This document shows positions 1 to 64,000 of a stretch of DNA of 64,000 bases, in pieces. Numbering within the stretch: the first letter of the stretch is position 1; the number at the start of each line of letters is the position of its first letter. The translations under genes and the position numbers were made by a program. Below the pieces are notes generated by a model. That model was not told where the DNA came from. It searched no databases and worked only from the letters and a program-made list of their open reading frames with translations. This stretch comes from Aurelia coerulea (taxonomy: Eukaryota; Cnidaria; Scyphozoa; Semaeostomeae; Ulmaridae), in contig CM076951.1 in NCBI GenBank assembly GCA_039566865.1, positions 12,719,484 to 12,783,483 on the forward strand, read 5' to 3'.

Positions 1-2
1 TT

Positions 3-1964
3 GCTCCACCCTTGACAAATTTCCAAATATCCGATGAAAAGATACTAAGGATTATTCGGTCATTAAATCCAAGCAAAGCGCACAGTTGGGATGATATTTC
101 AGCACGTATGATTAAAATTTGCGATCATGCAATTGTACTGCCCCTACGAATAATATTTGAAAGTTGCTTGGGTACAGGCATCTTCCCTCAAGTTTGGAAA
201 CAAGCAAATGTGGTTCCAGTACATAAAAAAGGTAGTAAAAATTTGAAGAAAAATTATCGCCCCATTTCACTCTTGCCACTTTTTGGAAAAATGCTCGAGA
301 AGTTGATATTTGATACTCTTTACGAGCATCTAAACATGCATGACTTACTTAATCCAAATCAATTGGGATTCCGCCCTGCTGATTCAACTATTAATCAGTT
401 GTTAACAATCGTTCATACTGTCTTCGAAGCTTTTGACTGCAATCCACCTCTCGATGTGCGATCGGTATATCTAGATATATCTAAGGCATTTGATAGGGTT
501 TGGCACGAAGGTCTTATTTTCAAGCTGCGTCGATGTGGTGTTTCTGGTCAGCTGCTTTCACTAGTTGAGAGTTTCTTAGCTGATCGTAAGCAGCGTACTG
601 TCTTAAACGGCAAAGCATCACATTGGGGAAATATTACAGCTGGTGTTCCTCAGGGTTCAATCCTTGGGCCTCTTTTCTTTCTCGTGTACATAAATGATTT
701 AACTGATAATTTGAGGTGTAATGTTAAACTCTTCGCTGACGATACATCGCTTTTTACTGTCGTTCACGATCCTGATGCAGCTGCCCAGGATATGAATCAT
801 GACATGAACCTCATTAGGCTTTGGGCACATAACTGGCGAATGTCTTTTAATCCTGATCCAACGAAACAAGCAGTCAAAGTAACCTTCTCAAGGAAGATAA
901 TCCGTGCAGACCATCCACCTATTCTATTTAACAATACTCCTGTCATAAAAGTTGATGAACACAAACACCTTGGGATTGTTCTAGATTCAAGATTGTCCTT
1001 TGCTAGTCATATCCAGGCAACTATCAATAAATGCAGACAAGGAATAGGAATGTTGCGCTTCCTTTCGCAATACTTGCCGCGACAAACGTTAAATGAATTA
1101 TATAAACTATATGTCCGACCACATTTGGATTATGGTGACGTCATATATCATACTCCACAAAATGTATGTGAATTCAGTCAGAACATCACACTTTCAAATC
1201 AGATGGAAAAGCTAGAATCTATTCAATATTCTGCAGCACTTGCAGTTACAGGTGCTTGGAAGGGCACATCTCGTGTGAAATTGTACGATGAGCTTGGATG
1301 GGAATCACTCAACCTCCGACGATGGAGCAGGCATCTTGTTCTTTTTTATAAAATTGTCAATAATATCACTCCTGACTATACAAGGATACCAATTCCACCA
1401 CTCCGGCAGTCCTCGTATCCCCTGCGTCATCAAGCTACAATTGGCCAAATCAGTGCGCGAACAGCATGTTTTAATGCAAGCTTTTACCCTAGTTGTTTGC
1501 TTGAATGGAATAAGCTTGACCACGAAGTAAGAGAATCACCCACAATCAGCATTTTCAAAAACAAGCTATTATCTCTTATACGTCCTCCTCCTAAGCCAGT
1601 CTACAGCATTCACGACCCAAAAGGTCTTGCAATACTCACGCAGTTACGAGTTGGTCTCAGTAAGCTAAGTCTGCACAGATTTAGACACAATTTTAGAGAC
1701 ACACTGAATCCACTGTGCCCCACAAATGACGGTGTTGAGGACACAGAGCACTTTTTGCTGCACTGCCATGCTTACGATGCATACAGGAGAGATCTTCTCG
1801 ATAGTGTAAACGCAACGTTGCAACCGTACGGTTTGTCAAATCATTCAAACGCGCTATTACTTGAAATGATGCTGTATGGTAATGAAAGGTTTTCTGTTGA
1901 TTCTAATACAGAGATTCTTAAGGCAACTTTAAAATACATAAATGCAACACAACGCTTTGAATAA
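3..1964 (+). CDS. Non-LTR retrotransposon reverse transcriptase (CR1/jockey-like), 5' end outside window
   Basis: The frame is open from the left edge to the stop at 1964, about 653 codons. Seen: fingers/palm text NYRPISLLPLFGKMLEK near residues 80-100, LGFRPADST near 118, LDISKAFDRVWH near 155-166 (first catalytic Asp), GVPQGSILGP near 214 and the catalytic FADD box at 732-743 (residues 244-247). The thumb and a long C-terminal part follow, ending in a Cys/His cluster near residues 572-592 (C..T..EHFLLHC type) that is usual in CR1/jockey-group ORF2 proteins. The family makes cDNA by target-primed reverse transcription. The AP endonuclease normally N-terminal to RT would lie left of the window. 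No stop or frameshift interrupts the visible part, so this is the best-preserved retroelement ORF here and may be young. The clade is inferred from motif style only. Confidence 0.93.
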   Translation, partial: APPLTNFQISDEKILRIIRSLNPSKAHSWDDISARMIKICDHAIVLPLRIIFESCLGTGIFPQVWKQANVVPVHKKGSKNLKKNYRPISLLPLFGKMLEKLIFDTLYEHLNMHDLLNPNQLGFRPADSTINQLLTIVHTVFEAFDCNPPLDVRSVYLDISKAFDRVWHEGLIFKLRRCGVSGQLLSLVESFLADRKQRTVLNGKASHWGNITAGVPQGSILGPLFFLVYINDLTDNLRCNVKLFADDTSLFTVVHDPDAAAQDMNHDMNLIRLWAHNWRMSFNPDPTKQAVKVTFSRKIIRADHPPILFNNTPVIKVDEHKHLGIVLDSRLSFASHIQATINKCRQGIGMLRFLSQYLPRQTLNELYKLYVRPHLDYGDVIYHTPQNVCEFSQNITLSNQMEKLESIQYSAALAVTGAWKGTSRVKLYDELGWESLNLRRWSRHLVLFYKIVNNITPDYTRIPIPPLRQSSYPLRHQATIGQISARTACFNASFYPSCLLEWNKLDHEVRESPTISIFKNKLLSLIRPPPKPVYSIHDPKGLAILTQLRVGLSKLSLHRFRHNFRDTLNPLCPTNDGVEDTEHFLLHCHAYDAYRRDLLDSVNATLQPYGLSNHSNALLLEMMLYGNERFSVDSNTEILKATLKYINATQRFE

Positions 1965-2441
1965 AATGATGCTACTAATGATTAGCTGCTGCTACCTGCA
2001 AGGGGGACGTAATTTTAATTTCCTTGTCGTTAGTGTTTCTTTTCCTTGTAAATTCTGTTTCGCATCGGAAGTTGGGCATTTTGCTTGCCTTGGCCGGTGG
2101 AGGGTGGGTTGCGCACGTGGCATCAATAAATTCATCGCGGTTGCGATGGGTATGTTGGTGCTGCGGGCGCGGCTCGTTTGTTGTTGGTTGGGGTGGGTGG
2201 AGTGCCTGGCATCTGGTGTGAAACAGAATATAGTATAGTATCTTTTAATTTATAAATGTTCGTGGTGTGACTGTATACAGTTTAATGTTTTGTGTTTTTA
2301 GATATTGGCCATGGGGTAGTCATTGTCTTTCGCTCCCCATGGTATCGTTCCTGTAGTGTCGTATAGTAATTAGAATTAGGTATAGTAGAATGTAAAATAT
2401 ATTGTAAGATTTAATATTTGAATATAAAAAAAAAAAAAAAA
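1965..2441 (+). mobile_element. LINE 3' untranslated region with A16 tail
   Basis: Non-coding tail of the LINE ORF. It ends in a run of 16 A at 2426-2441 and then switches to CCCCC and unrelated sequence, so 2441 is the probable 3' insertion boundary. A strong hairpin lies inside (separate entry). The G/T-rich part at 2080-2215 makes the short overlapping ORFs here, which look like chance. Confidence 0.8.
2309..2342 (+). other. Hairpin in LINE 3' UTR
   Basis: CCATGGGG at 2309-2316 pairs perfectly with CCCCATGG at 2335-2342 around an 18-nt loop, about 85 bases before the poly(A) tail. Stem-loops near the 3' end of several LINE clades are recognised by their own reverse transcriptase; that role here is inference from position. 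Confidence 0.6.
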
Positions 2442-2527
2442 CCCCCACTACATGAGAATCTACACAATATATTATTTTTGCCTTTAGACTCCATAATATG
2501 TCTATACATGGTCCTCAGCATTTATAG

Positions 2528-4951
2528 ATGTTGTTATTAGTATATGTCATTATATACACTACTTTAACGAAAAATAAAGGCTATTGTGCTATGCAATTGT
2601 ATTATTTTATGTTTGGATCAGAGTATGATACAATTGATGTAACTGATTTTAAAGGGTCCTCGTCACGTCACAGAAAGAAACGACTATACAATGAAATAGT
2701 GGATGACATTCAAAAGATCATAAAGCCAAAGAAGGGATCCAGAAGACCATTGCAGTGTCACACCAATATCTCATCATATGACCCAGTGACTGGAGAACGA
2801 AAGCATCACAATCCACGCAAAAGAACAAAGTTATCAAAGAATGACACTCAGGATTCTGATAATGACTTAACTGATGATTGTAAGTAAGACTTTTTGCCAC
2901 AAATTTCATGAGGTTTTTGTGATGATATGGCAGTTAACATTTTTTAATTCAACCATAGCTTCTTAATTGTGCTATACCCAAAGAACTTTCCATCTTTAAA
3001 AGTAATATTGATTTTGCACATTAACAACTCAGAGGATCAATGACGTTTTGACCTTTTCATTTGGCTATTTCTAAAACAATGCATACTTTATATTTGGATA
3101 TCTCTGTTTCAAATTAATAAAATTGCTTGAATTGCAACCAAATTCAATTCTGTGAAGAGTTGCATAATTTTATATTATTTATTTTGGAGTTAATTCTGTA
3201 TCAAATATGGGGGATATTTTGAATATAGAACTGAACAAGAAAGTTAGATCTGAATCAGAAAAATCTTAAGCAGTTTTTCCATATTTTCTCTCAGTACTTT
3301 GTAACTCAAAATCATTGTTTTTCCATATTTTTGCAAGCAGATATCAATGATGAGTCCATACAAAACTATGATGAAGCTGTTTTCTGCCCAACAGAGACTT
3401 TTCAAACGGAAAAAGGTGATAAGAAATTTTATGAAGTCTTACTTTACTCATAGAAACTTGTCATATAAATATGAATATCCTGATTTCACTGGAGCAAATA
3501 GATGGACACAATACACAATGTACACAATGTATACACAATGTATACACAATGTACACCTGATAGGTGCTAAAATGAGATATTTCTGCTGTAAATAATGCAA
3601 ATGCAAATTATGCAAATTTTGGTTTGAAGGAAGTTATAACAGTTTATGAAATCATGAGATTGGTTCGTTTCCTCTTGAGTTTATTGAGCTTCATATATCC
3701 ATCTTTTAAGGAATTTCAATCAAACCAACACCCTTTATATTTATTGTTGTTATTTTGTTATTTCTCTTCCACCTCTGAAAATGATATTTTTTTGCATTAT
3801 ACATTATGTTTTTGAAATCAATAAGCTTATGATTGAGAGTAGTTAACACTTAGAGTAGCTTAGAGTAGCTGACCAAAAGCTTATAGTTTATGTAACTGTA
3901 GATTGGTAAAGATTTTAATCTTGGTTGCTTATTGGCAAAATGTTGCTGAGTCTTGACAGGGGTGTTCATAGAGTAAATGTTTATTATTTCATCATCATGA
4001 TCTTTTCCAGAATTGGAAGATATGATTGCTGAGTGCAGAAACGCGATGGGCATTATGGAGAAAAAAAATACTGTGTGGACCAATCGTCAGGACATTACAC
4101 ATGCGAAATGGGAAGGAAGCAGACACTCGCTAACCGAGGCAATGCTTGGGCAGTTTTATTTAGATGATGTTGAATGTAGCAATTGCCACATGCAGCAAGC
4201 ATTTATAAATTGTATCCACTGCAGAACATCCAGTCCAATTTCTGGAGATTGTGACAAGGAGCTGCACAGGAAACAACCATTTCATGATCGTCAGTTCTGG
4301 CAGGAAAATCTCTACCAATTCTTGTCGCCCTTGCAGTCAGTTAATGCAGGTGGCCAGCTGATTGATATCAGTAAGTCTCATATACAGTTGATTTTTCCTT
4401 TCAAGCTAATGTCGTAAAAAAGCTGTTTTGGTCCCATTTGAAATGGGTTGGGATACATAATCAATTCTTCCTATAGCACCAGCAACATAATTGAATCACA
4501 AAGTGGATAGTTGATTTTTGGATAAATATTTGAAACCTTTGTTGAATGGAGGTGAGCATGTTTGATTCATTTGATAAAGATGCAGTACAGTATATTTGTC
4601 ACTGGCACATGTTAGAGGTTATGATACAAATTGTATCAAAGATTTGCATACCAAATTGAATAGAATTTGAAGAACTTTGTAACCATTGTTTTGAATGCAA
4701 TATATCAAGTTACAGAATTATAAAATGAAATATCGCAACTGAATATGCAGATCATTAAAAACCTTATTAAGCCAGAAGATGTTTAATGTTTGATGCCCTG
4801 CTGGAAAGATCAGTAGGATCAGTATTGTACATATTTCCATTTCAGAAAAAAATTGTTGATTTAAAGCCACCAGAATGTAGCATTTGTGGAAGGATTGATG
4901 ATCTGTTCTTCACTCCAAGCAGTCAGCAATGTGTTGTGATAAATTTACAAG
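2528..4951 (+). pseudogene. KDZ-transposase-type N-terminal cysteine-cluster gene fragment, four exons
   Basis: Exons read as 2528 (or ATG 2609)-2879, 3341-3415, 4011-4370 and 4846-4951, with GT/AG borders. The first three junctions are phase 1. Exon 1 is basic and charged (nuclear-type text). Exon 3 carries CSNCHMQQAF, CIHC, CDKELHRKQPFHDRQFW: the C-x2-C...C-x2-C...H..PFH...W pattern of the CxC2-like cluster found N-terminal to Kyakuja-Dileera-Zisupton transposases. Exon 4 has CSICGRIDDLFFTP and CVVINLQG, the usual continuation. The exon 3 donor is phase 1, but exon 4 begins after the splice AG in phase 0 at a run of 7 A, so the frame breaks there unless another exon is missed. No KDZ catalytic domain follows, because DIRS-like sequence begins at 5041. 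Family assignment is by motif recall. Confidence 0.6.
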
Positions 4952-5040
4952 GTACTCCCCACTGTACATTATTTCAGTGATCTTTTTCTTGCAGACTGTT
5001 CAACAATATTCTGATCACATTTGCTGGTGTCGTTGCAAAG

Positions 5041-5427
5041 AAAGAAACAGAAAGAATGCCAATGTTGGTGGGATATTTTCTCCTCACCTCATCAGCATCT
5101 CGTGATTTTGGGGGCTCAGGGTGGCAGGAGTATGATGGCGCCTTCCGCAAGCATGCCGCAGAATGCCCAAATGTTGACTAGGAGGAGATCCTAGCAAATT
5201 TATGGTTCACCACAACTTTGTCACAGATTGCCAAGGCTATTAAAAAGCCTGATCCAACCCAGGCAAGCAAATATTCATCTCCCTCCTTCCCTTGCTGTAA
5301 GTATGTACAGCACTGCTCTACCTGCCAGGGGCCCATAAGAAGATGAATTGCCAAAAGGGAGTACAATCACTGCAAAAACCTCAAATCCCCCTCCCCTCTT
5401 CCAGCTAAGAAGCCCTACAGAAAATGA
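5041..5427 (+). pseudogene. DIRS/tyrosine-recombinase retroelement ORF1 (gag-like) fragment
   Basis: One frame reads through 5041-5427 with two internal stops (TAG 5179-5181, TGA 5344-5346). Recognisable pieces are SRDFGGSGWQEYDGAFRKHAA, where a Trp-x2-Tyr-Asp-x-x-Phe-Arg core is typical, then a Cys cluster C-C-KYVQHCSTCQGPI and a second HCKN. This layout (WxxYDxxFRxxAA followed by a C-x3-H/C-type knuckle) is what I know from ORF1 of DIRS/Ngaro-type elements and related metazoan repeats. No recombinase or RT follows within 600 bp, so it is a truncated relic that abuts the KDZ-like exons. Element type is moderately secure, exact clade not. Confidence 0.55.
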
Positions 5428-6108
5428 CTACTTGACTCAGGTGCAGCTGATTTTGTAAATGATGACTTGCCTACTCCAGCACAGGTAATCCCTCTCAACA
5501 TCTCCACATGGTCTTCTTTGCTAGCATATTCTAACCATGAGGATACAGAGTGGGTTTTAGATGACCTGAAGCAAAAATTGGTATTGATGCAAATGGATTA
5601 GACTTACAAAGTGATTCCTTGTATTCGTTCAACATTTTTAATCTGATATTTTATTTTCTCTCGTATAAGGACTCACTTCCAATCAGATTCTAAACGGGGA
5701 CTAAATAATATTCAAATTGAATGCCTCGTTCTGAATTCTTTTCAAACCGAATACCTCGTAATCAAAGTCTGATTGTGAAATGGGGGGTCAACTTAGGATT
5801 TTCAGAACATTGGGAATTACATGAAGTATCTACCATGATAGTTAGAAAAGTAGAGAGTTGCAAAAAACGCAGAAGACGCATGGTTGGAGTAAAGGCACCT
5901 TTGTCTGTATTTCCCATGATAACCTATATTTCATGTGAAATAAATTGACTGACTGGTTCGAAAATCTCCACGAGGTATGTCATTTTTTAAACATGTGAGT
6001 AAAACGTTGCTGCAACAAGTATTTTTACAATGTAGACTACTTAGGCCTAAGTAAGTTGAAATAAATTGATATGGTGAAAGGTTTAAACAGTGCACAAGGA
6101 ATGGCAAA
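5428..6108. other. No gene recognised
   Basis: AT-rich sequence with a 75-codon ORF (5721-5948) that matches nothing I recognise. A basic stretch CKKRRRRMVGV is visible in it, but there is no start context or splice support. Confidence 0.4.
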
Positions 6109-6617
6109 ATGGACGAGATTAGTTCAGGAACGTGCGTGAATTGTTGTTCAGAGGTGCTAGATTCTCGAGAGAAGCGAAGGTTTAATAGTTATGATGTCAT
6201 TTTAACTGCACTTAGTGATATTTACGGCTTTAAAATTGATAATATTGTAAGATGGGGAAAGAAAATGTCCTTGGACTACTTGTACATGTGCAGAATCTGT
6301 CACCAAAAAGTGTCAAGTCTGCAAGCTGCAAAGCATAGAATATAGAAAGGCAGCTCAAAACTGAACAAAATGCTCAAAAGAACCTTTTTCAAATATATGG
6401 TACTAATGTCGAATCAACACCAACTGAAAGCTCGGAGCCCCGTGAAGAAGGATCTTCACCTGCCAGGAATAAAATATTGCTGGATCTGTTTGGAGACGAA
6501 GTGCTAGCAACAAGCACCATACAAGGACTCCCGAAAAAACGTTGTTTCACAAGACTTGTTGCAAATAAGATTTCACCAGTGGTGAAGGCATACTTGAATT
6601 GTTTCCTTTCTGTTTAA
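6109..6617 (+). pseudogene. Small cysteine-containing protein or N-terminal exon with one frameshift
   Basis: The reading starts at ATG 6109: MDEISSGTCVNCCSEVL, then charged text and YMCRICHQKVSSLQAAKH. The frame stops at 6343, but from 6339 the next frame continues smoothly (NIERQLKTEQNAQKNLFQIYG ... KRCFTRLVANKISPVVKAYL) to TAA at 6615-6617. Two extra bases or one missing base near 6337-6339 would join the two parts into about 169 residues. CxxC-x(n)-CxxC (TCVNCC and CRICHQ) suggests a treble-clef or zinc-ribbon N-terminus like those in front of some transposon proteins. No family is assigned. The alternative is a terminal exon with a sequencing or assembly error. Confidence 0.45.
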
Positions 6618-7300
6618 TTGTTTACATTTTATCTTGCCAGAGATGCAGATGCTCGGGGAAAAAACATTCCACAGAGCTGTAGTGATCATTTCAAGCAATA
6701 AATATGAGAACTGAACTTTATGGGTCCTTGTGGCAGTGGCATATTAATATGGAATGAATGTGGACAAATTATATTCATATTTAAAAACCGTAGTACTGAT
6801 ACTTATGTTTAGAGACTTCCTGACTGCTAGCTTTTTCCCTCATATGGGAGAGATTCTGTTCACAGTTCAAATCATGCAGAATTTTAAATAAAGTAATTAC
6901 CCCACAGCTCATTCATGTGTGCATTGATCCATTGTCACATGATTTATCATTTTGGAAGATAGAATGTTATGAACACAAATGTTTGTATGTATATAATTAT
7001 TTAGCCTTGATAACCATATACAATAAAAAAAATCAGGGACGTAGTAAGCACCTCAAACTTGGAGGGGCATGACACTTCAAGGATTTCAGATTTCAGATTT
7101 TCATTAACTTAAAATAGCCTAATACATTTGAAGAAATAGTATATCTTACCAGCTAATTTAAGATTGTAAAACGAACATAACATTGCGAACTAAAGATAAC
7201 TAAAATAGAACTAAAGAGATTTAAAATGTTGACAAACTTTGATACCCATGACATGGTATTTTTAACATTTTGCAAAAATCAGCAACAAGCAGCTAAACGC
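6618..7300. other. No gene recognised
   Basis: AT-rich intergenic sequence; no convincing ORF, RNA or repeat seen on either strand. Confidence 0.4.
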
Positions 7301-7310
7301 GTAAAAAGAG

Positions 7311-8156
7311 CGTAATTTATATAAGTTAAACCCAGCTGAACCCATCTGAATCCATCTGAACCCAGCTGAATCCATCTGAACCCAGCTGAATCCAACTGAA
7401 CCCAGCAGAGACCAACCTGACGCAATAGAAATCCCAAGAGGTCCTTTCTTTGATTTGTATGAAGCACACAAGCAGGGAATTGGCATTTAACACTTGTTCA
7501 TAATGCTAATGGCTCTGTTTGGAATTATAGCCCTTCAGATTAACAAACACGGAAACTCAAAGGACGTTTAAGTCAAATAAATGACGAAAACAATATTGTG
7601 TACACGTGAAGGTGAACAAGTTAGGCCTGATGATTTAGTAGGAGAGTGATATGACTGCAAAAGAAATCCATGATAATTTTTCGACAGTTTTCCTACCTTC
7701 ATAAAACGCAACCAGGAAAGAAATTGCTTGAAATTTCCCGAATTTTTTTGAAGAAATCTACGCTCCAGATGTTTGGGTATTAAAGTTTGGATGCCGGCTA
7801 AAATATCTCCTAGATTGGCGGAGTTATGGCCACACACAAATCGATAAGGCATTTTGAACCCATAAAATCCCAAAATGAAAAACCGTCCAAGCCAATGAGA
7901 TCAGAACGATTGTTATTTAGCTGTTTTCATTAACACCATAAAGCGCTAACTATGCTTATCACCCGCTTCTTTTGATACATTGTTCTTGATATTTCGAAAC
8001 GGAGCCATCACACCTGGCAGGGGACCTCTTGGGAATTTCTATCGAGTCAGGTTGGTCTCTGCTTGGTTCAGATGGGTTCACGTGGGTTCAGATGGATTCA
8101 GCTGGGTTCAGATAGATTCAGGTAGATTCAGGTGGGTTTAACTTATATAAATTACG
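7311..8156. mobile_element. Foldback-type DNA element with tandem-repeat TIRs and 10-bp target duplication
   Basis: Both ends read CGTAATTTATATAAGTTAAA inward: the left from 7311, the right as reverse complement ending at 8156. The inverted repeats run about 133 bp (7311-7443 and 8024-8156). Most of each is a 10-11 bp tandem repeat of the type TGAACCCAGC / TGAATCCATC, followed by a shared unique block (AGAGACCAACCTGAC). Directly outside lie identical 10-bp repeats GTAAAAAGAG at 7301-7310 and 8157-8166. TIRs built of short tandem repeats with 8-10 bp duplications are the signature of foldback elements and Mutator-like relatives. There is no transposase inside; ORFs in the TIRs are repeat artefacts. 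Confidence 0.88.
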
Positions 8157-8475
8157 GTAAAAAGAGTCTGCCTGGATGAGGTATTTGTTTCCTGAAAACT
8201 CTCGTTGGTAGATAGGTGTCCTACTTGACTGATCCAATGCCTAAAATTTCTTAGAAAACTAAGAATGATCTTGACAAATTTAGTTCTTGATTACAAAATG
8301 TCAATTCCAACATACAGCGTTTTGAAATATCAGTTTTACTTAGCTACATTGTGATAAGAAACATTCATAGTCTCGACGATCACTTGATTTGGGAAATTTT
8401 GAATGCGCTTGTTAAAGAGCCACTGCTGACATAAGTGCTTTGCGCGCCTAGAAAATTGAAAGGAGGTAAACAGCA

Positions 8476-8589
8476 ATGGCGATGAAGAACAATGTTTTGC
8501 TTGTACTTATTATCATTTATTGTTTTATATTTACGTCATTGCTGAAACAAGAGCTGAACATTTCACACGTATTAACCACAATTCTATAG
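8476..8589 (+). CDS. 37-residue ORF with signal-anchor-like hydrophobic helix
   Basis: ATG at 8476 in context CAGCAATGG reads MAMKNNVLLVLIIIYCFIFT, then a short polar tail and TAG at 8587. A Lys-Asn N-terminus and one hydrophobic helix of about 17 residues look like the start of a type II membrane protein (as in Golgi transferases) or a membrane microprotein. No donor continuing it was identified. It is short enough to be chance. Confidence 0.25.
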   Translation: MAMKNNVLLVLIIIYCFIFTSLLKQELNISHVLTTIL

Positions 8590-10799
8590 GCCCTTTCTTT
8601 ACTTATAGTGTCTGTTTTATTATGTTAATTTGAAACACAGTCATCTGGAGGGCAAATTCGTAATTCAAACTTCGTATTTGAACCATTTGATATGGCAAAC
8701 TAAACCGTACAACAACGAGAACGACAGGAAATAATCCACATATTTACGGATCACCCATCATCACTGTCCAAGAAGAAAGCGATGAAGATAATGATGGTGG
8801 AGGCAACAGTGGAATTGAGGTAGGCTTCTTTCCACATCCGCGATAATGTTGACATGCTAGGCCAAAAAACACTTTCAGACACCCAGAAAGTCAAAGAAGC
8901 AATGCATTGTGGGATTCGCACAGGCGAAAAGCACTCATGTCAGCAGTGGCTCTTTAAGATAGCAAGAAGTTTTAGGAGCTTTTACACCATATTTACAGGC
9001 TAATTTTGTTGACATTATTGTCAACATACATTGCTGGCCCTATCCTAGGCTGTTGCCACTTGTTGTCACAACAGTGGACTTTTCAGTGGACAGTGGACTG
9101 AACTGAACAGTGGAGAGTTCAATCCTTTCAGATTCATTGTCCACTTCTGGCAAGACATGATCATCTCTTGTCCCACAAAAGAAGCCTTTAGCATGGCCTA
9201 TAGCATTGACAAATTTGCTGCAATGAGAATAAAACGCATTATTATTTCCTTCGTAATACAGTACATTCATGAGCCACCTTGAAAAACACTATTTAACGAA
9301 GTGCCTTTCTGAATTTACACCAGTTCTGTATCGTAGAACTAGATTTAAATATCTTTGCAATTCTTGTACCCCGTTTTGTGATGAAGCTTTGATTTCCTGC
9401 CAATACTCCGATTTAAAACACATTAGCAAATACAGACACAGTATATTAGGCAGGGGTGTCCCCAGCCACAGCATTAAAAATTCAATTGAAAAACCAGTTA
9501 TCACAAAAGTTTGAAGTCAATGGAAATTTACCTTCTCCCCCCCCCCCCGTTTTTCTAAAAGATGATGCTGATGATCCAATCTTTTGGTTTTCAGGAGATC
9601 TCTATGGTATGCAGGATGATATGGCTAATAATCTTTTCCGACAAAAACGCCTCAAAGTGACTGCAGAAGAGTGCAATGGTGATGCAACAAAAACATTTGT
9701 AGCTCAATTTTTATTCTTGCAAGCTCAGCCATTATTTCCAACTATTATGAGATTGGTATTATACTGTATTGCATAAACCGAGGGGCATTTCACTACGGAA
9801 ATCTCGTACACCATGTCTGGAAATCCGCAAAATAATCCGGAAATCCTTAAGAAATCATCTCCAGTGCAGGGGTAGGAGCAAGCCAATCAAAGGCTTAGGT
9901 ACAACACTCGGGACCAGATACGAATTCTTTCGAATTCAATACAAACTAGACAAACATTTCTTATTTCGAAGATTCAGATGCTGCATAAAGAGATTTGGCT
10001 TCATAATCATGCTAAATGCAAAACATTCCATCAAAGAAACTTTTTGGCAGAAGCCTCGACAGTTTCTATTAGTCCAATCAAGTTCGTGGTTGGGCTACCT
10101 ATTCCCACATTTTAATTGCAAATTAAAAAAACATTGCGTCACAAAGTAATTTCAAGACAGTAATAGTCTGCAAATGCGTTATTCAAACCTTGATATCCCA
10201 GAAACTGAATAAGATATTGAAAACCAGAAAAGAGCACACACTCATACCTATGGCTCAAAAGGAACTGATGGTACTTTGCTGTATATCTGCAGTGGAAATT
10301 TCTTGAAATCTTGTTTTTTCCAAAATTATAGCAATTTCATTATTTTTGAAAAATATCGTGGAAAATTCAAATTGTTGGATCTTGAAGTAATAGAGGAAAA
10401 ATGATATAGTCTTCAAGGAAATCATATTTACTAAGGTATTCCATATAGTAGCAAGCTGGAATATTCAGCTTTTCTAGTGAATAGGATTTAGATACGCGAT
10501 GACGTCATAGCATCAGATTTGATAAATGCTGTCATTTTGAAACTGATCGAGATATCAATAAATTTCCACAGCAGATTTGCTGCAAAAAACCCGACGTTGC
10601 TTCCAAGCCATTTATTTCAAAGAAAATTGTAAAAGAAGTTTACACCAACCATTTTAAAGATTTGAGACCAATTATATGTTTGTTCTGTCTTATTTTTTAA
10701 ACAAAGATGAAGGATATTCCATTTGAAATTGAATAAGAGGGTGTGACAGACCCAAGACATCTTAAGATCGGCTTACGTTTTATACTTCTTATATTTCAG
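8590..10799. other. Unassigned region; one exon-like ORF at 9535-9774
   Basis: Mostly AT-rich. The stretch 9546-9774 (+) reads like coding sequence (DADDPIFWFSGDLYGMQ, then a polar segment) immediately after a run of 10 C near 9539-9548, but its ends and family are unknown. The minus-strand ORF at 9040-9270 is not supported by splice sites. Nothing was recognised in 9780-10790. Confidence 0.3.
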
Positions 10800-11076
10800 A
10801 TTGTTAACTAGAGTTCTGCTGTTGCCATTTAACGAAGTTGGCTTTGTGACATCATTTCAGTCAGGGATGGAATTTGATAACAAATTCAAAAATGCAAAGC
10901 GAGATGCAAGAAAAGGTCTACTTGTCTTGATGAAGCAGCATTCGGTATTTCAAGATGACACAAATTGGCTAATCGATGAAAATGGCATTGTCAATTCCAT
11001 AGATGGAAAGTTGAGCAACGTGTCGGATCAACAATCAACAATGAATTACGGAAGAGCAAATTTTCTACTGTATAAG
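10800..11076 (+). CDS. Probable internal exon, unknown gene
   Basis: Bounded by a pyrimidine-rich acceptor (ATATTTCAG) and a donor (AAG|GTAAAG). The frame is open across 92 codons, entering in phase 2 and leaving in phase 0. Visible text is FQSGMEFDNKFKNAKRDARK, then DDTNWLIDENGIVNSIDGK: charged, coding-like, no family recognised. It is phase-compatible with the next candidate exon at 11800. Confidence 0.4.
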
Positions 11077-11799
11077 GTAAAGTAGTATTACAATTTATGT
11101 GCCCAGAGCTCATCGGCGACCATCAGCAATACTGTAAGAAAACAAGTTTCTTGTGAAAACACAACATGGACGATAAAGGGCTTTTCTCACCATTTCTGCG
11201 TTTTAGTACAGATATTGATATTGAATCAAATAATCTTTGATTCAAAGCTGCAGTGATGCAGAATTTCGTGCCAAAACACAAGCCAAATTGGTAGAGAAGA
11301 GATTTGTTGTTGGATTTTTTCTTTTCGCACACTTATGTGGCCAATCATTGGCGATGGCCGATGGACCATGTGTTGCTGATGTGATCGCTGAGGAATTACA
11401 ATTTAGAACCTTTATCACTGTGAATGAATGCACCAGGTACATGGGCTGCAGGAGCGGGTCTGCTTTCTGGAAATGGTCTTAAAGCCTTTTGTAACGATTG
11501 AGGTTTTGAAATTGATTTTAAGTTGCCTTTCAAGAAGTAATGTCGATTCTTGCTGCAAGTATCAAAAGGGCAGCGCTAAAAATTGATAATGTTCGAAATT
11601 AACAGGACTATAAACTAGCAGTTTTGTAATGACTGAAAAGGCTTGATGGGGGCAAAGGAGCCACTATGTCAAGGATTTATGATTCCCTTCCTATTTGGCT
11701 TCATCTTTCTTCTTCCTGAAATGTCATATAGCCTACGTGCAGCCTATACTCCTGGGTACACAGTCTGCACGTATGCTAGCAATTTCCATTCTTTTGCAG
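11077..11799. other. Probable intron
   Basis: Sequence between the two candidate exons. It holds an 81-codon ORF (11237-11482) with coding-like text (LCGQSLAMADGPCVADVIAEE) that lacks clear splice sites, and nothing else recognisable. Confidence 0.3.
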
Positions 11800-11972
11800 A
11801 TATTACTGGAGATTGATATGCCAGATCTATATGAAAAAGCGCAGGATTTTGTCCTTGAAAAATGCTATCCAGCAATCAAAAGCATGACAAAGAACTGACA
11901 GCGATCATTACAGAGTACAACAAATGCCTTTTCCTCAATGTTATTGAATGTGTGATAGGACATCACGAACAG
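11800..11972 (+). pseudogene. Probable next exon of the same unknown gene, one-base frameshift
   Basis: Acceptor CTTTTGCAG at 11791-11799, donor CAG|GTAAAT after 11972. The first part reads ILLEIDMPDLYEKAQDFVLE and stops in frame 0 after IKSMTKN. One frame over, the text continues as HDKELTAIITEYNKCLFLN ... IGHHEQ straight to the donor. The switch sits on a run of 4 A at 11878-11881, so one lost A explains it. With that base the exon would be 58 codons, phase 0 to 0, fitting the exon at 10800-11076. A MITE begins only 26 bp past the donor. Confidence 0.4.
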
Positions 11973-11998
11973 GTAAATTGCAATTGATTGTTGCAAAT

Positions 11999-12797
11999 CG
12001 GCCAGGTAAAAAACTCGGAGATGTCGGAGCAAAGACTCTCTGACATTTCTCAACTCCGACTTTTTTACATGGCCCTATATGCTCTACTAAAAAAGTCGGA
12101 GATGTTCAGAGGATGCATATTATATAACTCTCTACAATTCAATTTCTCTGAAATTTGTAGTAACTTTGTCTTAACGTCTTAATTTATCACTATTATTCAT
12201 TGTGGACGGTAAATATAGTTCTTTGAACCGAGAAAATAACGAGAAATTAAGAACACGTAGATAAAAGAAAGCATATAAAAGTGGCTCAAGCTACCTGCAG
12301 TCGAATCCTGGACTATCAAATATCAAAACTTCCCGTTGAAATAGATCATTCATCCATGATCTTTGACGGGGAAACAAACATTTCAACGGCGAAATAACAG
12401 AAACAAGGCAGGGAAATGTTGCAACTCAAACTTAGTGGGGAAACACATTTTTTTGGCGGGTCATCCTTTTACCTTGGCGCGGCATCATTTCAGCAGGGTC
12501 GTTACTGGGGGGGGGGTGTATGCCAGGAACAAGTGAAAAATATAATGGAAGAAAGTGTCTCCTAGGTTGCTTTTTCAGATTGCTCTTACTAAAAATGACG
12601 TTTTTCAACTAATTCTTGCTATAAAGTTTGTTATCAGTTGTAAATGAAACAAAACAACCTGTCAATTTCACCCATTTCAATTGTTAAAAGACATCTCCGA
12701 CTTTTTTAGTATAGCATATAAGGCCAGGTAAAAAAGTCGGAGTTGAGAAACGTCGGAGAATCTTTGCTCCGACATCTCCGAGTTTTTTACCTGGCCG
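11999..12797. mobile_element. MITE with ~107-bp inverted repeats, ends CGGCCAGGTAAAAAACTCGG
   Basis: 11999-12105 is repeated inverted at 12690-12797 (GGCCAGGTAAAAAACTCGGAG at the outer ends). Each arm is itself a partial hairpin, since the same TCGGAG/CTCCGA and AAAAAAGT modules recur inverted inside the arm. A run of 9 G lies in the centre near 12507. No transposase. A target duplication is not evident, so the superfamily is open. Confidence 0.8.
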
Positions 12798-14561
12798 TGT
12801 ATCTAGTAAAAGCTGCAGATGTATTTGAAAAAGAGGCCATATAAATGAAAAGAGAAACAAATATGTAAAGTCTGAATATTGTCTGCATCGGCACCCCATA
12901 GTTATGACTTAAATGTATTTATTTTGAGGAGCACTAAATTTAAAATCAAGTGTTGACCTCTTGAATCAGTGTTAACATTTTTGAAATTGACACAAAAGGA
13001 TGTCTCCTAAATAGAAACTAAAAGCAAAAAAGATTGGATCGGGATTTGTTAGAGAAATATTTAAACAATCTTTTGCAGAAGATTCAGAGAACTAACTTTC
13101 TCATTCAGAAGATCTCTATGCAATGCTCAAAGGTTTATGTGCACCTAACTTTCTTTATGTATAGTTCTCATTTTGAATAGCGATTACTGGGACTCATTGT
13201 AATCGGTCTACCAAATTTGGGTATTTAGAGAAGTACTGCGCTGTGTAAAATTCAATATTGGAAAAACTATAGTTTGTTTCAAAACATTTCAAGATTATTG
13301 CCAATGCATACTTGACAACCTACTTTTTAAGCAAAAGCATTGATCTTGCTTTCCACCTGATAATTTACATCTTTTGAATGCATCAAGTTATGCAAGATCA
13401 ACTGATTTACATGAAACGTTTTGAAATATAGAACCATACAGTAACAGTATTTTATGGAATCTTTTTAGATACTCATCATACTGTACAAGAAGTAAACTGG
13501 CAATCATTGATCACAATCACCACTGTCAGCGTCCACAAAATACCAATGCAAATGGACAGCCAAAGTGGTCCAGGCGGTGAAGTAAAAAAGCTGGCCGCTG
13601 GGTCCCACTGCTGGTGAAAAAACCAAAAGGATACGAGTACATCAAACATGGTTTGGCTATCATTTTGAGAAAAGGACGGGAAGATAAGGGTTCGGTAACG
13701 CGAGTAGTAAGACTGCAGTCTGGAGATCCAAGAAAAAGAGCTACAACAATCACTAAACTGCCTCGAAAACCAACCAAAGAGCCGACAACTGTAATCCATG
13801 GGTCACCAGGTCATGTAATCGGCGGGTCACCAGGTCACATAGTCAATGGGTCATTATATTTGTGGTCAGCGGTACAGCCACTATTGCTGCGAGCATTCCA
13901 ACACTGGCTGCCCAGGGGGAAGCTACTTAAAACCGGGGGACAGGGACTTGTGGACCCTGGTTTTGGATCATAAATCCCGATCAGTCCCCGGTTTTGGGTT
14001 ATATTTTTCAGGAAAATCCTATCATCCTCAGTTTTTGGGTGGGAGTTCTACCACTCCTTACTTGTGGAACACAAATCAAAGTTTAAGCTTATCCATTGTA
14101 GAGATCTGATTGGTTAATGATGCCTAATAACTAAGGCCAATTTGTGTGTAGTTTTTACTAATAAAGCAGTTATCAAAGTATTTTGAGGTGCATAATATCC
14201 TGACTTGCTACACTACTGGTAGTCGACTGGTGAAGTGGAGCATATTCCCTGTTCTTTTTGACACAAAGTCTTTGTAGTAACTTCTCCTGGAGCATTTCTG
14301 TTCTTGTTAATACACCACACTATATGCACTCTACCATGAATTAGTGACATGTTATCTGCCTGCTCTGTCTGATGAGATCACTTTTCTGCTGGCTGCATCA
14401 CAAATTGTGTGAGATAACAATTATGATGAGTGAAGTGGACATTTATGCAATAGTTATTGATGTATTCTATAATAATTACCTGTACGAAAATACAAGGGTA
14501 AACTTGGCCTTGTACATGCCAAGTTTCAGCCTTGTAACGAGGATAATGACCTTGTTATGAC
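12798..14561. other. No gene recognised
   Basis: AT-rich to 13470. The ORF at 13614-13973 (+) begins with basic text (KPKGYEYIKHGLAIILRKGR) and then a GSPGH-type local repeat from duplicated GGGTCACCAGGTCA modules at 13800-13850; no family, no splice sites. 14110-14500 shows nothing. Confidence 0.3.
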
Positions 14562-15645
14562 CTTGTCCTAACCTTGAAAGAACATTCACGAGGCTATCAG
14601 TATATTTCAAGTTACAACTAGTCTAACTCAAGGTTTTTACAAGTCTAGGGTCAACCTTGTGCTAGCCTTGTGAAAATTAGGCTATTCCTCATAAACCTAA
14701 AAAAATACTAATGCGAAAGCCAATCTAATTCCAGAAACGTGAACTACTTTTCAGTTTCTCATGGTGCAATTAAATAGAACAGGTTAGTTTTTCACAGGAG
14801 TGAGATGGGTTAGATCGATTTTTACCTGAATATTGTTTTCTTTCGTTCATAAAAAAGGCAGTAAATGCATTGTAATACAGAAAATACAGTAAATACAGTG
14901 AGAAACTCATGATGCTGTTCTCTATGTTTACTGGATCTACTCATTTACATCAAATGTAACTGGTGATGCTATCAGGAAATGCATTGTAATACAGAAAATA
15001 CAGTGAGAAACTCATGATGCTGTTCTCTATGTTCACTGGATCAACTCATTTACATCAAATGTAACTGGTGATGCTATCAGGAAATGCACTGTAATACAGA
15101 AAATACAGTAAATACAGTGAGAAACTCATGATGCTGTTCTCTATGTTTACTGGATCAACTCATTTACATCAAATGTAACTGGTGATGCTATCAGGAAATG
15201 CATTGTAATGCAGAAAATACAGTGAGAAACTCATGATGCTGTTCTCTATGTTCACTGGATCAACTCATTTACATCAAATGTAACTGGTGATGCTATCAGG
15301 AAATGCATTGTAATACAGAAAATACAGTGAGAAACTCATGATGCTGTTCTCTATGTTTACTGGATCTACTCATTTACATCAAATGTAACTGGTGATGCTA
15401 TCAGGAAATGCATGGTAATGCAGAAAATACAGTAAATACATTTTGCATATGCTGTGTTGTTCTTCTACATTTTAGACTGCGGTCCGCAAAGTCTCCTGAT
15501 GACACTGCAGATATGGGGAATCATCAACCTTGTTCAACCATCGTATAACCTTGGACACATATGCAAACTTGTCGTTCCATTAACAACTTGTCTAAACAAG
15601 GTTTTCACAAGACTAAGATCAACCTTGTGCTAGCCTCGTGAGAGT
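14562..15645. repeat. Direct-repeat pair flanking a tandem array
   Basis: Blocks at about 14562-14690 and 15526-15645 share CAACCTTGTGCTAGCCT plus flanking AAGGTTTT.CA modules in the same orientation, about 964 bp apart and clearly diverged. Both are rich in the word AACCTTG. Between them sits the 105-115 bp tandem array. The arrangement fits one repeat family with an internal minisatellite, or an array captured between two copies. Confidence 0.55.
14863..15447. repeat. Tandem array, five copies of a 104-115 bp unit
   Basis: Copies begin at 14863, 14978, 15082, 15196 and 15301, with a partial one at 15406 (AAATGCATTGTAATACAG). Unit lengths of 115, 104, 114, 105 and 105 differ by presence or absence of a 10-bp module, AATACAGTAA. 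Units are nearly identical, so expansion is recent. Confidence 0.9.
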
Positions 15646-15750
15646 TGTGCAGAAAGACCCAAAAGATACCTGGCATGATAATCCAATACACTCTTGTTAC
15701 ATTGCTTTGTTTTTTAATTCCATTTCAACTTTGCTTTGTGATGAGAACTA

Positions 15751-16050
15751 CCGGGTGTCCCAATAAAAAGTTCTGGCGTTTGATTGAAGACAGACAAAAA
15801 AGTTCGTTATCTGGCAATTTATATTCATTCTAGGTACATGCTGGACATTTCAACTTAGAATTTGGCATATTGTAGGAAGAACTCAGCAATCCGAAGATGG
15901 AGTTATTAGTCCTATTATTTCTTCCTACGATATGCCAAACTGTAAGTTGAAATATCTAGTACGTAGCTAGAATGAATAGAAATTGCCAGATTAAAAAGAT
16001 TTTTCTCTGTGCTCAATCAAACGTCGGAACTTTTTTTTTGGGAAACACAG
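15751..16050. mobile_element. Mariner-type MITE, 300 bp, TA duplication
   Basis: Near-complete palindrome with arms of about 140 bp. The left end CCGGGTGTCCCAATAAAAAG and the right end as reverse complement CTGTGTTTCCCAA diverge only at the tips. TA flanks at 15749-15750 and 16051-16052. Non-coding. Confidence 0.85.
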
Positions 16051-16166
16051 TATTTTAATTGCTCTGTATTATTTTTGAATTGTGAAAATTTTAATTTTGT
16101 GGTGAATTGAAACATGCATACATTGTATTGTATAGCCATGATTTTCTGCTGTTATAACGTATTGAA

Positions 16167-17747
16167 ATGGAGGATCAAGAAGTTGCTGCCATGGTAAATG
16201 AGTTAGAAGCTCAAATGACGGCCATTCAAGCTGCTTTTGAAGGAAACACCCAGTCAGGCTTATTTAGAAAAGCCCCGTTTTGTGGGAGCCAAAACGAAAA
16301 TGTGAAGGAATGGTTGACTAAATTTGAACGATTTTCAAAGTTTTGTAAGTGGTCAAATAGCAAAAAGTTGGGTGCACTTGTGCTTCTTTTTGGGGGGACA
16401 GCCCTGGCCTGGTTTCAGACTCTGCCTGAGGAAACTGTGAACAATTTTGCTACGTTGGTAGATGGATTAAAAGCACAATTTGGAGCCCAAAACCTTGAAT
16501 TTATTTTTCGACAAGATCTTTATGCAAGAAAACAAGACCAAAATGAACCTTTTCATGCGATATCGTGCGGAAATGCCAGCAGTTATCACCAAATGATAAT
16601 GATATGATGAATGTTTTTATAAACGGTTTGAACAATGAGATAAAAACTCATGTCATTTTAAATCAGCACCAATCTCTTGTGAAGTTGAAAGCCTTGCATG
16701 ATTGAAGAGTGCCGTTGGGAGTGCCACAGGATGAGCCAACTCACAGGCTACTGCCACCACCCAAATCTTTCACAAGAACAAAAGATAAAGGAGCTTGAAG
16801 GTCAGGTCAATTTGCTCATGACTTTGGCCACCCAGAAGAATTGTAAAACCCCTCGAGGCTCTCAAAGCTAAAATGCCCTCGATTGTGAAAACTCAGACGA
16901 ACCCATTTTCGCCTGTGATGCATCAATCTGATGCCAGAAATGAACTTGCAGATGCGAAACAAGAGATAATTGATGCCTTTGAAACTCGTTTCTGGGGGAA
17001 TCAATTCCAACACGGAAGAGGAAAACCACGTCAACCGCTAGGTAACCAAAACGTTTCAAGAGGTCAAAATTTACGAACAACCGATGGCCAACCAATTTGC
17101 AACAGTTGCCAATGTGTAGGGCATGTTTCCAGATACTGTAATTTTCGAGCCCAGTTGGTTCTTCACAGTGGGGAAATTAAAGACCTAACAACTTTCCATT
17201 TCAAAAACCGCCCCAAACGAAAAGCAAAACTGACAGTGCATTAGGATATTGGGCTAAGATAAGGATGAACAAATTTGAAACTGTTTCAAAATTGAGCCCA
17301 GACAGTGAGCCGTCTATTTTGATGAACAGTCAAGATAAAAACGTAGAAGTGCCTTCGAAATTGCAGATTAATGAAAATGTTGACATTCCATGTCTTGAAC
17401 TAGAAAGTAACCTTTTGCCAGCTGCCCCCTCCAACGTTTTAATATGGGGAGCTGTTTGCAAACAACCAACGCAAGTTTAAGTTGACACTGGTGCTGCTAT
17501 TACCGTCGTAAGTGAAAAGTTTTATATTGATGTTTTGCCTTCAAATTTTGCGATGACGAAAAGTGACAAAATCGAAAGTATCAAAACTGCCAATGAAAGT
17601 ATAGTTTGGGTTAGTGGTTCGGTAAACTTTCCCGTTTTGCTTGGTGACCAAGAATATTTGTATGACAGTTTTGGAACATTCACTAGCGAGTGTACTACGG
17701 TTCTTAGGCCTCCCTCAGTTAACATATCTCTGGACTGTATCATATAA
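16167..17747 (+). pseudogene. Ty3/gypsy-like gag and protease remnant
   Basis: Starts at ATG 16167. The first 146 codons are a retrotransposon gag capsid-type domain (VKEWLTKFERFSKFCKWSN, then ALAWFQTLP). The frame is broken near 16600. A second open stretch at 16873-17244 holds one CCHC zinc knuckle, CNSCQCVGHVSRYC, near 17098-17139. A third (17265-17747) reaches an aspartic protease site VDTGAAITVVSE at about 17483, just after an in-frame TAA at 17478-17480. RT, RNase H and integrase are absent; the sequence changes after 17747. At least three lesions, so dead. A fragment of the same gag start recurs at 43503. Confidence 0.8.
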
Positions 17748-18333
17748 AGTTGTGCGCACCTAGAACAAAACTTTTCATTTTTCAAATTGAAATCTCCCAA
17801 AGATGGTCTTGGGAAATCCTTCACAATCCGCGCATAGTTTAGAAGTTACCTGTATTTAGGATATTGTGTAACCACTCACGGACAGTAAAAAAGTAGATTC
17901 ATCTTGTAGTGCACGTACTAGTAAAAAAGCTGCGTCAGAGCCTCTACATAGAAACGAGACACAGAAACAACTAATGCTTAATATATGTTATCACTTAGCA
18001 CATGACGAAATTAAATCAAACTATCTAGAATCTGATTGGTAGACGGATCCTTTGTGAAACCCAGTAGAGTATGATCGAACCTTATAAGGAAAATTATTGT
18101 ATTCGTTCTAGAAAGTTTTGTGCTTAGTCATCGAAAAGAGTTGAGTATCATGAGTCTTTAGAGTTGAGACGATTTGAGTTATGAAAGATGTTTCTGCATT
18201 AAAAGGTCTACCTTATTGTTGCATTTCTTTGGTTCACTATCAGTAGAATTAGCGAGAAGCGACTGAGGTTCTCTATCATACTGGTCCACCAGAGCTGGAG
18301 ATAGATAGTGTATAGGTTTATAGGTTTATAGGA
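17748..18333. other. Possible LTR/leader of BEL-like element
   Basis: No ORF. It ends in a purine-rich leader just before the gag-like ATG at 18334 (TGGTCCACCAGAGC near 18283). This could be the 3' part of an LTR plus untranslated leader, but no matching second LTR is present, so it is only a guess. Confidence 0.25.
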
Positions 18334-18645
18334 ATGGAGGTAGACAGGTTGAAGAAGAAACGAAAAACGACAAGAAGAATTGTCACAAAATTAGTGAAAA
18401 AGATTTTGGATGTCGAGAAAAAAGATCCAGAAGAAATCAACTTGAGACAGCTACGACAATGGTTGCTGAGCCTAGATGAAAACTTTGAAGTGCTCAAGAA
18501 GCTGGACTCTGACATTTTGGAGAAGTTGATTGAAAATGACGCCAAAGACGAAGATATCGAAAAAGAAGCCGATGATGCAAATGAGATAAAAGAAAAGATG
18601 ACTTACGCAAAGATTTGCCTCAAAGACTTTTCAAGGAAAACAAAT
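18334..18645 (+). pseudogene. BEL/Pao-type gag N-terminal fragment (DUF1759-like)
   Basis: ATG 18334 opens a highly charged helical segment: RRIVTKLVKKILDVEKK, then LRQLRQWLLSLDENFEVLKK and LIENDAKDEDIEKEAD. This basic-start, helix-rich, acidic-end layout is that of BEL/Pao gag N-termini (DUF1759 region). After about 104 codons the sequence changes to LINE RT (18665 on), so the element is truncated at the LINE junction. Low-complexity helices limit certainty. Confidence 0.5.
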
Positions 18646-18664
18646 CACAGATCCCCAGAAGCGA

Positions 18665-19632
18665 ACCTAGAGAGAGTATTTGGGTGTTCCACAGGGATCG
18701 GTTTTAGGACCTCTACTTTTTAATATCCATTTGAACAGTATGTTACTTTCTGTTGATGATATTGAAATCTGTAATTATGCTGATGGCACCACACTTTATA
18801 CATGTGATCAAGATCTACAAAATGTAGTAGAGAGGCTGGAAAATGTCTCTTTAGAAGTGATAAAATGGTTCTATGACAACTACCTCAAACTAAATGAAGA
18901 TAAATGCCATTTTTAACATTAGGTACTTCTGGTGGTGAACCTGTTACAGTTAAGATTGGTAATGCATCTGTGCAGAACAGCACTCAGGAAAAGTTGCTAG
19001 GTATTACTATAGATAATAAGCTGACATTTGAGCATCATGTTGCAGGGCTCTGTGAAAAGGCCAGCAATAAGTTGTATGCTCTCCCGTGCATTGCCCCCTT
19101 TATGGATCAGGACAAATTACGATATTTAATGAGAGCTTTCATAAACAGCCAGTTTAAGTATTGTCCCTTGGCACGGATGTTCCACAACCATCAACTTTGT
19201 CACAAAATTGATAAAATCCAAGAGAGAGCACTAAGAGTTACTTATCAGGACTATGAATCCAGTTTTGAGGTTTTAATAGAAAAGGATAGATCAATAACTG
19301 TACACCAGAGAAACTTACAGCTTCTCATGACTGAAATGTACAGGAATAAAAATGGCTTTAATCCAGTTTTTATGAAAGAGATTTTTTGTCAAAATGAAAG
19401 TCCATATAATCTGAGGAACACCAACGATTGTTTTCTTCCTAGAGTTAGAACTGTTACTTATGGGTCAGGAACGATTCGTTTCAGAGGCCCGCAAGTCTGG
19501 GCTACTGTTCCACAATTTATCAAAGATTCTACATCTCATGCTGAATTTAAAAGAAAAATCAAATCTTGGTCTGGAAAAACCTGCCACTGCCGATTATGTC
19601 AAACTTTTGTTCCAAACTTAGGCTTCATCTGA
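18665..19632 (+). pseudogene. 5'-truncated LINE reverse transcriptase (CR1/jockey-like)
   Basis: Begins at the RT palm: GVPQGSVLGPLLFNIHLN, then NYADGTTLYT, where the catalytic YADD box reads YADG (second Asp changed) near 18775-18786. The frame stops at 18914-18916 in a run of five T and resumes one base over, running without stops from 18904 to 19632 (LLGITIDNKLTFEHHV ... RFRGPQVWATVP ... FKRKIKSW). Loss of one T explains the break. Two independent lesions make it dead. The AT-rich stretch to about 19800 is its probable 3' UTR. The 5' truncation point at about 18665 abuts the BEL-like gag, typical of LINE insertion. Confidence 0.85.
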
Positions 19633-19759
19633 TTTTAACTTTGATTTATGGTTTTTATACTGAAGGTATTTCAATTTTGTAAATTTATTGTATCTACTAT
19701 TTTACTACTTTTAACCGTTTATTTATGTATATTTATGTATATTGTAATTTTCAGTTGGC

Positions 19760-20251
19760 CTAGATTAGCTTTAGTATAGCTACTGTATTTGTTAGCCAAA
19801 TTTTAAAGAAATTGATAATGACATGCAACATTCTCTCAACAGTTTTAGCAGCTGCATTCAAATGCTTCACGGTATCTGTATATGCATTTGCATTTATTGG
19901 TTGGGGCATGTCCATTACAGTTGCAAACCTCTGTAGGCCCTCACTGCCAACACCAATATTTCTTGCTGCTAAAAGGATCCTTTTATTGGCTTCAAAGGAG
20001 TGTCCTGCTCGTCTTGAAGTGTAGAATGTTGTTGCAAACTCACAATGCTCACAAAACAACTTCATGGTTGAGGCAAACCCCATTTTTGATAATTCCAGTT
20101 CCTGCATTCTCAGTCCAGGTTCTTTGCAATCGGGGCAAAGCAGTAAACTGAAGATACTGGCCAGAACTGACAGATCCATAAGTCTATACCTTGTAGTTGT
20201 AGGCTTTGTTTCTGGATCTGATTCTGATGTGTCACTGAACCTTCTTAACCT
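19760..20251 (-). pseudogene. Mutator-like transposase N-terminal region
   Basis: The minus-strand frame opens after a TGA near 20252-20254 and runs to 19760. Text: TRYRLMDLSVLASIFSLL, CPDC, then a second CEHC after a Ser-rich spacer, TFYTSRR, GHSFEANKRILLAARNIG and MDMPQPINANAYTDTV. This is the N-terminal zinc-ribbon module of the metazoan Mutator-like transposase family (four Cys, Phe-x-x-N-R core). It loses similarity after about VERMLH (19830) and stops; the DDE part is absent. It is cut off on its 3' side by the LINE tail. Confidence 0.65.
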
Positions 20252-20734
20252 TCACAACTTTCATAACCCTCTTATATTTCAAATGTTTCAAGGGTCAGTT
20301 TTTTTGTCATTTTGATAGTGTGCTAAGGATATCATATTTTATTCCAAAATAGATGCTCAAAATTCCTCACATTAAGAGCAAACGACCTGAGAATGGTAGA
20401 GATGCTGAATGCAGAGGTTTGCCATGTTTTGCCTACAAAGGTGCGAAGAAGGGGGTCTCTGGCTCAGGTGGCTATGGCAAAGTTTTTAAAGTTGAATACA
20501 AAAACAAAGAGGTGGTTCTGAAAGAACTGAGGAATGTGGAAGATGAAGATGTTAGCAAAGAGGCAACGTTCTTAAAACACTTGTCCCATTCAAACATTGT
20601 CGAATTTTTTGCATACTGCCCAGCACCCAAAGTGATTATGTTGGAATACGTATATTTTCCATGGCACCATTTGGCGGTGTAGGGGGATGCTCCAGTTTGG
20701 ACAGCTTGTTGAGGAATAGCCCATTGCAATCTAA

Positions 20735-21175
20735 GAGGCCCTTTACATGATAAATTTCAACCCGTGTTGAGTTTCAACACGGGTTGAGTTTTAACAGCAT
20801 TGCTTATTTTGCTTTGCCTTTACATGAAATCTCAACACGGGTTGAGATTAGGTCACATGGTTGCAAACAATAGAAGAAGGAATGTGAGCCCACTCAAATA
20901 TTTGAATAATTGCGGAAATAGATTCGATCTCCTTTGTTCGCATTCTAATCTCGCCCCGAGTTGAAAAAATGTTGCGTTTACATGAGAATTTCCACCCGTG
21001 TTGAAATTTCAACACGGGTTGAGTTGCCGAGTTGAGTTGAACCCGTGTTGAGTTTCAACTCGGCCTCCTCATGCAAACGCGATGCTCGCGATGAAGGCTT
21101 ACACTGTCAACCGAGTTGAAACCCAATCCGTGTTCAACTCAACCCGGGGTTGAAGTTTCTCATGTAAAGGGCCTC
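20735..21175. mobile_element. PIF/Harbinger-type MITE, 441 bp, TAA duplication, inside kinase catalytic loop
   Basis: Ends GAGGCCCTTTACATGA and its reverse complement TCATGTAAAGGGCCTC, flanked by TAA at 20732-20734 and 21176-21178. The interior is full of the palindromic module CAACCCGTGTTGA / TCAACACGGGTTG in both orientations. Non-coding. Same end type as the element at 27537. Confidence 0.88.
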
Positions 21176-21311
21176 TAAAACCAGGTAACGTCTTGGTGAG
21201 CAATAAACATTTTGCGGAGATGCAAACTCCTCTTGAGCGTGAACAGGTATGGAAGTCTGAGCCTTGCATTGCAAAGTTGACTTGTTTCGGTGAGAGCTGG
21301 AGACGAATAAG

Positions 21312-22386
21312 CAGTGGTGTAGAGCTGGGGGGGCTCAGGGGGGCTCAGCCCCCCTAGTTATTTTTTCCGTAATTTTGGGGGGGCTTTAGCCCCCCTAGTT
21401 ATTCTGAAGAAATTTTGATTTTCTTAATTTGTTTCTTATGACCAAAATGACAGAACAAGGTAATGTTATATTCTTTTAAAGAAGAGATCCTGGTTTCTGG
21501 TTTGCACCAAGATGAGATCTTCAATGACTGTCAAGCTCTTATCTTCCTTGATGTTTATGAGCATAAATGGGTCTCCTGTACATCTATGGGGTGCCGTGCC
21601 ACTAATGTTACATCAAAATGGCTTCAGAAACACAAAATTGCAAATGACAATAGAACAAGGAAGTGCAAACGGACATCAAAGTGGCAAGGCGATGGGGGCA
21701 TGGGGTGCCCCCCACTTGTCTCAAAAATGGTCCTCGATATTCCTTTAACACGGAAGAGAAATGGCTGGGTATAGGTTCGGTGAGAATTATTCCGCAAAAT
21801 GCCAAATGCTAAAAGGAGATTACATAATTGAACTGTTTTGTCAAAGCTTCGGCAACGCTTCGGAAATAGCACTGGTAAATACGGAGTCAGAGGATGCCTT
21901 CTGAGCCAAAGAAAAGGATGTTTGTTCAAAAATTTTCTTCGTGCTCTGATTTGTAGAATAAATTTCAGTTGTCACAAAACTATCAAGGTTTTCTTGTTGC
22001 TAATGGCAAGCATGATATTGGGAGATGCATTCTAAGCCAAAGTAAAGGATGTTTCTTCTAAAATTTTCTTTGAGCTCTGATTTGTAGGATAACTGTCAGT
22101 TGTCACATAACTATCAAGCCCTTCTTGTTGCTAATGGTAAGCATGATATTGGGAGATGCATTCTAAGCCAAAGTGAAGGATGTTTCTTCTAAAATTTTCT
22201 TTGTGCTCCGATTTATAGGATAACTGTAACAAAACTATCAAGGTTTCCTCGCTGCTAATAGCAAGCATGATATTGGGAGATGCATTCTACGCCAAAGTAA
22301 AAGGCGTGGCCCCAACAAATTTCCTGGTACCACATCTCTTTCTCTACCTGAGCCCCCCTAGTTATTAATCTAGCTCTACACCACTG
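21312..22386. mobile_element. Non-autonomous hAT element, 1075 bp, 8-bp duplication CGAATAAG
   Basis: TIRs CAGTGGTGTAGAGCT at 21312 and inverted at 22386. The direct repeat CGAATAAG lies at 21304-21311 and 22387-22394. Behind the left TIR is a block of GGGGGGCT/AGCCCCCC pairs. From about 21880 to 22300 there are three to four ~115-bp tandem units containing GGGAGATGCATTCTAAGCC. The same internal unit occurs, inverted, in the hAT element at 24030. No transposase. Confidence 0.9.
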
Positions 22387-23002
22387 CGAATAAGCGACAC
22401 TGCTAGAGCTGCAAGATCACAAACAGTAAGAATTTACAAGGGTACGCCTGCTTTCATGGCTCCCGAAGTCATAAGCCCGAATCTTCGCCCATTTAACATG
22501 GACGGAGAGCAGTTAAGGAAAGCTGATGTGTGGAGTCTCTCTATGGTATTTTTTGTTTAGTGAATCCAACAGCCAAAGTTCCCTTTTTCAATGAAGCAAA
22601 GAAAAGGCAAAGCATCCTTGGAACGATTTCATGATAGATAAGTTCTCTTGCGGCAATATTCCAATTGGCGATGTAAAATATGACCACCTGGAATCAACAG
22701 AATGGCTCCAAGTCTATGAGGCATTTATCTCTGGTGTCATAGTTGATCAAAGCAAGCGTCCAACACTAAATCAAATGGAGATGATTCTGTTCAGCAAAGT
22801 TGAGTCACAAACATACAATCTGCCAAGTCCATCAAGGCTCTGCTTTTGAAAATGCCTTTCCTTTTGGAGAAGAAGGATGATTCGTACGTCCAGATAATGA
22901 CAGGACAAATTCATGCGCATTTTTATCATTGAAGATTGCTGAACATCTCCTTCTATTTGGAATTGAAAGCTGGATTCTGCTCATGAAGAAAGTATCCAAG
23001 AT

Positions 23003-23175
23003 TATGGCGCGCCGTTGCGGCAAAAAACATTAAAATTTTGTGCATGTCAAAATATTATTTTGTGTACGTCATTTACAACTTTTGTGCTTGTCAAAATATA
23101 AAATTGTGCATGTCAAAAAGTATTTTTGTGTTGGCCTCTTTCGAATTTACTTTTGTGTATGTCAAAACTACTATA
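23003..23175 (+). repeat. Left TIR of the 16.7-kb element
   Basis: Starts TATGGCGCGCCG and contains spaced copies of TGTG(C/T)ATGTCAAAA at about 25-30 bp intervals, candidate transposase-binding subterminal repeats. It carries a single copy of the motif that forms the 42-copy array in the right end. Confidence 0.88.
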
Positions 23176-24029
23176 ACTAAACTTGTGGAATTTTCTGAGC
23201 GGGCGGAATTTCTATTGTATGCGAGATCGCTCTGGAGTTGAAAGAAAGTTGCGAAACGGGTCAGCCTTCTTCTGCCAGTCACTTCAACAGCTTTTGTAAG
23301 ATGCACAGTGATCCAGATCGACGAAATTATGGAATAAATAGGAAAACATGAAGTTTCGAAAACATGCAAATTTCATGTTTCAATTAAAGAGGATATCCTT
23401 GGGCTTAACAGAAAGCAAAAATTTTCAAAATCGGACTATCCAATGATGAGAAATGGAATTTTGAAGTTTGTCAAAACGGGGTGTCCAAGTCAGACCCAAG
23501 GCACTTTTCGAAGTGGGTCTACACATAATTTTTGGGTCTAGGGTAAAATTCTTCGGGTCTGTTACTATTTAGGTTCTTAGATCTTAGGTCTACAGATGGA
23601 CCAAGTTTGGGTCTGCTTGAAAATATAATTTGCAAAAATCAGCCATAATCGGGCAGAAATCCGCCTCAAGTCGGGCAAAATTTTCTCAAACAATGGACTT
23701 TTTATCGGGCAGCTCCCCAAATTTTATCTCCCCCTACGCCGATGGGAGGTACATGGTCTCTACAATCTTCTATACTTTTCTATCATGCTCATACAAAGGT
23801 TTAACATATGCACCCTAAACGCCGACCTGTTCAAGCGAAATACATACCCTATTCGCGGAAAATTTTCTGCAGAACATACCATTTCCCGCGTCCAAATAGA
23901 GCTTCTCAATTTCAGGTACCATAATCACTGACAAGTCAGTTACTAAAATTGCTAGAATTGCCGGTGTGATTTAAAGAGGAGTACCCTGGGTACCAGACCC
24001 TCTAAAATCAAATTTTATGGATGCCACCA

Positions 24030-25036
24030 CAGTGGCTTGGCCAGGGTAAATTAAATGGGGGTATTGAAATGAGAGGGCCTGGGGGCGAAGCCGTTAGGAA
24101 ATTTTTTGGGACACACCCTTTACTTTGGCTGAAAATGCACCTCCCAACATCATGCTACCAATAGCGACAAGGAAACTTTGATAGTTTTGTGACAGTTATC
24201 CAATAAAGTAGACCACAAGGAAAATTTTTGTAGCAACATCTTTTACTTTGGCTTAGAAAGCATCTCCCAACATTATGCTTGCCATTTGTGGCAAGAAAAC
24301 ATTTATGGTTCGTGACATTTTTTCTATAGCTACATCGGAGCAGGAGGAAAATTTTTGAAGATGCACCCATTACTTTGGCGTAAAATGTATCCCCTGATTC
24401 CATTTTTGCCAGTGCTAAAATGGAAGCTTTGACATTTCTCAGAAAATTCTTACCTCACCTATGCCAAGCCATTGTCTCTTCGGTTTTAAAGGACAAGTCC
24501 GGGGTTGGTATGATTGATGATAAAATACAAGATAATACTGCAATGAATGATGTATAATACTTTTTTCCACGATTTCTCGTCATCTTCTTGTGAAATTACA
24601 TATTCAAATAAGCAATTTGAGTGAAGTGACGTCATATCGTGCAAACGAAAACGAGGCTGTGTGATTGTTTATTCGCCTCTTTATCGTAGCAAGCCTCCTT
24701 ATCGTGTTCTCATGCCATTTTCAATGCATGAGTACATGACGCAGAGGCTAGCAGCGATTAAGAGGCGAAAAAGCAATCGCACATCTTCGTTTTTGTTTGT
24801 GCGATATGACGTCACTTCGCTCAAATTGCTTATTTGAATACGTAATTTCACAAGGAGAAGGCAAAAAATAGTGGGAAAAAGTATCATGCATCATTCATTG
24901 CAGTATAATCTTGTATTTTATCATCAATCATACCAACCCCGGACTTGTCCTTTTGAAGGAAATCGAGAACCATCTTTCGAAAAAAGTGGTGGGGACATGA
25001 CCTCACATACCCCCCGCCCCCTGTGGCCACGCCACT
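24030..25036. mobile_element. Non-autonomous hAT element, third nesting level
   Basis: Ends CAGTGGCTTGGCCA at 24030 and TGGCCACGCCACTG at 25036. Imperfect 8-bp duplication TGCCACCA (24022-24029) versus TGCTGCCA (25037-25044). It carries the same GGAGATGC...CCAAAGTAAA tandem units as the hAT at 21312, in opposite orientation, so the two are related. Confidence 0.78.
24488..24953. mobile_element. 466-bp palindromic MITE, innermost nesting level
   Basis: Ends AAAGGACAAGTCCGGGGTTG and its reverse complement. Arms of about 200 bp match almost base for base around a GAGGCG/CGCCTC centre near 24690. Target duplication unclear because of flanking T/A runs. Confidence 0.82.
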
Positions 25037-25682
25037 GTGCTGCCATGATGTTAATAATGTTAAAAATGATGTTAAAGATTCTATTTCATAGAGTCGGGTA
25101 CCCAGGGTAGAAGAGAAAACTGCTCCCGAATTCCTACCCCATCTTGTGCTGGTCTGCTAAGTTCTTTGACTCGCTACAAACTCTATTTTAGAAATTTTGA
25201 TTAGATATCATTGCAGAGGAGTTCAGATTTATCAAATGCAAAATAAGACACCCTTTTGTAAAACCATGGTCAAATCGGCACCCCTAAACACGGGCCCGCG
25301 CGGGCCCGTGCCTACTTTGAAGAAAGGCACCCTTTCCTGCGTTTTTTTTGTACGCGCATGATAACACATCAGGTACTAAGTGCCCCCCCCCCCCCCGGAA
25401 GAACTGTTTCACTTCCAAAGTGCATAATTATCATAAAATCAATCATCGTGCCCAGAAGGTTACTAACGAGTTGTTTTTAGTTAAAACAAATATCTAACAA
25501 CAACAAATGCTACTTTAATCTATTATGAAGTTTTGGGTCTAAGAATATTATGTTAATTGTCGGGTCTACCAGAAAACTGCCTTTAATATTCTGGGTCTGC
25601 GTCAAACTCAAGAATTTTGGTCTGGGTCTACGCGAATTTCTTTTGGGTCTACGTGTTTTGGGTCTGACTTGGACACCCCGTT

Positions 25683-26063
25683 ATTAAATTACTAGAACCT
25701 ATTTGGAGCATTCCTGCAAAAGGGCCGGTTTCAAATCGTTTTAATTTTGTCGCAAAAAAGTTTGAAGATTGCATGTGACATAGGTTTTTATTTCCTGATT
25801 TCCAAGCAAAACTGTAACAGTGCCGTGACTGTTTTCTTCAAGGCAAGAGCTCTAGATTTGCGAAATTGGTTCTCAAGAATTCAAAAGAGGTATTCTCGAT
25901 GCAGTGATAGAAACAATAGCCGATTTTTGTGAAACAAAAGCTTAATGCTGTGAAACAATAGACCTGCATTGGAAAACAGAATCTGTTGTCTCTTTCTTTC
26001 TGCAAGGTCCCACCAATTGAGAAAGGTTTAATACTTCGATATACGCTATGTTAAAATTCGCTT
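25683..26063. other. No gene recognised (inside 16.7-kb element)
   Basis: Short ORFs only; no repeat or motif recognised. May belong to the ancestral body of the large element. 23176-23474 is likewise unremarkable. Confidence 0.35.
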
Positions 26064-26523
26064 GATATCTAAATCTAGTGGAACTAATTGAGTCAAAACA
26101 GTTTCGCCGTCTCAACACCGAATTGTTTAGTTTGACAAAAGTACATCGAATCAGTCACAAGGCTATCATTTGTTGCTTCAACATATGGTTCAGCAGACTG
26201 ACGACTTTTCTTTAAGCTATCTTGACGGGAATTTGCCACAAGTCGCCATGACGTTATCAGCATCCGCAAAATAATGTATTCGAGGTTGGCATTGATATCT
26301 AAATCTAGTGGAACTAATTGAGTCAAAACAGTTTCGCCGTCTCAACACCGAATTGTTTAGTTTGACAAAAGTACATCGAATCAGTCACAAGGCTATCATT
26401 TGTTGCTTCAACATATGGTTCAGCAGACTGACGACTTTTCTTTAAGCTATCTTGACGGGAATTTGCCACAAGTCGCCATGACGTTATCAGCATCCGCACA
26501 ATAATGTATTCGAGGTTGGCATT
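26064..26523. repeat. 230-bp perfect-looking tandem duplication
   Basis: The block beginning GATATCTAAATCTAGTGG at 26064 is repeated at 26294 with almost no differences (one A/C near 26269/26499). The minus frame is open through both units (SRQDSLKKSRQSAEPYVEA...), which may be a duplicated coding segment of unknown type or chance. Confidence 0.85.
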
Positions 26524-26660
26524 AATTGAAGTAAGCCTGGCCCTACACCCAGCTCCACTTCGAAAGTTCCTGATGTGCTTGCCCCATCCCTCCAAGCCAT
26601 TTCACGACCAAGCTGCAATTGGTCCACCCTCATGCATATCGAAGAGCTCCCAGTTATGGG

Positions 26661-26901
26661 CCAACATTTGATGATGAACAGATGGGTTAATTTAGACCCA
26701 TGGAAGATGAAGACATAGGTGGATCATCGTATCATGGCAGTGCTGCTTGAAACAGTTGACGTCAAGGATATTGATTTTGTCAAAACTTTCCAAAACTGCG
26801 AGGCAAACATTAAACTGGCTAAGAAGGATAAGAATTATACACATGTGTCTTCATTTTCCATGGGTCCGAATTAACTCATCTGTTCACCAAATGTTGGGTG
26901 T
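26661..26901. repeat. Inverted repeat, ~58-bp arms
   Basis: 26661-26720 (GAACAGATGGGTTAATTTAG core) is repeated inverted at 26842-26901 with a ~120-bp spacer. It ends directly in front of the integrase gene's first readable codons, so it may be a small insertion that removed the gene's start. Confidence 0.65.
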
Positions 26902-27536
26902 TGGGTAACTCTGCAGCAAAAACTGTTTGAGTACGATTTGAATCAGGAAATAGAGGATGGCCTTGTTCGTTTAACTGAGATATTGCAAACACGTTGCAAC
27001 TTCTTACTGAATGATGCAGAAAAGAATTCTACACAGCAAGTGCAAGCAACTGTTGCTCCAAATTTTCAGTGTCCCACTGAAGTGACAGGTCGACAAGGAC
27101 GACCAGCTTAGCTCGTATCACCTGAACAGATCGAAGGTCTACGCGCCCTCGGGTTTTCCTGGAAGCAGGTTGCCTCGTTGTTGTCGATATCAGAAAGAAC
27201 TCTAAGGACTAGAAGGAAGGAATTGGAAATAAGGGAAAAATATACCGATATCAATGACAATCAGCTTGATACTCTCGTTGAACAATTGTTGCTGGAATCA
27301 CCAAACATGGGTGAAAAGCTTTTATCAGGTGCTCTGCTGGCAAAAGGAATTCACATACAGAGAAAACGTATGCGCCAGTCAGTGTCTCGGGTGGATCCTG
27401 TAGGAAAAGCACTCCGCAGATTCCGAAGGCTAAGAAGGAGAGTATATTCAGTGGAAGGACCGAATGCTTTGTGGTGAGTGCAAGTACAGTACACGTCTTT
27501 TTCAGATAAGAAATTGGCTTATAAGACCAGTGCTAA

Positions 27537-27699
27537 TAGTCCCTTTTCATGAGACCCGACATGGTAAATACAGTTTTCTCATATCGGGGCGATATGAAAA
27601 CCAAATTGCCTTTGCCGCGTATTTTGCCGGAAATTTTCATGTCATGTGGGGTCTCATGGTGACATGAGCTGCATGTTGGGTCTCCATGTAAAGGGCCTA
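27537..27699. mobile_element. PIF/Harbinger-type MITE in integrase intron
   Basis: 163-bp palindrome with ends TAGTCCCTTTTCATGAGACC and GGTCTCCATGTAAAGGGCCT, flanked by TAA at 27534-27536 and 27700-27702. It begins 63 bp after the exon 1 donor. Same end type (GGCCCTTTACATG) as 20735-21175. Confidence 0.8.
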
Positions 27700-29038
27700 T
27701 AAGATGGCAAAAATTTTAAAAAGTAAAAAACATCTGCAGCTGTAAGATACCACATTATTGATAATTCATGTGAAAATGTTCATGTTGAATTAAGAAACTC
27801 AAGGGCGGGCATGTCACACTGGGAAGGATGGTCCTACCTTTGTCCGAAAACCGGTCGTTCATGAAAAAATTTTGCACCAACTTTGTCCCTGGTCGTTTTT
27901 GATGGCAAATTTCCACTGTTATTTTTCTTCAATTTGAAGGACAATTTTTAACATTATGTATCACTGACGATGTTTGTCCCTAAAATCGGTAGTTTCGACC
28001 TACTACTGTTTTCCAAACAAGTAGTAATTATAGATATGAAAGTACAAGTGTCCCAAAACCGGTTACCAGACAATGGTAGGACCGCTTCGGTGAAAAAGTT
28101 GAAATTCTGGCCTTTTTTTCGGAAATTTGCCGGACAAATGTAGAACCGCTTTAGTGAGAAATTGTAATTTCTGGTCTTTTTTCCGTAAATTTGGCGGACA
28201 AAGGTAAAACCGCTTATGTGAAAATTTTGAAATACTAGTCTTTTCTGCCTAAATTTGGCGGACAAAGGGAGAACCCGCCTACAGGTAAATTTCAGAATTT
28301 TGATTAGATAGGAGGTTGGGAAACTTGATTTTTGTGACAAACTGATGGAATATGAAGAATGAGATTCAAATTTCACCTTTGTCCCAAAAACTGGTTATTT
28401 TGGGCACGAAAGGTGTACTATTTGATAAAAGCTCCAGTTATTTGTTTCCAATTCCTCTGGACAAACATGGGGTCAAATATTTTACAGTACTTGCCCACCC
28501 CTGGAAACTCAGAGTACTTATGGCTTTATCCAAGTTTGTAAATGCAGTATAGTAAGCACCTGCGCATAAAAACCTTCCACTTTGAAATTCAGCCTGGGTT
28601 CATGTGCAATTAAAACAATGGATTAGTTCGTAAAATATTGGGAGTTTAATTAAACAATTTTGCCCTGTAGGTTCTTAGTTTATCCAGTTATATGTCGTGT
28701 ACTGCATATTTAGCAACGAAAATAGGCCTGTCCATCGACCATGATTTTACTATTCGATTAATTGTGAACAATATTTCAGATTAATCGATACTCCGTTCCG
28801 TTCTACGGCTCACTTTTCAGAGACGCCACTATTCTGAACGGAACCGAACGGAGTGCTTCTCATCGTTCAGGTGTGAAAACCTGCAAAAGTCCTTTTTTGG
28901 AGCAGTTCCATATCGTTCCGTGCTGGTACGTTCCCTTCTCATGTGAACGGGGCCTAGATTTGCTTTATGCTTCTTTTAGACTTACCGAATATTTGGTATC
29001 GAAAATCTAAATCTAACTCTTTTGTCGTTCCATTTCAG
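27700..29038. other. Remainder of integrase intron; 63-bp tandem repeat inside
   Basis: Between 28075 and 28280 a ~63-64 bp unit (GGCGGACAAAGG.AGAACCGC) is repeated three times, with related words back to 27830. Near 28795-28960 CGTTCCGTTC / GAACGGAAC modules and GTGAACGGGGCCTAG look like one end of another Harbinger-type element. No further coding. Confidence 0.5.
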
Positions 29039-29846
29039 GCATATTGACAGTCACCACAAGCTTATTAGGTGGCGAATCGTCATACATGGCTGCATTGATG
29101 GCTTCTCAAGGCTCATCGTATATCTGCATTGATGTGATAACAATCGTGCTAATACAGTAGCTGCATTGTTTGGCTCATCAGTTGAAAGGTTGTACTGGCC
29201 AAGACGAGTTCGTTCTGATATGGGCATGGAGAACATAGAAGTCGCTCGTATGATGCTAAACAAGCATTGGCCACAGCCCTCCCCTCATTTAGCCGGTTTA
29301 TCTGTCCATAATCAGAGAATTGAGCGGTTATGGAGAGATGTAGTAACATACGTTGTTTCGCATTTCAGGGAATTGCTCTATAGCATGGAAAGCAGTAATA
29401 TTCTAGATCCTTTGAATGAAGTGCACTTGTTGGCAGTTCAAAAAGTATTTGTCCCAAGAATTGATAAGGCGCTTAATGATTTCATTTTGCAGTGGAATTT
29501 CCACTCCTTAAGAACTGAACAATCAAGAACCCCAATGCAACTCTGGATGGGAGGAATTTACAAAAACATAATGGGAGATTCAATCAGAGACATGGTCAAC
29601 AGAGATGAATTTGACCCAGCTCAGTATGGAGTTGATGTGGTTCGGGACGATGAGTTGGCGGAAATCGAGACTAACAACAATGTTAGTATTCCACGACATC
29701 CATTTGATTTTAACGACCACAAAGAGGCGTTAATAAGTCATGTTGATGCCCTTACTGATGATGGAGAATTTGGAGTTGCTATTTTCTTGCACGTCGTTGA
29801 TATTCTTCACGGGTTAGATAGTGTACGAGCATATTATCGAGTATGA

Positions 29847-30413
29847 GCAGATAAACGTATGAGACTCAAAAAAACAACCTGATTCCCATAAACATCAAGG
29901 TGCCGTGGTGAACCCAACACAGTAAGAAGTAAACAGTCTATTAGAAGTAAACAGTTGCTGCAAACTACAAACTAGAGCACTAATTACACACGTTTAAATG
30001 TTCGAAATGGAGGGGGTGGGTGGGCCTATCAAATATACCGGTGTAAAGCCCCCCCCTCCTCCAATATGCACCTGTTAGCCGTTTTTGTACCGATCAACGG
30101 ACAAAAACTTAGTATATCTCATTTTGTTGATTTGCAAGTGTATGCACAGCACCAGTTGGTTTCTTAACACAGGGTGCCATGATGTACTGGGGGGGGGGCT
30201 ACAGAATAACAGAAGCGACTCGTTATCACCCCTAACTACATCTTCATACAAGATATCGTATCTGTAAATGTTTTGTCAAGAATGTTGAAACATCTTTTCG
30301 ATGACCTTGACAAAATTTTCGAAGAGCCTATCTAGATTCATTACTGCTTCCAGTTTCCGGTGTTTCAGTTGACTGACATTTTTTATTGTACTTGAGTATT
30401 TGTTATAGAACAA
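29847..30413. other. No gene recognised
   Basis: Non-coding between the integrase stop and the inverted repeat. It holds a short direct repeat (AAGAAGTAAACAGT near 29925-29955) and a run of 9 G near 30190. Confidence 0.35.
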
Positions 30414-31069
30414 GCAAATAATGATAATGCTCTTGGTGGAACAAGGGCAGATTTTGTAATACAATAGCAACAGTTGCGTTTGATCGACACCTCAATTCAA
30501 AGCGATTAGCGGATGCAGACAAAGGAAATTCTCTCAACCAGTAATTCAAAACAAACAAAGCCGCAAAAATTTCCCCGAAACTAGTAGGGCAAACTCTCGC
30601 CTTGTGCAAGGGAAAGATGGTTTTTAAGAGAAGTTATGTGCTTACAGCGAAAGAAGAAGGGTAAATCTAAAGTTCTGTCGCTTAGATTATGTTTATTTGA
30701 TTCAGGAGCCGAGCAGAAGGCATTGTAATTCTCGCGTCTTTAGTGCTTAAAATGAAACGATTACAAAACAGCTCCTAAATCAAATAAACATAATCTAAGC
30801 GACAGAACTTTAGATTTACCCTTCTTCTTTCGCTGTAAGCACATAACTTCTCTTAAAAACCATCTTTCCCTTGCACAAGGCGAGAGTTTGCCTTACTAGT
30901 TTCGGAAAAACTTTTGCAGCTTTGTTTGTTTTGAATTTCTGGTTGAGAGAATTTCCTTTGTCTGCATCCGCTAATCGCTTTGAATTGAGGTGTCAATCAA
31001 ACGCAACTGTTGCTATTGTATTACAAAATCTGCCCTTGTTTCTTGGTGGTCCTACGTATCATTATTTGT
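30414..31069. repeat. Large inverted repeat, ~295-bp arms, 62-bp spacer
   Basis: 30414-30708 and 30771-31069 are reverse complements at about 90 percent or better. Both arms can be read outward as the same 60-70 residue ORF (LREFPLSASANRFELRC), simply because of the symmetry. It could be a palindromic MITE or an inverted duplication between the convergent integrase and E3 genes. No target duplication found. Confidence 0.85.
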
Positions 31070-31512
31070 CGAAAATCAAGATATACATTGCTGCTTATAT
31101 CCAGCTTCTCAACTAAAATCTGCAGGGAAAAGTCGTCCGTTCTTTTTCGTTCAAGATGAATCGGTCACAGTCCCTTGGACAAACATAAAAAAAGTTTTCC
31201 AACTTATTTTGTCTGTAGAGTCAGCTTGCCAAAGAATTCCACTTTTCGAACAACCATAACTTGGTTACAAATACAAACAACATTTATCAAATTGCTAAAA
31301 ATCAGCTAAAACGTGTAATAAAAAGGATCTTAAAAGGAGAATCTTGTAAGTTCAACGAACAAAACAAATCGTTAGCCATCCATGAAAAGTTCCAAATTGC
31401 GTCAACATAATCATATTGTAACAAACGTTTATAAATGTCTAAGGTGTCATAAATGTGAAAGACAATTTTTCATTGTGTAAGGCCTTTAAAGCATTCTTCA
31501 CCAGTCTATCAA
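31070..31512. other. No gene recognised
   Basis: AT-rich 3' flank of the HECT gene; possible 3' UTR of the minus-strand gene. Nothing else seen. Confidence 0.35.
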
Positions 31513-32565
31513 TCAAACGGAACCAAAACCAGGTGATGCAATGATATCTTCAATAATATTGGCAGTGAAGTTTTCACCCTTGTACCTCTCGTCTAATGGA
31601 AAAGTAACTTTCAACGTGCAAGTGCTCACCGTCACGCGCTTTTTTTGCTCGGAGCAGAACGTGAGTTTTCCCTTTCCCAGTGATAAGGGTGGCAAAAACT
31701 TTGAGCCTGTCAAGAAAAACAAGACATCTTCAAGCTTCATGTGGATGATTCTGATCTCCTCACTCATAGCAAGAAAATCAGTTTTTTTAGCTGTTGGCAC
31801 CATACCTTGTTCCAACTCATCCAAGAAGTTACACCAATTGTAAACAATATCCTGCTCTGCCTTCTGTTGCTCTTCTGAAAGGTTTTTCGTGTACTCAGCT
31901 TGGAACATTTCTTGCATAGCTTTGGATGTGAGATGAGAAATTTCATAGACCAGTTCTTTAGTTGATTCCTCTGTGTGTTACTTCAACGCATCTCGGATCC
32001 CATTGGCTGACAAACCATTCATGAACTGCTGGATTTCCTCCAGTTGCCGTGTTAGCACCCAGTACTTTGATAGTTTGCCTACAAGATCTGCCTTATCTTT
32101 CAGCAATATGACTGCTTTGTTGTAACCTGCCTCGAACCGCTCATCGAAGTTGGTCATGACTGCATCAAGGTCTTCTTGAGTAGTTGCATTGACTACTTCT
32201 TCTAATTTGGTTTTCCCTTCAAAGCATGGCACGTCGCTTACTTCACATATTGGTGCATCTCCTGATAAAACGTACTGGGCAAGGGGTTGGCAAAAATTGT
32301 GTGGCCCCGCAAAACCATTCATAAAACCAAGTGCCATGAATTTGCCATACAAACCATACCATTTCTTTTCTAATTTATGCAAGTCGTGTTGAAATGTGTA
32401 ATTTTTCTCATTACCCTGCATGAGGACTTGAGGTACTTCGTCATAAAAGGCTGTGAATAATTCACGGAGAGGTCCACCTTCGTCAACTGCGGGTTTCAGT
32501 TTGAAGGGAACTTGCTTTTTCTGTTTTGTTCTTTGGGCAAATGCAGAGGGTGATAACTGCTGTCT
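31513..32565 (-). pseudogene. HECT domain of E3 ubiquitin ligase (G2/M-phase-specific E3-like), one nonsense codon
   Basis: The minus frame opens near 32565 and reads KKQVPFKLKPAVDEGGPLRE at about 32525-32465 (HECT N-lobe entry, D-x-GGP-x-RE), then LEKKWYGLYGKFMALGFMNG, CEVSDVPCF and QLEEIQQFMNGLSANGIRD. A TAA at 31978-31980 interrupts. The same frame continues through MFQAEYTKNLSEEQQ, LSEEIRI-type text, EDVLFFLTGSKFLPPLSLGKG and VSTCTLKVTFPLDERY, ending ASPGFGSV at 31513. The Cys in STCTLKVTFP sits where HECT ligases carry the ubiquitin-accepting Cys. So a near-complete HECT domain exists apart from one stop. It lies inside the 16.7-kb element and reads toward the integrase. It belongs with exons at 36001-36269 and 38127-38358. 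Confidence 0.85.
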
Positions 32566-33139
32566 TTATTCTTATAATTTGCAACACTGTTTTCAAGTTG
32601 TTGAGCAGTGTGGAAACAGTATTTGTACTTGTTTTTTATTTCAAGTACTAGGAAAAGGAAGTTTGGAGGCTGTGGAATACTATCAAAAGTAATTGAAATG
32701 GTCAGAGAATGTCTTAGCAGTTCCTCTTTTAGAGAAACAAACATGGTCGGGCGTGGTGAACTCTTTAGAGGTGCATCAAAAATGAAAACAATAACAAAGA
32801 TTCCGGGTATTAGCTAGTATAATGACGGTGACATGACAGAGTCGGTATTGGTTGAGGGTCATTTGGTGCAAGTGGATAGGTTTTATTTTCGTAACTGGCA
32901 AATGGCGAGGAATAGCTTTTGTAATGATATTTCGGCAAGAAAACTGGGCTATAGAAAAAACGGGGTGAAATAAGTATAATAACAGAGACAAAAGAAAAAG
33001 AAATATCACAATCTTAACAACACTGTAGTGTTTTTTGGAAAAATTATTCTTGGATTTTTTAGGCCTGCAAAGTTGTGTTATGAGATATCCAGGGATTCGA
33101 GATCTTATGAGAAATCTGTTTTAAAAGGCTAAGCTGCCC
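32566..33139. other. No gene recognised
   Basis: Should hold upstream exons or introns of the HECT gene, but no further HECT text was found. The minus ORF 32496-32744 overlaps in another frame and lacks motif support. Confidence 0.35.
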
Positions 33140-34110
33140 TACTGGCTGAGAAAGGAACAACCAAAATCTACAACACGCTACCAGTCATCTTATACAGGCA
33201 GAATGAGCAATTTGGTCAGGAGCATCAACTACTAAATTTAAAAATTTTTCAAAATCACATCATCAGATTTATGATTGGCCGCAAGCTGCAAGATCATGTC
33301 ACGAGAGAAAGTCTACGATCCCAAACAGAACTAAAACCTGTATCAGCTGTTATCAAAGTTAAAATGTTTTTGGCCTTATAAAACGGTCATCAATGGGACT
33401 ACCTAGATCGGTCTTAGGAGGCTCCGCCAATGGTTCAAGGAACCGGGAGGAACACCGAACGTCGCTGGATCGACGACATCAAGACCTGGATTGGGTCGTA
33501 TTTGTTTAAAACGGAAAAAACGGAATACATGTATCGCACTCATGTGAGTACTGTAGTCATGGACTATACAGATGCGCAATAAGGGTAGCACGTGAAATAC
33601 ACATGAATGAAGGTCTGGTGCACAGTATCTCCTGTAACGATTCAAGGAATTAGTACTAATTTACTGCGGGTGCAGAGTCAACTGGTGAACCCCAATAGTC
33701 TCATGCAGGGTCAACTGTCGAGCCCTATACGTCTGTTGGAAGGGTCATCAATGGGACAACCTAGATCGCTCTTAAAATGCTCCGCCAATGGTGCAAGGAA
33801 TCGAGAGGAACACCGGAACGTCACTGGATCGATGACATCAAGACCTGGATTGGGTCTTATTTATATAAATGGAGAAAACGGAATACAAGTATCGCACTCA
33901 TGTGAGTACTGTAGCCATGGACTATACAGATGCGCAATAAGGGTAACACATGAAATACACATGAATGAAGGTCTGGTGCACAGTATCTCCTGTAACGATT
34001 CAAGGAATTAGTACTAATTTACTGCGGGTGCAGAGTCAACTGGTGAACCCCATTGGTCGCATGCAGGGTCAACTGTCGAGCCCTGTACGTCTGTTGAAGG
34101 ATCAATTGTC
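33140..34110 (+). pseudogene. LINE RT C-terminal remnant with ~358-bp tandem duplication
   Basis: The + frame from about 33145 reads KIYNTLPVILYRQNEQFG ... HIIRFMIGRKLQDHVTRESL ... TELKPVSAVIKVKMF, then (frameshifted) RHWIDDIKTWIGSYL. This is the C-terminal tail of a LINE ORF2 (R-x-W-x-DDIK-x-W box). The last ~358 bp (from 33385) is repeated from 33743, and copy 2 keeps the frame better. It lies within the interval where middle exons of the HECT gene would be expected. Confidence 0.6.
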
Positions 34111-34179
34111 AGTGTCACAATCAATTTGTTAAAGATTAATTTCGACGGACATTAATTAACTATGAGTTAACTGTAGGAA

Positions 34180-34735
34180 CCTCATGTCAGATAAGGGGTC
34201 AACTGTTGGGCCCTTGTGTGAAGGGTCAGCTGTCAGATCAGGGGTCACGGGTCACCTGTCTGACCCTGTAAGAAGGTATGGGTCACCTGTCGGACCCGGA
34301 TAGAAGGTATGGGTCACCTGTCGGATCCGGAAGAAGGTATGGGTCGCCTGTCGGACCCGGAAGAAGGTATGGGTCACCTGTCGGACCCTGTAAGAAGGTA
34401 TGGGTCACCTGTCGGACCCGGATAGAAGGTATGGGTCACCTGTCGGACCCGGAAAAAAGGTATGGGTCACCTGTCAGACCCGGAAAGAAGGTATGGGACG
34501 CCTGTTGGACCCGGAAAAAAGGTAGGGGTCACCTGTCAGACCCTGTAAGAAGGCATGGCATGGGTCATCTGTCGGACCCGGAAGAAGGTATGGGTCGCCT
34601 GTCGGATCCGGAAGAAGGTTGGGTCGCCTGTCGGACCTGAAGAATGTATGGGTCGCCTGTCGGACCCGGTAAGAAGGTATGGGTCACCTGTCGGACCCGG
34701 TAAGAAGGTATGGGTCACCTGTCGGACCCAATTCA
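34180..34735. repeat. ~30-bp GC-richer minisatellite
   Basis: About 17-18 copies of GGTATGGGTCACCTGTCGGACCCGGAAGAA with G/A, C/T and length variants. The unit contains the near-palindrome GGGTC...GACCC. Length close to 30 keeps frames open, producing ORFs such as YGSPVGPGRR repeats on + and matching ones on -; these are not genes. Confidence 0.92.
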
Positions 34736-35070
34736 TGTCAGTCGATTGTGTATTGTGAAGTGCCAATATATTGTCGTTAATTGTTGTTGTTGTTGTCTGT
34801 TTGTTGTCTGTTTGTTGTCAGCATCAGAAAATTGGTTTGTAAATTCGAATTCAACAATGGCAGTGTCGGTGCCATTGTCCATAATGCCCTGTGAAATGCT
34901 TGAGATATGCAAAAATCTTTCGGCTTTGTCAATATATGTCTGTTTTATCATGGCAAATCGTAAACAAGGCGGGACCCATAGCGTTTCCAGGTAGTGGTGT
35001 TTCTCTCATTCTTCATCGGTTTCTTGGCATTGTTGTTGTTGGGGGTTGGGGGAACACGTTGTGTTCTGTG

Positions 35071-35291
35071 GTGGAAAAAATTATGGCTTATTTCTTGTAA
35101 CCCCCAACTGGCAAAATTTAGGGGGTTGAGCTGAGTGCAAATTTGGCCAATGCACTAACAACCAAAACTTAGGCCCCGATGATGAGAGAACACCACTGTT
35201 GGTTAGCGTGGGAAAAAGCAAATCACTTTATATTTGAAAGTGTGCTAAGAAGCTCTGAGGGGCCTATTATCCTCTGATCCCAAGAATTAAA
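35071..35291. repeat. Direct repeat copy 1 (~221 bp), possible LTR-like unit
   Basis: From GTGGAAAAAATTATGGC to CCCAAGAATTAAA. Repeated at 35771-36000 in the same orientation with period 700. The pair could be the ends of a short terminal-repeat retrotransposon (TRIM-like) or a segmental duplication; no TG...CA borders are evident. Confidence 0.7.
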
Positions 35292-35770
35292 TAGGGATTA
35301 AAATGCAATTTTACATCACAGTTAATTCGGGCAAAGAGGTCGTGTGTCATGGCGTCTCTAAAAGGAAGGGTATCGGTTATTGTACCCCTGTGTACCTGCA
35401 TGAAAACACCCCTGCCGTGCTTGGTGCCTTAGAATGTTATTTGGAAAATACTGAGTGATCAAAGCCCCTGTGGCCTTGCAAAACGAGGTTCAATATTGTT
35501 CAGGGAATTTCCGATTGTTCCCTGGATGCGTACGTGCGTCTTAACATGCGTCTTAAACTTATATAAAGGCATTTGCAAATTAGCATTGTTCTCACACTTT
35601 GATTTCAACATTGAGAATGCAAACATCTCTGGTTATCATCGATAGGCTGGTGGCTGATTTTCGCTTTCCCACCCACCCTCCTCTATTTCTGTTTAATCTT
35701 TTCATGCTGATGTTCCGTTGTCTCTTTCGGAGGCAAGGATCATTGGCATGGACATTTAGTGCATTGGTTT

Positions 35771-36000
35771 GTGGAAAAAAATATGGCTTATTTCTTGTAA
35801 CCCCCAACTGGCAAAATTTAGGGGGTTGAGCTGAGTGCAAATTTGGCCAATGCACTAACAGCCCAAACTTAGGCCCCGATGATGAGAGAATGAGAGAACA
35901 CCACTGTTGGTTATCGTTGGGAAAAAGCAAATCACTTTATGTTTGAAAGTGTGCTTAGAAGCTCTGAGGGGCCTATTATCCTCTCATCCCAAGAATTAAA
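35771..36000. repeat. Direct repeat copy 2 (~230 bp), abutting a HECT-gene exon
   Basis: Copy 2 differs by a small duplication (GAATGAGA) and a few changes. It ends at 36000 exactly where E3-ligase coding text (minus strand) begins, so the repeat unit replaced or interrupted the exon's downstream end. Confidence 0.75.
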
Positions 36001-36269
36001 GCCAGATATAACGAATCCATCATTATAAAGAGTTTCTCTCGCTGCACCCTTTGGAACTGAGGTCATGCGTGGCGATGGCAGCAGAATAACATCTTTGATC
36101 CATACTTTATCAACTGGTTGCTTTGCTTTTTGCATCTGCACTGTGGCTCTTCGTTTCTTTCCACCTCTTGTCCCACCGTTAAAGGCTGGCCTGCGATCAG
36201 GATTGAAAGGACGACTGAAAGCAGGATTGAAAGAACTCCTTTGATAGGTGTTTGCAGATGCTGGAGGCC
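36001..36269 (-). pseudogene. HECT E3-ligase gene, exon 2 (truncated)
   Basis: Minus-strand acceptor TTATTCATTAG precedes 36269. The exon enters in phase 1, matching exon 1. Text: PPASANTYQRSSFNPAFS, RPFNPDRRPAFNGG, a basic GGKKRRATVQ, then VWIKDVILLPSPRMTSVP and LYNDGFVISG. The K-D-V-x-LLPSP motif is found N-terminal to HECT in the cnidarian G2/M-E3-like family as I remember it. Coding similarity ends at 36001, where the 230-bp repeat begins; the open frame runs on to 35932 only by chance. Confidence 0.7.
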
Positions 36270-36619
36270 CTAATGAATAAAAAATTTCGTTGAAATATTC
36301 CTCGTTTGAAAGCATAATCATAGCAGGGAAATAAGATTGGCACCCTCTTTGGCTACCTTTAAAAATCAATTCGATTTTTAATTTTCATTTTCGTTTAGTT
36401 ATGCTGAATCGTGTAAGTTATAACTAAATATTATCATGTGCAATATTATCTTTGCGATTGAGGCTTTTCACAGGCCAGTTTGTAAAAGAGTTAGTTCCAC
36501 TGGCAGCGCCAGCGTCAAAAAATGGAGGGGAAGAAGGAATGAGGGTAAGCGTAGCCTGCAGGAAATTGTTTTGCATCACGCCCTTTTTACCCTCAGGAAA
36601 CACCCTTCTTTGCCTATCA

Positions 36620-37105
36620 AACTCTAAAAATGAGAAGATCGATAAACCTACTCAAATTCAAGCCTTTGATGGCATGAGAAAGGAAAGGCCTATTTTTGAT
36701 ACCAAAGGCTGAACTCAAAGTCGTTTTCTCTGAACTCAGTAGTAACTTAATTCGTATTCTCTGAACGATATATATTTTCTCAACGGCATATAAGTTCAGC
36801 CTTTTGCATCACATCTAAAATGTTGACTGGAAAACTAGGCCGTTTCATTTTCATGACATCCACGGCTTGAATTTGAGCAGGTTTATCCATGGGTAGTTAG
36901 ACACTGCTGGTGTGCTTCTATGGAGGAGCGCTGGATAATATTTATCTGCGAGGGAAATTTTTTATAGTACTGCGGAGGAGTGTTCTTTCGATATCTCCTC
37001 CGCAGTACCACAAAGAATTTCCCCCGCAGATACATATCCAGCGCTCCTCCATAGAAGCACACTAGCAGTGTCTAACTACCCATGGTTTATCGATCTTCTT
37101 TTCGA
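36620..37105. mobile_element. Palindromic MITE interrupted by a younger one
   Basis: The left arm 36624-36718 (GATCGATAAACC...GGCTGAACT) is the inverted partner of 36788-36887 plus the first bases after 37092. The right arm is split by the 197-bp element at 36888-37084. An internal palindromic centre lies near 36750. Confidence 0.65.
36888..37084. mobile_element. 197-bp near-perfect palindrome with 7-bp duplication GTTTATC
   Basis: Ends CATGGGTAGTTAGACACTGC and inverse. GTTTATC stands at 36881-36887 and 37085-37091 (8 bp GGTTTATC if the last G is counted). Arms of about 85 bp around a short centre near 36985. The duplication length suggests hAT-like or related mobilisation. Confidence 0.85.
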
Positions 37106-38126
37106 CATGAAGACATCGGCCTAAACCACAACCGATGTTCTCAAATACAATTTAGCCTTTCAGCAATGGGATAAAACAAGAGTTTTTGAAAATCGGTTCA
37201 TTGGTTATGGAAATATAATGAGCAATCGAGCGATATCACATGATTTTGGGACACCCGGTTCTTCATCCTTGTTCGGTCGTTATCCTGTCAATCAGTTCAA
37301 CAAAAAGGTCTATGCACACAACTCTTTACAAGCTAATTACTTGTCTGGAACTTAGGCGGGCAATACTTGTGAGAAATGTGAATTATCAATGCTTATTTTA
37401 TTTCCACATCACTAAAAACGTTTATTTCCTTTTTCTAAACGTTTAGACAACAATATTTGAAATGTTTAGACAAAAACACCCAATGGGGGTGGGGGCGCTT
37501 AGAGCACATACGTATCTGAGAAGGTCAGAGCACAACTCAACCCAAAAATATGAGTTCAGTTTCACTGCTACCCTACAACATCAGCTAATTTTATACTTTC
37601 ACGAAATATCACGAAACAATGCAATTTGCATCAGGATTGCCTCTAAGCAACCCAAAAATTTCAGTTTGAGTATATTTGATGCCAAGAAATATCATGGCCA
37701 TGTCTTCAGTCTCTACATTTTTCAAATGTTGGTGGCTGTAGCTCCCAAACCCCTGCCTCGTGCTGAGTGCCCCTCCCCAAGGGGAGAGGCACAACTGAAG
37801 TGCCTTTTCACTAATGATGCGGAAACAAGTGAGAGTATTAGTAAAAATAGAAAAATTTGCTGACGATTTCCTTTATAGGGGGCGAAGAACGAATATTTTC
37901 CGACGGCACAATCATGATCTACAACAGCAACAACAACAACAGCAGTTTTAGGACCATGCAGTGGAGATTCTTGATTTTAAGCAAACAAATCTGAAGTTTT
38001 TTGTGGGCGTTTCTCATACAAAAAATACGTGAAGGGTTTTAATCAGGGTTGATAAGAGGGCCATGGCTTCAAAGAACTGTCATTGCTTGCAATGGTAGAC
38101 TCAACATTTGCAGAAATTATACTTAC
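37106..38126. other. Intron 1 region of HECT gene
   Basis: Between exon 2 and exon 1 of the minus-strand gene. ORF 37462-37863 (+) has no support. A CAACAG microsatellite-like patch lies at 37925-37945. Confidence 0.4.
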
Positions 38127-38358
38127 TTTGGTTCAATTGAGCTGAAATTTCGTCAGATCCAGCAGCATTCGACGCTGACATTCTTGGTTGCTCTGCCGAT
38201 GAGCGAATCGTCGGAAAAGCATTCGCCAAATAGCCACGTACATCACCAGTTTGGCCTTCGCTAAACGCTCTTCTGTTGAGTGAGCTTAATCTATTTGCAG
38301 CCTCCATAAGGTCGCTGACAATTTGCTGGTCTTCACCGCGATTTCCTTGCCTGTCCAT
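38127..38358 (-). CDS. HECT E3-ligase gene, exon 1 (start codon exon)
   Basis: ATG at 38358-38356 reads MDRQGNRGEDQQIVSDLMEA, then ANRLSSLNRRAFSEGQTGD and ISAQLNQ to the donor A|GTAAGT at 38127/38126 (phase 1). The upstream in-frame ATG (38382) adds eight residues and is less likely. A polar, Ser-rich N-terminal region, no stop inside. Joins exon 2 at 36269 in frame as R-PPASAN. About 220 bp separate the start from the minisatellite of the right TIR, which is therefore the promoter-proximal sequence. Confidence 0.65.
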
Positions 38359-38579
38359 GGTGAAATCAAAGCAAGAATACACGCCTTCAAATAATCGCGT
38401 ACTGCATTTTGGCAGTCGACATATCTCCTTGCCGGGGGTAACGCGCTCTAACGTTTGATTTCCAGAAAGAACCTAACAGACCGCAGCCAACGAATAACAA
38501 ATCAATTTCACCCCCCCCCAAGATTTGTAATTTGGTACTGCCAGAGACAAAACAATATAATTCTTAACCTGACATCACA

Positions 38580-39590
38580 AGTTTTAGTTTTGACATACAC
38601 AAAAGTTATAGTTTTGACATACACAAAAGTTTTAGTTTTGACATACACAAAAGTTTTAGTTTTGAAATACACAAAAGTTTTAGCTTTGACATACACAAAA
38701 GTTTTAGTTTTGACATACACAAAAGTTTTAGTTTTGACATACACAAAAGTTTTAGCTTTGACATACACAAAAGTTTTAGCTTTGACATACACAAAAGTTT
38801 TAGTTTTGGCATACACAAAAGTTTTAGTTTTGACATACATAAAAGTTTTAGTTTTGACATACACAAAAGTTTTAGTTTTGACATACACAAAAGTTTTAGT
38901 TTTGACATACATAAAAGTTTTAGTTTTGACATACACAAAAGTTTTAGTTTTGACATACACAAAAGTTTTAGTTTTGACATACACAAAAGTTTTAGTTTTG
39001 ACATACAAGAAAGTTTTAGTTTTGACATACACAAAAGTTTTAGTTTTGACATACACAAAAGTTTTAGTTTTGACATACATAAAAGTTTTAGTTTTGACAT
39101 ACACAAAAGTTTTAGTTTTGACATACATAAAAGTTTTAGTTTTGACATACACAAAAGTTTTAGTTATGACATACACAAAAGTTTTAGTTTTGACATACAC
39201 AAAAGTTTTAGTTTTGACATACACAAAAGTTTTAGTTATGACATACACAAAAGTTTTAGTTTTGACATACACAAAAGTTTTAGTTTTGACATACACAAAA
39301 GTTTTAGTTTTGACATACACAAAAGTTTTAGTTTTGACATACACAAAAGTTTTAGTTTTGACATACACAAAAGTTTTAGCTTTGACATACACAAAAGTTT
39401 TAGCTTTGACATACACAAAAGTTTTAGTTTTGGCATACACAAAAGTTTTAGTTTTGACATACACAAAAGTTTTAGTTTTGACATACATAAAAGTTTTAGT
39501 TTTGACATACACAAAAGTTTTAGTTTTGACATACACAAAAGTTTTAGTTTTGACATACACAAAAGTTTTAGTTTTGACATACACAAAAGT
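38580..39590. repeat. 24-bp minisatellite, about 42 copies, in the right TIR
   Basis: Unit GTTTTAGTTTTGACATACACAAAA, exactly 24 bp, so both strands stay open (two 397-codon ORFs plus others) without being genes. Variant units (AGCTTTG, TTGGCAT, ACATAAA, TTATGAC) occur in the order C, C, GGC near 38756-38815 and again near 39380-39440, about 624 bp (26 units) later, showing an internal block duplication. Its right edge is the single motif copy of the TIR, so it is an expansion of a subterminal repeat. Confidence 0.95.
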
Positions 39591-39736
39591 AAATTCGAAA
39601 GAGGCCAACACAGAAATACTTTTTGACATGCACAATTTTATATTTTGACAAGCACAGATTTTATAAATGACATACACAAAATAATATTTTGACATGCACA
39701 AAATTTTAATGTTTTTTGCCGCAACGGCGCGCCATA
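39564..39736 (-). repeat. Right TIR of the 16.7-kb element
   Basis: Reverse complement of 23003-23175 with a few changes; outer end GGCGCGCCATA, followed by the duplicated CAAGAT. Confidence 0.9.
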
Positions 39737-39923
39737 CAAGATCATCAAAGAATTCCCAAAATCATTCAACAATGTCAGAGATGTCAATGAGCAATATGAA
39801 ATTATAGATGCCTATGATTCGATACGATCCGTGGATCTCATTGTAGAATGTGTGGAAGAAAGGAGCTTTTAACTGCCTCAAATACAATTAACAACGTTGC
39901 TATTGTTTCAATACCACCATATA
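39737..39923 (+). pseudogene. Right part of the interrupted kinase-like gene
   Basis: Continues the gene from 23002. With one CAAGAT removed the frame runs SKIIKEFPKSFNNVRDVNEQ and YEIIDAYDSIRSVDLIVECV. It stops at 39870, but one base over it goes on as LLTASNTINNVAIVSIPPY up to the TA where the next MITE inserted (39922). No more of it was recognised after that MITE. Confidence 0.75.
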
Positions 39924-40600
39924 CAGGGTGTCTCAAAAATTGTTCAACGTTTGATTAAATGTTGAAAAATTACGATAAAAGGTACGGGCTCCTGGTTAGA
40001 TATCCCTGTTCCTCAGATTTTAAATGAATATTAGATGCCAATATCTTGCGAATCCGCTAAGAATTCACGGAGTTACAAGCTTTCGAAGGTCAAATATCTG
40101 CGAAAGCTGAAACCAGATGCCCTTCACTGACTTGTTTTCCAAAAAGACGTTCCAAAATTGAGGTAAAAGAAGGCTGTCCAATGTTTTACCTCTCGTCGAT
40201 ATCAGAGCAAGGCACAAAAGATTTCCAACGTTATCTAATTCCTGTAAGGTTTGCCAAAATTTACTTTAAGACTGCAAGTATTTAAAAACACTGAATGAAA
40301 ACTTAATCAATGAGAGATGGGGCAATTCTAAATTGCGCTGAACATGATTCCTCCAAGCATCCATAACCTTGATTCAATGTTATAGAAAGCTAGTTGATCG
40401 AAAGTGATTTTCAAATTCCATTTGATTTGCTTTGAATAACCGAGATTCTACTTTCACTAAATATGCAGTTTAGGGGCGTCTGGTTTCAGCTTTTGCACAA
40501 ACTTGAACTTCGAACGCTCGTAATTCCGTGAATATTTAGCCGATTTGCTAGTTTCTGGTGTCTAAAATTAATTTTTTCTGTCATTTTTTCTGATTGTAAA
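39924..40600. mobile_element. Mariner-type MITE, left end intact (CAGGGTGTCTCAAAAAT), right end eroded
   Basis: Left TA at 39922-39923. Inverted arms are clear at 40040-40130 versus 40484-40580 (CACGGAGTTACAAGC / GCTCGTAATTCCGTG); the terminal part of the right arm is not recognisable. Confidence 0.65.
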
Positions 40601-41689
40601 AAGTGGAAATTGTTATATACTGTTTCTTATAAAAAGAGTAGTTTAAAATGAAGCTTTGACAAGAAACTAAGAATTCGGGCTAGTACTGAAGTTTCTTAAA
40701 ATTATCAGATCTGGTGAATGGTGAGTTTACATAACAATCTTTATTTGCACTACCTGCGCTCTTGTAAAAATTTTGAACGAAAGTGTTTCTAATGTTTAGA
40801 CATTGGTCAGGTACATTCAAGTCATGCGAAGGATTTCCTTTATTGACATAATAGTTTAAGATATGTTCTCCCAGTACTTGATTTTCTTAATTTTTGCAAT
40901 TTGTGTTTCTGCTCTAGAATTAGGAGAAATGATTTTTATAGTGTTACCTCTTTTACCAACATTAACTCTGTGGTTTGGAGAAACGAAGGCCATGCCATCT
41001 GATCACTATATGAGATGACAGGCGGTTCCTGGTCTGTAGCTAGACTTATCAGTCTTATCTCTATTTTTGAAAATTGGAGTAACCATAGCAAGTTTCCCTG
41101 GGACCTTGACCTTGTTCTTGGGTTCTCTATATGAGTTGATTAGGATTGAGGATTTTCTTTTGGATGCAAATTTTTTGGCCTATCCCTGGTCTGCAATAGT
41201 TTCTTCAGATCTTTGTCAACCCAGGGTAAATATTTCTCGGCAACACACATTTGAGTCATTGGGGCATGTTTCTCTTTTTCGTTTTCAAAGCAGTTTTCAA
41301 ATAACGAAATTGAAGATCTTACCATGAAAGTTGTTGATGTTGTCCAATGTTGCTGGCCTCTCCTTAAAGACAGATGCTTTTATCTTTTCGATCATGTTGT
41401 CTTTTAGGAGTGCCTCCGTAATTTTGCTGTTATTTCAAAAGATGAAGAATTACATTGATGATTGGTGTAACTTGCACGAGCCTTGTTAAAGCACGGAAAG
41501 CAACAGCTCGTAAAAACTTGTTTTTGACCCAAGGCTTTCATATCGTTTATTTTGTCTTGTTTTAAACTGGTCTGCTAACATCTCTAATGCCCATGGTTTG
41601 AGACACATCGGAATGAAGCCAGGATGCAATGTAATACATGGCGGTGCCTGCCCAAGTACGGTGGCCCACAACAGCCACGGCACAAACCT
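40601..41689. other. No gene recognised
   Basis: AT-rich with scattered short ORFs; no motif, splice structure or repeat. Confidence 0.35.
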
Positions 41690-41872
41690 TTTCCACCGCA
41701 CACTTATATATTTCTCACGGCACATTTTCCTATTTCTCAAGGCACACTTTTATATCTGTCACGGCACGTTTTTATGTTTCCCAGGGCACATTTTTATATT
41801 TCTCATGGCACACTTTCATATGTCTCAATGCATACTTTCCTGTTTCTCACGTCACACTTTCATAGCCTCGTT
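41690..41872. repeat. ~30-bp minisatellite, six to seven copies
   Basis: Unit of the form TTTCTCACGGCACACTTTTATA with diverged copies. ORFs in all three + frames are repeat artefacts. Confidence 0.85.
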
Positions 41873-42544
41873 CCGGAAAGCACGTGCAGACTGACTGTGT
41901 AACCTTTTCTGGTGGGTGTTGCAGCAGCCAAAAGAAACCATGGCCGAGATGGTGCATGATTTTCTGTAAGTATTTTTAGACACCTGGTTTAAAATAAACA
42001 TCTTGACGTGTGGTACTGCTTAAATCAAGTTATAGCTCATTTCTGAGTAATATTTTAAGGAAAAAATGGGCGTCAAAACCAAAAACTACCGGATATCATT
42101 TTATGTAAAGAAGGGCCTAAAACGTCCTCATCATCCACTCCTCTTCAATGCTTCAATAAATACTAGAAAGGTAGGCCTAAGCCCCAGAAAGCCACATAAA
42201 AATTGCTGCCATGCAATATTATTATGTTGCAACTGTGGGGACTTTGAAATGTATAGCAGGCCTACTTGACTCTACTGCTAACTCATTATTTTATAGTGAC
42301 AAAACAAGGTCTACTGTTCCCTGTGTTTGTCTCGAATGAATAATATATTGTCTTTCTTAAGAATGATAATAACTACTAATTAATGATTCTTTAAAGCCCC
42401 TTACAATTTACTTACAACTTACTTATTTTTCTCAACCAAACCTCTCATCAGACCATAAAATTCTTGCATCGAGAATTGCTGTTGATAATATTTCAGTACC
42501 ATCTCCAACACCAATCTCAATATTATTGTTTGCTCTTACTACAG
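41873..42544. other. Possible small exons, unassigned
   Basis: A short ATG reading (MAEMVHDFL) at about 41940 after an AG and before GTAAGT, and 42066-42170 (MGVKTKNYRISFYVKKG...) ending at AAG|GTAGGC, are exon-like. No family; low support. Confidence 0.2.
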
Positions 42545-42837
42545 CTACTGCAGCTCATGCTCAGCAAAATTACGGAAGGATTGCAGATATTGCTGGCAGT
42601 GCCAAGCTGATCAGCAAATAGTTTGCCCTCCAAAGCAGTCAAATGATGCAGGACCAAGTGCAATTCCAGCACAGTCTTTTGGGAGACCTGCCCGGACCCA
42701 GCAAAGCACTGAGCTTTGGTGCCTTTTGCAAGGCAAAGAGTGGCAAACGGCAAGATTGTATAAAACCGCCATGCAAAAAATTTAAAAAGGCAGATGAAGA
42801 TGTATCAATTTTATGGGTCTTTCTGAAGTTTAGATAA
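42545..42837 (+). pseudogene. Zinc-ribbon N-terminal module of a second G2/M-E3-like gene, frameshifted
   Basis: After acceptor CTTACTACAG (42535-42544) the frame reads YCSSCSAKLRKDCRYCWQCQ, a four-Cys cluster, then Gln/Pro-rich text. Around 42655-42665 sense passes to the +1 frame: PGPSKALSFGAFCKAKSGKR and CKKFKKADEDVSI, ending at TAA 42835. The order zinc cluster, then LSF..F.KAKS.KR, basic patch and DVSI is what precedes the central region in cnidarian HECT E3-like proteins I recall. Independent of the gene inside the 16.7-kb element (opposite strand, different part of the protein). No HECT follows. Confidence 0.45.
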
Positions 42838-43502
42838 GATGCTCTGTGATTGGCTGGAATAGAATTTCTCGTTTGCATAACAATAGAGCAATTATGTAAT
42901 ATATTATTTGCAAAAATCACATAGACTCTACAATATGTTCTTTGGTGAAAACTATGTGATAGTCTGAGACCAGGACAGGACCACCTTTGGAGCAGTGACT
43001 ATTGTCAATTGTCCTATTCATCATGCCCTAGCTCACCTGGATGTAGACATGTATGGATTGTCAAGGAATTAAAATCTTCTTCGCACTTACTGATGCATGC
43101 AGAGAATAGTTTGAGCTCTCTCTAAAATACTCCCAAAACACTATTTCTTGGCAAAGAATACCATTCAACAACATGAAAGAGGATGCTAAAAGAAATACGG
43201 AGTTTGAGCTGATATCTAAAAGTATCAAGAATGAAAAATTGATTTTGCAACCAGTTTTATTTGAGGAGTTTAGATGCTGAGGATGTGGTAGTATATAGTC
43301 AAGTGAAGATCCTCTCACTAATAAGTTGCTTCACAAGTCACTAATGAGTTGCTTTATTGAGAATTGAGATCTCTTTGCACGCATAGTTCATCGTTTTACT
43401 CATCCTCAAGTCACGTACATTGCCTCAGAACGTTATTTTGTTGAACCCTTCTTATTTATCCTTGCTCATATTTTGTTGGATTCGTTTCTTTATTCGTGTT
43501 TT
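42838..43502. other. No gene recognised
   Basis: AT-rich; minus ORF 43061-43318 unsupported. Confidence 0.3.
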
Positions 43503-43590
43503 TCTGCTGTTATAACGTATTGAAATGGAGGATCAAGAAATTTCTGCCACAGTAAATGAGTTAGAAGCTCAAATGACGGCCATTCGGTTT
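43503..43590 (+). pseudogene. 88-bp fragment of the gypsy-like gag start
   Basis: Almost identical to 16148-16235: the same leader (GCTGTTATAACGTATTGAAATGG) and first ~27 codons of gag, then unrelated sequence. Shows the family has more than one copy and that this copy is sharply truncated. Confidence 0.85.
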
Positions 43591-44045
43591 TGAAAAAAAA
43601 TTACACCAATGTGTTCCTCTCGATCTCTTCAGTTCATTTTGCGCATATTTTCTTGAAAATATGCTGGAATTCCTTCAGATTTCAACTGAAACAAAATTGG
43701 ATCTATGCTATGCTCGCGTGAACACAGCTGTGGAATGTTGAGAAGTGATAGGGAGCAATGACAGTTTTAATCCTTATCCTGTAATGGCGCCAAGATCATT
43801 TTTATCATAAACGGGGGTTTGTAAGAAACTTTAGACAACAGCAATTTGAGTTATTGCTGCCCTCATGCACTCACTCACTATTGTTTGAAAACAATGCCCA
43901 GTTGTTCATCATTTGCACAGTTTGTGGTATTGTTTAGATTTCATTTCGCGTTGTGCAACTGTGAACTGAACTGCGTCGATTTTTCAAAAGCTATGCTTCA
44001 CCACGTTGTGACTTTCGTCGAAGAATCCATAGTTTTACGCTGCTA
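43591..44045. other. No gene recognised
   Basis: Unique-looking AT-rich flank between the gag fragment and the MITE. Confidence 0.3.
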
Positions 44046-44906
44046 CCGGGTGCGCCAAAATAAACTATGCACTTTTGGCAGGCCACGATAAATCGTACAC
44101 TGGACCGATTTTGAAGATATATCACTTAATCTTTAGCAGAAAGCCTGAATTAGATTTTAAGATTTTTTGCAAATTTTTCCGATTTCAATTTTTACAGCTA
44201 CAGGCGAGTTTCTTAAAATTTTCGTTTTCGAAAACACTGAAAACGATCAAAAAACGTTGATCAAATTCATCATGAATGAACAAAGAGAAAATGTTTTCAG
44301 CGTGATTTGGGGATTTGGAAATTTTCTGCACGAGTGTTATTTCAAATATTGGCTTGTTGCGAAATTCTGTAGTAGTTGCAATAAAGTGCCGCCACAAAAG
44401 CCATCACAAAATCAAAAATGTAACAAAACTGCATCTTGCTGGCCCCATGACTCGTCCTCACTTGTCTTTTAACCCTCTTGATACAGGAACACAGCCTTGC
44501 AGCAAAGCATACATTCAATGACATTACAAAAGAAAAGACATTTCTTTAAATTCTTGAAAATATTATAACATTTCTCACAAGATAGTACGAACTCTCGCAC
44601 AGCAGCTTACAATTAGTCGATTTCTAAATCCCAAATCACCACGAACAAGTTTTCCCTTTGTCCATTCATGACGATTCTTTGGAAAGCTTGATCGACATTT
44701 TTTTATCGTTTTCAGTGTTTTCGAAAACAAAAATTTTAAGAAACTCGCTTGTAGCTCTAAAAACTGAAAACAGAAAAATTTGCAAAAAATCCTAGAATCT
44801 AATTCAGGCCTTCTGCTAAAGATCAAGTCATAAATCTTCAAAATCGGTCTTGTGTACGATTTATCGTAGCCTGCCAAAAGTGCATAGTTTATTTTGGCAC
44901 ACCCAG
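44046..44906. mobile_element. 861-bp mariner-type element without transposase, TA duplication
   Basis: Ends CCGGGTGCGCCAAAATAAAC and, inverted, CTGGGTGTGCCAAAATAAAC. TA at 44044-44045 and 44907-44908. Arms of about 280-300 bp, ~88 percent alike. The long TIRs give mirrored ORFs (AGHDKSYTGPILKIYHLIFS on + and its twin on -), which are not genes. Confidence 0.88.
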
Positions 44907-44930
44907 TAGCATATTTTGCCTGTGCAGCAG

Positions 44931-45002
44931 GCTTCAGATGGGTTCAGGTGGGTTCAGATGGATTCAGCTGGGTTCAGGTGGGTTTAACTTATATAAATTA
45001 CA
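44931..45002. mobile_element. Solo end of the foldback family seen at 7311-8156
   Basis: CTTCAGATGGGTTCAGGTGG... to GGTTTAACTTATATAAATTAC: the right-TIR type of the 7311 element, here without partner, starting 22 bp past the 44046-44906 element. Confidence 0.8.
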
Positions 45003-45343
45003 TTGATTGTTTTTGATATTGTTTTTCTTTGGAGGAATCGATCCTTATGTTGTTATTCCATTGATCACGCTATTCTTATCAAAGAAAAAGAAAGGGGATA
45101 CATGCACGTTTATTTTGGAGATGTGGCACAAATTTATCATTCATATTACGTTTTTTAATCTATTCGCTTAATTAGAGCCGTGGCCATGCGTTTATAAGTC
45201 TTTTAAGAATGAACAACTGAAAAATTTACGTTTGAAACTGATGGCACGGTTATCCCACAAAGCTAATTTCATATAAAAGCTTCCCCAGTGGGAGTCTAGG
45301 GAACAGAGCCACATGTAATGGACAGAACGAACAAAACATTTAC
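45003..45343. other. No gene recognised
   Basis: Downstream of the last identified Ulp1-like exon; further 3' exons may lie here but none was found. Confidence 0.3.
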
Positions 45344-47094
45344 CTTTCTCAAGAGGCACTCAATGATGTGAAGCATAAATGATCCACAGTCTATATGATC
45401 ATCTATTTCTGTGATCTAAAAATTAAAACGATTCAGCTACAGAATTTATATCTGCGATCTTAAAATCCTGAAACATAACCAAAAAGTAATTCTGCTACCA
45501 TCGATGAAGGGTGGAATTTACACATCTCTTAGCAGAGAAGGAAGAAATGGAGTTACCTGAGCTCCCATTGGTGTGAACACAGTCTCTTGTTCCCCTTCAA
45601 TCTTCTGCTGGTTATGTATAAATTCCATGAGTTGGCCGCAAATAGTCTCATGCCCATCTTCAGATGGAATCGGATCAAACACACATACCCTACAATGAAT
45701 CAAACACACATACCTTACGGTTATCAGGGTGCACCAGATTTGACGATATGAAGCCTGTTTCAATAAGTCGTAGGAGAACTGATAGTACTGCATTGTATCT
45801 TGCTTTTTACAGCAAAAGAAAGAAGAATACGCGATATTTTACAATAGTCGAAGGAATCTTCATCAAAGGCTAACAAAAGAATCTTTAGAAATAGCCCTGC
45901 ACCTGGCTTTGCAACAGAATCCACTTTTTGATAAGGTGTTGAATACATGACCTCAAATATTAGTCTCCAAAGAATAAGAATCATAACTTACCATCCTTCT
46001 GCTAAGGAGGACACTATTAGAACCCAGCGCCAACCACTCCTAACAAGGCAAATATCGAGATATGTGCTACAATTCAAATGAAAGAACTATTGCATTATTG
46101 GAAAGCAAGAAATCCTTGGTTAGAGTCCCAGCGGTGGTAAGTTTTAATTTTCTCGACTTCTCTTCTCTGATGATTTGAAACGTTTCTTTGCTAGCTGTTG
46201 AAAATTTATATAAACGCAGCTTCAAAAACTGCTTCAGCAACCTATAAGGTGCTTAAATCGAGGAAATTGAAGCAATCCAATATGGTCCAGTATTTTCGGT
46301 TCAACATATATATATATACATATATGTAGCCAAGAAACTCAATGTGCCCTCCCCGTTATCACCATACTAGATGCATGGCAACTTGTGAACTTGGGCACAC
46401 GATGTACGGTTCCACATTGTTGATATTCATATAAATATACTCTAAGAAAACTCAGAGAAATACCTTCGTTTTAACGTTTTGGTGTAAGCCCTCATCAGTA
46501 ATGACTATTCCACATATCAGAACTGAAGAAGCGTACATATCAATTAAGAAATCCATAAAAAATACAAAAACAATAGCCTAAGTCGTAACCTGCTTATCAC
46601 AATTGGTGATAAAAGGTGCTGAAATAGCAGGTGTATGCAGAGGCTGGCAGAGGAAGATAAAATAAAGTGCAGAGTGCAGCGCTGCTGGAGTCGGTGGTGG
46701 TGTCTGTCTCTAAGAGGTCGAAAAAACGTGGGTTAAAAACAAGAACGAATGATAGAAAGAAACCACTCTTTAAAACATTCTTCAAAATAGAAATGCATAC
46801 AACGAAGTAGAAGACCAGATTTTGACGCATCTGAGAGCTGCCCATCGATGATGTGAAATTTTGTACCCAGCTCCGCATTGCATGCAGCCCAGCCCGTGCT
46901 TATAAAACTCTTTATGCACTAACCTAATATTGCAAGGAAACATGATGACATCATTCTTTGTCGTCAATTCCTTGTGTGCAACAACCTTGGTCACATTTCT
47001 CCCAGCAGCATTTTTCGCAGTCAGTATTGCATAACTTTCCTCAGCACTGGCGATGAAAGTTTTCGATGATTGTATGACATCGGTTTGCATCAGC
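45344..47094 (-). CDS. Ulp1-like (C48) cysteine protease gene, four consecutive exons
   Basis: Minus-strand exons 47094-46924, 46066-45992, 45689-45557 and 45415-45344 join in frame with matching phases (2, 2, 0) and standard GT-AG sites. Text in order: LMQTDVIQSSKTFIASAEES, NDVIMFPCNIS, SGWRWVLIVSSLAEGW, VCVFDPIPSEDGHETICGQL and EIDDHIDCGSFMLHIIECLL. This is the C48 layout: substrate-site Trp/Asp region, (H)W-x-L-x-V strand, V-x-D-x-x-P catalytic Asp, then D-C-G-x-F with the catalytic Cys. The residue expected to be the catalytic His (before WVLIV) is Arg. Such proteases remove SUMO-like modifiers; transposons (KDZ, CACTA and others) often carry copies. Upstream and downstream exons not found. 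No stop within 449 coding bases. Confidence 0.75.
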
Positions 47095-48206
47095 CTGCAA
47101 CGAGTGAAACAATGCTAAAATACCACAACAGTTTCAACGTTGTCTCAGTGGTGTTTAAAGAAGCATTGAACCATATCTGGACCTAAATAGTATTTTCAAG
47201 CAAGCTGACTTGATCAACATTTTTTTAAACTTTTCTCTATTTTAACAAACAATTCAACACATTATTATCCTGCTCTTTAAGGAATTACCAGGTTTTGAAA
47301 AAGTGATTTGACAAAATTACGCCTTACAAGATAGGCGACATTTAACTCCAGCATATGAAATCATTCGCATGCCCATGGCAATGTATCATGCTTATGTGGC
47401 TGGATAAGCATAGAAATCATTTGTCGTAAATAGCCAAATGCTTGTGAAGAGCAATGCGACGTTGGTCGACAAAAACATCAGTCAAAATGATTTCTATGCT
47501 GGTTGGACACCAATCTGATCCAGTCTGTGATGCATGCACAGTTTAATGCTGGAAGTAATTTTACATCGCCTTGATGTAACTTGGAAAGTACCGAGTGAGT
47601 AAAAAAACGCCCCACATTTTAAATGTGCTGCTCTGAATATCATAGCAATATTGATATTGAAAACAATCTTCTTTTTTTGCTTAGCTTCAGTAATTTACCT
47701 GACTTTAATCAGTTATTCCACCTTCTGCAGAATGCCCCTTTCGAATAGCTGCAAAAACGAGTGACAACAAAGAGCAAAATTTCCGTGGTTTTCCTTCCTA
47801 ACGATAATGACACATACACTCATACATTTTGTCCCCTCATAAGAATGGAACCCCCCTGAATAAATAATTCATATTAAGGTAAAGACTTGTGCAGCCTCCA
47901 AAGAGGACAGCATGTTTGTTGGGGAGATCTGTCGGCTAGAATCTTGACCGCGTTTATCAAGGAGCCTGGTTCGGCAAAAGTTGTCGATACTGGGCAGCCG
48001 CAGTAGGAATTTAGTTGACGGCCATGTTTTTTGTTGTTGTGTTGCTATCCAGTACGCTGACTGAGACACACGCTACTGCGTTGAAGATTTCACTTGGAGG
48101 AAAGCTGTTCTCTCACTATAAAATGTACGAAAAGTTACCGGGAGAAACTGTGGAAGATTAGGCAAGGTGTGTATATAGCACCCTTTTGCCTTTGCTGGCC
48201 TTTCTA
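47095..48206. other. No gene recognised
   Basis: Probable 5' introns of the Ulp1-like gene. The minus ORF 47869-48069 (AYWIATQQQKTWPSTKFLL) may be an exon but has no clean splice sites. A local inverted pair (AAATGATTTCTATGCT near 47490 vs AGCATAGAAATCATTT near 47406) is present. Confidence 0.3.
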
Positions 48207-48476
48207 TTATGTATGTATGATGTGCATTGATTGGCATGCAACAGATAGTTTCCCAGAACTGTCAACCAAAGTACCCAAAACTTCATTTTTACAAGCCTCT
48301 CTGTAAACAGATAAAGCCATTTTTTTGGTCACATTTCTGATACCCGGACTTTTGTCGTTTCCTGTATGGATGCTCAAGGCACCCAAGCTTTCCACAGGAT
48401 GTTCAATACCAGTAAAGTCTTCCTTCAACATACGATACAATTTGAGTACATTTATGAAGAAATCAATCTTAACCTT
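48207..48476 (-). pseudogene. In-frame continuation after the stop of the 881-codon ORF
   Basis: Directly after the TAA at 48477-48479 the same frame stays open for 89 codons: KIDFFINVLKLYRMLKEDFT, HPVESLGALSIHTG, KKMALSVYREACKNEVLGT, ending MHIIHT*. The text is fully protein-like and reads as part of the same polypeptide, so the TAA may be a premature stop, or this may be a second ORF. Family unknown. Confidence 0.5.
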
Positions 48477-51122
48477 TTATGACAAAGCGGCAAATTCGGG
48501 AACTGTGGAAGATTCCTTTGGTTTTTTGGTTGGCTTTTTACTTTTAGCATCTACTGTCTTGTTGTGGATTGTACTGAAGAGTTTGATGTTATACTGATCA
48601 ATGATGTTACTGATTAGATGGTGCTCTAACAAAAGAATGGTGACATTATCTGCTTCAGGGCAGCTCATAATGATGGAGCTACCCGCTGCTGATGGATTGC
48701 AAGTAAGGAAGTTGTTCAGCGCGAAAAACACTACTGTATCAGCCTCTGGGTGTATGCAGCTATAATCATCAGATGGAAAGCTGATGTTGCCAAACCTGTC
48801 AATGGCATATGATGCATATATTCCACAGTTACCCCCAATTACAACATGCCAAAAGTTTGATGGTAGTTTCTTTGACATTAGGAATTCCTGGTTCTGGCAC
48901 ATCCTGGTACATGTGGTGATAATTTTTTGCCGACCATTATCCCTATCAAGCCACTTTGTGCTGAAGGATTTTATCAATTCTTTCTCATCAACGCGGTATC
49001 CACTATACTCAAGCGGGGAGACTGGTGCAGAAGCACGTGTTACTTCCGTTGAACCCTTGGTTTGATCAGCTCTCCTATCGAAGGTTTGAATGAGAGTGAA
49101 TGTTCTGTTGGTATTTGCATACCTCTGCGCAATAGGAAGGACAGTCTTGTCAAATATTTTGCTAGTCATTTCCTTGTAGGAGCAAGTTGGTATTTGCAAT
49201 TTCCGAAAATCAAACATGCAGTCTCGTATCATGCAAGACACATGGCTTTGTGACCTAGCTACTTCGGTTAACTGGTCGTCATTACAAAACGCATGTTCAT
49301 AGTTTTGAAACAACCATTGTGTGAGATCAGCCTTTTTTGAGAAATGCAGGCTCTTTCCATCAGCTTTCAGTAGCTGCAAGGGTTTACTTGTTTCTGACAG
49401 GGTGACTTGTAAACCAGCTGAGTCTAAGAGGATAGTTGCCATTGTTTCGATCTGATGTTGGGCATTATTCAATGCGGCACGTTGTTGTCGGGCTGTAGGA
49501 GGTCTGGAAACAGATAAGATTTCTGAAAATGATGGATTTTGGAGCCTCCAGCCATTTTCTTGCTCGATTTTGACTGCGATATACTTTGCAACTCTATCCC
49601 TGCCTATTTCAGCGCACTTTACAATATCAGGGTTCAAAGTAAGATTGCTGCTATGAAGAGCATGTAAACAGATCGCAGGCTTATCTGAAGAGATTCTATC
49701 CTTCAACTCAGCAAAAAGTGATTCGAAACCTCTAAACCAACATGCGCGCAAACGGAGAAGAGAATTAGAACGAATGTTATGGGCATTAGGCTTGCGAGTG
49801 TGAATGTCAACGGATAGTTCCTCCTGGAGATTTCTATGGCAGATTTCTCTCTCTTGGATCATTGATGCTTTGTTCAATACGTTTTGTACTGTGCCGAGCT
49901 TAAAACAGTTTTTAGCACTGTTGTTGAATAGTGCTTCAACATTTTGATCTTGAGGCCGACCGTGGCCAGCCTCTGTTGATTTGTTTGCTACCCATAACTG
50001 CCTTATCGTATGCTTTGTGTGAGGTCTAGCAGATGCCATGTCCAGCAAATGATTAACCAAAGCAGGACCATAGTTGATTCCTCTTGTTGTAAATTGAAGA
50101 GGAGCAATAACCTTTGTAAAGAGCTGATCCAAATCAAAGTCACCGAACTTTTGAGCCTCAAGAAGCCCAAGCACGGCTAGCCCATCTGACAGCAGGTAAT
50201 CAACAACCAATTTCAAAGCTGGTTGCTCTTTTGCATGCCTCAAACAAAAAAAACGCACATAAGAAAGATTTGTTTCCATAAGACCATTTGATGTTTCACT
50301 TTCTGGTTCAAGATAAGAAACATGCCTGTTATAGGCCAGAAGCAGCTCTATTATTCCCGCAAAGATGTCATGATAATAGAACTGATTACATGCATCAAAG
50401 TCTTTCATTTTAAGAATATACTGGACCTTTGGGGCAGTGGGGTCATCTAAGAAAGCTACAGCATGCTTTTCAAGGTGGAATTTTCCATAGCGCTTTAAGA
50501 GTTTCTCGTGCAAATTTCCAAGCTTATGAAATGACCCCAAGAAGTTTCCAGCAATCCAGGAGAACCTGAATGGAAAAGTATGCAACAGGCGAGCTATGTG
50601 TGCCCAAACCTGATGATCTGCTCCAATTATCACTGCCTGGGAGATAGGAGGGTAATAAACCCAACCGAATGGATGGTCAAAGAGGAAGACGAAGGACAGA
50701 TCCCAATTGATGCTTGATCTCATATGCGCATCACTTTCCATAGCTGAACCTAATCTATCACACACAGTCTTGGAAGTCAAAGAACATATGGGGTGTTCAG
50801 CAGGAAAAGACTTCTTGACATTGTCAATTGCATTGTCAATGCAAGTGGGATCAGGCTGTATAGAATTCAAGGAACTGATAAGAGTCTTGTTATAGTTGAT
50901 CAATATGTACTGATGGCTGTTTTTTCCTGTTGTTTCTGCAAATATTCCCAATGCTTTGTCAAAAGACTGAACTGATTCGTTCATTTTGTTATTTAGAGCT
51001 AACATGACACCAAGCTGATTGTAGCTTGCAGCTAAAATGGTATGATTTCCAGGCAAAGTTTGGAGAAAGATAGGCATAGCTTCAGAATACCCCGCATCGC
51101 GCAGCGCCCCCTTTTTTGGCAT
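48477..51122 (-). CDS. 881-codon intronless ORF: TPR-like start, unknown middle, FEN/PIN-like C-terminus
   Basis: The longest intact ORF in the window. ATG 51122 follows an in-frame TGA 18 bases upstream. Residues ~12-85 are TPR-like (YSEAMPIFLQTLPGNHTILA, YNQLGVMLALNNKMNESVQS, FDKALGIF). Residues ~130-700 have Trp/Phe-rich helical text (WVYYPPISQAVIIGADHQVW, PFRFSWIAGNFLGSF) of no family I can name. Near 790 is HPEADTVVFFALN and near 819 CPEADNVTILLLEHH. This pair resembles the EEADT...S-x-DTDV motif pair of uncharacterised metazoan transposon-associated proteins, which I compare to the EAE-A/D-x-D acids of FEN1-type nucleases (inference). The C-terminus is Lys/Pro-rich. Absence of introns next to multi-exon genes suggests a retroposed or transposon-encoded gene. 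Confidence 0.7.
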   Translation of the reverse strand: MPKKGALRDAGYSEAMPIFLQTLPGNHTILAASYNQLGVMLALNNKMNESVQSFDKALGIFAETTGKNSHQYILINYNKTLISSLNSIQPDPTCIDNAIDNVKKSFPAEHPICSLTSKTVCDRLGSAMESDAHMRSSINWDLSFVFLFDHPFGWVYYPPISQAVIIGADHQVWAHIARLLHTFPFRFSWIAGNFLGSFHKLGNLHEKLLKRYGKFHLEKHAVAFLDDPTAPKVQYILKMKDFDACNQFYYHDIFAGIIELLLAYNRHVSYLEPESETSNGLMETNLSYVRFFCLRHAKEQPALKLVVDYLLSDGLAVLGLLEAQKFGDFDLDQLFTKVIAPLQFTTRGINYGPALVNHLLDMASARPHTKHTIRQLWVANKSTEAGHGRPQDQNVEALFNNSAKNCFKLGTVQNVLNKASMIQEREICHRNLQEELSVDIHTRKPNAHNIRSNSLLRLRACWFRGFESLFAELKDRISSDKPAICLHALHSSNLTLNPDIVKCAEIGRDRVAKYIAVKIEQENGWRLQNPSFSEILSVSRPPTARQQRAALNNAQHQIETMATILLDSAGLQVTLSETSKPLQLLKADGKSLHFSKKADLTQWLFQNYEHAFCNDDQLTEVARSQSHVSCMIRDCMFDFRKLQIPTCSYKEMTSKIFDKTVLPIAQRYANTNRTFTLIQTFDRRADQTKGSTEVTRASAPVSPLEYSGYRVDEKELIKSFSTKWLDRDNGRQKIITTCTRMCQNQEFLMSKKLPSNFWHVVIGGNCGIYASYAIDRFGNISFPSDDYSCIHPEADTVVFFALNNFLTCNPSAAGSSIIMSCPEADNVTILLLEHHLISNIIDQYNIKLFSTIHNKTVDAKSKKPTKKPKESSTVPEFAALS

Positions 51123-51220
51123 GGATACGAACGTAAATCAGTTGGTTGATCAGTATAAGGACCGGTGGATACGTGTTCAAAACCAGAGCTGACTGCGAAA
51201 GCAGCCAGTTTTGTCCTAAG

Positions 51221-51658
51221 ATCTTGCACATCGACTGTATTGTCATTACAATAGGTCATCATCATCAAGGGAAAGGTTAGATGAGTCAAAAGCATTGCAA
51301 AGGGAAGAGAAAGGCAGTTCAAGAAGCCCAATAAGTGGAGAACATATTGAGAGAGGGAGTTTTGTTACAGAGGAAGCCCACGACCCAGGATTGACTGTGC
51401 GACACCATCAAGAAGACGCCCTTTGTGCCCTAATTCGGGAAGAGATTGCATCATCATTGGTATCAGCCAAGAACAGCTGTGCTACACCTCAAACCCAGTC
51501 ATTAAGGCACCAAGCTCCAGCCATCTTGTCCCCACTATCTCCATTATCAGGAGATGATTTCATACAGAGTCAGCCACCCATGATCCTGAGTTCAGTAGAG
51601 CAGCGGCCACACCTTGTTGTTAGTAATCTGACAGGCACAGATCACCAGAGTCTGCTAA
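51221..51658 (+). CDS. Ser-rich open reading, unknown
   Basis: The + frame is open from a TAA near 51218 through SSSSRERLDESKALQREEKG, HHQEDALCALIREEIASSL and LSPLSPLSGDDFIQSQP into the minisatellite, ending at 51990. The part before the minisatellite is coding-like (Ser/Pro/Glu-rich, gag-like or linker-like). No start or acceptor is certain. Confidence 0.3.
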
Positions 51659-51659
51659 A

Positions 51660-51985
51660 TCGCGTGCTCCATGTGCCCTACGTGCCCTCGTGCCTTCCAT
51701 GTTGGTGTGCCTGCGTGCCCAAATTCTTGGCGTGCCCTGGTGCCTTCCATGTTGGTGTGCCCTCGTGCCCATATTTTTGGCGTGCCCTCGATGTTGGTGT
51801 GCCCGCGTGTCCAAATTGTTGGCGTGCCCTGGTGCCTTCCATGTTGGTGTGCCCTCCTGCCCTCGTGTCCATATTTTTGGCGTGCCCTCGTGCCATCGAT
51901 GTTGGTGTGCCCTCATGCTCTCGTGCCTTTATTTTTGGCGTGCCCTCGTGCCAGCGTGCCTCAATTTCTGGCGTGCCCTCGTGCC
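51660..51985. repeat. ~50-bp minisatellite (GTGCCCTCGTGCC family)
   Basis: About six units of CCATGTTGGTGTGCCCTCGTGCCCAAATTTTTGGCGTGCC form, with 20-bp sub-repeats and missing blocks. GC-richer than its surroundings. All frames open on + and -; ORFs are artefacts (CWCA, FWRALVP repeats). Confidence 0.9.
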
Positions 51986-53029
51986 TTTGAATTTCAAGTG
52001 ATTCTGATAGTAGAACCAAGGCATTTAAAGTCTTAGTTTTGAAGCATGAATAAAGAAAATATGAGCCATTTTTTAACAACAAACGCAAGTAATGGTATCT
52101 ATAAATAGGGTAAGACGAGGTAAAATGAACTTTTTTGGAGGTTTTTCAAGGACATCCTAAAGATATTGTAGCTGAGGGGAAACTTTTTAACGTTGTTTTG
52201 ACATTATGTCTTTGGGTCAGTTTATCCAACAAAAATATATTTCAAATCTTTTTCCATTGTCTCACAAAAGAGCTTTCTTTGGCGACCGCTCTGCCTAGTT
52301 CACTTTACCTCAGGCTGGGGTAAAGTGAACTACCTAGCCCAATTGTTCGATAAAACCAAACTAATGCTGGTAATACCCTAAAGCATGATTTATTTCGCAA
52401 CTCTGAGGAGTTCTTCGCATGCCAAGACGAAACAAACCAAAAAATTTCACAATAGCGATAGTTAAAAAAGAATTAGATAGTGACCTATGTTGAGAACGAT
52501 CTTTGCAGATCGAATATTACCAAAAAACTAACGTTAAAGTCATTAATTTGAGTTAAATTGCGGAACCTGAATACAAGTCGCTAGACAATAATGGGAATAT
52601 ACTTGGAAAATACTACACTGTATTGATACGAAGGTGAAGGTGTACTCAGAAATGTTCAGACAAAAAATATCTGGTGATGCTGGCTTTAGACAAAAATTCA
52701 AGATCTTAAAAAAGACAGAACAAAAGTTTTGCAAAGTTGCAAGTAAAACCCCTGGTTTGAGTAAGATTGTTGTTTGGACAAAATAAAGCAGAGTAAAGAG
52801 ATTATTTGGAAGGATTAGCACAAATAAATATTGGAAATATCAACATATAAATAAATTCTTGGTTTGCTTGGTGATTATCAATTATGGATTGTGATATCAA
52901 TTGTGAACAATACTTGTTTTTGAAATGTTGAGAACTGAACAATGCTAAGTGTTTATCACTGATTTATGTTGGAAACAACCTGAATTGAAATTTGGTAACA
53001 CCCCAGCTGCTATGAGCAGTGCAAAGCTA
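51986..53029. other. No gene recognised
   Basis: Contains a weak inverted pair (GGTAAAATGAACTT near 52120 vs AGTTCACTTTACC near 52298 and GGTAAAGTGAACTA near 52319) that may be the remains of a MITE. Otherwise AT-rich. Confidence 0.35.
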
Positions 53030-53505
53030 CAGTAAAAGCCCGCGTATAAGAACCTACAATTTTGCAAGTCAGCCTAACTAAACTAGGTTCTTATTTTTTG
53101 GGTATTTAGTGGAAAATGAGGCTCTTCCGGTTCTTAAATTGGTTCTTACTTTATTCATGGCCTTCAGGAATTTCTTTTCTTCATATTCAAACTTCAGGCC
53201 TATTATTTACTGTCAGATCACATCAGTTGAATTTATGAGATATTCCCCAACAGAAATTTGTGGAAGAATCCGAAATGTTTATGTAATCCAGATAAAATCT
53301 TTCAAAAGCTTCTCATCAGGTAATATAAGCATTTTTTCATTCTTCCACAAACTTCTGTTGTGAATAAGACCCCATGCTCTCTAAAAATAAGAACCTATAC
53401 AAATTCCAGGCTGAATGGGTTCTTATAAAATTGGGGTTTAATCAAAAATTTTCAGCCTGTAGGTTCTTAATCTACTTGGTTCTTATACGCGGGTTTTTTT
53501 TCCTG
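53030..53505. mobile_element. Mariner-type MITE, 476 bp, TA duplication
   Basis: Ends CAGTAAAAGCCCGCGTATAA and, inverted, CAGGAAAAAAAACCCGCGTA. TA at 53028-53029 and 53506-53507. Sub-terminal GGTTCTTA/TAAGAACC words recur in both arms. The CAGTA-AAACCCGCG start is typical of this TA-inserting class. Confidence 0.85.
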
Positions 53506-54136
53506 TATTTCTGTTTTCTTTGTTTCCACAGAGTGTCAGACTTCCCAAGTTCCAATATACTTTTGTATCTTCAGAGCAACACAATATTTAATGCTGGATG
53601 AAAATTATTTCCTGCAAGAGCAGTTTTTATTTCAAAAATTGGAAAGAAACCTATGAAACAAGCTTTTATTAAATTATTGATAGAAATGTGAGAGGGATTT
53701 GAGGTATGGTTGTGTTTTAGAAATGCCCTTAATAGTTTTCACACAGCATCCCCTTCTGATAATAATTTTTTAATTCGTTCATGCAAATGTTAATGAACTG
53801 AGGGATTTTCACTTATAAATGCACATCAGAAAGTTATCATTCAACAGTTTCATGAAAATATTACAAATCAACTGCTTAGCTACTCTGGAAACTTTATCAG
53901 AGACAATTCCCTTAAAATACTGGATTCAATGTTGCTGAACAATGACAATTTCATACAATACATGAAACTCACAGCCAAAATTTATCCCACACTTTGTGGA
54001 TGAATTTCAATGAATGGCCACAAAATAGATAAAAAAAAGTTTCATGGTGGAATGATCTTTCTGTTTCATTTGACAAATTTGGATAGCTGAGAAGAATTTT
54101 AGAGAAGCAGTAGGAAATGAAAAAATTAGTCATGTG
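53506..54136. other. No gene recognised
   Basis: AT-rich, no motif. The end of the minus ORF at 53969-54421 lies here but is mainly generated by the foldback repeats. Confidence 0.35.
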
Positions 54137-54144
54137 TGGCAAAA

Positions 54145-55588
54145 GGCTTATTGTAATTTGCGTAAGCATGCGTAAGTTGCGCATACATGCGTAAGTTACG
54201 CATTTTACAACAAAATGCGTAAGATGATGCGTAAGATTGAAGTTGTGCGTAAGATAGTGCGTAAGATGATGCGTAAGATTGAAGTTGTGCGTAAGATAAT
54301 GCGTAAGATGATGCGTAAGATTTAAGTATGCGTAAGATAATGCGTAAGATCGTGCGTAAGATTTAAATTTGCGTAAGATCGTGCGTAAGATGATGCGTAA
54401 GATCGACCAACTCATTTGCATAAGAAATATTGCCCCAGAATCGCATAATGCGACAGAAACAGTCTTTCCAAGTAGATTCTGCTGATCCTAATCATACCTA
54501 TATGTTGAGATTAGTTGCCGCTCTTCGCCTTCGCTCTTTTCCTGTTATACACGTAATATTTGTTTCTAATAAACTGCTTATATGAAACTCAAGACTCTCA
54601 GATCGCAAAAAATAAGAAACTGTAGCATGTCCTGTCCTGTCCTGTCCTGCATCATAATAGTACTCGGGAAGTCTTGAATAATGTCTAAACATCGGAATGG
54701 CCCGGAAAGGCTTCAAAAAACCTTGTTCAGGAGGGCAAGTTTCTAAGTTATAAGAAAATACGTGTAAGCTATGAGATATGAATTGTATTCACACAGAAAG
54801 TGTATTACAAATAATACTAAAAATTGTAATTTCTGCTTTGATTCGGCCACCTTTGTCATTCATCATGATTCAAAGTTGAACCCAGGGAAGGGGTACTTAA
54901 AAGCTGTATAAGTTTTGCAAAAACTTGCTACAAATATGGGTCGGGTTTATTTCTGTGGAGGTAAATCCTTATACGAAACCAAATCAACTAAAAACCCACT
55001 CATTGTATACCCCCAAGTCAATGTTGCTGATTTCTCTAATTTGGAAAATATCAAGCAGCAAGCGTCCGGAGTGAATCCAAACAACATTGACTTCGGGGGG
55101 GGGGGGGGGGGGGGGAGGGTGGTTCGGTAAATATTTCAGTTTAAATGGTAGGCAGTCTGGTTTTTTGTCGAAAAAGCCTAAAAAATGAGTTTGTGACAAG
55201 AGGTTTTGGCGAGAATTGTAGTAATCTTTGCTTCAAACTCTCTATTCGTGTCTATAATATCGTCTCAAACATTTGCTGGGTATAAAAAGAGAAAGTTACA
55301 AGAAAGTTAGAAAGAAAGAATCTTTCGCAAATTACAAGAAGACCATCATCTTACGCATACTTCAATCTTACGCACGATCTTACACATTATCTTACGCACA
55401 ACTTCAATCTTACGCACGATCTTACGCACTATCTTATGCACACTTAAATCTTACGCATCATCTTACGCATCATCTTACGCATTATCTTACGCACACTTAA
55501 ATCTTACGCATCATCTTACGCATTATCTTCCGCACAACTTGTTGTAAAATGCGTAACTTACGCACGCTTACGCAAATTACAATAAGCC
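54145..55588. mobile_element. Foldback element with GCGTAAGAT tandem-repeat TIRs, 8-bp duplication TGGCAAAA
   Basis: Ends GGCTTATTGTAATTTGCGTA and inverse. TGGCAAAA stands at 54137-54144 and 55589-55596. Inside each end, about 250 bp is a tandem array of 11-13 bp units, TGCGTAAGATGA / TGCGTAAGATTGAAGT (54165-54410 and, inverted, 55340-55565). The ~920-bp middle holds a 21-G run at 55095-55115 and no transposase. Architecture is the same as 7311-8156 but the repeat word is unrelated. Confidence 0.9.
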
Positions 55589-55596
55589 TGGCAAAA

Positions 55597-57970
55597 GAAA
55601 CTAACAACATTCATGGCTTCAACAAAGGTATCTTAAATCTCAACAAATCTAACTTTGAGAATGTTTATTTTCTGAGCATGTCACTTTCTGTATCACAAAC
55701 TTTGGGAGTAATTTGTAACTTTGTAGAGATTCTGGAATAAATGTTCTTCTGGCAGCCAACCATTCTCTACAGCAATGAGAATCTTCTAAAAGTGCCAAGC
55801 AGCTTGTTGAAATTGTTTGCGATTGCTGCAGCACACATGACAATAAATGGCCAACCAGCTATTTTCAGCTTTAAAACTTCACTGACACTTCTTTCATTGA
55901 ATGCAATAAAATGGAAGTCAGTTACAATGCAGCATTCCTGTGACCACTTTCCATTGTAAACATCTGAAATGGAGTCTTCTTGATGTGCTTTTTCGGTTGA
56001 ACGGTCATGTGTCCAAAAATGTGGGGAGCTTGCCATCATTTTCTCCTACAAAGAGTGAATAATGTAAAAATAGATCTCCAAGCACATTCTATTTTCGAGT
56101 CACTTCTCTGTGTGAAATATTTACGGTGGAAACAACTCATTTTTGCAGAATATTGAATGAGAACCAGCAACGGAGAACGACAAAGAAACGATTGAAACAA
56201 AATATATAGATAACATGGCCTACCTTGAGAAAGAACTGATTTCAAATTCAACGAGTATCAAAGCCAGGAGAGCTTCCAATCTCTGCCGTGGTAAACGAAC
56301 GAATTCCATGGAAATTGAGCACTCCACTTTGAGGCAAGGTATTTACACAACCAGCAGCCCTGGAAGTGTTTTTCTTACTGAATGTCGAAGAAACTGATTT
56401 GAAATATGTTACGCCAATGTTTGTTTCATCCCGAGGCCTGCGCGCACTTCGCAGATTAATCCGGTTTGGCGGGAATTTCAAGGGTCCGGAATAACCCTTA
56501 GGCCGCATGATTGATTTTCTTTGGTCAGTCGCGTCTCTATTGGGAACGAAAAGCAAGAAGTAGAAATGAAATTAGACACTATCAAGCCTCAGCTTTCTCC
56601 TGAGCTGATTTGTTGCAACAAATTTTGACTCTGAGAATGTGATTTCAGGGACAGGAGCAGGGATGCCCGAAGCCTCGAAGCTCGCGGCCGCCATTATGGA
56701 CTCATTTTGCCACTCAATTTTATTCGAACGTGATTATGACGTCAATATGCATATCATGTATTGCCAGTTTCTTCCTGAAATTGAGTAGATGTTGCAAACC
56801 TGCAGTTTGACCAACTTTGTTCATTTTTTTCAAAAAATTGGTTCACCCAATTGAACTGAAATTTGTTGTGCCTTACTAAAGAACATATATTCTTTGAAGG
56901 AAAAATAAGTGAAATGCATTTTCTTAAATCTTAATTTCATCCATTTTTTCCAAAATTTTCCCATTCTGGATCACTGTGCAGCGGTCAGCTAACTAGAGAT
57001 GGCATCTCGATTAAAACACCGTGGAAAAGGCAATAGGAACAACTACAGTATCCCTACAAGAATAATCATAGCAATGACCATTTTACAAGGACTTGTAAAA
57101 AGGTATGATCGTTTATGCGTTGAAAGCACATAGACAGAAAGAGATAAAGAGAGAATGGGTAAAGAATACAAATAATATGATGTAGTAGAAGTCAGTATAA
57201 ATTTGAATAAAATGCTTACTGATAAGGCAGAATTTTCCATTTGTGGGTCGGTGTCTTTTCTCTTTGTTCCAACAGTGGCGCCTGCAAGCAGTAACTGGGG
57301 CTCCTGTTCTTTTGACGAGTTCTGTAATACAATTTACCAAAAATTGAATCTACCTGCATATATATTTGCGATCGTACTTTGTTGCAAATCATCCCGCATT
57401 CTACTTCAAAATGAAGCAACTCTTGAGCAATCATAAGGTGACTTGAGAGATCCTAGGGCTGACATCTGTGTGCAGCACACTTATTTTCAAAGTTTAGTCA
57501 TTTTTGTCTTAACATGTATTCTCTACGCTCACAATGCTGCATGCACTGCAAAGCTACACTAAATCAGAGCCACGCTGCGAAACGATCAGACATATTTGCA
57601 ATGTCATATCAGTTTGTCAGGCATATTTGTCATATTGTATCGGTTTACTGCAAGCACAAGCACAATTTCCTTCATCCATTTTTGCATTTTTTCCTTATGG
57701 AGTTTTTGTCCATCTGTTTTCTCAAGAATTTGATCAAATGGCATGTCAACGATTGCTTTATGTCTTCCCACGTAATAACCATGTTATATTACATAATGTA
57801 CCCTGCTAAGTGAAGAAACATCAAAAATAGTTACAGTGCGTGATGTTTTCTATGATATCAGCAAAGACCTTGTGACATAAGTCATTGAGTCTTCAGAGCC
57901 TGCTGTTTCTGTGTTACAGGATGTCCATTCCAAACAGAATATTTGGGGTAAAAGCGTCTGCAAATGTGCA
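55597..57970. other. Unassigned; one exon-like minus ORF at 55770-56042
   Basis: 55770-56039 (-) reads coding-like text (SSPHFWTHDRSTEKAHQEDS, then a hydrophobic GWPFIVMCAAAIANNF) behind a TTTGTAG acceptor; no family. A CpG-rich spot with GCGGCCGCC at 56684-56692 stands out but no gene starts there. The rest is AT-rich. Confidence 0.3.
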
Positions 57971-57973
57971 TTA

Positions 57974-58281
57974 TGTCTCGTTCAATTCCTACCCTGACCA
58001 TCCCCCCGGGACACCCCCGGGCATTTGCACGAAAAATATTCCTGGCCCCCGGGCATTTGACCGTATATTTTTCCCCGGCCCCCGGGCATTTGAATAGCAT
58101 TTGACTAGAACAGGAGCTTTTGCAATATACAGTAACTGGGAATATGGCATTTTCTCATTGCCCGGCCCCCGGGCATTTGACCACCGATTTTTCCCCGGCC
58201 CCCGGGCATTTGAGCAAGGAATTTTTGTTGACCCCCGGGCTGCCCGGGGGGGGATGGTCAGGGTAGGATTTGAACGAGACA
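57974..58281. mobile_element. GC-rich palindromic MITE, 308 bp, TTA duplication
   Basis: Ends TGTCTCGTTCAA.TCCTACCC and inverse; TTA at 57971-57973 and 58282-58284 (TWA-type, PIF/Harbinger-like). The interior repeats CCCCGGGCATTTGA four to five times around the centre, far more GC-rich than the flanks. Non-coding. Confidence 0.85.
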
Positions 58282-58284
58282 TTA

Positions 58285-58856
58285 CTAGCTCCTTGGCCTT
58301 AGGGCTGGGAAGAAACAATTGCTACATGCATTATGGCAGGCAAAATCATATGGGAGCTCCCAGATAGTTTTTGTTCATAAAGTCAAACTTACCTTATCAT
58401 TGCTGTGGTTATTCATAGAATTGATATGCATTTCCTGTATGTTATCACATTCAATGTAAGCTTGCTGTTTGTAGAGTTCCCTCCATTTTTCATTACTTGC
58501 CGCCATGACGCGTAAACATACATTCCTGTCATGTTCTACCTAGAAAAACAGGAATACATGGTATCAACGAGATTTCTAATCTTTTCGTTATTTGGCACAA
58601 AAGTTATATCAACAGCTTGAAAGAAATTCAGTCTCAAAAACTTAACAAACTTCTGTACAGGGAAAACATAACCAAAGAAACTATTGAATTTAAAGGGAAT
58701 AGACATAGCCAGACATAGCTGTATTCTATGGCTGTATCTCGAGGTTAAATAAACGTCTACAGACCCATTGTGTCACTAAAATACTCCATTTATACTGCCG
58801 AGACAAATTGTATGTTCTTATTGGTTAATGCAACAAATCGTATGCAGTGATTGGTT
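58285..58856. other. No gene recognised
   Basis: Flank between the GC-rich MITE and the LINE tail; nothing seen. Confidence 0.3.
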
Positions 58857-59545
58857 AATAATAATAATAATAATAATCTTTGATATTTATACAGGTTAAT
58901 TTGTTCAGTAAATAAGATTACTGTTATCAATCAAAGACCTGTATTTTACAAAATAAAAGTTGATATCTACAAGAATAAAGGTAAAAATTTACAAGAATAA
59001 AAGTTCTATATTACAAGATTAAAATTACAATTGATAAATGGCTAAAAGTCTAGGTTTGTGTCCTTGCTGGATGCTTTAAATTTCAACAATGATGTTTCAG
59101 TTTGTAAGTTATTAGGCAGATTGTTAAATATTTTTGCTCCTTGAAACGCGAAGGTTTTGCGTCCAGTTTCTGTCCTAACTTTTGGAATGACCACGCTTTT
59201 GTTGTTTTTGCGGGTATTCTTGTTGTGGCTGTTCCTTGTGAAATAATTTTCAAACGCTTTTGGTGCTATACTGCTCAAGCATTTAAAAACCTCTAGGGTA
59301 CATAGTCTGTTTCGAATCTGGTTAATTGGGGGGAGCTTAACACCACTTTTTCGATTCCCATTGATGATGCGTATTGCTCGATCTTGAAAGGTTTCAAATC
59401 TTTGTTTCTTCGATTGGGTCATGCCGACAAAAACATTAGAACAGTAGAGCATGACAGGAAGAATCATCACTTTGTATATGGTTTCTGCGGTTGAAATTGA
59501 GCCTGGTTTAGATAAAGCTAGTTTAACTCTGTCAGTCTGAATGTG
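58857..59545 (-). pseudogene. LINE 3' end (CR1/L2-like) with (ATT)n tail
   Basis: The minus strand from about 59545 reads DRVKLALSKPGSISTAETIY, then MILPVMLYCSNVFVGMTQSK, FETFQDRAIRIING, TLEVFKCLSSIAPKAFENYF and FQGAKIFNNLPNNL, ending LDF* at 59042: the C-terminal part of a LINE RT protein. A ~160-bp AT-rich 3' UTR follows and ends in an (ATT)7 microsatellite at 58857-58878, the kind of tail left by LINEs that do not use poly(A). 5'-truncated and different from the two other LINEs here. Confidence 0.8.
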
Positions 59546-61120
59546 GTATTAGCGACACATTGAAACTGCACGTGTTAGAGTTGTCGGTTCTTACAACAAG
59601 CCCCAACCGGAGTTCTTGTACAAAAAGCTAATACCTGCTTTATCCTCTGTTCTCCCACTGTGAATTTTAACTCCTGATATGAAACTCGTTTTTCGTATCT
59701 TGTGATGCTGCTGTTTAGCTGAAAAAAGAAGACAACGCTCTATCAGCAATTGTTAATTGGAGATTAACTTGACACATTTTATTCGAGAAATGTTCATGCT
59801 TCCATCAAAATCTCATGTATCTGCTTCGACATAAAGTAAACGAGATGATCGTTGCCCAGAAGTCTTTGGCAGTAATATTCAATTGCTTTGTGTCTTATCA
59901 ATAAGGTTTGGTGCTTTTAGTGTAACAATGTGCTAGCAATGTAAACAGAGGAGCTTCAGCTTGAGATGTATAGCATATTTCAATAGGAATACTGGATTCC
60001 CCAAAAACTTAAATTGTTTGAAAATTCGTACTAGATGGATTGGCACGGATCAAATTCTATCTAAAAGCCTAAAGGGTCTTAGTTAGGAGAAAATGTAGTC
60101 AAAATTAAGTGCTAATAAAGCACTAAAAACAATGCGAAACGCAAGGTGCACCCGGTTTTGTAACATTAATTCTTGATTGCGCCTGATTTCTGAAAATTAA
60201 CTTATCTCACCCTATTGATTAGTATGTGATTGTCAAGGATTTCTTTCTTTTGTTGGTTGTTGATTTCATTCATGTTCTCCAGCTACAAATAGGAAAGTAA
60301 AAACGTGAATAAAGTTTGAAAAATGGTAAAGAATAAGATTATGGGATAGAAGGTAAAAAGTACAATGCAGCAGTTACCGGAAGGCTTTAGAATTTGAACA
60401 GTGTAATGCATGAGGTGATATCTTGTTCATCAAACAAAACATGTCTTTCTTTCAAAGATGTTTGTGGGCCTTTGTGATTTGCCAGATGTGCATGCACATT
60501 ATGAGCAAAATAGTAGCATGTGTACCACAGAACATTTCCGAAAAAAAACTTGAAGCATGTAAAAACATGAAACAGAGAAAAACTAACCTCAAGTTTTGCA
60601 CTCTTAAGCTCTTACATTAAAAGTTTCTTGTTTGATCCTTCTGCTTGCTTGAGACCATTGGCCTGAAAAATACGGACAGTAATTAGAGGACTTACTGAAA
60701 AAGCTGCTAATGATTTAGTGCTTATGCCAATACTGCATGCATAGTGAATACATGTAATCGATTCATGCTGCTGTTTCTCGCAGAGAGACAGGCCTTGAAA
60801 TAAGAAACGAATTAAAATAGAGTTTCATGGGTTTCATCTTCAAAATAGACTATTCTACAGCTGACTCCCACTGTGCAATGAACTTTCGTCACTTTCCTTG
60901 TCACCAGTTGCAAAAGCAACGTTCATCTTGCCCCAAGAGTGAAATTGGACTTTAACACCTGACTTTTGGGACCAGTGTGACATCCCTGGTCCCTTTTTAT
61001 TTTCAGGAAGTGCCCCTTTAGGTGAACGAAAAAATGTCCTTGAAGTGTTGTGCCCTCCCCCAAATTTGAGATGGTTCCTACGTCCCTGCTTCCCACCCAA
61101 TGCATCTAAAATCTGTTTAC
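59546..61120. other. No gene recognised
   Basis: AT-rich. Minus 60855-61100 gives GRRNHLKFGGGHNTSRTFF-type text, probably a transposon end read by chance. Confidence 0.3.
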
Positions 61121-61369
61121 CTTTGGCTGGTAGGCTTTCTTCTTTGCCATTTTATATGCTCCTGTTGGATTTTTCAAGAGATAACCCCTAAGAATTTCCT
61201 TCCTTTCTTGAGCAGTCTTGCATCCCTGGAGAAACCGAAATGTAAATGACGTGGGAGAACGCTTTCCACGAACCTGTGCTTTTCGCATCTTGCCCACGAT
61301 GTTTTCAACTACTGTCCAATTCTCTTCATCTAAGTATGCCACAAGAGTATGATATTGAATATTATCTGC
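61121..61369 (-). CDS. Internal exon, 83 codons, unknown gene
   Basis: Acceptor TTGCTTTTACAG before 61369 and donor AAG|GTAAAC after 61121; phase 0 to 0, no stop. Text: ADNIQYHTLVAYLDEENWTV, VGKMRKAQVRGKRSPTSFTF, ERKEILRGYLLKNP, ending KKKAYQPK. Basic and helical. Probably one gene with the exon at 62477-62625, but an exon or a frame change must lie between (phase 1 vs 0). Confidence 0.5.
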
Positions 61370-61778
61370 CTGTAAAAGCAAAAAGGGTAGATACAGTTAG
61401 ACCTTTTTAGCAATTCGACAAAGGGGTCCGGGTCGAGTGAAGCCTTCATACATGTTTATACGAAGCAGCGTTTGAGCTTCCATCAATGTTCTGCTCATTT
61501 TAAAATCCTTCAAATTCTTCTATATGCATAAAAGCATCCCGTGACCCAGACTCTTTCGTAGAATAACTGAAAGGTCTATTGATGAATTGATGGCTACTGA
61601 GTTAAGAAACTTTTTACCAAGATGAATTGCATTCGTTAATCAAATTCCTAACAGAACTGTTCAAAAGACTCTTCATTAGAAGAAATGCAATTTGGTAAAA
61701 TGTTCTCTGTTACACCATGGCGTGATTGTCTATGTGTTTGTTTCTAGTTTGAAAAATGAGCCTTCTCTGTTACTTATA

Positions 61779-62380
61779 CAGGGTGTCCCAAAAATATTGT
61801 GCCCCGTTTGCCTAAAGATTGCGACAAAATGGCAAAAGATTCTCGCCAAATGTTTATATGATATTGCTCTTCAGATGTTCAATTAAAGTTTGCAACCATC
61901 CTCATAAAAATCCGTTGAAAAATGATGGAGCTATGACCATCAGAAGACCAAGTTTTCCCGATGACTGAAACCAGCGGTCGGCCATTTTGTCTTACTATTT
62001 TGCAGTGATAAATAGTTTCGTGGATGGAAAATGAAACAGTCACTCTCCAATGTCATAGCTCTTGTGAAACTTCCGATAATCCTCAGAGAGTTCCACTATT
62101 TCTGACCTCACAGAAATTATTTCATGTGATTACCTCATGTGAAGCTATTTATCATTGAAAATAGTAAGACAAAATGGCCGACCGCTGGTTTCAGTCATCA
62201 GGCAAATTTGGTCTTCTGAAGGTCATATCTCCATCATTTTTTAACGGATTTTGACGGGGATGGCAGTAAACTTTATTTGAACATCTGAAGAGCAGCATCA
62301 TAACAAAGTTTGGCGAGAAGCTTTTGTCACTTTGTCGCAATCTTCAGGCAAACAGGGCACACTTTTTTTGGGACACCCTG
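61779..62380. mobile_element. Mariner-type MITE, 602 bp, TA duplication, CAGGGTGTCCCAAAAA ends
   Basis: Left CAGGGTGTCCCAAAAATATT and right, inverted, CAGGGTGTCCCAAAAAAAGT. TA at 61777-61778 and 62381-62382. Arms of about 250 bp, 85-90 percent alike, giving an almost complete palindrome. It sits in the presumed intron between the two minus-strand exons. Confidence 0.9.
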
Positions 62381-62476
62381 TACTGTTTCTTAAGCTGGTT
62401 TCTTAGAGAAAACAAGAGTATTTCACACCTAACTAAGATGCCAACTTAATCATGGCTTAAAAACAGCTTCACTTAC

Positions 62477-62625
62477 CATAGGTTGGAGGAACTGGCGCTC
62501 TTCTAACAGACTCCGCACCAAGCTTGTATTTAGGCCATGTTATGCGCATCATTTCCTCACCATCTGCAGTTCTATGTGTCTCTCTGTTTGAATTTTCATT
62601 GAAATGGGATATTGCCAGAATATGT
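62477..62625 (-). CDS. Internal exon, unknown gene (HFNEN motif)
   Basis: Acceptor TTTTCAAG before 62625, donor G|GTAAGT after 62477. Enters phase 2, leaves phase 1. Text HILAISHFNENSNRETHRTA, MMRITWPKYKLGAESV, PVPPTYG. The HFNEN-x-x-R ... YPK-K-G ... PTYG pattern recurs in uncharacterised, highly repeated cnidarian proteins I have seen; function unknown. Confidence 0.5.
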
Positions 62626-62811
62626 CTTGAAAAGGAAGAAGCCTCGCATCAATTTATAGAACATAAAAGTACTTGGAAATGAACTTTTTCATATCAATCA
62701 GTTTGTCCAAAGAAACCAAAACCAGGGATGAGAAAAATTTTTATCTTTCCTCCATTCAGATTCAGTTTAATATATTTTTGATAAACAAACTGCTATTACA
62801 ATGAATTCTCA

Positions 62812-62994
62812 CACTGCGGACACTGCAGAGCAGAGGGAGGAGGAAAGCGCAGACTACACTTTGGATAGTAGATTTTTTGTGCATGAATTACGATGCAGTT
62901 TTCGATGAAGACAGCGCACAGTGAAGGAAGGAACCTAGTGCGCCAAAATGTAGTCTGCGCTTTCCTCCCCCACTCCGCTCCGCAGTGACAGTAG
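62812..62994. repeat. Short palindromic element (~183 bp)
   Basis: CACTGCGGA...GGAGGAAAGCGCAGACTACA is repeated inverted at 62960-62994. No target duplication seen. Confidence 0.7.
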
Positions 62995-64000
62995 AGGCTG
63001 CACGCAGACTAGCCAAAAAGATTCCCTCCAACGATGTAGTACTTTGCGTAGGCAAGCTTACTGTGTCATTTGTTGGCTCCTTTGAAAAACTTGCATCACA
63101 GAAAATAAATTTTATCTCAGATCAATTTTTTTCTGTGATGGCCAATTATGATACGTGGATTAAAGACAATATGGAGCAACTAATGAGGTGATTTCTGGAA
63201 AACAAAATAACACAAGATCTGATATTGTTCACATTTTATCAAGGTAATCGTTGATTTATATGCAGTGCCTTGAGAATTTGCTCAGGCCAAAAGGCTAAAG
63301 CTCTGGTTTGCAGGAAGAGGCAAATTTTAGCTTTCAAGATTAACATGTCTGCTCTCAAAGCACCAATACCAACAAACAAGGTACCTTTCTTCAAGTTAAC
63401 TACCAAGGAACATTTCTAGAGTGACTAGACATTAATTGAAGCTAAACTCGCATCGCTGGAGTCAACCAAATCAGTATACTTTTTTTGGGACAGCAGGTAG
63501 ATATGGCACACTGATCTGAAAAAGCGAACTTAAAGCAAACTAACTTATTGTGTTGCAAGAAAAGCATGAAGAATGCCCAAATGTTTTGAGCAAGGAATTT
63601 GGGTATACTTAGCCTTCATGTGCACGTTTGAGGATCCATTTTCTCGTTTCTACTGCTTCCGATCGTATCTGACTATTTGACATGACCAGTGTCAGACAAA
63701 TTTTTCAACAAATTGCTCCGTTATTCAGTGCTAATATCTTTCTCTGGCACTATCATATCTAATCATGAGATAAGATCCAAATAGACCAGGAGGAGGAAGG
63801 GGGGTATCGTCAAAGTTGAGGGGAATTTACCTAATGGGTCTAGTATGGTCAATTTTGATACGCTGATTCCGAATATGGTTGTTATATCAACGGGTCTGGA
63901 GGCGTTTAGCCTCTTTTTCAGTTCAAACCTCGTTTTCATTAAAATGAAGCTCAGTATGTTAGCCATGGCTTTATTACGATGTTTGATATAGATTGTCCGT
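62995..64000. other. No gene recognised
   Basis: ORF 62985-63191 (+) is unsupported; the rest is AT-rich to the window edge. Confidence 0.3.

Follow-up and report, generated by a model that had tools for sequence, protein, structure and literature searches.

A predicted HECT-type ubiquitin ligase gene convergent with an integrase-type transposase gene within an IS3EU-like transposon of Aurelia coerulea

A stretch of 64,000 nucleotides from the genome of the jellyfish Aurelia coerulea (contig CM076951.1; hereafter the window, with positions counted from its first letter) carries an integrase-type transposase gene and a gene resembling HECT ubiquitin ligases, both enclosed by one pair of terminal inverted repeats (TIRs). 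The question raised by this locus is whether the ligase belongs to the transposon or is a stray gene that landed in it. An earlier note, made from the window alone, favored the former and described an IS3EU-like element of 16.7 kb.

The ends of this element are sharply defined. TIRs of 168 bp, with arms 96% complementary, are located at 23003-23170 (plus strand) and 39569-39736 (minus strand), in agreement with the approximately 170 bp reported before, and are flanked by the perfect 6-bp target site duplication (TSD) CAAGAT at 22997-23002 and 39737-39742, as the note had stated. The TIRs open with TATGGCGCGCCGTTGCGGC; the left arm, TATGGCGCGCC..., carries TGTGYRYGT motifs. The TIR motif is also held by the unit of a 24-bp array of about 42 copies (38579-39590), and on the HECT side 36 matches to it were counted in the window copy versus 11-14 in four copies of 9.3-11.6 kb. 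When the flanks were joined with a single CAAGAT, an 83-residue open frame, reading ...MKKVSKIIKEFP..., spanned the junction. The claimed frame across the junction is present, but it showed no Pfam match at E<=0.01 and its identity as a host frame is no more than plausible.

The boundaries of the 16.7-kb element stand, but not its size as a natural one. A 9288-bp copy (C9:3995058-4004345, where C9 denotes a contig) can be aligned along the window copy apart from three insertions (23304-26906, 30440-31040 and 32491-35995), which rules out a natural size of 16.7 kb. The first insertion replaced about 150 bp of element sequence together with the beginning of integrase exon 1; the second is a nested fold-back insertion with 270-bp arms at 97%, the edges of which repeat 9 bp of element sequence; the third, with minisatellites inside, replaced about 0.8 kb of the HECT gene. 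The undamaged element is about 9.3 kb long, and the window copy has grown to 16.7 kb through later insertions. With stops in both genes, this copy is dead, which the earlier note had not recognized.

The exon borders of both genes were read by eye, without transcripts and in this one genome. Integrase exon 1 (26905-27474, plus strand) corresponds, by alignment to the C9 copy, to residues 51-240 of the exon-1 frame of that copy; it lacks its first 50 residues and contains one in-frame stop. Exon 2 (29040-29843, plus strand) encodes the DDE core (PF24764) and is interrupted by a single in-frame stop, located after the first D and before the second. The two-exon integrase with its D, D and E residues was correctly recognized, but an intact integrase in the window is ruled out by the stops in exons 1 and 2 and the missing exon-1 start. 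In the C9 copy the exon-1 donor reads GTGAGT and the exon-2 acceptor, ahead of HID, TTTCAG/G. The match to PF24764 had an E value of 3.3e-46 in the window and of 2.6e-69 and 1.2e-69 in two other copies. In the integrase alignment D29 and E64 of A2, 34 residues apart, were invariant; the first catalytic D was placed by eye in HIDSHHK. IS3EU/GingerRoot transposases are characterized by the lack of an HHCC zinc motif ahead of the core; for exon 1, a profile search gave only weak HTH-like matches. The sole match of the integrase profile among solved structures, a construct labelled miniGq, was taken as chance.

The second gene is transcribed convergently to the integrase gene. Its first exon (38127-38358, minus strand) extends from the ATG at 38358 to a donor GTAAGT, read by eye in the C9 copy; the 24-bp array (38579) starts 221 bp from this ATG, matching the distance of about 220 bp given earlier. 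Exon 2 is interrupted in the window: residues 1-129 of its frame are found at 35998-36384 and approximately residues 395-719 of the 719-residue frame at 31516-32490 (both minus strand), the latter with one in-frame stop and with the catalytic Cys and the terminal -4 Phe kept, while approximately residues 130-390 are missing. The window HECT sequence alone gave a weak Pfam match (E 0.0036, below the cut-off), and a fold prediction from this single sequence had a mean pLDDT of 38.7 and was not used. PF00632 was matched at E<=0.1 by seven of the eight aligned HECT members (best 1.2e-5); the two members with printed scores reached 17.4 and 23.0 bits, below the Pfam cut-off of 23.9.

The best solved-structure match of the HECT profile was E6AP (UBE3A; profile E 1.3e-5). 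The two are similar in the N-lobe and, to a weak degree, in the C-lobe, which holds the active-site Cys and the -4 Phe: the family Cys aligns on the TC motif of E6AP, whose active-site position we take to be Cys820, in a C-lobe alignment of only 3.8 bits by itself. E6AP differs in its N-terminal part and is not mobile. On these comparisons the second gene is a predicted HECT ubiquitin ligase of about 750 residues in two exons, which retains the residues that a HECT ligase needs and whose similarity to HECT enzymes is remote.

In the 574-Mb genome 11 TIR-paired copies were located: six close copies, which form the family of the window element, and five of a sister family about 60% identical to it. 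HECT and integrase matches were present between the TIRs in all of them (6/6 and 5/5), always in convergent order. Both ends were read in sequence for nine copies, of which eight have a perfect 6-bp TSD; the exception is C1b. The termini were TATGG..CCATA in 7/9 and TATGG..CTATA in the remaining two, C11b and C11c, which represent one insertion that was later duplicated, since TSD and flank are common to both. At the DNA level (E<=1e-5) the two families align only in coding stretches and in the outermost 43-45 bp. Remnants on C16, C21 (three places) and C4, with no more than 221 bp of the element in the sequence retrieved, and single TIR matches on C20, C2 and C7 are outside the count of 11.

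The same convergent order was found in a third lineage, about 48% identical. No TIR-paired copy without the HECT gene was found in the TIR search of the genome, so that copies consistently lacking it, which the earlier note had named as evidence against its proposal, did not appear. HECT genes are likewise not confined to places outside TIRs, although one stands alone: the gene at C9:7654799-7657774, 95-97% identical to the sister family and with a single 989-codon frame, has neither a TIR nearby nor a listed integrase within 74 kb. The location of the ligase gene between the TIRs in all 11 paired copies rules out a nested insertion, and its membership of the element, as first proposed, is supported.

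Pairing was also counted across more distant loci. A listed integrase was present within 20 kb of 36 of the 68 listed HECT loci, convergent in 36/36, among the best 150 of 335 and best 150 of 521 integrase matches and the best 62 of 241 matches of the full-length HECT query; within the same sets 32 of the 68 HECT loci, among them the third-lineage locus C17:5185364-5187256, had no listed integrase in this range, and 136 of the 172 listed integrase loci had no listed HECT gene. Left out were 30 of the 95 HECT-search rows, which matched only query residues 1-30, a dispersed repeat at the insertion edge and not HECT. Convergent pairs extended down to 25-27% HECT identity. In 2000 trials with randomly shifted positions the number of pairs averaged 2.9 and never exceeded 12, versus the 31/68 observed at an earlier count. 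That the two genes are mere neighbors in shared repeat-rich regions, as their abundance on contigs such as C5, C9 and C22 might suggest, is refuted by the TIR-paired copies, runs against the uniform orientation and the shift control, and has a negligible probability.

A recently captured HECT gene, amplified by hitch-hiking and without use to the element, would account for a ratio of dN to dS near neutral within the family of the window, and for the close HECT gene that has no integrase beside it; in fungi, TET/JBP genes have moved between transposon lineages without terminal signatures, according to the accessible part of PMC12730594. The dN/dS comparison used ten exons picked as open (nine from the two families plus the third lineage), with broken-frame copies left out; between copies it gave 0.5-1.75, on few changes, in the family of the window, where drift after insertion is therefore visible, and 0-0.5 in the sister family. 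Against recent capture, the HECT gene occurs in three lineages between which synonymous sites have reached saturation but the protein sequence is conserved (dN 0.43-0.65 for the HECT exons between lineages, 0.30-0.50 for the integrase exons). Gene order is kept, with convergent pairs at as low as 25-27% HECT identity, and the exon borders, as read by eye, are alike in the two families. A useless passenger is very improbable. Of the 15 HECT loci of the two families, 11 retain an open frame of 693 codons or more, and the frame is broken in 4 of 14 paired gene copies (window, C8, C5:1.28 Mb and C21:3.44 Mb). HECT and integrase identities drop together (Spearman 0.89 over 28 pairs, 0.93 over seven family values).

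A two-gene cut-and-paste transposon of the IS3EU type is identified, with high confidence, by its anatomy and shared TIRs, its 6-bp duplications, its long open frames, the convergent order that recurs across separate lineages, protein-level selection and conserved HECT residues.

The HECT domain could also be a binding or architectural subunit that has lost its activity. RAG2 serves RAG1 as such a subunit; the remote HECT similarity would be in keeping with such a role. HECT-type enzymes themselves carry ubiquitin on an essential Cys, and a Phe at -4 of the C-terminal tail is needed for ubiquitin transfer. In the eight aligned HECT sequences the catalytic Cys in its TC context (STC) and the terminal GFG are invariant, the frame ending in PGFGSV, PGFGMV and PGFGLL in one copy of each of the three lineages, which makes a pseudo-enzyme improbable.

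The presence of the ligase as part of the element suggests that ubiquitin tagging aids its spread, and we infer that the ligase may act in trans as a helper of transposition. One function would be autoregulation, the ligase ubiquitinating the integrase of its own element for destruction and so averting overproduction or self-destructive excision. Both genes lie on the same element and diverge in step, and the accessible part of PMC4411706 cites the RING domain of RAG1 as having ubiquitin ligase activity, along with a paper on the autoubiquitylation of RAG1. With simpler ways of controlling dosage available, a selfish element would presumably profit little from maintaining an entire second gene, and we regard this limitation of transposase dose as unlikely. 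Slightly better placed, although still rather doubtful, is that the ligase would clear the complex of integrase and DNA once strand transfer is complete, leaving the gaps to be filled by host repair. ClpX clears the MuA complex in a comparable manner. Proteases acting on ubiquitin or SUMO are found in Ginger1 and other transposons, and these pathways have been proposed to contribute to repair while transposition proceeds or afterwards (PMC2836005, accessible part). Other integrase-type elements do without such a ligase.

The mechanism that we prefer, tentatively and as a possibility, is recruitment of the ligase to the element and ubiquitination of host proteins. The conserved N-terminal region of the ligase, together with a zinc finger of UBZ-like type, would bring it to the DNA or chromatin of the element, where it would ubiquitinate host proteins responsible for silencing the element or for guarding and repairing broken ends. 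One Cys of this finger is lost in two of the three aligned family-A rows (C9a and C1a).

The IS3EU-like label given earlier fits the sequence features of the element. IS3EU/GingerRoot elements have a 6-bp TSD, TA..TA ends (TAYGG..CCRTA in rusts) and an integrase-type transposase, as described in the accessible parts of PMC10045372 and PMC12730594; the element shares the 6-bp TSD, TATGG..CCATA ends and an integrase-type DDE transposase, and differs in its convergent HECT gene, in a comparison by described features. The words HECT and ubiquitin have 0 occurrences in the main text of either paper. Fungal TET-positive IS3EU elements also keep, among families, a second enzyme gene opposite the transposase, which is an alpha-kinase (plus TET/JBP) instead of a ubiquitin ligase (PMC12730594, accessible part).

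Transposon-borne enzymes that remove tags are known from the accessible parts of the literature. Ginger1 joins an integrase-like transposase to OTU or Ulp1 (PMC2836005), but as tag-removing C-terminal domains of the transposase and not as a separate tag-adding gene; its 4-bp TSD (PMC10045372), versus 6 bp here, sets it apart. Helitrons carry VTD and OTU deubiquitinases (PMC9741609) but are rolling-circle elements in which the ubiquitin-removing domain lies inside the main protein. An E3-ligase-type domain is tied to the transposase in Chapaev and in RAG1 (PMC4411706), but as a fused RING finger, whereas the HECT enzyme has its own gene. No paper describing a transposon with a HECT ligase was found among the matches listed, in literature without Repbase Reports or most subscription journals.

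That several diverged lineages keep a stand-alone HECT ligase next to an integrase-like transposase points to selection in favor of ubiquitin addition. It is a serious though tentative possibility that animal integrase-type transposons include a large and ancient branch that relies on a self-encoded HECT ligase as a fixed second component, much as RAG1-like transposases have RAG2-like partner proteins, with the ligase turned on host silencing or repair proteins as a transposon-encoded counter-defence E3. HECT ligase annotations in such genomes may refer to transposon genes. Because the HECT Cys is essential, a single amino-acid change could cleanly probe the need for ubiquitin in transposition, and the targets of the ligase, once found, could reveal host factors that restrain DNA transposons.

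The IS3EU-type transposon copy at 22997..39742 of the window is bounded by terminal inverted repeats (TIRs) at 23003-23170 and 39569-39736, 168 bp each and 96% alike, and a CAAGAT duplication abuts both TIR ends exactly, which bears out the boundaries proposed in an earlier note. The gene layout described there was also confirmed: the integrase gene (PF24764 match) lies on the plus strand and the HECT ligase gene on the minus strand, an array of approximately 42 units of 24 bp adjoins the right end, and 221 bp separate the HECT start codon from this array.

Alignment with a 9288-bp copy on contig C9 showed that the two are the same element and that the window copy carries insertions at 23304-26906, 30440-31040 and 32491-35995; the window element is real, its length of 16.7 kb including these three insertions. 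By the same alignment, exon 1 of the integrase lacks its first 50 residues and contains one stop, exon 2 is interrupted by a stop that falls between its two catalytic D residues, and the long exon of the HECT gene has lost residues ~130-390 and contains one stop. The catalytic D, D and E, earlier considered intact, are present, yet, because of the stops and the missing exon 1 residues, not within one readable protein. The window copy is dead and was enlarged by insertions.

The insertion at 30440-31040 is a fold-back element with 270-bp arms (97% alike). As 9 bp of the transposon are repeated at its flanks, it resembles an independent transposon that duplicated 9 bp on insertion. Where the HECT fragment ends (~32476-32565), 30 residues match 30 genome places at 80-90% identity; they are part of a dispersed repeat that has inserted in the HECT gene. 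Outside the transposon, the window contains a tandem array with a 105/219-bp unit, 93-95% alike (14859-15433), a retrotransposon gag-like frame (PF03732) with, after it, a second frame in which a CCHC-like motif was recognised by eye (16158-17244), and an intron-free frame of 886 residues on the minus strand with a weak TPR match in Pfam (48477-51137). A protein kinase fragment below the Pfam cut-off (22369-22557) lies just ahead of the insertion site; the frame spanning this site gave no match in the Pfam search.

The earlier note had called for a search of the genome with the TIR. Close matches were found at 19 places (92-100% identity over 121-168 bases), together with a second set of 43-45 bases at 89-91% identity. 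The close places gave six paired elements (the window, C8, two on C11, C9 and C1). Two further elements (C11:15.77 Mb and C5:1.29 Mb) were recognised at a single end, and five places (C16, three on C21, and C4) are remnants no longer than 221 bp. The two C11 elements, which have the same target duplication and the same flank, are one insertion, duplicated afterwards. The three C21 remnants, 0.2-0.9 Mb apart, share a nearly identical flank and the same 221-bp element end; they are duplicates of one remnant. The short matches gave five further pairs (C1, C5, C9, C13 and C21) as well as unpaired matches; among the latter, the one on C17 sits at a locus where both genes are present.

In all 11 TIR-paired copies, the ends enclose matches to both HECT and integrase. 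Both ends were read as sequence in nine of these copies, C5:8.71 Mb being read for the HECT half only and C21:3.43 Mb by match positions; perfect 6-bp duplications were found in eight of the nine.

Pairing was also analyzed genome-wide. Two merged searches gave at least 68 HECT loci (one search scored the best 62 of 241 candidates) and another two at least 172 integrase loci (the best 150 of 335 and the best 150 of 521 candidates scored). A listed integrase lies within 20 kb of at least 36 of the 68 HECT loci, in convergent orientation in 36/36. With a smaller, earlier integrase list, which gave 31 pairs, shifting the HECT loci at random yielded a mean of 2.9 and a maximum of 12 pairs in 2000 trials. 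Among the matches listed, 32 HECT loci and 136 integrase loci were without a partner; some of this remainder is due to incomplete lists, since the second integrase list converted five single HECT loci into convergent pairs.

Two loci count against universal pairing. The solitary HECT gene at C9:7654799-7657774 is 95-97% identical to a sister family of the window family and forms one 989-codon frame with ~0.8 kb extra mid-gene; no TIR was found there in the TIR search, and the nearest integrase among the matches listed is 74 kb away. The HECT gene at C17:5185364-5187256, from a third lineage, is unpaired among the matches listed. Both may be truncated elements or host-adopted genes. Further HECT relatives (for example C5:2433093-2434319, C2:15959572-15960798 and C3:13401217-13402560) have open frames of 761-811 residues and no integrase within 20 kb among the matches listed; they are candidates for other element families or host-adopted genes. 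Many PF24764-type integrase loci have single open frames of ~500-680 residues (best 150 of 521 scored), which suggests that numerous intact families of this type are present in the genome; none of 14 control genomes gave a match.

Comparison of its lineages shows the HECT-integrase pair to be old. Sister and window families are ~61% identical in the HECT protein (first query) and 59% in the integrase, and the third lineage (L055) is 47% identical to the window family for both. At E<=1e-5, the DNA of window and sister families aligns only in coding stretches and in the outermost 43-45 bases. Each gene was read with one intron, with similar borders in these two families (by eye, from genomic sequence). 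The identities of the two proteins drop together, with a Spearman coefficient of 0.93 over seven family values and of 0.89 over 28 pairs, the latter overstating the independent points because the window's own pair, many same-family copies and some partial integrase matches are included.

Of the 15 HECT loci in the window and sister families, 11 retain an open frame 693 codons long or longer, namely 10 of the 14 with an integrase and the solitary C9 gene. For the dN/dS test, ten HECT exons of 678-718 codons were used, picked for being open. Between lineages, HECT dN was 0.43-0.65 with dS saturated, and integrase dN was 0.30-0.50 for exon 2 and ~0.43 for exon 1. Between copies, HECT dN/dS was 0-0.5 within the sister family and 0.5-1.75 within the window family, where the few differences look neutral; such values are as expected for copies drifting after insertion. 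Neither the 11 paired copies nor the dN result depends on the open-frame count.

The closest solved structure by sequence is the HECT domain of E6AP (E 2.1e-4 with a single sequence, 1.3e-5 with a profile). The match is clear at the start of the N-lobe (21 bits) and weak in the C-lobe (3.8 bits, not significant alone), the stretch in which the family Cys aligns with the E6AP TC motif. The Phe four residues from the C-terminal end is present in the family. Pfam HECT (PF00632) matched seven of eight members, with a best E of 1.2e-5; for the two members with a listed score, it lay below the cut-off. Upstream of the domain are a conserved KDVILLPSP...VPKG...RDRPIYIRA stretch, unnamed in Pfam, and a zinc-finger pattern, C-x2-C-x11-H-x3-C, where Pfam zinc-finger matches were sub-threshold and one Cys is lost in two of three aligned window-family rows (C9 and C1). 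We take this pattern to be of the UBZ type of RAD18.

A TGTGYRYGT motif is common to TIRs and arrays, and the sister family, too, retains the motif copy at base 37. On the HECT side, the array contains 11-14 matches to this motif in four copies of 9.3-11.6 kb; in the window copy and the C8 copy, the figure is 36-40. These motifs are likely transposase-binding sites.

Six-bp target duplications and TA..TA ends are described for IS3EU/GingerRoot (PMC10045372), and fungal TET-positive IS3EU elements are reported with an alpha-kinase gene opposite the transposase, plus a TET/JBP gene (PMC12730594). Also described are OTU or Ulp1 proteases in Ginger1 (PMC2836005), VTD/OTU deubiquitinases in Helitrons (PMC9741609) and RING fingers in Chapaev and RAG1 (PMC4411706). 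No publication on IS3EU together with HECT was found in the literature searched, although Repbase may contain an entry bearing such a frame, and searches with HECT and transposon terms gave none on HECT-carrying transposons among the matches listed.

The anatomy of the element says that the ligase is made for its benefit. Helitron deubiquitinases have been suggested to shield proteins required for transposition from degradation (PMC9741609). An element that adds ubiquitin instead would more probably be directed at a target meant for removal or marking. The target would, in our ranking, be first a host silencer or repair protein, then the spent integrase complex and, last, excess integrase.
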